Positions 1 through 34,017 of a stretch of 34,017 bases of DNA are shown piece by piece; positions within the stretch are counted from its first letter, which is position 1, and every line of letters begins with the position of its first letter. The stretch is from contig JAIVHB010000024.1 of NCBI GenBank assembly GCA_020201275.1, positions 1 to 34,017 on the forward strand, given 5' to 3'. The translations under genes were made by a program, and so were the position numbers. The DNA is from Rhodothermaceae bacterium (GTDB lineage: Bacteria > Bacteroidota > Rhodothermia > Balneolales > Cyclonatronaceae). The notes beneath the pieces were generated by a model, which saw nothing but the letters and a program-made list of their open reading frames with translations, ran no database searches and was not told the origin of the DNA.

Positions 1-1044
1 CTTCCGGGGCTGGTCGTCGATCTGCACCTCCATCCCCCGTTTGAAAACACCCGAGGCTATGCGCACAAATGCGGTGCAGTCGCGGTGATCGGGATTCATG
101 TTGGCCTGCATTTTGAAAACAAAACCGGAAAAATCGTGATCAAGGGGCACCTCTCCGGTAGCCGTATCGGTGTAGGGGCGTGGTGTAGGGGCCAGGTTTT
201 TAAAATAGTTTAGGAACAGGTCGAGGCCGAAATTGTTCAGGGCCGACCCGAAGAAAACGGGTGTTATCTTGCCATTGCGGAATCCGGTGGCATCCATAGA
301 GTGGAAATCCTCGCTGATCAGTTCAATGATCTCGCTCAAGGCTTCCTTTTCGGATACTGAAAGCGTGGTAATGCCGAGCCCTTCGTGCAGGCCGGCCACT
401 GCGGTATCAGCTTTTTTGGCTCCGTGTGAGGCCTTTACATAGAGATGCATTTCGGAGCCGATCAGATCGTAGACACCTTGAAAATCACTCCCATAGCCTA
501 CCGGCCAGGAGGCGGGTACAGCCCGGATTCCCAGCATTGATTCAATATTGCTCATAACCTCGAGGGGTTCCATACCAGGGCGGTCGCATTTGTTCACAAA
601 GGTGATGACCGGAATATTGCGCATCTTGCACACTTCAAACAGCTTTTCGGTCTGTTCCTCAACGCCCTTTGCCACGTCGATTACCATAAGGGCGCAGTCG
701 GCCGCGATGAGGGTGCGCAGGGTATCTTCCGAAAAATCCTTGTGGCCGGGTGTATCGAGAAGGTTGTATTTAATGCCGTCTTTCTCAAAGCGAAGTACCG
801 ATGAGGTAACCGATATTCCGCGTTCCTGTTCGATGGCCATCCAGTCGGATGCCACGTGCCGGGCCGCCTTGCGCTGCTTGACCGAACCGGCCTCATGTAT
901 GGCCCCGCCGTAGAGAAGCAGTTTTTCGGTAAGGGTGGTTTTCCCGGCATCGGGGTGCGAAATAATGGCAAATGTGCGCCGGGCTGCCACCTCTCTGGAG
1001 ATGGTTTCGCTTAGTGCAGTCGGTTTTGCCTTGATTTCAGCCAT
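1..1044 (-). CDS. prfC: Peptide chain release factor 3 (5' part, runs off window)
   Basis: RF3 is the class II release-factor GTPase that removes RF1/RF2 from the ribosome after termination. The reading frame starts at ATG 1044 (MAEIKAKPT) and stays open to base 1, giving 348 N-terminal residues; the family is usually about 530, so the C-terminal third lies outside. The GTPase motifs are clear: P-loop SHPDAGKTT (residues 29-37), the switch I region containing DWMAIEQERGISVTSS, G3 DTPGHKDF and G4 NKCD. The stretch DWMAIEQERGI and the lysine-rich KQRKAARH segment are typical of RF3 rather than EF-G. It is divergent from the DksA-like gene, with a 164-bp spacer, and is a normal housekeeping gene unrelated to the sugar locus. 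Confidence 0.95.
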   Translation of the reverse strand, partial: MAEIKAKPTALSETISREVAARRTFAIISHPDAGKTTLTEKLLLYGGAIHEAGSVKQRKAARHVASDWMAIEQERGISVTSSVLRFEKDGIKYNLLDTPGHKDFSEDTLRTLIAADCALMVIDVAKGVEEQTEKLFEVCKMRNIPVITFVNKCDRPGMEPLEVMSNIESMLGIRAVPASWPVGYGSDFQGVYDLIGSEMHLYVKASHGAKKADTAVAGLHEGLGITTLSVSEKEALSEIIELISEDFHSMDATGFRNGKITPVFFGSALNNFGLDLFLNYFKNLAPTPRPYTDTATGEVPLDHDFSGFVFKMQANMNPDHRDCTAFVRIASGVFKRGMEVQIDDQPRK

Positions 1045-1093
1045 AGTTTTTCCGGAATTTTAAAAAGACAACAAGATACGGAAAAGTTGACAA

Positions 1094-1143
1094 AAACGGG
1101 ATGGGAAATCCGCCCGAAACGGGATAGTTGCCACCAAAACGGG
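1094..1143. repeat. Three short AAACGGG direct repeats in the prfC/dksA-like spacer
   Basis: AAACGGG occurs at 1094-1100, 1117-1123 and 1137-1143 in the same orientation, with start-to-start spacing of 23 and 20 bases. The first two copies extend to AAACGGGAT. The position in a divergent promoter region would allow a regulatory role, but nothing else supports one. The motif is short enough that chance cannot be excluded. Confidence 0.35.
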
Positions 1144-1208
1144 CCCGCCGCCTTTGTTCGTTCATCGGGATATGTTTTGTATTTTGCCGGTACATCCAAT
1201 TCTATGCA

Positions 1209-1550
1209 ATGGCTTTAACAACAGAACAAAAAAAGGAACTGCGTTCCATCATCGATAAAATGATATCGGAAACTGAAGAGGAACTTGTTCAGCTCGTGGA
1301 ATATACCCGGCCGGTCTCACCCGACTCATCCATCGGACGTATATCCAGAATGGATGCCATTAATAACAAGGCGATTAATGATGCGGCATTTCTGGAGAAG
1401 AAAAAACTGCATCAGAAACTTGAGAAAACTCTCGACCGGCTGGATGATGCCGGATTCGACAACTGTAACAAGTGCGGAGAACCGATCGCGTTCGGGCGAT
1501 TGCAGATTATGCCTTACACAAGGCGGTGTGTAAGGTGTTCCGGCAGGTAG
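1209..1550 (+). CDS. DksA/TraR-family C4 zinc-finger protein
   Basis: A 113-residue protein starting MALTTEQKKEL. An upstream in-frame start at 1128 would add 27 residues that look like read-through of the spacer, so I chose ATG 1209. The N-terminal half is a charged helical region (about residues 1-70). The C-terminal part carries a four-cysteine zinc finger, CNKCGEPI followed 17 residues later by CVRC, the signature of DksA/TraR proteins that bind the RNA polymerase secondary channel and modulate transcription with ppGpp. It is shorter than E. coli DksA (151 aa) and comparable to the small homologues common in Bacteroidota. It ends just before a symmetrical hairpin shared with the convergent operon. 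The family call is firm; the exact role is not. Confidence 0.88.
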   Translation: MALTTEQKKELRSIIDKMISETEEELVQLVEYTRPVSPDSSIGRISRMDAINNKAINDAAFLEKKKLHQKLEKTLDRLDDAGFDNCNKCGEPIAFGRLQIMPYTRRCVRCSGR

Positions 1551-1557
1551 ATTAAGA

Positions 1558-1588
1558 ATAATTATCCGGCAGTCAGCCGGATAATTAT
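1558..1588. terminator. Bidirectional hairpin between convergent genes
   Basis: ATAATTATCCGGC (1558-1570) and its perfect reverse complement (1576-1588) form a 13-bp stem with a 5-nt AGTCA loop. It lies 7 bases after the DksA-like stop and 29 bases after the end of the convergent gatZ-like gene. The outer half of the stem is A/T-only, giving a short T-rich end in both directions, although there is no long T-tract outside it. A shared terminator is the simplest reading. Confidence 0.7.
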
Positions 1589-1617
1589 GAGGGTAATGTA
1601 TGTTCGTTTAACGCCAG

Positions 1618-2892
1618 TCAGTTTTCAATAAGACGTGAATTGAAATGCAGCAGATTGAAACTGTGATAGTATTTCAGAATCGCGGTTTTGATTTTCCAGA
1701 TAACATAGGCATCGGCATCCCTGTAAGGGGCCAGATTGGTATACAGCCTCTTTCTGGCTTCCATAACACCGGTTTCGGTCCATATATACCTGCTGCAGGT
1801 ACGCATGAGCCACTCTCTGCGTTCATGTTTCAGATCGAAGAAACCGAGCTGCTTCTCCTCTTTGAAAAGCCATTTCTGCCAGCGGTTACTGTTCAGTACG
1901 GCCTGCTCAAGGGCTTCGTACAAGCCGGAATCGTTCCCGGTTTTTTTCTCGAGCCCGATCAGTTCCAGCAGGGCCTTGAATTCCTCTTCGGTAAACTCCG
2001 GACCCACATTCGCACCGCCCATACCGCTGAGCGGGTAATCTTCGGGGTTATCCACGTAGTCGGAGTAATGGCCCTTGATGAGGGCCTTATAGGGAATCGT
2101 GCGCTGCGTAAGATCTCGGGCCATATCGGGTTCGAAGTAGGTTGTATGTAAATCTGTACCCACTTTCCCTACAACAAAGCAGGGCCAGGCTTCTTCAATA
2201 CCTGCTGATTTTAAACCCTCGTCGAGTTTTGTGAGAAAGGTTTCAAAACTGTCCATATTGGCCAGGCCGCCATGCACCTCTTCTGTTCCTACCTCATAGG
2301 CTACCGGGGGCAGATTGTTGGCTGTTCTGTATGTTTCGGCATGTACCATCATGTCGACAGTGCGTTCTACCACCAACGCGATGGGTATGGGATCGTCGCC
2401 GGGAATGGTGCGGTCTACCGTAGGATCAATGTGCAGCAGGGCATAACCGGCGTCAAGGCAGGCCTCCAGCGACTTTTTTACTTCGGCCATGGTTTCCTGA
2501 AAGTTGAGCTTGTCGGTAGTATGACGGTCTTTCAGCCAGGGGCCGCCATGGTCAAGACAGGCGAGAACCGGGGTGTCGAGCCCGATGTCTGCAGCGGTTA
2601 TTTCAAGGTATCCAACCAGTTCGGCGGGAGTCCATCCGGTGTATCCTCCGTCGGTATCCACCTGGTTCAGTGTTGCAGCGAACAGGATGGGGGCATCGGC
2701 CTCTTTGGCGGCGTGAAGTGCGGCCCTTGCTACCGATTCCGAGTTCGGACAGACCGCAAGAAGCGATACTTTTTTCAGATGACGGTCCCTTATCTGGTCG
2801 ATCAGGAATTTTACGACGGGAACTCCGCCTTGCCGGGCCAGATTACGGATGCTGTCCGACCGTGAGGTCATCGCGGTTGACGTGGTTTGCAT
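1618..2892 (-). CDS. GatZ/KbaZ-like D-tagatose-1,6-bisphosphate aldolase non-catalytic subunit
   Basis: A 424-aa protein, close to the length of E. coli GatZ/KbaZ (about 420-426). Family-typical blocks are visible: LNQVDTDGGYTG (residues 76-87), CLDHGGPWL (112-120), LHIDPT (153-158), GDDPIPIA and EVGTEEVHGG. In E. coli this subunit stabilises the class II aldolase GatY/KbaY, which splits tagatose 1,6-bisphosphate to DHAP and glyceraldehyde 3-phosphate; it was once thought to be a tagatose-6-phosphate kinase. It is the last gene of the minus-strand operon, 53 bases after the agaS-like gene, with no good Shine-Dalgarno. No gatY/kbaY partner is encoded in the window, so its partner and function here are open. 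Confidence 0.85.
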   Translation of the reverse strand: MQTTSTAMTSRSDSIRNLARQGGVPVVKFLIDQIRDRHLKKVSLLAVCPNSESVARAALHAAKEADAPILFAATLNQVDTDGGYTGWTPAELVGYLEITAADIGLDTPVLACLDHGGPWLKDRHTTDKLNFQETMAEVKKSLEACLDAGYALLHIDPTVDRTIPGDDPIPIALVVERTVDMMVHAETYRTANNLPPVAYEVGTEEVHGGLANMDSFETFLTKLDEGLKSAGIEEAWPCFVVGKVGTDLHTTYFEPDMARDLTQRTIPYKALIKGHYSDYVDNPEDYPLSGMGGANVGPEFTEEEFKALLELIGLEKKTGNDSGLYEALEQAVLNSNRWQKWLFKEEKQLGFFDLKHERREWLMRTCSRYIWTETGVMEARKRLYTNLAPYRDADAYVIWKIKTAILKYYHSFNLLHFNSRLIEN

Positions 2893-2945
2893 TGGAATAT
2901 TTGATTTTGGGCGATCCCCGGGGGGCAGGGGAACGGTTGCCCGGT

Positions 2946-4211
2946 TCAGGGTTCGTAGAGACGAACGCCCTGCACGATGCGGCTGTATAATGCTTTATCA
3001 ATAGATGGATTGTCGACGTTAATGCCCATCCGGGTGGATGCCGACATGCCAAACAGCTGGCCGAATAATACGGCCAGATTAACCTGGTAATGAGCCGGTA
3101 TTCCCCAGATACGGTCGGGGTCGTATGAAAAATACCGGGCACTTGTTGACTTGAAATCATCGCTGTGATTCGATCCTACTACAACACTTCGGGCGCCGAG
3201 TTCACTGAATGCCGAGCTGTATTGTTTCAGCACATCCACTTCATAACGTCGGGTGAAATTGTCTTCCGACAGGAAAAAGCACACCATTGTTTCGCAGTCG
3301 ACAGCCGAGATGGGGCCGTGCCTGAACGTTAGGGTGTCTTCAGCTTTAGCGATGAGTTTGCCCATGGTCAGTTCCTGCACCTTGAGGGCCGATTCGGCAG
3401 CAGCACCAAGCAGGTCTTTGTTTCCGAGATAAAATGCCCGCCTGATATCAGGATCGGCCAGGTCGTAAATATCATCGGAATAACGATCGATGAAATACTC
3501 CGCAGATGAGGCGATCCGGTCGATAAGGTTCTCAAATACATCAAATTTATCGAGGTGGGCCAGTGCCTGCCCGGCAACAACCATGCTGCTGAATGAACTG
3601 GTCATTGCCAGCGCCTGGTCGTTGCTCTCCTCAGGTAAAATGATGGTATACACCTTGTCGGGATTTTCACGGCCCTGGGTAGCCAAAACCCCGTCCTTAT
3701 TGCAGGTTATTACAATATGCCTGGTCGATAACGGATAGCGATTGAGGGCCAGTTCAAGTACGGCACGGCTTTCAGGGCTGTTACCTGAACGTGCGAAATG
3801 AACAACAATATAACGGTGGTCTTTGGTAATGTAATCGTCCGGGCTGGCAGTGATACGTGTGGTAGCCCAGTTGTTGCTGGCTGTTTTGAAACGAAGCCTG
3901 AGCAGGTCGGTAAGCGACGACCCAACATAGTCGGATGTTCCAGCACCGGTAAGGATGATGTGGGCACGGTTAACCGAATCGAATAGCCCCGACATTTCAA
4001 GAAAACCGGAAAGGGGCCCGCGATGAGAGGCCATGATTTTGGCAGTTTCTCTCCATGTATAAGGTTGTTGCGCTATTTCGCGGGGTGTATGAACAAGACC
4101 GAGCGCCGGCTGAGGTTCAATCACAAGTCTGGCAAGAATATGATCATGGTCCTGATACCGGTTAAGGTAATTGTTTACCGCCTTTTGTGCTTTATTTGTA
4201 ATACTTCCCAT
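2946..4211 (-). CDS. agaS: SIS-domain galactosamine-6-P deaminase / tagatose-6-P ketose-aldose isomerase (AgaS-like)
   Basis: A 421-aa double-SIS protein. Sugar-phosphate-binding signatures are GAGTSDYVG (89-97), ARSGNSPES (140-148), CNKDG (170-174) and LPEESNDQALAMTSS (192-206); FRHGPIS follows in the second SIS domain. These match AgaS closely. AgaS proteins convert D-galactosamine 6-phosphate to D-tagatose 6-phosphate with loss of ammonia. The start at 4211 has an AGGT-containing sequence about 7 bases upstream. It lies 21 bases after the aldolase and 53 before the gatZ-like gene, in one transcription unit. Of the four operon genes this one most specifically indicates an amino-sugar (GalN/GalNAc) substrate; the alternative is plain tagatose/galactose phosphate isomerisation. 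Confidence 0.88.
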   Translation of the reverse strand: MGSITNKAQKAVNNYLNRYQDHDHILARLVIEPQPALGLVHTPREIAQQPYTWRETAKIMASHRGPLSGFLEMSGLFDSVNRAHIILTGAGTSDYVGSSLTDLLRLRFKTASNNWATTRITASPDDYITKDHRYIVVHFARSGNSPESRAVLELALNRYPLSTRHIVITCNKDGVLATQGRENPDKVYTIILPEESNDQALAMTSSFSSMVVAGQALAHLDKFDVFENLIDRIASSAEYFIDRYSDDIYDLADPDIRRAFYLGNKDLLGAAAESALKVQELTMGKLIAKAEDTLTFRHGPISAVDCETMVCFFLSEDNFTRRYEVDVLKQYSSAFSELGARSVVVGSNHSDDFKSTSARYFSYDPDRIWGIPAHYQVNLAVLFGQLFGMSASTRMGINVDNPSIDKALYSRIVQGVRLYEP

Positions 4212-4232
4212 AATGTTACCTGGTAAACAGAT

Positions 4233-5123
4233 TCAGGGTGATGTAGCCGTGTGGGCGTCACGGTAATAGTTGTGTTCAAACCATGGCAAAGCAGCGGTAT
4301 TGGCATCCAGAATTTCCTGGAAATATCCGGTAGCAACATCGCTTATGAAAGCCTCCATAGAAGTTTCATCAGGGTAATAATCGATGATATTCTTCCAGAC
4401 AGCCCGGCCGCAAAGAAATCCGCTGGCGCCGGCTGCATTACTGATCTTTATGTTTTCAATAAATTCTTCCGGCTCAACACCGGCACTCAGAATAACCCAG
4501 GGTACGGCTGAAGCATCATTGGTACGCCGGCAGTACTCTTTAATGTCATCCAGATTGTATACAACTTCACCGGCGCTGAAAGACCGGTCCTGATACTCTT
4601 TAACAAAGCTGAGTTCGCCGGGAAATTCAAGCTTGAGCATGTCGACCCGGAACTCCGGATCTGAAAAAACCTGAGCCGCATCAATAACGCGTTCTGCCCA
4701 GTACCAGATAAGCAGTTTAACGGCATCACCACCCGCCAGGGCTGTCTTTTCAACACCCCATGCCGGGATGAGCCGTGAATGGCGTTCATTTCCATTAACA
4801 ATGTTGTATCCGGTTACTTCGATAGACAGCATCACGCCAATTGAGCCGGGTATATGGGGGTATGTTGAGGCATATCCAAAGAGCGGATCGGTCAGGATGG
4901 CACTTGCCATGGGCGACAGGTGCGAAGTTACTATCCGCTTCACTTTGATTAGCCCTTCATCGGCAATATCGGCCGGGTTTTCTCCTGTTCGGGCCGAGAT
5001 CATCTGGCGCAGTGATTTTCTCTGATCAATGGCCAGCATCGAAAAACATCCGCGGCTATCGGCCAGGCGGGCAAGGCGCCGCAGTTTTCCGGTTTTATGG
5101 TCTAGGGTGTTGGTCATTTGCAT
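4233..5123 (-). CDS. LacD/YihT-like class I tagatose-1,6-bisphosphate aldolase, shortened
   Basis: A 296-aa TIM-barrel aldolase-like protein. It has the N-terminal AIDQR motif (31-35), GGDAVKLLIW (131-140), DMLKLEFPGE (161-170), whose Lys164 matches the Schiff-base lysine context of LacD/YihT enzymes, and the C-terminal blocks PWVILSAGV (208-216) and GASGFLCGRAVW (232-243). The expected reaction is cleavage of tagatose 1,6-bisphosphate (or a related ketose phosphate) to two trioses. Only about 28 residues separate GGDAVKLL from the DMLKLEFP lysine, whereas about 60-70 is usual as I recall the family. The segment holding a helix and the next barrel strand with its EP motif therefore seems to be missing in frame. 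ATG 5123 or 5117 are both possible starts. It sits between the kinase (23 bases) and agaS (21 bases). Confidence 0.8.
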   Translation of the reverse strand: MQMTNTLDHKTGKLRRLARLADSRGCFSMLAIDQRKSLRQMISARTGENPADIADEGLIKVKRIVTSHLSPMASAILTDPLFGYASTYPHIPGSIGVMLSIEVTGYNIVNGNERHSRLIPAWGVEKTALAGGDAVKLLIWYWAERVIDAAQVFSDPEFRVDMLKLEFPGELSFVKEYQDRSFSAGEVVYNLDDIKEYCRRTNDASAVPWVILSAGVEPEEFIENIKISNAAGASGFLCGRAVWKNIIDYYPDETSMEAFISDVATGYFQEILDANTAALPWFEHNYYRDAHTATSP

Positions 5124-5146
5124 TTTTGTCGCTGGCTGTAATGTGG

Positions 5147-6157
5147 TCAGTTTTGATGTGTGTCAGGTTCAACGATTGTTAATTCGGGACTGGCATTACT
5201 GCCGAAGCGTTCAAAATTCTTCAGGTTCTCAAAGGCTGCCGTTCCACCCGCTCTTGTAGTTGAGAAAGCACCGGCCAGTACCCCGGCTTTCAGGCAATCC
5301 TCAATCGGTGCCGTCTTCAGATATCTGGAGAGGAATCCGGCGTTGAAACTGTCGCCGGCACCTACGGCATCAACAGAATCAACAGTTACAGTTTGCAGTT
5401 CATAAAGTGTGTTCCCGGTGCGTGCCTTAATTCCTTTTATTCCGCAGGTGGCAACCACAAGACCGGCATAACCGGCAAGTTTTGCCAGCGCATCGTCAAC
5501 ATTGCCGGTCCGGCTGATGCGCATCGCTTCATCGTCGTTTGGCAGAAAGACATCCACATAGGGAAGTATGTCAAATATCTCCTCGCCCCATTTTTCATCC
5601 GGATCCCAGTTTGTATCAAAGGAGGTAGTAAGACCAAGTGCCTTTGCCTTTTTGAAAAGGCCGGCAGCACCCTCCCGCAGGCCTTTTTGAAGATAGTAGG
5701 ATGAAATGTGAAAATGCCGGTGCTTTTCAAGCAGTTCTTCTGAGATATCTTCAGCCGTCAGAAAATCCATTGCTCCGGGATAGGTTATCATCCCGCGGTC
5801 ATTACCAATGGTATAGATTACAGTAAGCCCCGTCTGCACACCCGGTGTATCCAGAATGTGAGATGTGTCGATGCCCCGGGATTGCAGTATTTCCCTGATT
5901 TTGTTCCCGTACAGGTCGTTGCCAACCCGTCCCGCAAAACCCGTACTCAGGCCAAGTGAGGATGCATTTGAAGCCATTATAGCGGAGGAACTGCCCAGGG
6001 TAAGGGTCATGCCTTCCGATATGCGCTCCTTGCCGAGTTCGGGATGACCCTGTACCTGTTCCATGATAAGGTCCATGTTCAGCTCGCCTGCAACAAGTAA
6101 ATCCTTTTTGGCCGGAACCCCCGGTTGTTCTGTAAAGCTTTCTGTTATAGATGACAT
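5147..6157 (-). CDS. PfkB-family sugar (phosphate) kinase
   Basis: A 336-aa ribokinase-fold kinase, first gene of the minus-strand operon. An upstream ATG at 6178 is in frame, but ATG 6157 is preceded by AGGAG with 6-base spacing and is preferred. Key features are VAGELNMDL near the N terminus, DTNWDP (181-186), NDDE (207-210, the N-x-x-E Mg/phosphate motif) and DAVGAGDSFNAGF (263-275), with Asp269 as the expected catalytic base and GAGD as the anion hole. In this setting the likely reaction is tagatose 6-phosphate to tagatose 1,6-bisphosphate. A kinase acting on the free sugar cannot be excluded because no other sugar kinase is present. PfkB substrate specificity cannot be read from these motifs. 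Confidence 0.88.
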   Translation of the reverse strand: MSSITESFTEQPGVPAKKDLLVAGELNMDLIMEQVQGHPELGKERISEGMTLTLGSSSAIMASNASSLGLSTGFAGRVGNDLYGNKIREILQSRGIDTSHILDTPGVQTGLTVIYTIGNDRGMITYPGAMDFLTAEDISEELLEKHRHFHISSYYLQKGLREGAAGLFKKAKALGLTTSFDTNWDPDEKWGEEIFDILPYVDVFLPNDDEAMRISRTGNVDDALAKLAGYAGLVVATCGIKGIKARTGNTLYELQTVTVDSVDAVGAGDSFNAGFLSRYLKTAPIEDCLKAGVLAGAFSTTRAGGTAAFENLKNFERFGSNASPELTIVEPDTHQN

Positions 6158-6499
6158 TTGAAACTCCTGAAAATGCACTTCAGACTTGAAAAGCGAAGTG
6201 TAATTGCATTAATGTTAACGAAATGAAATTTCAATTACAATATTACGAACAAATAAAAAGCATAATCAAAAGAATATGAAATGCATTGAACTATATTTTT
6301 GCCCTAACCCTAACACTATTGTGATCATCAGGATGTGCTAATATTCTGTGTTCAACCAAGTTAATGATGAGTTACGAATTAATCTATTAAGTGTTATTAT
6401 TTGCTTGCGATACAAAATGAATATTATTGTTTTATGGAAATATCAGGCGGTTGATTATTTTCAGATGAATATAAACATAAGTTCAAACGGGCCAATTCT
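6158..6499. promoter_or_regulatory. Divergent control region between the kinase operon and the DeoR gene
   Basis: A 342-bp AT-rich spacer with no plausible gene. It contains an 8-bp inverted repeat, TGTAATTG (6199-6206) and CAATTACA (6232-6239), with a 25-base spacer, so arm centres are 33 bases apart (about three helical turns). A smaller GAAAT-gaa-ATTTC palindrome (6220-6232) sits inside it. On the minus strand TTTG (6270-6267) and TAATATTG (6245-6238) are 21 bases apart, loosely resembling the Bacteroidota TTTG / TAnnTTTG promoter; the second element overlaps the right arm of the repeat. That arrangement would suit repression by the adjacent DeoR-family protein. The regional role is likely from gene orientation; the individual sites are guesses. 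Confidence 0.5.
6164..6168 (-). promoter_or_regulatory. Ribosome binding site of the PfkB kinase gene
   Basis: AGGAG on the minus strand, 6 bases before ATG 6157. It lies downstream of the alternative ATG at 6178, so it decides the start. It is one of the few good Shine-Dalgarno sequences in this window. Confidence 0.7.
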
Positions 6500-7264
6500 A
6501 TGTACAGTGTTGCTGAAAGGCGTAATAAAGCATTGAAAATGCTAAAAGAAGACGGGCAGGTTTCGGTTGCCGAACTCAGTGAGTTGCTGGATGTTTCGGA
6601 AGTAACCATACGGAAGGATCTGCAGTACCTCGAAAAGAGAAATCTTCTCATCCGAACGCACGGGGGTGCAATGCAGAATGACTATCTGGTGCATGACCAG
6701 CATTTTGAAGAGAAAAGTAAACATTTCCATGAGGAGAAAAGAAGAATAGGCGAAGCTGCAGCCAATCTGGTGAAGGATGGCGACACCCTGATTCTGGATG
6801 CCGGTACCACCATCATGCAGATCGCCCGGCAACTGCACGGAAAACGCAAGCTGACCATTCTCACCTCGGCCGTAAATGTAGCAATGGAACTGAACAGGAT
6901 TCCCGATATTCAACTCATTATCCTTGGCGGGGTTATCCGTCAGACATCAGCGGCTGTTGTTGGTCCCTACGCCGAATCTATGGTCAGTGAGCACTTCTGC
7001 AGCAAATTATTCCTCGCAGGCGACGGATTCGACCCCGAATTCGGCCTTACTACTACCAATGCACTCGAAGCCCACCTGAACAGGGTGATGATCCGGTCGG
7101 CCCAGGAAACCATTGTTGTGATGGATTCATCCAAATTCGGCAAGCGCGGACTCAGCCGCATATGCGGTGTAGAAAGCATCAGTACTATTATTACCGATTC
7201 AGGAATTCCGGATGGCATCAGGAGAATGCTCGAAGAAAAAGAAGTCAACCTGATCATCGCCTGA
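6500..7264 (+). CDS. DeoR-family transcriptional regulator (AgaR/GlpR type)
   Basis: A 254-aa protein of standard DeoR length. The N-terminal winged helix-turn-helix is clear: VAERRNKALKMLKEDG, VSVAELSELLDVSEVTIRKD and the LIRTHGGA wing. The C-terminal sugar-phosphate-sensing domain carries GDTLILDAGTT, LTSAVNVAMEL, LILGGVIR and LAGDGFDPEFGLTTTN. Members are usually repressors relieved by a phosphorylated sugar intermediate. Being divergent from the kinase-aldolase-AgaS-GatZ operon, it most likely controls that operon and itself, and perhaps the outer-membrane genes downstream. No Shine-Dalgarno is visible, but the start MYSVAERRNKAL fits the family's normal N terminus. Confidence 0.93.
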   Translation: MYSVAERRNKALKMLKEDGQVSVAELSELLDVSEVTIRKDLQYLEKRNLLIRTHGGAMQNDYLVHDQHFEEKSKHFHEEKRRIGEAAANLVKDGDTLILDAGTTIMQIARQLHGKRKLTILTSAVNVAMELNRIPDIQLIILGGVIRQTSAAVVGPYAESMVSEHFCSKLFLAGDGFDPEFGLTTTNALEAHLNRVMIRSAQETIVVMDSSKFGKRGLSRICGVESISTIITDSGIPDGIRRMLEEKEVNLIIA

Positions 7265-7608
7265 GTACCGAAACAGGCCACCTTTGCACCTGGCGATATC
7301 CTGCTTGTGCCGGTAATGGTATCTGTCTGTTTAGTAACTGTGCTGCCGGTTCCAACCATACTCATTTCGGCATGGTTTTCCGATTTAACCAGAAACCGTC
7401 AGGGTATGCCATGTTGCAACCCGTTGTTAACCGGACGCTCCCACGGCTGTATTTATTTATAAAATTGAATATAACATTCATCGACTTTCGTATTCTTTTT
7501 TAATTTGCAGATTAAAATTCTAATTGCTACTATTTCGAAACTAAATGAAACAGCAAGCCGGTAGTGTTCTCCGGTTACTAAAATTACCACTATTGGGAGG
7601 TTCCCTGT
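7265..7608. other. Spacer between the DeoR gene and the EamA permease
   Basis: 344 bp with no gene I can support. The first ~170 bases have coding-like composition but only short unrelated open frames on either strand. The last ~150 bases are AT-rich and probably hold the permease promoter. GGGAGG at 7595-7600 is a good Shine-Dalgarno 8 bases before ATG 7609. Confidence 0.5.
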
Positions 7609-8532
7609 ATGAAATCGAAGCTTTGGCTCTTGTATGCGATAATTACAACTGTTTTCTGGGGTGTTTGGGGAGCGCTGATAGAAATACCGGAGAAGGCGGG
7701 CTTTCCGGCCACGCTCATCTATGTGGTCTGGGCGTTCACTATGATACCACCCGCACTGGTAGCGTTGAAAATCATCAACTGGCGTTTTGACTTCCGAACA
7801 AAATCCATCATGCTGGGTATGACAGTCGGGATCCTGGGGGCTGGCGGGCAGCTTATCCTTTTTCAGACCCTGGCCATCAGCCCCGCGTATCTGGTCTATC
7901 CTTTCATATCCATGTCGCCGATTGTAACCATCCTCATGTCGCTCATTCTTCTGAAAGAACGGGCCAACGTATATGGCTGGGTCGGTGTAGGCCTCGCACT
8001 CATTGCCATTCCGCTGCTTTCCTATTCACCGCCCGAAAATCAGGTGGTGGCCAATATGTGGTGGGTTATACCCGCCAGTCTTGTGTTTCTTGCCTGGGGT
8101 ACCCAGGCTTATGTGATTAAAGTGGCCAACAAGTCGATGAAGGCAGAGAACATCTTCTTCTATATGATGGTGTCAGGTCTACTTCTGGCTCCGGTAGCTA
8201 TACTGATGACCGACTTCGACAAAAACATAAACTGGGGATTTGAGGGTTACGGTTATTCATTCTTTATCCAGATATTAAATGCCGTTGGTGCCCTGTTCCT
8301 GGTGTATGCATTCAGATACGGAAAGGCAATGATCGTATCGCCAATGACCAATGCTGTAGCACCGGTTATTACGATTGTACTTTCTCTGATGATTTATGCT
8401 GTAATACCGCACACAATTACCCTGATGGGTATGATCTTTGCTGTTTCTGCTGCGATACTGCTGTCGCTCGAAAAAGACGAACCGGCCGTTAATGGTAAAA
8501 ATACTATACCGGTTGAAAATCCGGACCTGTGA
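7609..8532 (+). CDS. EamA/DMT-superfamily membrane transporter
   Basis: A 307-aa, very hydrophobic protein with about ten predicted membrane segments arranged as two EamA-like repeats. The N-terminal half includes FWGVWGALIEIPEKAG and ends around MSLILLKERANVYGWVGVGL; the second half begins near MWWVIPASLVFLAWGTQAYV. The SLILLKER-type turn after an early helix pair is typical of EamA permeases. It starts at ATG 7609 with GGGAGG upstream, and the C terminus is a charged cytoplasmic tail. Drug/metabolite transporters move diverse small molecules; its place beside the sugar operon and DeoR gene suggests inner-membrane sugar or amino-sugar uptake, but the substrate cannot be read from sequence. 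It is the only inner-membrane transporter in the locus. Confidence 0.85.
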   Translation: MKSKLWLLYAIITTVFWGVWGALIEIPEKAGFPATLIYVVWAFTMIPPALVALKIINWRFDFRTKSIMLGMTVGILGAGGQLILFQTLAISPAYLVYPFISMSPIVTILMSLILLKERANVYGWVGVGLALIAIPLLSYSPPENQVVANMWWVIPASLVFLAWGTQAYVIKVANKSMKAENIFFYMMVSGLLLAPVAILMTDFDKNINWGFEGYGYSFFIQILNAVGALFLVYAFRYGKAMIVSPMTNAVAPVITIVLSLMIYAVIPHTITLMGMIFAVSAAILLSLEKDEPAVNGKNTIPVENPDL

Positions 8533-8767
8533 CGGAACGGGTGATATCGCATAATGAAAGTGATTAAATTTCGATTAGTAACCTTAATATGGTTTGAATG
8601 CTTACGAAATATTTCTTTTAGCTTACAAAAATATTGCTTCTATGCTTGCACTTTGTTATCGTAATGTTATCAAAAGTGTTTTTAACCCCGAACATTGATT
8701 TTCAGAACAGATACTGCGGTAATCAAACACTGTCTGCGTTTTCAGCTGATCCAAAACCCCACACGTT

Positions 8768-11700
8768 ATGAAACGTAAAACCAATATATCACAATTAAAT
8801 CTTCGCCTGACACAGATAGTATGCCTGTTGTTTCTGCTGTCGGTTGCTGCCACCGAAGTAGTAGCCCAGTCAAGTGGCCGCATTTCCGGGCGTGTTATGG
8901 AACAGGCTACCGGAGAACCACTGGTAGGTGTGAACGTCTTCATTCAGGGCACTACAATGGGAGCCATGTCCGATGTTGAGGGCTACTACTATATTATGAA
9001 CATCCCGCCGGGCACGTACGATATCACGGTGTCAATGATCGGCTTTACGAGGCAGATCGTTCAGGAATTCAGGGTTCACCTTAATGAGAACCATACACTC
9101 AATTTCGAACTTACCGAAGAGACGATCATGGGCCAGGAAGTGGTTGTTATGGCCGAAACCGAAAGGGTAAAGCTCGACGTCTCCTCAAGCCGTACTCTGA
9201 TCACCTCACAGAGCATTGCCGCCAGTCCGGTTTCCAATTTTGAGGAAATACTGGCAAATTATCCTGGTATCACACTTACTGCCGGCTCTGAAGGTTCGGG
9301 TATTATAATCAGGGGTGGAAATATTAATGAGACCAATATTGTGGTGGATGGGTTGTCGACCCGCGACATGAGAACCCAGCAACCCAATACTACACTCAAC
9401 CTGACGGCCATTAATGAGCTCGAAGTAATTAGTGGTGGCTTTACTGCCGAGCACGGAGGGGTCAGGTCGGGTATGGTGAACGTGGTAACCAAAGAGGGCC
9501 GCACCGACCGTTTTGATGCAGTGGTCGATTTCAGGATTTCCCCGCCCCAGCAGAAGCATTTTGGCCCGAGCCCGTACAGCCTCGACGGCCCGTTCTGGCA
9601 GGTCTATGCAGGCGAACATGCTATGACCGGTGTTAGCACCGACATGGTCAACAACGGGCAGTACCCGTTCACGTTCATTGGCTGGAATGAATTTGCCCGG
9701 CAGCGTTTGAGCGACGGGAACGCGGAAACCGATATGACCCCTCAGGAGGCACTTGAAATCTGGAAATGGCAGCACCGGCCACGCGAATATGCCAACCGTG
9801 CAGACTATATACTTGATATGACGCTGAGCGGACCCATTCCATTCCTGAAGAATACAACCTTCATGGCCTCTCAACGCTACGACGATCTGATGCTGGTTTA
9901 CCCGCTGAGCCGCGATAATTCGATTGCTTCATCAACCCTGTTTAAAATCACATCACACCTCGGTAATGGCCGTAAACTCAGCATCCATAACGGATATCTG
10001 CTCAAAAGGGGTGTCAGCTCCGGTGTGTACAGCAACAGTATTGGTATGATCGACGGTACACGACAGGGTACTTCTTATGCCCGGAACAGTCTGCAGGTTG
10101 AACATCTCTGGCACGACGCCGCCATGAACCCGATAGAAACCTGGCATTACCGTGGTGGTTTGCAGTACAACCATGCCCTCAGTTCCCGGACCTACTATGA
10201 AGTGGCTTCCGAGTTTACAGCTTACCAGACAAAGCAGGAACCGACTGGCGTGAGAGATATCACATGTATCAAAACTATCGGAAACAGATGTTTTGATGAA
10301 GCACCGTTCGGATATGTTTCCAGCGAAATCGGCCGTATAGGTGAAACGTATGACCTGCTGAATGAATTCATGATGTCGGGCGGCGGCCGCGGGCGCGACA
10401 ATTCCCGTTACTGGACATTGGGAACCAGTTTCAATATCACATCCCAGGTCAACAGATTTTATCAGGTCAAGGCAGGTGCCGATATTGAATATGCACGGTA
10501 CAGTGAGCGGCGGGAACTGAACAATGAAGCCTCCACACACACACGTGAAGAGCGCCCCCACTACTGGACCTATTTTAATTCAACACCCCTCAATACTTCG
10601 GCATTCGTACAGAACAGGCTCGAATTTGGGGCCATGATTGCCAATATCGGTATCAGGGCCGATTACATGTGGTATGGTGAACGGGCGTATGAACTCGATT
10701 CTGATCTTATTTTCAATCAGCTGCCCTATACCCTGGCAAGATACCGTGAAAATGAACTTTCGTTCTCACACCTGCAAACAGGCGATAAAGTATCGAAATT
10801 TTACCTGAGTCCGAGGCTGGGTATATCACACCCGATAACCACAACGAGCAAGGTATTCTTCAACTACGGACACTTCTACCAGCCTCCGGTTCTCGATCAG
10901 CTCTATACGGTGCGCCCCCTGGGTCAGGGAGCAATTATTCCGAACCTGAATGCAGAATGGCCAAAAACCATCTCATATGAGGTTGGTTTTGAAATCGGAC
11001 TGCTTGAGGATTATCTGCTCTCTTTTACCGGATATTATAAAGATGTTCAGAACCAGCTGAGCCCGATCAATATCGTATCATGGGATCAGGACAACGACAT
11101 CAGAACCTTCGAGAACAATAGCTACGCCGACATCAGGGGTATTGAGATGCGTTTCCAGAAAGTGGTTGGACGCTGGCTGCAGGGATGGTCTGCACTTGAG
11201 TACAGCACAAGGAGTACCGGTTTCACCGGATTCAGGTATATCTTTGAAGACCCGTTGAGAGCACGCGATCAGCGTGAAACCATCAATCAGCAGCGGCAGG
11301 AGCCCAGACCGTCTATTTCCGCCAATATTACCATTATGACCCCGCCTGATTTCGGTCCGCAATGGTTTGGCAATAACTTCTTCGGTGGTTGGAGACTTAA
11401 TATCAACCAGGCATGGAGTGATGGCGGCGAATTTCTCACAAATCCCGAGGCACGTGTTGGCCAGCGCCGTTATGTGCCTGTTATCGATTACTGGAACACC
11501 GATATGCAGCTGAGCAAGAACTTCTACTTTGGCAGCACAGTCATCGGTTTCTTCGCCCAGGTTACCAACCTGACCAATTACCGGGGATTCCCGAACCCGC
11601 AAAACTCGATCCGCTATCGCGAATCACTGAGATTCCCGTGGTATCAGGGTGATCGTAAAGGTAACGACAAGTGGGGTGAATGGGATAAAGACCATATCGA

Positions 11701-11773
11701 TCTGGGCTATCACAGCTGGAATCAGTTTATCAATCCACGACACTTTTCATTCGGGTTCCGGATGCAGCTCTGA
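8768..11773 (+). CDS. TonB-dependent outer-membrane receptor with N-terminal carboxypeptidase-regulatory-like domain
   Basis: A 1001-aa protein with a signal peptide (residues 1-34, ending VVAQS). A CarboxypepD-regulatory-like beta-sandwich spans about 38-120 (ISGRVMEQATGEPLVGVNVF, GYYYIMNIPPGTYDI). The plug domain lies at about 130-245 (GIIIRGGNINETNIVVDG, EVISGGFTAEHGGVRSGMVN) and a large beta-barrel runs to the C terminus. Such receptors import oligosaccharides or other large ligands using TonB/ExbBD energy. No SusD-like partner follows; instead it heads a run of secreted and envelope genes with 45-50-base gaps. The 235-bp upstream spacer is AT-rich and presumably carries the promoter. The substrate is inferred from context (galactosamine-type glycan), not from the sequence. 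Confidence 0.93.
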   Translation: MKRKTNISQLNLRLTQIVCLLFLLSVAATEVVAQSSGRISGRVMEQATGEPLVGVNVFIQGTTMGAMSDVEGYYYIMNIPPGTYDITVSMIGFTRQIVQEFRVHLNENHTLNFELTEETIMGQEVVVMAETERVKLDVSSSRTLITSQSIAASPVSNFEEILANYPGITLTAGSEGSGIIIRGGNINETNIVVDGLSTRDMRTQQPNTTLNLTAINELEVISGGFTAEHGGVRSGMVNVVTKEGRTDRFDAVVDFRISPPQQKHFGPSPYSLDGPFWQVYAGEHAMTGVSTDMVNNGQYPFTFIGWNEFARQRLSDGNAETDMTPQEALEIWKWQHRPREYANRADYILDMTLSGPIPFLKNTTFMASQRYDDLMLVYPLSRDNSIASSTLFKITSHLGNGRKLSIHNGYLLKRGVSSGVYSNSIGMIDGTRQGTSYARNSLQVEHLWHDAAMNPIETWHYRGGLQYNHALSSRTYYEVASEFTAYQTKQEPTGVRDITCIKTIGNRCFDEAPFGYVSSEIGRIGETYDLLNEFMMSGGGRGRDNSRYWTLGTSFNITSQVNRFYQVKAGADIEYARYSERRELNNEASTHTREERPHYWTYFNSTPLNTSAFVQNRLEFGAMIANIGIRADYMWYGERAYELDSDLIFNQLPYTLARYRENELSFSHLQTGDKVSKFYLSPRLGISHPITTTSKVFFNYGHFYQPPVLDQLYTVRPLGQGAIIPNLNAEWPKTISYEVGFEIGLLEDYLLSFTGYYKDVQNQLSPINIVSWDQDNDIRTFENNSYADIRGIEMRFQKVVGRWLQGWSALEYSTRSTGFTGFRYIFEDPLRARDQRETINQQRQEPRPSISANITIMTPPDFGPQWFGNNFFGGWRLNINQAWSDGGEFLTNPEARVGQRRYVPVIDYWNTDMQLSKNFYFGSTVIGFFAQVTNLTNYRGFPNPQNSIRYRESLRFPWYQGDRKGNDKWGEWDKDHIDLGYHSWNQFINPRHFSFGFRMQL

Positions 11774-11818
11774 CCCGCACAGTATTAAGACCATAACCTA
11801 AAAGGAATGAGGAAGCAC

Positions 11819-13622
11819 ATGCTCAACCTCCAGAATAAAAAAAGAATCCTGCCCTCAATACTGGCGCTGATTCTGCTAATAATAATGACCGACCTGGCTG
11901 ATGCGCAAAGAAGATCCCATGTTATGGGCCGCTTTGAGTATACAATCGATGCCCAGGACATGTACAATACAAGTTCACAGCCTGAATTCTCATTCCTACT
12001 CTTTTGCGAATCAGTACCATAACGATTACGTGATACAGCACAATCAATATATCGTTACGTTCGATGCGGACGAGGATCCGGGTGTCGATCTGGGCATCGA
12101 TCCTACCCAGGTTTTGGAAGACGTCTATTTCGTAATTGCGTACGCTTTCAGCAACATTGCCGGTACAAATATGAACCAGACACGCTGGTACAGTGAGGCG
12201 AAAGGGGAGTTCAGCACGTTTGAAGTAGTCAATTCGCAGTATGTGCCCGGTAAAACCATGACGGTGGCTTACGGTTTTGACGCCCAGCACCCCGATATCC
12301 AGACCTTCGAAGCGGATGGGAAACCGTTCGATAATATTGGCAACCCGCGCTATGCCATTGGTATCATGCCGGGTACATCATATTTGCCTACCGCTGAATT
12401 TACCTCATCTGCATATACAGGGTATACCATCCTGCATGTAGACCAGAGTCCGCAAAACAGGCAAAATGCTGTGAACCAGCCGGTTTCCATTCTCACCAAT
12501 GCGAACATCAAAAACGTGTGGGACCGCAAATTTGACGGTTTTGCAACCTGGTGGGACTGGGCTGCATCCGGCGTCAAGGAACGTGCAGAGGATGTGCCGG
12601 GCTGGCCGTCCGATCCCGGGCAGCGTCCCGGAAGCATGGTTTTCAAATCATTCGGCCCGTACAATCTGGTAATGGGCGATACGGTCAATATTGTGTTTGC
12701 GGTAGGATCCGGTGGAATATCAAGGGAAGTTGCTGAAGAAAAGGGCAAGGAGTGGCTGGCCTGGTACCGGAATGAACCCGGTGCAACATTCGACGATGCC
12801 GCAAAAAATGCTCTTGTTGCAAGTGGCCGTGATTCACTTATGAAAACCCTCGACAAAGCCGCCTGGGCCTGGGAAAACGGACTGAATGTATCCAATCCGC
12901 TTCCATCACCCGACCTGATCATTACAGAGGGTGCGAACCGCATTTCCCTGTCATGGACAGACCTGAATGCCCGCTATCCGGATGTGGATCACTACCGGAT
13001 CTGGCGGAAACGCGGTTCTTTTATGCACGACACAGATGAAGAACTTGAAGCCATCATCCGCCAAAGAAGTGATGGTAAAATGTGGCCCGACGGGGAACGA
13101 CGAAAATGGGAGGTGGTAACCACGGTACCCTCATCCCAGAACACCTATGAAGATCTGGATGTCGTTCGCGGTGAACCCTATTATTATGGTGTTACCGCTG
13201 TAAGTACGGGAGCAAACAACACCGGGCTTGTACCGGGTCCGCTGGAGAGTTCTCCCTATACAAACCGGAGCCAGCAACCTGCATTCTCGTTCCAGCCGGG
13301 CGAAGGCTCAACGTCCAGTATCCGTATTGTGCCCAATCCATATGTGGCTTCAGCCGGAGATTATAACTTCTCGGACGAAACGAACAAGTTGCTCATCGTG
13401 AATCTGCCTCCGTATGCGACACTGAGGATATTCAATGCAATGGGAGATCTGGTCAAAATAATTAATCACACAAACGGAAGTGCTGATGAAGCCTGGGATC
13501 AGGTTACTGATTACAACCAGCTCGCTGCCAGCGGAGTGTACATCCTGCATGTATCTGATGCCAGGGATGCAGACCAGAATTCATTGCCGGATGCCATTTC
13601 AAAATTTGTAATAGTGAGATAG
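11819..13622 (+). pseudogene. Secreted protein with fibronectin-like and C-terminal sorting domains, frameshifted near 11996
   Basis: The signal peptide and first ~60 residues are read in one frame (from ATG 11819, GAGG six bases upstream; ATG 11807 also possible), which stops at 12022. The rest of the protein is open one frame later, from before 12003 to 13622. Skipping a single C at 11995/11996 joins them smoothly as QPEFSFYSFANQYHNDY. The mature protein has an N-terminal beta-rich domain, a fibronectin-III-like domain (ISLSWTDLNARYPDVDHYRI to YYYGVTAVSTG) and a C-terminal VPNPY-type sorting/anchoring domain (YATLRIFNAMGDLV, ASGVYILHV). I do not recognise the specific family. It sits between the TonB receptor and the PorV-like gene and probably belongs to the same surface complex. 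The frameshift may be real or a sequence error. Confidence 0.8.
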
Positions 13623-13670
13623 GCCATGACAAAAGGTCAATCCAAATTCTACCATACAGGAAATAATACC

Positions 13671-14678
13671 ATGAAGAAGCCTGTCTATAATCTGATTTTC
13701 AAAGCCGGGATACTCCTGGCAGCAGTCCTGATGTTATATGGCCCGGCAATGGCCCAGACACCCAAAGTTGCACAGTCGGGAATGACCTGGCTGAACATGC
13801 CGCTCGGTGCGCGTGCAGCAGGCATGGGCTATGCCAACGTCGCTGTAGTGAATGATGCCAGTTCCTTTTTCTGGAATCCTGCCGGCTACGCTTTTAGCGG
13901 AAAAACAACATTTTTCGTCAACAGGACCAACTGGATCGCCGATATAAATGTAAATTCCGTGGCTGCGTCATTCAATGCAGGCCGGTGGGGCGTTTATGGC
14001 TTCAACCTTACCGGTGTTGACTGGGGTACCTTCCACGGTACACGCAGGGCCGACAATGATGTCGGATATGTGGAAACAGGAACCTTTTCACCTGCAAGCA
14101 TGTCGGCCGGGTTCAGCTATGCCTACAGGATTTCTAATGAATTTGCGGTAGGCACCAACATTAAGTATCTCTACGAAAGGCTGGGATCCACCCTCGTCGG
14201 CAGTTTCGATGATCCTGAGTCATTTACCGCAAAAATGCAGCTGCTGGCCATCGATTTTGGTACCATCTACTATATAGGCTACCACGATCTGCGTTTCGGT
14301 ATGTCGCTTCGCAATTTCTCAAACGAAGAGGCCTACCGGGTAGAAACATTCCCCCTGCCCATGACCTTCCGTTTTGGTGCAGCCATGGATTTGTTTAAGC
14401 CTTTTGTTGATGAAACCTATCATGAACTCACCATGGCAATTGATTTTATCCACTCCAGAGATTACAGCGAGCGCCTTAACGTAGGCGCTGAATACGCATT
14501 CAGGGACCTCTTCTTCCTGAGAGGCGGATATAAGGTTAATTACGACCTGGAGAGCTTTTCGGCCGGTGCCGGTGTAAAAGTAGAAGCAGCGGGTTTTAAA
14601 GCCCGTGTTGATTACGCCTACATTCAGATGGATCTGTTTGACGGTGTAAACATGTTCACCCTCGATTTTGGTTTCTGA
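13671..14678 (+). CDS. PorV/PorQ-family (UPF0164-like) outer-membrane beta-barrel protein
   Basis: A 335-aa protein starting at ATG 13671 (MKKPVYNLIFKAG), with AGGAAA upstream; an in-frame ATG at 13626 would add 15 unlikely residues before the signal peptide. The signal sequence ends near GPAMAQT. The hallmark N-terminal block follows: PLGARAAGMGYANVAVVNDA, then SSFFWNPAG. Alternating beta-barrel strands then run to a C-terminal aromatic residue (FTLDFGF). PorV acts as the T9SS shuttle that receives sorted cargo and PorQ is another T9SS-associated member; other relatives are FadL-like channels of unknown role. Its position among TonB-receptor and sorting-domain genes suggests service to this locus rather than the main secretion machine. 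Confidence 0.85.
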   Translation: MKKPVYNLIFKAGILLAAVLMLYGPAMAQTPKVAQSGMTWLNMPLGARAAGMGYANVAVVNDASSFFWNPAGYAFSGKTTFFVNRTNWIADINVNSVAASFNAGRWGVYGFNLTGVDWGTFHGTRRADNDVGYVETGTFSPASMSAGFSYAYRISNEFAVGTNIKYLYERLGSTLVGSFDDPESFTAKMQLLAIDFGTIYYIGYHDLRFGMSLRNFSNEEAYRVETFPLPMTFRFGAAMDLFKPFVDETYHELTMAIDFIHSRDYSERLNVGAEYAFRDLFFLRGGYKVNYDLESFSAGAGVKVEAAGFKARVDYAYIQMDLFDGVNMFTLDFGF

Positions 14679-14725
14679 CCGATTCAATGCCTCTGTGTAA
14701 TCAGAGCCCATCGGAGATAATAATT

Positions 14726-15922
14726 ATGAAGAATCCTATGACACAACTAATCCGGCAGATGATAGTGCCTGCCACACTCATACTGGCCATATTCATTGCG
14801 GCAGCCTGTGAAGGGCCGGTGCATCCCAAATACGACGGTGAAAACCCTGATCCTTTTCCCACCGGTTCTGAACCGCCGGTAGTAACCGAAGTTACCCCCG
14901 ACCGGGGATTTGCCGGCGACGAAATTGTTATAACCGGCAGCGGGTTCCGTCCGTCGGCAGAGCAGACAATGGTTAACGTTGGTACGGCATCGGCAACAAT
15001 AGTATCGATAACGGAAACAGAAATTGTTGCCAGATTGCCGGTTAATGAAAACGGGAATCAGAAAGTACGCGTTGCCATATGGGGATCGGAAAATTGGAGT
15101 AATGAATTGTCAGTATTCTACCTCTCTGATTTCGTGGAGGTGAAATATAATATTTTGACCCCGAGGGGCGTAGCTGTTGACGATACCGGCAATCTCTATA
15201 TTGGATCTTTTAACGATCAGGCTGTTTACAAAATTGACGCGGTCGATAGTGTTAAAACAACCCTTACAGATATTCCTGTTACCGGAACCATGGAGTTCGG
15301 ACCGAACGGATGGCTGTATGTGGTAACAGCGTCAGGTCTGTCTCGTATCTCGCCCGATGGCGCAACTGTTGAAGATGTTGTTATCCTGAGCGGGGTAAGA
15401 GATTTTGACTGGGCTCCCGATGGAAGTATCTATCTGCTGCAGGTTGCACGGATTCACCGGTTCGACGGATCTGCGACCGAAGAGGTGGCAACCGTCCGGC
15501 AAGCGCAAAAATTACGGGTTTTTGATGGTCACGTCTATGTTACTGAACTTGCTAACTCTCGTGTGGCCCGTTTCGAAATAACCGGCAGTACACTTGGTCC
15601 CCATGGTATCGCCTTCCAGCAGAATACACCTCTGGCCGGCCTTGATCTGGCTGCATCCGGCAATATATATGCTTCGGCTTTTGTACGCGATTATGTGTTC
15701 AAGGCTGCTCCCGACCGGGTTAACGACAGTGATATTACCGAAATACCAAATGAAGAAGATCGTGCCAACCCATTCCGTAAAATTGATATCAGGGTCGGTG
15801 AAATATATATGAACAATTCGGTGATGTACCTGGTGCAGGATCAGGTAGCATCCGGAACAGTTGGTCGAATCTGGAGAATTTTTATCGATGAGCGCAATGC
15901 ACCACGTTATGGGCGGGATTGA
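14726..15922 (+). CDS. Lipoprotein with IPT/TIG domain and beta-propeller (NHL/SMP-30-like)
   Basis: A 398-aa protein from ATG 14726 (MKNPMTQLIRQ), with GGAG 9 bases upstream. It has a lipoprotein signal with IAAAC as the probable lipobox. A proline-rich linker leads into an IPT/TIG immunoglobulin-like domain (PVVTEVTPDRGFAGDEIVIT and GSGF, about residues 50-135). The remainder consists of repeated propeller blades (GVAVDDTGNLYIGSF, MEFGPNGWLYVV, DWAPDGSIYLL, GLDLAASGNIYASAF). TIG-type lipoproteins beside TonB receptors often act as surface glycan-binding proteins, in the manner of SusE/F-type accessory lipoproteins. That role is inferred here. It ends 2 bases before the next start, so the two genes are probably co-translated. 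Confidence 0.8.
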   Translation: MKNPMTQLIRQMIVPATLILAIFIAAACEGPVHPKYDGENPDPFPTGSEPPVVTEVTPDRGFAGDEIVITGSGFRPSAEQTMVNVGTASATIVSITETEIVARLPVNENGNQKVRVAIWGSENWSNELSVFYLSDFVEVKYNILTPRGVAVDDTGNLYIGSFNDQAVYKIDAVDSVKTTLTDIPVTGTMEFGPNGWLYVVTASGLSRISPDGATVEDVVILSGVRDFDWAPDGSIYLLQVARIHRFDGSATEEVATVRQAQKLRVFDGHVYVTELANSRVARFEITGSTLGPHGIAFQQNTPLAGLDLAASGNIYASAFVRDYVFKAAPDRVNDSDITEIPNEEDRANPFRKIDIRVGEIYMNNSVMYLVQDQVASGTVGRIWRIFIDERNAPRYGRD

Positions 15923-15924
15923 CC

Positions 15925-17514
15925 ATGCTATCTGTAACACTATGTTCAAAATGTCTACATAACCCTGTAAAATGGCTCAAAACTGTAGTTCTTTTAATCC
16001 CGTTTTCCCTGCTTTTAAGTGTAAATGCATACGGCCAATCGGATGTAAGCCTTAGTCCGGAACCTGACATTCTGTTTCCCCGTGCTTTTGGAATTGCCGT
16101 AAACCAGGTTGGTTATATGGAAGGCGGTTCGCTGGGTGAAGATGGCGGGCCATGGAGAGCCGGTATCCGGCGCGACATGGATGTGCGCGATTACCGGCCG
16201 ATGGCCGAAGTTGGCCGTGAAGTCGGAATCAGGTTCATGAACCTGTTCGCGCTTGCCGAAATGGACCGTCTTAATATTGTGGCCACCTTGCCCCACGCCC
16301 GGCCCGAAGGCCACGCTTTCGATAATTCGGCCAGAATTAAACCGGAACAGATCGAAATCATGAAATATGTTCATGATCAGGCAGCTTTCATAGAACTCGG
16401 GGTTACCGGCGTTGGCCACGAATGGTGGGTCGACGGTGAAAGAACACGGTCAGAATGGTACAACCTGGACCACAAGGAGCCACGGCCCGAAGCCATGATG
16501 CGCCGGCATATGGATGTGATCCGCAATATACTCGGCCAGTACGGCCTGTCATCAGAGAACGGCCATTCGTTCCCTCAGTCTATGAGTGCCCTGGGTTACT
16601 ACTGGAACCCCGATGGCCCGTACAGTGCCGGCAGCATTTTCAGTGAATATGGTGTACGCTACGTGAATACCAAATTCAGCATTATCCCCGAACTGAACCC
16701 GCCACCCGAGAAGAGCGGTGGTTTCGATCAGGGTGTGCTTGTACTCGACAGAAGCGCTTACGGTAACCTCTGGCATACCTATGATGACCCGCCGCATGAG
16801 CCTGCCGGGAATTATGAAACGGATCTGATCGAAAGCCACTGGGCAAACTGGCTGGCTCAGGACGATTTCCTTCAACCAGCCGTAAACCAGCGCTGGATTG
16901 ACTATTTCCGCACCATTCAGGCCTATCCGTACCGCTATCTTGCCAAGAACAGCGAACAACTCTATTCGCAGTGGCTGTACAAAGAATACACTGATGTAAC
17001 CCTGACTGCACCCGGCAAGGTCCGCATCGACAACCGTTCCATGCCCGACATCACCTATGAAAAGGGAAGCCTCGGGAATATGGTGCTTTCCGTACCTTTG
17101 AGCGATGGCAAACATGTGAGTGCGGTAACCATTAACGGTAAACCGGTCGCTGCCTGTTTCGAAGAGGCCGGCTACGGATTTATCTATCTTCCATCGCTGC
17201 AGCAACAGATCTATGAAGTCGAATGGCAGATCGGAGACACCCCGGTAACCGGTACCATCAATAATTCAGGCACATACAATGTATACGATGTTCAGCCCAC
17301 CGACGCCGGATATCTGTTTACTATCCGCATGTATGGTACACAGGATGTCCGTTTCCGTGTTGAAGAGGGATTTGAAGCAGTAACGGATCATGACGGATTC
17401 ACTATTCATGAGAGTTCATACGACCGAGGTAACCGGGAACTGGTTATCTCACTGCAGGGACGGGATGTACAGGGAGAAACCGGGGTCATCGAGCTGAGAA
17501 AACAGACCCGGTGA
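15925..17514 (+). CDS. Secreted deacetylase-like protein, paralogue A (predicted inactive)
   Basis: A 529-aa protein from ATG 15925 with a signal peptide ending near VNAYGQS. The N-terminal ~350 residues look like a divergent polysaccharide-deacetylase (NodB/DUF2334-like) TIM-type domain: a first-strand motif after LFPRAFGIAV, then VRDYRPMAEVGREVGIRF, GVTGVGHEWW, ENGHSFP and GYYWNPDG. Two small beta-sandwich regions follow to the C terminus. It is a close tandem paralogue of the next gene and aligns without gaps over the key motifs. Where paralogue B has Asp52-Asp53 this protein has Asn60-Gln61, and where B has His153 it has Thr161; only His165 of the H-x3-H pair is kept. I therefore predict loss of metal-dependent catalysis and perhaps a binding or regulatory role. 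The fold assignment is from motif pattern and is moderate. Confidence 0.72.
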   Translation: MLSVTLCSKCLHNPVKWLKTVVLLIPFSLLLSVNAYGQSDVSLSPEPDILFPRAFGIAVNQVGYMEGGSLGEDGGPWRAGIRRDMDVRDYRPMAEVGREVGIRFMNLFALAEMDRLNIVATLPHARPEGHAFDNSARIKPEQIEIMKYVHDQAAFIELGVTGVGHEWWVDGERTRSEWYNLDHKEPRPEAMMRRHMDVIRNILGQYGLSSENGHSFPQSMSALGYYWNPDGPYSAGSIFSEYGVRYVNTKFSIIPELNPPPEKSGGFDQGVLVLDRSAYGNLWHTYDDPPHEPAGNYETDLIESHWANWLAQDDFLQPAVNQRWIDYFRTIQAYPYRYLAKNSEQLYSQWLYKEYTDVTLTAPGKVRIDNRSMPDITYEKGSLGNMVLSVPLSDGKHVSAVTINGKPVAACFEEAGYGFIYLPSLQQQIYEVEWQIGDTPVTGTINNSGTYNVYDVQPTDAGYLFTIRMYGTQDVRFRVEEGFEAVTDHDGFTIHESSYDRGNRELVISLQGRDVQGETGVIELRKQTR

Positions 17515-17568
17515 TCAATGCTGATGGAAATGTGAACTGTTCAATTATTTATGACGCGAAAGACCACA

Positions 17569-19140
17569 ATGAAAAGATCAGCGATAGTGATTTCGGTAAG
17601 CCTGCTTGCGGCATTTGCCATTACCTCATCCCAGTCGGTTATAAATGCCCAGGGAACAGAACATCCGGTAGAAGTGAGATCTGACGGCATCCTCTTTCCA
17701 AAACCATTCGCCATAGCCATCGACGACCTGGGTTGGATGGATGGAAGCTCCCTTGGTGATGAAGGCGGTCCGTGGCGTACGGGTCTTCGCAGGGATTTTG
17801 ATGTAAGGGACTATATAGCGGTGGTTGATATTGCCAAAGCGACCGGCGTGAGGCTTCAGGCAGCATTTATTCTGAGTGAGCTCGACCGGCTTAATATCAT
17901 TGGGCAGTATCCTCATATGACCTATCAGCAGGGTAAATGGGATAACACCCGTAATATCGGCCCGGATCAGATCGAAATTATGGATTATGTGAAAGACAAT
18001 GCCGCATGGCTGGAATTCGGGCTGCACGGCGTGGGCCACGAATTCTGGGATGAAAACGGCAAACGTACAAGGGCCGAGTTTTATAACACCGATGAGAACA
18101 GCCCCAGGCCCGAACATCTGATGAACAAAAACCTGGATGTTTTCGAACAGATAATGGCGCAATATGGTCTGACCCCCGAGAACGGACACTCGTTTCCCGA
18201 GAGTTTTGTTCCACCCGCCTACGGGTATTACTGGAATCCCGATGGCACCTACAGCACGGGTTCGATATTGTCGGAAAGAGGTCTGAAATATGTGAATACC
18301 CAGCTCAACTACGTCAGTGAACTCAATCCGCCGGCCGACGGTTCGGGTGGATTTGATAATGGTGTACTGGTTATCGACCGTCATAACTACGGCAATCCCT
18401 GGTATGAGCTGGAATCGTTGCCGCGTACACCGATCGGTACCTATCAAACCGAAATCATTGAAACACACTGGCCCAACCTGCTGGCAGCCGACGATTTCCT
18501 TCAGGAATCGGTGAACAACCAGTGGGCGGAATTTTACCGGTCTGTACAGGAGCATCCCGATTACTACCTGGCCAAAAATACCGAGCAATTCAACTCCCAG
18601 TGGCTGTACCGGCGGTATGTAACGGTTACCGAAGAGCTTGCAGGCCGGGTGCAGATCGATGCCCGCTCCATGCCGGCCGAGGCGTATGAGCGTGCCGACA
18701 TGCTGGGCAATATGGTTCTGGCCCTGAAGCTTCCGGAAGGCAGCTACATCAGCAAGGCCTTAATCGATGGTAATCCGGTTCCGGGCTTCTTCAGCGATGC
18801 AGGCTATCAGTTCATCTACCTGCCGAAGCTGGAACGCCGCAGTTATACCCTTGAATATGAAACCGGTCCGGCCCCGGTTGCCGAACGGGTGGAAATAAAC
18901 GGGACCTACAATGTGTACGGTGTTACCCAAAACCGGGACCGCCTGCAGGTCGATCTGCAGATGTATGGCACCCAGGATGTCCATATATATACGCAACGCG
19001 AGCCCTCGTCGGTTGTCTTCGATAACGAGCGGCTCAGTGTAATGGAAACCGGATATGATGCCACTAAAGGCCTTTTCACCGTAAAAGTACACGGTCATGA
19101 CATCCAGGGTGAACGCGGTATTCTAACGCTGCAGTACTGA
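17569..19140 (+). CDS. Secreted putative polysaccharide-deacetylase-like enzyme, paralogue B
   Basis: A 523-aa protein starting at ATG 17569 (MKRSAIVISVSLLAAF; ATG 17551 also possible), with a signal peptide ending near INAQG. The NodB-like signature residues are all present: AIAIDDLGW with Asp52-Asp53 (catalytic base and metal Asp position), and GLHGVGHEFW with His153 and His157 (metal H-x3-H). ENGHSFPES and YGYYWNPDG follow, then two C-terminal beta domains ending in MYGTQDVHIY and VHGHDIQGERG. Metal-dependent deacetylases of this fold remove N- or O-acetyl groups from glycans in the periplasm or outside the cell. Context suggests an N-acetylgalactosamine-containing substrate, by inference only. 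It lies 54 bases after its paralogue. An alternative is a DUF2334-type protein with another hydrolytic role. Confidence 0.72.
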   Translation: MKRSAIVISVSLLAAFAITSSQSVINAQGTEHPVEVRSDGILFPKPFAIAIDDLGWMDGSSLGDEGGPWRTGLRRDFDVRDYIAVVDIAKATGVRLQAAFILSELDRLNIIGQYPHMTYQQGKWDNTRNIGPDQIEIMDYVKDNAAWLEFGLHGVGHEFWDENGKRTRAEFYNTDENSPRPEHLMNKNLDVFEQIMAQYGLTPENGHSFPESFVPPAYGYYWNPDGTYSTGSILSERGLKYVNTQLNYVSELNPPADGSGGFDNGVLVIDRHNYGNPWYELESLPRTPIGTYQTEIIETHWPNLLAADDFLQESVNNQWAEFYRSVQEHPDYYLAKNTEQFNSQWLYRRYVTVTEELAGRVQIDARSMPAEAYERADMLGNMVLALKLPEGSYISKALIDGNPVPGFFSDAGYQFIYLPKLERRSYTLEYETGPAPVAERVEINGTYNVYGVTQNRDRLQVDLQMYGTQDVHIYTQREPSSVVFDNERLSVMETGYDATKGLFTVKVHGHDIQGERGILTLQY

Positions 19141-19257
19141 CTTACCAGGTAAACCTGTTCTTTCTCCCGGCTCAAGGTTTTCGACGCCCCCGTTATACGA
19201 AAATATGCCTGGAATTACGGTTTCAGGGCCATTCAATGTTCATTCAAATCATCCGTT

Positions 19258-20355
19258 ATGAAAAATCTGCTTTTACCCCTTTTATTCTCAGTTTTTGTGC
19301 TGTATCCCGGCCTGGACCGTGCAATTGCACAAACTGCCCCGGAAGAGATCCTGCTCCGGGACTTCCGGCCGGTATCGATCTATAAAATCCCGGTAACCGA
19401 GGTTAGTAAGGCCCGTTACCCGGTCATTGATGTGCATTCTCATCCCTATGCCGGATCACTCGCAGCTGTTGACCAGTGGGTGCGGAACATGGATTCGGTG
19501 AATGTGGAACGAACGGTCATACTCACCTATTCGGTGGGTGAACGTCTCGACTCACTGATGGCGGTATATGGCCGCTACCCGGACCGTTTCGAGGTTTGGT
19601 GCGGTCTTGATCTGGCAAACCACCAGGAGCCCGGTTTTACGCAGAGAGCGGTGGCCGAACTGGAACGCTGCAAGGAGATTGGTGGCAAGGGCATCGGGGA
19701 GATGTCGGACAAGGGCTGGGGTTTACGCTCCGGTACGGTAACCGGCCATGGTATGCATCTGGATGACCCTCTGCTGCAACCTGTACTTAAAAGAGCGGGT
19801 GAGCTGGGGTTGCCGATCAACATCCACGTGGCCGATCCCATCTGGATGTACATGCCCATGGATTCGACCAACGATGGCATGATGAATGCGTTCAAGTGGC
19901 GGCTCGATAACCGGCCCGACATCGTTGGGCACAGCGGCATGATCGATATTCTGGAACGGGCGGTGAGCAGGAATCCGGAAACCACCTTCATCGCCGTACA
20001 TTTTGCCAATCTCAGCTATGATCTGGAAAGGCTGGCTGCCATGCTCGACAAGTACCCGAATCTGTACGCCGATATATCGGCCAGGTACGCCGAAACGGCA
20101 ACAATACCCAGGTTCATGCGCGATTTTTACATTCGCTATCAGGACCGTCTGCTCTATGGTACCGATATGGGTTATAACCCGGGTATGTACCGTACAACAT
20201 TCAGAATCCTTGAAACAGCAGATGAGCACTTTTATGCTCATGATATGTTCTCGTACCATTGGGCACTGAACGGGTTTGACCTGCCGGATGAAGTACTCAG
20301 AAAAATCTATCGTGATAATGCTTTGAAACTATTTGAAAGTTTAAGAAGCCAATAA
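19258..20355 (+). CDS. Exported amidohydrolase-family (Amidohydro_2-like) metal hydrolase
   Basis: A 365-aa protein with a signal peptide ending near RAIAQTA. The TIM-barrel metal-site residues are easy to find: HxH at His60/His62 (VIDVHSHPY), His190 (PINIHVAD), His248 (IAVHFAN) and Asp303 (LLYGTDMGYN). The ending KIYRDNALKLF is typical of PF04909 proteins, which include lactonases, decarboxylases and other hydrolases, mostly cytoplasmic; export is less usual. It follows the deacetylase-like pair after 117 bases and may be co-transcribed. Its substrate is unknown. A sugar lactone or an amide/acetyl linkage released from the same glycan is possible, but nothing in the sequence decides. Confidence 0.83.
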   Translation: MKNLLLPLLFSVFVLYPGLDRAIAQTAPEEILLRDFRPVSIYKIPVTEVSKARYPVIDVHSHPYAGSLAAVDQWVRNMDSVNVERTVILTYSVGERLDSLMAVYGRYPDRFEVWCGLDLANHQEPGFTQRAVAELERCKEIGGKGIGEMSDKGWGLRSGTVTGHGMHLDDPLLQPVLKRAGELGLPINIHVADPIWMYMPMDSTNDGMMNAFKWRLDNRPDIVGHSGMIDILERAVSRNPETTFIAVHFANLSYDLERLAAMLDKYPNLYADISARYAETATIPRFMRDFYIRYQDRLLYGTDMGYNPGMYRTTFRILETADEHFYAHDMFSYHWALNGFDLPDEVLRKIYRDNALKLFESLRSQ

Positions 20356-20627
20356 AACCGAAAAAGCCGGATGTTATCTGTTCTGTTTAGGTCGAAACGA
20401 ATAAAAAGTATGAGTATAGTACATTCCAACCGGTTAATATTCTTCGAATAATAATAAAATGAAATATTAATGTTCTTTTTTGTTGCGTTTTATATTTCGT
20501 TTGGTTACAATAACTCTTGTAATGAAAGATCGTCACCGGATATCGAATAATTGAAGGGTCGGTCCGGAAATTCAATAATGAACCCACCATCAACGGTGGA
20601 TAACAAGCAAATCGCAGAGGAGATTAT

Positions 20628-21788
20628 ATGCTGAAGAAAGTTACTTTTATGATGACAGCAGCCCTGGTTCTGTTGCTGGTAGTGAATTCCTCGATGCAGG
20701 CTCAGATTACCCTTGATGGTGATATGAGCGACTGGACCGAGGAGATGCGTCTGGACGTTGCACCGAATTTTGAAATCGTAACATGGCACGATGGTGTCAT
20801 GGGTGTAAACCTGTTACGTGACAATTCGCCGGCTAATCCGGATAATCTTGATTACATGGTTGATGTGAATGTGGCCGGACTATATGTGTCAGAAGACGAT
20901 ATGTTCCTGTATGTACGGGTTAATATGAATCATCGTGCAGATGTGCGTCGTGTATTCCCGAGTACAGACGTGTATGATGCAGATATGTATCCGTCGAATG
21001 GCCATATCGAACTTCACCTGTCTGTAGACCCTGACCTGTTGGCTGACTTTACCGACGGATCGGGTATGACCTGGGGCTGGTATGCAAACGGTGTCGATTT
21101 TATCGTACCTCTCTTCCCGAATGACCCGGAATACTTTGACAGTACCGGATATCACATGCCCATTACTGAACACAATCAGAGTAATAATGAGTGGGCTTTC
21201 AGTATCTACGAACGCAGGCCGGATCTCGGTGTAAAGCTTGCATGGAACGCCGAGTGGAATCAGGTGGAAATTGCCATCCCGAAATCGATCCTGCTCCAGC
21301 CGGTACACCTTCCCAATTTTGTGGATGATGGCCACGGTGATTTCGTATCCATGTATATCGCTGCCGGTGCAGCTAATACGCATCAGGAGAATCCATGGTG
21401 GGCACAACGTGTATCAAACGATCCCGGAGGAGCTGTGCCCGGTTACATCTACGCCTACGAAACCGAATGGAATGGTGAAGATCCTGAAACAGGCACAAGT
21501 ATTGATCCTGAATCGGAAGTTCCTTCCGACTTCGCACTGCTGGGCAACTATCCCAACCCGTTCAACCCGACTACAAACATCCGTTTCACCATGCAGAATG
21601 CAAACCAGGTTACGATCGAAGTACATGATATGCTTGGCCGTTATATTGGTACAGCTGCAAACGGAATGTTCTCGGCTGGCACGCACAGTGTGAACTTCGA
21701 TGCCGAAGGCCTCACATCCGGTATTTATCTCTACACGGTAAAAGCAGGCAACTTCACTGCAACCGGTAAAATGATGCTTCTGAAGTAA
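20628..21788 (+). CDS. Secreted CBM9/DOMON-like protein with T9SS C-terminal sorting domain
   Basis: A 386-aa protein with a signal peptide (VNSSMQAQ) and a strong Shine-Dalgarno, GAGGAG, 5 bases before ATG 20628. The mature N terminus reads ITLDGDMSDWTEE, the usual opening of CBM9-like/DOMON beta-sandwich domains that bind sugars or heme. Further blocks (LYVSEDDMFLYVRV, WNQVEIAIPKS) fit that fold over about residues 24-290. The C-terminal ~80 residues are a T9SS type A sorting domain: LLGNYPNPFNPTTNIRF, VHDMLGRYIG, GLTSGIYLYTV and the lysine end MMLLK. It is probably a surface-displayed or released glycan-binding protein. A clear terminator follows, and a 272-bp AT-rich spacer precedes it, so it may have its own promoter. 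Confidence 0.82.
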   Translation: MLKKVTFMMTAALVLLLVVNSSMQAQITLDGDMSDWTEEMRLDVAPNFEIVTWHDGVMGVNLLRDNSPANPDNLDYMVDVNVAGLYVSEDDMFLYVRVNMNHRADVRRVFPSTDVYDADMYPSNGHIELHLSVDPDLLADFTDGSGMTWGWYANGVDFIVPLFPNDPEYFDSTGYHMPITEHNQSNNEWAFSIYERRPDLGVKLAWNAEWNQVEIAIPKSILLQPVHLPNFVDDGHGDFVSMYIAAGAANTHQENPWWAQRVSNDPGGAVPGYIYAYETEWNGEDPETGTSIDPESEVPSDFALLGNYPNPFNPTTNIRFTMQNANQVTIEVHDMLGRYIGTAANGMFSAGTHSVNFDAEGLTSGIYLYTVKAGNFTATGKMMLLK

Positions 21789-21844
21789 TCATCCGGTTAA
21801 TACCCAGACGACCAGTTAATCTGATAGCGATATCAGAACCTGTT

Positions 21845-21901
21845 ATGATCCGGAATTATTGCGAAATACATAAGTACAGCAGGATTCCGGATCATTTTTT
21901 T
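21845..21901 (+). terminator. Rho-independent terminator of the CBM9-like gene
   Basis: ATGATCCGGAAT (21845-21856) pairs perfectly with ATTCCGGATCAT (21884-21895), a 12-bp stem with a 27-nt loop, followed by a T-run (21895-21901). It lies 57 bases after the stop codon at 21788. Confidence 0.82.
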
Positions 21902-21910
21902 CTCGAACGC

Positions 21911-22015
21911 CGTTAACAGGGGGGCGAACTGTTAGCGATGCGGGCACCGGGTAGGTTTTGTTTTGTAAATGGCGTAAGCCGGCTGCCAAACGAATCTTGC
22001 CCGGTGCTTTTTTTT
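21911..22015 (+). ncRNA. Structured RNA candidate ending in a terminator-like T-run
   Basis: Hairpin 1: CGTTAACAG (21911-21919) pairs with CTGTTAGCG (21929-21937), 9 bp with one G-T pair, leaving a G-rich loop GGGGGCGAA. Hairpin 2: GCACCGGG (21944-21951) pairs with CCCGGTGC (22000-22007), extendable inward by wobble pairs. It encloses an inner GTTT/TGGC...GCCA/AAAC stem or a GGC-GTAA-GCC mini-hairpin. Eight T residues follow (22008-22015). Because a complete terminator already ends the previous gene at 21901, this element more likely belongs to the leader of the DUF4832 gene (start 22103) as an attenuator, or is a small RNA. It may also simply be a second terminator. I do not recognise it as a known riboswitch class. 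Confidence 0.45.
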
Positions 22016-22102
22016 GAAAGTAATACATTCTCACCCATTTTATAACAAATGCGGTCTATAAAACCCGACGGAAACTGAGCACAGTTTAAATTGAAAAGCA
22101 CC

Positions 22103-23794
22103 ATGAGATTAGTACTATTCCTGATTTGTCTGTTGTTAATACCGAATCAACTGCGCGCGCAACAGCTTGCCGAAATCGACTATCTGCCCTCCGAAGATAT
22201 TATTACCAACCCCGAACGTGGGTTTCATGTGTTTACAGAGTGGCGGCCGGGCTACCCATCACTCACAGTACAACAACTCCTCGCTATCCGTGACGACACC
22301 CGCAGCCTGGTTATGCGAAATTATACACTTTCCTCGTGGAAGAATGCCCCTTTAACAGAAACCTTCCTGAATATTGTACGGCAGGATTTTAACGCGGCAC
22401 GCCAGGCTGGTGTCAAGGTAGTTCTCCGGTTCCGCTATTCCACCAACATCGGCGATCCGGATGCGCCACTCGACATCATTAAAACACACCTTGATCAGCT
22501 CAAACCCGTTTTTGAAGAACATTATGATGTGATTGCCCTGATGGATGCGGGTTTTATCGGGGCCTGGGGTGAGTGGCATTCATCCACAAATAATCTGACC
22601 AATACAGCTTCACGCAGGGAGGTTCTGTTCAAAATCCTGGAAGTGCTGCCGGAGCAACGGTTTGTGAACGTCAGAACTCCGGGTTACAAAATGTTCATTT
22701 ACAATAATTTTACCGCGCTGCCCGATGAAGAGGCCTATACGGGAACCAACCGATCCCGGACCGGGCATCACAACGACGGATTTCTGGCCAGCAGCACCGA
22801 CCTGGGTACATACGGCAATGTTGAATATGAAAAGAATTACCTGAACCAGGAGAACAGATTTGTTCCCATGGGCGGGGAAACAGGCGGTGTGAGCGAGGGC
22901 GAATATTATAAATGTGACAACGCCCTGCAGGATATGGCCTTTCTCAGATGGTCGCACCTTAACAGGGGATGGTACGGTCCTACGTTGCAGAGCTGGATCA
23001 ACGATGGCTGCATGCCTGAAGTCGAAAAAAAACTGGGTTACAGGTTTGTACTGCAGAATGGCAGATACTCCTCTGAAGTAGCACCGGGTAATCTGTTCAG
23101 CTTCGAACTGAATCTGGTGAATGAAGGCTGGGCTTCACCATTCAATGCCCGTGGTTTCAGGGTAGTGCTCAGAAGCCTGACCGACCCGGAACAGATTTAT
23201 GAGGTAAATCCACCGGAGGATCCGAGGCTGTGGCACACCGGTGAACCGGTTGTACTGGCGCACCAGATAGGCATTCCAGCAGGTATGCCGGAAGATCTGT
23301 ACGAACTCATGCTTCATTTCCCCGACCCGGAACCCGAATTGTATAACCGGCCCGAATATGCCATCCGCACTGCAAACACCGGGACCTGGGAAAGTGAAAC
23401 CGGTTTCAATTCACTCGGGCACGTAGTTCTGGTTACTGGAGATGCCGAAGGTGAAGAGTATACCGAAGGATTGATTTTTCAGCCGGAGGGTACCAGCACA
23501 GGTTTGGAACAAGCCGGGGTGTCATACAGCCACAGCTTTTCACTGCTCCAAAACTATCCGAATCCGTTCAATCCCTCCACAGTAATACCCTTCGAGCTCG
23601 ACGAATCGATGGAAATTCGCCTTGAAGTGTTCAACATTCTTGGCCAAAGGGTTGCCATACCTGCAGAAGGACGGTTTAATACAGGCAGTCACTTTATTTC
23701 ATTCAGCGCTGAAGGATTGCCGGCCGGTGTTTATATGTACAGACTTACTGCCGGTAACAACAGCAGGACCAACTCAATGCTGCTGCTTAAATAA
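22103..23794 (+). CDS. DUF4874/DUF4832 secreted protein with T9SS sorting domain
   Basis: A 563-aa protein from ATG 22103 (MRLVLFLICLLL); an in-frame TTG at 22091 is less likely. The signal peptide ends near LRAQQ. The N-terminal domain matches DUF4874, a glycoside-hydrolase-like TIM barrel: IITNPERGFHVF, VVLRFRYS, and AGFIGAWGEWHSS with Glu157 in the position typical of a catalytic acid. The following DUF4832 beta-sandwich includes GYRFVLQNGRYS and LVNEGWASPFNARGFRV. The C-terminal sorting domain has LLQNYPNPFNPSTVIPF, LPAGVYMYRL and SMLLLK. These domains are found in surface proteins linked to glycan metabolism, without a proven activity that I know of. Here it may be an endo-acting glycosidase for the same substrate as the GH36-like enzyme. 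It is preceded by the structured leader. Confidence 0.85.
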   Translation: MRLVLFLICLLLIPNQLRAQQLAEIDYLPSEDIITNPERGFHVFTEWRPGYPSLTVQQLLAIRDDTRSLVMRNYTLSSWKNAPLTETFLNIVRQDFNAARQAGVKVVLRFRYSTNIGDPDAPLDIIKTHLDQLKPVFEEHYDVIALMDAGFIGAWGEWHSSTNNLTNTASRREVLFKILEVLPEQRFVNVRTPGYKMFIYNNFTALPDEEAYTGTNRSRTGHHNDGFLASSTDLGTYGNVEYEKNYLNQENRFVPMGGETGGVSEGEYYKCDNALQDMAFLRWSHLNRGWYGPTLQSWINDGCMPEVEKKLGYRFVLQNGRYSSEVAPGNLFSFELNLVNEGWASPFNARGFRVVLRSLTDPEQIYEVNPPEDPRLWHTGEPVVLAHQIGIPAGMPEDLYELMLHFPDPEPELYNRPEYAIRTANTGTWESETGFNSLGHVVLVTGDAEGEEYTEGLIFQPEGTSTGLEQAGVSYSHSFSLLQNYPNPFNPSTVIPFELDESMEIRLEVFNILGQRVAIPAEGRFNTGSHFISFSAEGLPAGVYMYRLTAGNNSRTNSMLLLK

Positions 23795-23922
23795 GAATCT
23801 GACCTGAGGCGGGTGCTTCCGGTTTCCCGGGTGATGTTTGGCTCAACGGATTGGAGGAACCGGCCGGATTCATTGCAAAGCATTTGATCTTAATTAAATA
23901 GAAACCATTTACTCATACAATT

Positions 23923-26001
23923 ATGCTGAAGAAATTATTACTCATCATCCTGGTTTTGATAACATCCTGGACCCTGGCGGGTTGCGGCAAAACCGAACCG
24001 GTTGTGGAAACGTCTCAGTTCCGGCTGGAATTCAACGATCTGATGCACAGCCGCATCATCTCAAAAACCACGGGTTCAGAAATGGAATTTTCCGGATTCT
24101 CACCATCCGAATATCTGATTGTAGATGGAACAGAAGTACGGGATTTTGAGCTGGATAAGGTCACTAAATCGGGTGTTGACGACAGAATGGGTGGCGGTAC
24201 CACCTTCACATTGACAGGTACGAATGGTGCTGTCGAAAAAACGGTGACGGTTCGCACCTACGATAATTTTCCCAATACGGCAGTATTTGATGTAACCTAC
24301 CGGAATACGGGCAATGATGATCTGGTTGTGGATGTTTGGGTAAATAACCATTACCGAATTGCCAATTCAGCCTCCGGTTACGAATACCCGTTCTGGAGCT
24401 ATCAGAGCGAATCGACCAGCCACCGTAACGATTGGGTACTGCCGGTTTCAGCAGGTTTCAGTCAGCAGAACTACATGGGCATGAATAATTCCGACTACGG
24501 CGGAGGTACTCCCGTCAGCAGTCTCTGGCGTCCCGACGGCGGCCTGGCAGTCGGCCATCTTGAGATGGTGCCCAAGCTGGTAAAAATCCCGGTCAGCATG
24601 GAAACAGCAGAAAATGCCGACATTCACATCCGTTATGATAAGGGGGTTGAACTGCCTGCAGGCGGGTCTTTCGAAACGTTCACAACCTTCGTACGGGTAC
24701 AGGAAGGTGACTATTTCGCAACCCTCGTCGATTATAAGGATATGATGGTAAAACGCGGTATCTCTTTTCCTGAGATTAACGACAGTGCTTATGAAACACA
24801 GTGGTGCGCATGGGGCTATGAGCGCACATTTACCATGGAGCAGGTCTACGGTACCCTCCCTAAAGTTGGCGACCTCGAATACCACTGGGTGGTTCTCGAC
24901 GATGGCTGGCAGACCAACGTGGGCGACTGGGCCCTGCACCCCGACAAATATCCGGCCGGCGATGCCGACATGCAAAAATTTGTTCAGACCGTACATGACG
25001 CGGGCTTCCGGTCCAAACTGTGGTGGGCCCCTCTTGGTATGCATCCCGATTCCGATATCTATGCATCCAACCCCGAATACCTGATACTCGACAAAGATGG
25101 TGAACCCGTTAACATCACCTGGTGGAATGTGCACTACATGTGCCCGGCTTACCAGCCTGTGGTCGACTACCACACCGATCTTGTGCGTACCATGATGGAT
25201 ACCTGGGGCTATGAAGGGCTTAAAATCGATGGTCAGCACCTCAACGCAGCACCTGAATGCTTTAACCCGGCTCATAACCATGCCAGACCGGAAGAATCCC
25301 ATGAAGCCATGCCGGCATTCTTCAAGGCGATCTATGATACCGGAACATCCATTGTGGATGATGCCCTGATCGAAATTTGCCCCTGCGGTACCGCCTATGC
25401 TTTCCATCTGCTGCCTTATATGACACAGGGCGTATCGTCCGACCCGACAAGTTCCTGGCAGGTGCGCCATAAGGGCCGTACCCTTAAGGCTCTTATGGGC
25501 CGTAATACACCGTTTTTCGGCGACCATGTTGAGCTGAGCCGCGGCGGATCAGATTTTGCCTCACAGGTTGGAACAGGCGCCATTATTGGTACCAAGTTCA
25601 CCTGGCCGGTAGGAGCAGGGCCGGATCCGGAAACCGACCTCACTCCCGAGCGGGACGATTACTGGCAAAAATGGGCCGATATCTATCAGTCGAAACGTCT
25701 TGCAGAAGGTCAGTATATGGGTGAATTGTACGACATAGGATTTTACCGCCCTGAAACCCATGCCATCAGCAAAGACGACGCCATGTACTATGGTTTTTAT
25801 GCCGATCAGAACCCCGGCAGGGACGTATCCGATATCGGCGATTATGACGGTACTGTTGAGCTGAGAGGTCTGCAGGCCGGCAGAACCTATGAGGTTACCG
25901 ACTATGAAAACAATGTAAGCTTTGGGACTGTGGAAGGGCCAGTAGCTGAATTAAACGTAACATTCACGAATCATCTTTTACTCCAGGCTGTTCCTAACTG
26001 A
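23923..26001 (+). CDS. GH36/melibiase-like alpha-galactosidase or alpha-N-acetylgalactosaminidase, lipoprotein
   Basis: A 692-aa lipoprotein (lipobox LAGC, near residue 20). Residues ~25-290 form an N-terminal beta-supersandwich. The catalytic TIM barrel follows, with WVVLDDGWQTNVGDW (Asp326-Asp327), the nucleophile-strand motif YEGLKIDGQ (Asp436 as candidate nucleophile), EICPCGTA, and SSDPTSSWQVR (Asp507 as candidate acid/base). A short beta-domain ends the protein. This order matches GH36/GH-D-clan retaining alpha-galactosidases; the clan also includes alpha-N-acetylgalactosaminidases. With an AgaS-type operon nearby, a terminal alpha-GalNAc or alpha-galactosamine substrate is attractive but unproven. 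The lipid anchor would place it in the envelope, probably on the cell surface. A strong terminator follows. Confidence 0.85.
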   Translation: MLKKLLLIILVLITSWTLAGCGKTEPVVETSQFRLEFNDLMHSRIISKTTGSEMEFSGFSPSEYLIVDGTEVRDFELDKVTKSGVDDRMGGGTTFTLTGTNGAVEKTVTVRTYDNFPNTAVFDVTYRNTGNDDLVVDVWVNNHYRIANSASGYEYPFWSYQSESTSHRNDWVLPVSAGFSQQNYMGMNNSDYGGGTPVSSLWRPDGGLAVGHLEMVPKLVKIPVSMETAENADIHIRYDKGVELPAGGSFETFTTFVRVQEGDYFATLVDYKDMMVKRGISFPEINDSAYETQWCAWGYERTFTMEQVYGTLPKVGDLEYHWVVLDDGWQTNVGDWALHPDKYPAGDADMQKFVQTVHDAGFRSKLWWAPLGMHPDSDIYASNPEYLILDKDGEPVNITWWNVHYMCPAYQPVVDYHTDLVRTMMDTWGYEGLKIDGQHLNAAPECFNPAHNHARPEESHEAMPAFFKAIYDTGTSIVDDALIEICPCGTAYAFHLLPYMTQGVSSDPTSSWQVRHKGRTLKALMGRNTPFFGDHVELSRGGSDFASQVGTGAIIGTKFTWPVGAGPDPETDLTPERDDYWQKWADIYQSKRLAEGQYMGELYDIGFYRPETHAISKDDAMYYGFYADQNPGRDVSDIGDYDGTVELRGLQAGRTYEVTDYENNVSFGTVEGPVAELNVTFTNHLLLQAVPN

Positions 26002-26047
26002 GCAATAACCCTTCTGCTCACTATCAGGAACAATATGCAACCCCCAA

Positions 26048-26084
26048 AACGTCACTCCTGAAAAGGGTGGCGTTTTTCTTTTTT
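26048..26084 (+). terminator. Rho-independent terminator of the GH36-like gene
   Basis: AACGTCACTC (26048-26057) pairs with GGGTGGCGTT (26065-26074), 10 bp with two G-T pairs and a 7-nt loop, followed by a T-rich tract to 26084. It is 47 bases after the stop and directly before the convergent tRNA gene. Confidence 0.85.
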
Positions 26085-26094
26085 ATGGAAAAAG

Positions 26095-26167
26095 TGACCC
26101 GGCCGGGACTCGAACCCAGATCTGGAGCTTAGGAGGCTTCTATTCTATCCTGTTGAACTACCGGGCC
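26095..26167 (-). tRNA. tRNA-Arg (anticodon CCT)
   Basis: A 73-nt cloverleaf. The acceptor stem is GGCCCGG/CCGGGTC (one G-T pair), the D arm GTTC...GAAT, the anticodon loop CTCCTAA with CCT at 26133-26131, and the T arm CTGGG-TTCGAGT-CCCGG; the discriminator is A and no CCA is encoded. The anticodon stem GAAGC/GCTCC contains one A-C mismatch at its second pair. It would decode AGG. The gene lies on the opposite strand to its neighbours. Confidence 0.93.
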
Positions 26168-26304
26168 AACGGGACACAAATATAGGGAGTTTAGCCGATA
26201 ATGGAAACGAAACAATACTGCCGGGAATTCGTCTTGTATTGCCATATTCCATTATTATCATTGTTATCATTTACACCTCTTCCTGTAACTCCGAATATCT
26301 CCTC

Positions 26305-28665
26305 ATGAAAATACCGGCTATTGCTGCTTTTCTGTTAGTTCTGTCACCTCAACTGTTCGCCCAGAATGTAATCACCGGAAGAGTTGCCGACGCTGAAACA
26401 GGCGAAAGCCTGCCGGCAGCCAATATACAGATCATGGATACCTACCGGGGTACCATCACCAATATGGAGGGTTTTTTTGAACTGCCGGTTGAGACGCTTC
26501 CTGTTACGCTCATTGTGAGATACATCGGCTATGCTACAATGAACATCCCGGTTGAAAAGGCCGGTGAACCGGTGGAAGTGATGATGCAGCCGGTTACCAT
26601 CGATATGGATGAAGTGGTGGTTACGGGCGAAGATCCGGCCCTGAGCATTATGGAGCGGGTAATCGTACGAAAACAAATGTGGAGGAAAGATCTGGCCACC
26701 TATACGGCCGAAGCCTACACCCGTCAGCGGCTTGAAAACGACGAAGGCATCGTATCCATTACCGAAAGCGTGAGCAGGGTGCACTGGGACCGTGACCGGG
26801 GCACACGTGAGGTGCTGATGTCGCGCAGGCAAACGAACAATCTGGCGGAGTCGCAGAACTTTGCCGGTGCCGGCTATCTGCCCAACCTGTACGATGATGA
26901 TATCGATATTGCAGGATACCGGATAGTGGGTGTGACCCACCCCGATGCCCTGAAATTCTATGATTTCAAGCTGGAGGGGCTCCGCAATATCGATGATCAG
27001 GTGATCTACGACATCCGCGTAATCCCGAAAAGAAAACTGCAGCCTGTGTTTGAAGGCACCGTATCTGTACTGGCCGGGGAATACGCGCTGCTTGAAGTCG
27101 ATCTCAAACCCGGTCCGGCCGTCATGTTTCCCCCTCCCGTGAAACGGATCGACCTGCACTACCGGCAACAGTTCAGTAATTTTGGTGGCGATCCGTGGCT
27201 GCCGGTCGATATGCGCATCGAGGGCCTGATCGATATCGGATTTATCGGTCTGCAGATACCAACGATTAAAATTGCACAGATATCGGGACTCACCGATTAC
27301 CGGATAAATGTGGAGCTGCCCGACTCATTGTACCGTGTTGAGAGGATGCTGGTTGTGGATACACTGAGTACGATGAGCGGGAAATCGCTTGAAGAACTCG
27401 GGCAGCCTTTACCGCTTACCCTGGCCGAGAAGATTGCCTATGAGGAAGTTGACAGCACGAAAACACTGGAGGAAGCGTTCCGGCCTACCGGTTTTCTGGC
27501 TGGTATGGTAACAACCGGCGACGATGAACCACGGCAGCGGTCGGGCCTGGGCCGGTTCAGTTCCGGATTTGAGCCTGTTCTTTGGTACAACAGGGTGGAT
27601 GCCTTTCATCTGGGCGCCGGCTACGAAACACCCCGCTGGAAAGGGCTACGGGCCAGGGCATCGGTGGGTTACAGTACCGGCAGTGAGGATTGGGCTTACG
27701 GAGGGCAGCTGGGTTACAGCTCTCCCGTAAATGGTTTCTTCGGAACCGGTCGAACCCGCTTCGAAACAGGATATCGCAATAATACAGCCACAATCGGTGA
27801 AACAGGTACCTACTCGATGTCCGTTGCCGGAATACTCCCGCTGTTCGGTACCCGCGACTATTACGATTATTTCAGAAATGAACAGGTGTGGTTTGGAATG
27901 GAACAGCGTGTCCGTCGGCTGCGAAGTACCATCAGCCTCCGGATTAACCATGAAATCCACTCCGGTACGGAACAGACCACCAGTTATTCAATACCCGGCG
28001 GTTACATACAACCCGAAAATCCGGTAATTGAAGGCGGCACGCTTCGCTCGGCCGAAATCCGTCTGAACGTGGGCGATACTCCGGTACCTTTTGGCGTTGT
28101 GGGCCAAAATAACCTGCAAATCACCGTTGAACACAGTGACCCGGATCTGTTCGGCGGTAATTTTGATTTCACCCGGTATAGCCTGAATGCCGCTGCAAGA
28201 ATCCCCACTTTTTATAAAAGACGCCTGATACCCAACGCGCTCGATTTGCAGCTCATGGCCGGTACATACTCAGGAGAGCTCCCTGTTCAGAGGTTTGCGA
28301 CGGTGGACGGCAGTATGGGCATCTTCCGGCCGTTCGGTACACTCCGGTCACTCACTAACCGCCCGGTGATGGCCCCGCAGTACGCGTTTCTGTTCTGGGA
28401 GCACAACTTCAGGACCATCCCGTTCGAGGCCCTTGGCATGTATGGTGTGGCCCGGCGCGGGTTGGGCCTGGTTGTACACGGAGCATCGGGCCGTACCTGG
28501 CAAAACGGTGAATCGGGCATGCATCGCTATGCCGCTCCTGATGGTTACTACCACGAAGCGGGTTTGTCGCTGAATGGCATATTTGGAATCCTGCGTTTGG
28601 ATGCCACCCTGCGGCTCGACGAACCCGGATTTACAGCCGGTATTGGCCTCACACGGTTCTTTTAG
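26305..28665 (+). CDS. DUF5686-type outer-membrane protein with carboxypeptidase-regulatory-like domain
   Basis: A 786-aa protein from ATG 26305 (MKIPAIAAFLLVLS); the frame is open further upstream to 26239, but the signal peptide begins at 26305. After cleavage near QLFAQN comes a CarboxypepD-regulatory-like domain (ITGRVADAETGESLPAANIQ, GTITNMEGFFELPV). A conserved segment follows (MDEVVVTGEDPALSIMERV, then KQMWRKDLATYTAEAYTRQR), which is typical of DUF5686 proteins. The C-terminal ~400 residues alternate as beta-barrel strands, ending GIGLTRFF with a C-terminal Phe. The function of DUF5686 proteins is not established; they are widespread in Bacteroidota envelopes. It is not obviously part of the sugar locus, being separated by a terminator and a tRNA. 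Confidence 0.82.
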   Translation: MKIPAIAAFLLVLSPQLFAQNVITGRVADAETGESLPAANIQIMDTYRGTITNMEGFFELPVETLPVTLIVRYIGYATMNIPVEKAGEPVEVMMQPVTIDMDEVVVTGEDPALSIMERVIVRKQMWRKDLATYTAEAYTRQRLENDEGIVSITESVSRVHWDRDRGTREVLMSRRQTNNLAESQNFAGAGYLPNLYDDDIDIAGYRIVGVTHPDALKFYDFKLEGLRNIDDQVIYDIRVIPKRKLQPVFEGTVSVLAGEYALLEVDLKPGPAVMFPPPVKRIDLHYRQQFSNFGGDPWLPVDMRIEGLIDIGFIGLQIPTIKIAQISGLTDYRINVELPDSLYRVERMLVVDTLSTMSGKSLEELGQPLPLTLAEKIAYEEVDSTKTLEEAFRPTGFLAGMVTTGDDEPRQRSGLGRFSSGFEPVLWYNRVDAFHLGAGYETPRWKGLRARASVGYSTGSEDWAYGGQLGYSSPVNGFFGTGRTRFETGYRNNTATIGETGTYSMSVAGILPLFGTRDYYDYFRNEQVWFGMEQRVRRLRSTISLRINHEIHSGTEQTTSYSIPGGYIQPENPVIEGGTLRSAEIRLNVGDTPVPFGVVGQNNLQITVEHSDPDLFGGNFDFTRYSLNAAARIPTFYKRRLIPNALDLQLMAGTYSGELPVQRFATVDGSMGIFRPFGTLRSLTNRPVMAPQYAFLFWEHNFRTIPFEALGMYGVARRGLGLVVHGASGRTWQNGESGMHRYAAPDGYYHEAGLSLNGIFGILRLDATLRLDEPGFTAGIGLTRFF

Positions 28666-28744
28666 GGTATAGCATATATGTGGTATGCCAGCGGCATAGA
28701 AAGCATACCAACGGTATAGAAAATATGCCAACGATTTAGAAGTA
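28666..28744. repeat. Three 20-bp tandem repeats with palindromic cores
   Basis: Units are ATGCCAGCGGCATAGAAAGC (28685-28704), ATACCAACGGTATAGAAAAT (28705-28724) and ATGCCAACGATTTAGAAGTA (28725-28744). A degenerate partial copy (GGTATAGCATATATG) begins right after the upstream stop codon. The cores of units 1 and 2 are perfect palindromes, ATGCC-agc-GGCAT and ATACC-aac-GGTAT, in which both arms changed together; unit 3 has lost symmetry. Across units, GGTATGC (28682-28688) pairs with GCATACC (28703-28709). The element sits between convergent genes. There are no spacers, so it is not a CRISPR array. Confidence 0.75.
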
Positions 28745-28818
28745 AAATGGCCACGCTCGGTCTTTAGATGGGCCGGAGTGAAAAACTTTGGAAGTGGGAC
28801 GGGATCAGTAAAACGGAC

Positions 28819-29679
28819 TCACTCAACCGAAAAAGCTTCCAGGATGCTGAGCAGTTTATTCAGATCGTCTTTTTGCAGGTCATCTTTCTGTTGATCGTAA
28901 CCGTTTATCAGATTCCTGATGAACCGGACCAGCATCTCCTGTTCGCTGGCAATCCGGAAGTGCTCATGATCGGGGGTAATACCGCTGTTCTTAAGAAAAC
29001 TGTAGCACTGATCGACGGATACGATGCCCCCCTTATTAAACGGATCGATCAGGATCGACTCCGATTCGTTCTGGAACCGCAGCAGAAAGTGAAGGGGCAT
29101 ATTGACCCCATGGAAAGGCAGGGCCAGCCTTCTGGCCAGAAAAATCACGATCAGCGACAGTGTGAGCGGTATGCCAATATGCGCGTCGATTACCGTGTGC
29201 AGATAGGTGTGGCGTGGGTTCAGATAGTCGTCGGTGCAGCCCTGATAATCCTTCTCCCTGAACACGTAGGTAAGTAGTATCTGCATCTGCTCTTTGGGCG
29301 TTACCGCATAGCGGATACGGTAATCGACATCATCGGCCATTCGGTCGAGTGCCCGGGTATAAATTTCCGTACGAAGGGTCGGATTTTCAAGACGGGATAT
29401 TACAAAAAGGGCTTCCTCAAGCTGTTTGGGCGTTTTTACCCCACCCTCGAGTATGTTAATGAACTCCTGCTCAATCCCGGCGAAGGTGATTTGCCTGATT
29501 AACTGCCGCAGCGAATCCTTCTGCTTGCCGCTTCGCAGGCCGCTCTGCATCTCATCCAGAATGGGTATGCAGTTCTCTCCGAGATCATCAAACCGTTTCT
29601 TTACAGAGTCTCGAACGAAAGGATCAGGGTCTTCGAGAAGAAAGAGAAGGGATTCTATTTCGGTTTTGGTAGTGGTCAT
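28819..29679 (-). CDS. SirB1-family transglutaminase-like (Transglut_core2) protein
   Basis: A 286-aa cytoplasmic protein. The N-terminal ~130 residues are helical and HEAT-like (LLEDPDPFVRDSVKKRFDDL). The C-terminal half carries the SirB1/Transglut_core2 signature: LNPRHTYLHTVIDAHIGIP, LTLSLIVIFLARRLALPFHG, VNMPLHFLLRF and LIDPFNKGG. The usual transglutaminase Cys is not evident; His of MPLHFLLRF and Asp of LIDPFN are present, as in other SirB1 homologues. The biochemical role of this family is unclear. It starts 40 bases after the PorZ-like gene on the same strand and is probably the last gene of that unit. The C terminus contains a short QKDDLQKDDLNK duplication. Confidence 0.85.
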   Translation of the reverse strand: MTTTKTEIESLLFLLEDPDPFVRDSVKKRFDDLGENCIPILDEMQSGLRSGKQKDSLRQLIRQITFAGIEQEFINILEGGVKTPKQLEEALFVISRLENPTLRTEIYTRALDRMADDVDYRIRYAVTPKEQMQILLTYVFREKDYQGCTDDYLNPRHTYLHTVIDAHIGIPLTLSLIVIFLARRLALPFHGVNMPLHFLLRFQNESESILIDPFNKGGIVSVDQCYSFLKNSGITPDHEHFRIASEQEMLVRFIRNLINGYDQQKDDLQKDDLNKLLSILEAFSVE

Positions 29680-29719
29680 CAGTCTTGTAACGAAAAGAGG
29701 GGGTAGCCTGTTCCTTTGG

Positions 29720-31937
29720 TTAACGTATTATGACAATTTTGCCCAAACCGCGTTCGCTGTTGTTTTCATCAACGGCCACAATAAGATAGACACCGGAAGC
29801 AACTCGGTTGCCCTGAAAATCGCGTACATCCCATGAGGCCCGTCCGCTCCTGACTTCAGCCCGGTTCACAAGCCTGCCATCTGCGGTCAGAATGGAAACG
29901 GATGTCCGCTCCGACAGCCCGTCTATTACAACGGGACCCGAGTTCATACGGTAGGAGTAGGGATTGGGATATACAAACAGTTCATCCATTTTCCTTACAC
30001 CCTCACGTGGGATGTCGGTGTAGCTTATCAGGCCTTCATCAGTGGCAAAGAAAACAGTCCCCGATTTTTCATCAACGGCAATGGAGAGAATTCTGTTGGA
30101 TGGCAACGGGCTGTTATCGGTGGTAAAATGACGGATAACCCTGCGGCCGTTTTCGTCAATGAGCCATACACCGTTATCCCGTGAGGCAATCCATTTTCTG
30201 TTGGCTGCATCCACCGTTATTCCCGTCGAATTCAGGTCGCGCAGCAGAAATGGTGAGGCGGCCGTGGTATCCTCGTTGATCAGAAAACTGGCCTGGCGGT
30301 CCTGGGCGGTACCCGATATGACCCTCTCCGGGAAAAGGTACCTTGCAATGCCCCTCTCTGTTGCCAGCCATATTTCACCGCGTTTGTCCTGCACCACCTG
30401 GTTTACAAGATCGTTGGGGAGATTGCCCTGAGTGGATGCACTGGTCAGTTTTACGGCATCGGTGTTGTCGCTGCCGATAAGAAGGAGGCCACGCCCGGCA
30501 CCGGTGCTTGACTGCAGGGTGATCCACTTCTGGTCGAACGAATCGATGGTCAGGGAGAAATAGAGATCCGTTATACTGGATGCGGATGAGCGCTGAAACA
30601 GGCTCCATTCGTCCACGGCGGGATCGTACATCTGTAGGGTATTGTTCGGTGCCAGATAGCTCACAAACCAGATATTTCCACGGGAGTCGGTGTCGATTCC
30701 CGGCACAACAATAAAGGTGTTACTGCCCGCAATGGGTTCGAGCGGTGAGTTGTTCCGGTTGAGGACGGTAATTTCACCGGTGTTGCGATCGTGCAGTACG
30801 GCGCCGCGGCCCCAGCTGCCAAAAACGAAATAATTGGGTGATATGGCCGAGTTAAACGCACTGTTGAATTGCGATCCTGCAAGTTCGGGGGTGGTGTCGG
30901 TATTAAAGCTGTTCCATACACCGTTCTCATAAATGAAATAGCCGGTTTGTGGCGGTGAAGGAAACCCGGCCCGGCCGGGTCCGGGAGACGAACCCGATAT
31001 CAGTATGCCATCCTCACTCTTCATGCCGGTGAAAAAATTCAGATATGGCCCATCTGGGTTCAGGAACTCCCAGTTATCCGATGTTAGCGGCGATAGAATG
31101 GCTGTACCCCTATCGCCGGTACCCGCGTAGAGAATGTTTCTCTCGGCATCGAGAATGGCGGAATTGAATACGGTTCCGGGAAGCGAAAAACCGGATCCGC
31201 CAATTACATAAATGCGGTCTGGTGTAACTGCGAGCAGGTCATCTCCGTTGTTGAAATACTGAAACTGCCGAACCGGTGCAGGACCGAAACCGGTTGTTGG
31301 CTGCCAGCTGCCACCGGAAAAAATGTAGTTGTTGCCCGAGGTAGAAACATATAATACATCATCGAGAACGGGTCACAGCATAAATGGTATTGTCGCGGAT
31401 AACGATATCCCTCACATTCACCGCCGATTCGAATCTGCCGAGATTGGAATAGGTATCGATCACAATACTGCGGTCGGTATCGAACACTACAACCCCGAAA
31501 TCGGTAGCGATATAGAGCTCACTGCCATTTAATACCATTTTGTTGATCCGTTTCGATTGAAAACGGGTGCTGCGTGCAATGTCGGTAAACCGCTGGATGG
31601 TGCCCCGTTCAATGTCCAGTACTTCGAAGGTGCCATCGATGTACCCGAGCCAGATACCCTCATTTACCGGGTCATAAGCCATTGTGGCGGGTCTCAGCCG
31701 GTACAGCCCGTCAACCGTCGACCACCTGATGAGGGCCTCACCGGACTTATAGGTGTATAGTCCGCCGCTTGTAAGCGCGGCCAGGCCTCCGTTTCCGGTG
31801 AGTAGTACCTTGTCCACGTTGGCCAGCGAGGTATGTGTCTGCCAGGTGTCAACCGGCTGGGCACCGGCGTGGTATGCCGGCAGGGTTGCCCAAAAAAGGA
31901 CAGTGAACAGTAAAAACGAATGCCTGATGGTGTTCAT
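29720..31937 (-). pseudogene. PorZ-like beta-propeller protein with C-terminal sorting domain, frameshifted near 31370
   Basis: The N-terminal part (ATG 31937, signal peptide ending near HAGAQPV, then TWQTHTSLANVDKVLLTGN) stops at 31359. The following frame is open from 31372 down to 29720 and continues the propeller without loss (VLDDVLYVSTSGNNYIFSGG). Dropping one base from the CCC run at 31372-31370 (minus strand) joins them as AVT-VLDDVLYV. The joined product is about 740 aa, close to PorZ. Blades resemble two-component-regulator propeller repeats (GNLPNDLVNQVVQDKRGEIW, GIARYLFPE), and the C terminus is a sorting-domain-like module (YPNPYSYRMNSGPVVIDGL, VASGVYLIV). PorZ is a surface T9SS component that delivers anionic LPS for cargo attachment. 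It lies 27 bases after the glycosyltransferase gene. The frameshift is either real inactivation or a base error. Confidence 0.8.
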
Positions 31938-31964
31938 GAAAATAGTTACGTCTGTTTGTGCCGG

Positions 31965-34017
31965 TTATAGTACGCTGTCTGAGAAGGCAATTTCTGTTTT
32001 CCCCGATTTGCCGAATCGTATCGGATCGATCTGGTATGCCAGACTGTAAAATTCTTCGGATTCGTTATGGTTGTTTTCAAGCTTGTGGATGTCACCCGCC
32101 AGTTTATAAATCCCGGGGTGTACAGGTGCTTCATTCATAAGCTGGGTGAGCAAATCAACGGCCTTATCCATGTCTTTTTCGCCCACAGCAATCTTCAGCC
32201 TGAAAAACTTCTCGGTAACCGGAAGTTTCGACCCGCATGCGTCGATGTATTTGAGGCACCGCGAGTAGATGTTCCTGTCGTAGTAAAAGTGTATCAGGCG
32301 CAGTGCCAGTTCGGCGTCAGGTTCGTAGTGGTCCATTTTCTCTTCTACAGAACGAAGAATATCCCGCTGATCAAGCAGCAGCAACGCCTTGATCAGTGAT
32401 GTAAGGCGCTCCCTGTCATGACTGCCTTCCAAAATTTTAGTCCGTGTTTCACTGGTCATCAACCCTTTGGCGTAATCAAGGAGGTCTTCTTCTGGTTGGT
32501 AGGTATTCATCAGATTACCCAGCATGGCCAGCTGATCAACCTCGTCTATGTCGCCGAAATCAGGCAAATCGGTCTGCAGCCCCCATTTATGATTGAAGAT
32601 GGCGGCGTTGATCCAGTATTCAGGTCCGTTGGTGTCGAGGCCGATCTCAAGTGTTGTGGAGCCCATGTAGTGTTCGGCGTAAATCTGACCGGCGATGCCT
32701 GTCTTCCAGCCGTTGGAACGAAGCTGATAGCAGATATCGGCATCTTCGGCATAGGCAAGGCCGTATTGTTCATCAAATTCCGGGGATGCATCAGCCCGGA
32801 ACATCATGCAGAAACTGTCGATGATTGTAGCCTCCGCCAGTGTCCCCTCGGCTTTTGAGCTTTGGCGCACCTGTGCAGGATTCATGCAGCGGTTGGAAAC
32901 AGGACCGATAAGGCCATACTCAGGGTTCTTCTCCATCAAATCGGCCAGTTTTCCGGTGAAATCACTGGCCGCAACTACATCGTTATGCATCACACAGATA
33001 TATTGGCCGGATGCCGCTTTAATACCCTGGTTGGCTGCCGCCGCGAAACCCCGGTTGATCCTGTTGCTGATCACACGGATGTTCATAAATCCGTCCTGCT
33101 CAAGCTGATCCAGATAGTCGTATGTATCGTCAAGGCTGGCATTGTCCACAATGATCAGTTCCGTTGAGAAAGGATCAGTATAAATGCTCAGCGCGGCCAG
33201 GCATTCTTCAAGCAGGAGTTTTCGGTGAATGGCCGTTGGAATGACAATGGATACCCTGATTTTTGCCGGTTTAACATCACCCGTTTTTTCTGCGGTTTCC
33301 TGCCCGGCGGCGGCTGGGGGTTCAACAGGTGTGTCTGCGGGCTGCTCAGTATCTGCGGTCTCCTCTCCGGTTGCCGTCACGTGTTCATCCGGAGTTTCTG
33401 GTGTTGGTTCAGAGTCTGCGGCTTCCTGCTCAGCGGTTGCTGCCGATTCATCAGATGTTCCTGCCTCGACTTCGGTTGCTGTCTTATCCGGATCGGCTGC
33501 CGTCACGTGTTCATCCGGAGTTCCTGGTGTCGGTTCAGAGTCTGACGTTTTCTTAACAGGCGTTACACCGGCGGGATGAGGTACATCCGCTTTTGTTGCA
33601 AAACCGGCGGCGGGAGCTTTTTTGAGTCCGTGCTTCAGCTCGGCTGCTTCAACGTAGCGTCGCTGACTCTCAAGGATGTCCACCTTTATGCGCCTGGCCT
33701 CCTGGTTGTCAGGATATAGCTGCATGATACTGTTAAGCATCTCAAGGGCATTGCCGGATTTGCCTTCGCGCCGGAAATAGCGCGCTTCGGCCAGCAGTGA
33801 GTTCAGGTCGGGCTTGTCGTCAGCAGTGGTGAGTGTCATGCGTCCGAGAGCCTGCAGAATGGTTCTGTTCAGAGCCTCATCGCCAGGATCTGCCACCCGT
33901 TGAAGGGTAAAGATCAGCTCACGGCAATCCGATTTTGCCGGTGGATTAGCCCGGCTGTAGGCCAGGCCGTCGGCCACATCATCGGTACCTGAAAAACTGC
34001 TGATGCCTCCCCTGATG
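31965..34017 (-). CDS. Glycosyltransferase family 2 with flanking TPR-like regions (5' end outside window)
   Basis: At least 683 residues; a GTG at 33977 could start it, but the frame stays open to the window edge without a stop, so the true start is probably beyond. Order: a TPR-like helical segment (LNSLLAEARYFRREGKSGNALE), an acidic Pro/Thr/Glu-rich linker of about 110 residues, a GT-A domain (VSIVIPT, ELIIVDNASLDDT, NRGFAAAANQGI, MHNDVV as the metal-binding motif, GLAYAEDADICYQL) and a C-terminal TPR-like region (KLAGDIHKLENNHNESEEF). It most likely transfers sugars in surface polysaccharide or glycoprotein synthesis in the cytoplasm. The PorZ-like gene follows after 27 bases, so surface-glycan synthesis and cargo attachment may be linked. 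Confidence 0.85.
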   Translation of the reverse strand, partial: IRGGISSFSGTDDVADGLAYSRANPPAKSDCRELIFTLQRVADPGDEALNRTILQALGRMTLTTADDKPDLNSLLAEARYFRREGKSGNALEMLNSIMQLYPDNQEARRIKVDILESQRRYVEAAELKHGLKKAPAAGFATKADVPHPAGVTPVKKTSDSEPTPGTPDEHVTAADPDKTATEVEAGTSDESAATAEQEAADSEPTPETPDEHVTATGEETADTEQPADTPVEPPAAAGQETAEKTGDVKPAKIRVSIVIPTAIHRKLLLEECLAALSIYTDPFSTELIIVDNASLDDTYDYLDQLEQDGFMNIRVISNRINRGFAAAANQGIKAASGQYICVMHNDVVAASDFTGKLADLMEKNPEYGLIGPVSNRCMNPAQVRQSSKAEGTLAEATIIDSFCMMFRADASPEFDEQYGLAYAEDADICYQLRSNGWKTGIAGQIYAEHYMGSTTLEIGLDTNGPEYWINAAIFNHKWGLQTDLPDFGDIDEVDQLAMLGNLMNTYQPEEDLLDYAKGLMTSETRTKILEGSHDRERLTSLIKALLLLDQRDILRSVEEKMDHYEPDAELALRLIHFYYDRNIYSRCLKYIDACGSKLPVTEKFFRLKIAVGEKDMDKAVDLLTQLMNEAPVHPGIYKLAGDIHKLENNHNESEEFYSLAYQIDPIRFGKSGKTEIAFSDSVL
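33373..33544. repeat. 46-bp direct repeat within the glycosyltransferase linker
   Basis: Bases 33373-33418 and 33499-33544 are the same 46-bp sequence with two differences (start-to-start 126 bp, exactly 42 codons). They encode SEPTP-x-TPDEHVTA twice. The linker therefore grew by in-frame duplication and its length may vary between strains. Confidence 0.85.

Follow-up and report, generated by a model that had tools for sequence, protein, structure and literature searches.

Agd3, the galactosaminogalactan deacetylase of family CE18, acts on a GalNAc polymer, and each of the single mutations D377N, D378N, H510A, H514A and H668A abolishes its activity (PMC7229062). GalNAc chemistry is also shared by PelADA from Bacillus cereus and by PelA (CE21) (PMC13254593). 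In F. plautii, FpGalNAcDeAc and FpGalNase form a two-step pathway, and FpGalNase mutated at C513 or D532 is nearly inactive (PMC11762096). SIR_1591 from Streptococcus intermedius, a DUF4832 hydrolase, disrupts Pel-dependent aggregates (PMC12345266). Here we analyzed a stretch of 34,017 nucleotides from a Rhodothermaceae bacterium (contig JAIVHB010000024.1; hereafter the window) that encodes two neighboring deacetylase-like proteins, paralogues A and B (Table 1). On balance, we favor a reading in which B de-N-acetylates GalNAc so that galactosamine can be released and used, A is a probably inactive binder of GalNAc glycans, and both belong to a NodB-type family.

The genes for A and B lie on the same strand, 36 bases apart. 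A begins either at a TTG (15919) or, two codons on, at an ATG (15925). Numbering from the TTG for A and from the ATG at 17551 for B, residues N60-Q61, T161 and H165 of the first-pass annotation become N62-Q63, T163 and H167 in A, and D52-D53, H153 and H157 become D58-D59, H159 and H163 in B. That annotation described the two proteins as collinear paralogues, which is borne out by BLASTP: 241 of 514 aligned residues are identical (47%), with 8 gap positions and an E value of 4e-175. It further described B as having intact metal-site residues and A as carrying NQ/T replacements in otherwise preserved surroundings. Both descriptions hold across the relatives, as the DD/H signature is found in all ten B-type proteins and the same NQ/T replacements, located within conserved stretches, in every one of the six A-type proteins (six genomes); the contrast is thus more than chance. 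Two features had been missed. The motif-3 loop of A is two residues shorter (SFPESFVPPA in B, SFPQS--MSA in A), and A retains the second His of HxxxH (H167), the later Arg (R277 in B, R278 in A) and the late His (H306 and H307).

Table 1. Features of the window, with positions counted from its first nucleotide.
Feature	Position	Strand	Remarks
GatZ/KbaZ-like	1618-2892	-	catabolic block 1618..6178
AgaS-family isomerase	2946-4211	-	catabolic block 1618..6178
LacD-like aldolase	4233-5123	-	catabolic block 1618..6178
PfkB kinase	5147-6178	-	catabolic block 1618..6178
AgaR-type repressor	6500..7264	+	260.6 bits, cut-off 260
EamA-family permease	7609..8532	+	kept in sister loci; candidate sugar importer
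SusC-like TonB-dependent transporter	8768..11773	+	
Paralogue A	15919..17514	+	secreted, deacetylase-like; predicted catalytically dead; N62-Q63, T163 present; H167, R278, H307 retained
A motif 1, N62-Q63 replacing Asp-Asp	16102..16107	+	numbering from TTG 15919
A motif 2, T163 replacing first metal His; H167 retained	16405..16407	+	
Paralogue B	17551..19140	+	secreted, predicted metal-dependent de-N-acetylase; D58-D59, H159-x3-H163, P216, R277, H306
B motif 1, D58-D59, predicted base and metal ligand	17722..17727	+	by analogy with Agd3 D377/D378 and PelADA D262/D263
B motif 2, HGVGH, H159 and H163, predicted metal ligands	18025..18039	+	
B H306, predicted catalytic acid	18466..18468	+	29 residues past invariant R277
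Secreted Amidohydro_2 protein	19258..20355	+	candidate metal ligands conserved
DUF4874-DUF4832 T9SS-sorted protein	22091..23794	+	domain found in SIR_1591
GH36-like lipoprotein	23923..26001	+	full-length homologue of F. plautii alpha-galactosaminidase; K-x-D, Cys and Asp of FpGalNase kept

The AgaR, AgaS, PfkB and LacD genes and the putative DUF4874-DUF4832 hydrolase identify the locus as a cluster for galactosamine/GalNAc catabolism, and this neighborhood supports the earlier guess that GalNAc is the substrate. A PorV-family protein is also encoded in the cluster. The GH36-like protein matches FpGalNase structures over its whole length (E 2e-88), and the equivalents of FpGalNase D463, C513 and D532 are kept in all nine GH36 orthologues; that of Y464 is not. 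The neighbor gene therefore combines the full-length similarity with the catalytic and specificity residues expected of a GH36 alpha-galactosaminidase. The GatZ/KbaZ-like protein is divergent, scoring 84 bits against an equivalog cut-off of 707, and is encoded together with the LacD-like aldolase; a role as Tag6P kinases has been proposed for AgaZ-type proteins (PMC12118421). T9SS-type tails are encoded at 11901-13622 (a weak match) and 20628-21788, and both genes are conserved in the clusters of two relatives, G449 and G469.

We propose that secreted B would strip the acetyl group from GalNAc of an alpha-linked glycan, which may be Pel-like, another GalNAc-rich polymer or the ends of glycans. 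GalNAc would thus be turned into GalN outside the cell, the GH36 galactosaminidase would then free galactosamine, and this would be imported, phosphorylated and passed through AgaS to tagatose phosphates. Because deacetylation by B would precede import, a GalNAc-6-P deacetylase (NagA/AgaA) would not be needed. Of the 12 family-bearing genomes, only G424 has a NagA above the curated cut-off, and in G722 a long match stays below it. None was found in the window's genome, an absence that is no proof in an assembly that is 95.7% complete. G469 carries A and GH36 but neither B nor NagA above cut-off, which leaves its deacetylation step unaccounted for.

A signal peptide is present in seven of the ten B proteins, including that of the window, and absent in those of L002, G774 and G705, where B may therefore be cytoplasmic. 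The genes lacking it (L002:9992-11449, L063:10046-11503 and L064:8682-10133) have neighbors 6 to about 50 bases away, which leaves scant space or none upstream for such a peptide, and their GH36 neighbors carry lipoprotein-type signals. Two of these three genes are in genomes without NagA over threshold, as would be expected if B mainly substituted for NagA on free or intracellular GalNAc, not on a polymer. We consider this substitution unlikely as the main role, given the signal peptides of the other seven B proteins and the lipoprotein-type signal on a galactosaminidase that needs free amines.

Residues D58, D59, H159, H163, P216, R277 and H306 are invariant in all ten B proteins; beyond the three His among them, the B family has no invariant His. 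B thus has the complete NodB-type residue set of Asp-Asp, HxxxH, base-holding Arg and catalytic His, spaced D59-100-H159 and H163-53-P216-61-R277-29-H306. From this order and spacing, together with a weak profile match to DUF2334, we infer that B is a NodB-type deacetylase in which the metal would be bound by D59, H159 and H163, while D58, kept in place by R277, would act as the base and H306 as the acid.

Membership of DUF2334, CE4 or CE18, as considered by the first-pass annotation, did not stand up to profile searches. Pfam hmmscan assigned no deacetylase family to A or B at E<=1, or to 12 members at E<=10. The CE4/PF01522 polysaccharide deacetylase HMM matched neither A, B nor the 12 members, CE18 Agd3_CE (PF25115) is absent from the Pfam matches of the same proteins, and the DUF2334 (PF10096) HMM does not match the family; the DUF2334 match of the window's own genome sits on another contig. 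Even at loose thresholds, NCBIfam assigned neither A nor B to a deacetylase family, and when B alone or either of two family profiles was searched against PDB sequences, nothing or only chance matches came back. In 198 genomes, the window's included, Agd3_CE was matched nowhere, nor was the control, which precluded building a CE18 profile. The RxxPY-type Arg of CE4 motif 3 is absent from B, which has SFPESFVPPA with R277 as the only invariant Arg past it. Without a sequence match in Pfam, NCBIfam or the PDB, B lies outside CE4, DUF2334 and CE18 by the available tests.

Profiles were also compared by local hhalign. B and DUF2334 scored 34.1 in one direction, the strongest profile-profile score of those tried, with none of 150 column shuffles as high, and 23.4 in the reverse direction, with 6 of 150 as high. 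The corresponding E values, about 8e-4 in one direction and 0.03 in the other, are weak and asymmetric, and real decoys without a shared T9SS tail mostly scored <=21, one reaching 31.7. HGxxH and SF[IV]PP are collinear in the two profiles. As shuffles were beaten 150/150 one way and 144/150 the other, the relation is only suggestive. AlphaFold2 models from four-sequence alignments had mean pLDDT of 55.8 and 50.0, with about 30-50 in the catalytic domain and only the C-terminal beta-domains confident, and Foldseek with the poor-quality B model found nothing at E<=0.001. B might be another metal hydrolase or a glycosidase-like barrel that applies its DD and HxxxH to the same sugar: the fold and profile evidence for NodB is not significant, and GH36 and GH98 enzymes are among the best Foldseek matches, none of them significant. 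Since the order and spacing of the residues are close to those of PelADA, and the best profile relation tested is to DUF2334 with its collinear motifs, we regard such a fold as improbable. A distinct family (L041-L045, L050, L052, L055), whose members are about 520 aa long, match DUF2334 weakly and end in a conserved DW[KR]NR motif, is common in the window's order.

Of the 71 sites invariant in B, only seven differ in all A proteins: D58N, D59Q, W62Y, F156L/M, H159T, A175S and V220 (deleted). Six of the seven lie within 5 residues of motifs 1-3 (hypergeometric P 0.0003), and the three catalytic replacements alone give P 0.011, the motif windows having been picked after seeing the sites in both cases. 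These replacements support the loss from A, fixed across the lineage, of the predicted catalytic base and of two metal ligands, one Asp and one His. As single mutants of the corresponding Agd3 residues are inactive, the N-Q-T combination of A should be dead.

A is nevertheless maintained. The A-type proteins form one clade (support 100/99), and the closest members show omega (dN/dS) of 0.034-0.052 at pS of 0.56-0.69. Such strong purifying selection indicates that A is fixed and selected, and rules out a decaying pseudogene. Loss of catalytic residues within a conserved, selected lineage marks A as a probable pseudoenzyme, and the contrast drawn earlier between an enzyme and a pseudoenzyme is supported, B having the complete residue set. 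A would derive from a single duplication, seen so far in the window's bacterial order alone, after which the base and metal site were lost. Because its lineage has been preserved in related bacteria despite this loss, A probably binds sugar without cutting it, and may be kept as a surface or periplasmic GalNAc-glycan-binding protein of these loci, with or without B. Three or four of the six A proteins have a lipobox-like Cys, consistent with surface attachment; LLGC in G427 departs from a strict lipobox, and the window's A has none.

Conservation of this kind could also reflect a change of chemistry, with N62-Q63-Y66, T163, H167, R278 and H307 of A forming a new, metal-independent active site for the same glycan. 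The replacements are identical in all six A proteins, A is found alone, and it is at least as conserved as B (192 invariant columns, counted from fewer and closer sequences than for B; omega 0.03-0.05). However, a binding pocket would show equal conservation, and the motif-3 loop of A is shortened as well. To our knowledge, no NodB-type enzyme works without the Asp and HxxxH ligands, and a new active site in A appears doubtful to us. The best reading of A remains a secreted, probably inactive paralogue that would bind GalNAc glycans.

The family is rare: with the window's genome counted each time, it occurs in 3 of 396 genomes of the phylum and in 7 of 245 of the class. It has no relatives in the viral and plasmid collections searched. 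B-type relatives were found in a Saprospiraceae MAG, a Planctomycetota MAG, G283, G009, G449, G725, G722, G774 and G705, and A-type relatives in G449, G427, G424, G469 and G419; A and B are the only copies in the window's genome. Two genomes have both, four have A only (G427, G424, G419 and G469) and eight have B only, the two MAG records having been checked for a second copy within the fetched stretch. In G449 (L018), A and B follow each other as in the window, with a gap of 6 bases; the remaining A and B genes stand alone. Pairing is thus not obligatory, and the single-copy loci rule out an obligate pair. The earlier suggestion that A generally serves as a heterodimer partner or regulator of its neighbor fails in the same way, as four of six A genes are in B-less genomes and eight B genes are A-less. 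An obligate heterodimer or regulator-enzyme pair, for which the adjacency and same order in both genomes with A and B would speak, could apply solely where the two co-occur and is very unlikely.

In the A-only loci of G427, G424 and G419, a GH109-type gene, of the alpha-N-acetylgalactosaminidase family, lies beside A. Four such genes are Pfam-confirmed in G427, and those of G424 and G419 are putatively assigned from neighbors with near-identical N-termini, position and length. At L019:5168-16659, a lone A is flanked by four GH109-type and two Amidohydro_2 genes, with a DeoC/LacD-type aldolase nearby. Wherever the flank of an A locus is intact, A or its A-B pair has an Amidohydro_2 gene next to it. 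Besides the A+B and A-only loci, one B-only locus also has this gene, which is therefore not an A-specific partner; the product of the window's copy could act as an additional amide hydrolase in the pathway.

The family of A and B is undescribed, and we recognized no paper in the open literature on it or on inactive polysaccharide deacetylase paralogues. More tentatively, we suggest that it may constitute a new carbohydrate-esterase family in which one duplication gave rise to two proteins. One would be an active GalNAc de-N-acetylase that precedes GH36, is independent of FpGalNAcDeAc and replaces intracellular NagA; the other would be a fixed, secreted pseudoenzyme, a stand-alone glycan binder that also serves GH109-type loci. 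If true, this would add a so far unclassified deacetylase family whose substrate is predicted, extend the GalNAc-deacetylase/galactosaminidase pathway beyond the gut Firmicute of its discovery, and provide a clean example of a lineage with an ablated active site that became fixed in carbohydrate-uptake loci. New pairs of GalNAc deacetylase and galactosaminidase would also attract practical interest, for the conversion of blood group A and the dispersal of Pel biofilms.

Several known systems resemble parts of this locus. The NodB-clan proteins of DUF2334 share the collinear HGxxH and SF[IV]PP motifs with B, but their family HMM does not match it. Agd3 has the same DD, HxxxH, late Arg and late His (PMC7229062), but differs in its spacings (132, 99, 55) and in its unmatched Pfam domain, and no CBM87-type domain was detected in B. 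The C-terminal DUF4832 domain of SIR_1591 (PMC12345266) is common to the window's DUF4874-DUF4832 protein, which, unlike SIR_1591, is T9SS-sorted. PelADA and PelA are closer to B, with DD, HxxxH, Pro, late Arg and His in the same order, and the PelADA spacings of 87, 51, 53 and 30 are close to the 100, 53, 61 and 29 of B (PMC13254593); B differs in its lack of a PDB sequence match and in its locus, which is catabolic, not biosynthetic. The F. plautii pathway is paralleled by a full-length FpGalNase homologue and by B, the deacetylase candidate of the same locus (PMC11762096). As B has no detectable similarity to PDB chains, it would be a first-step enzyme non-homologous to FpGalNAcDeAc.
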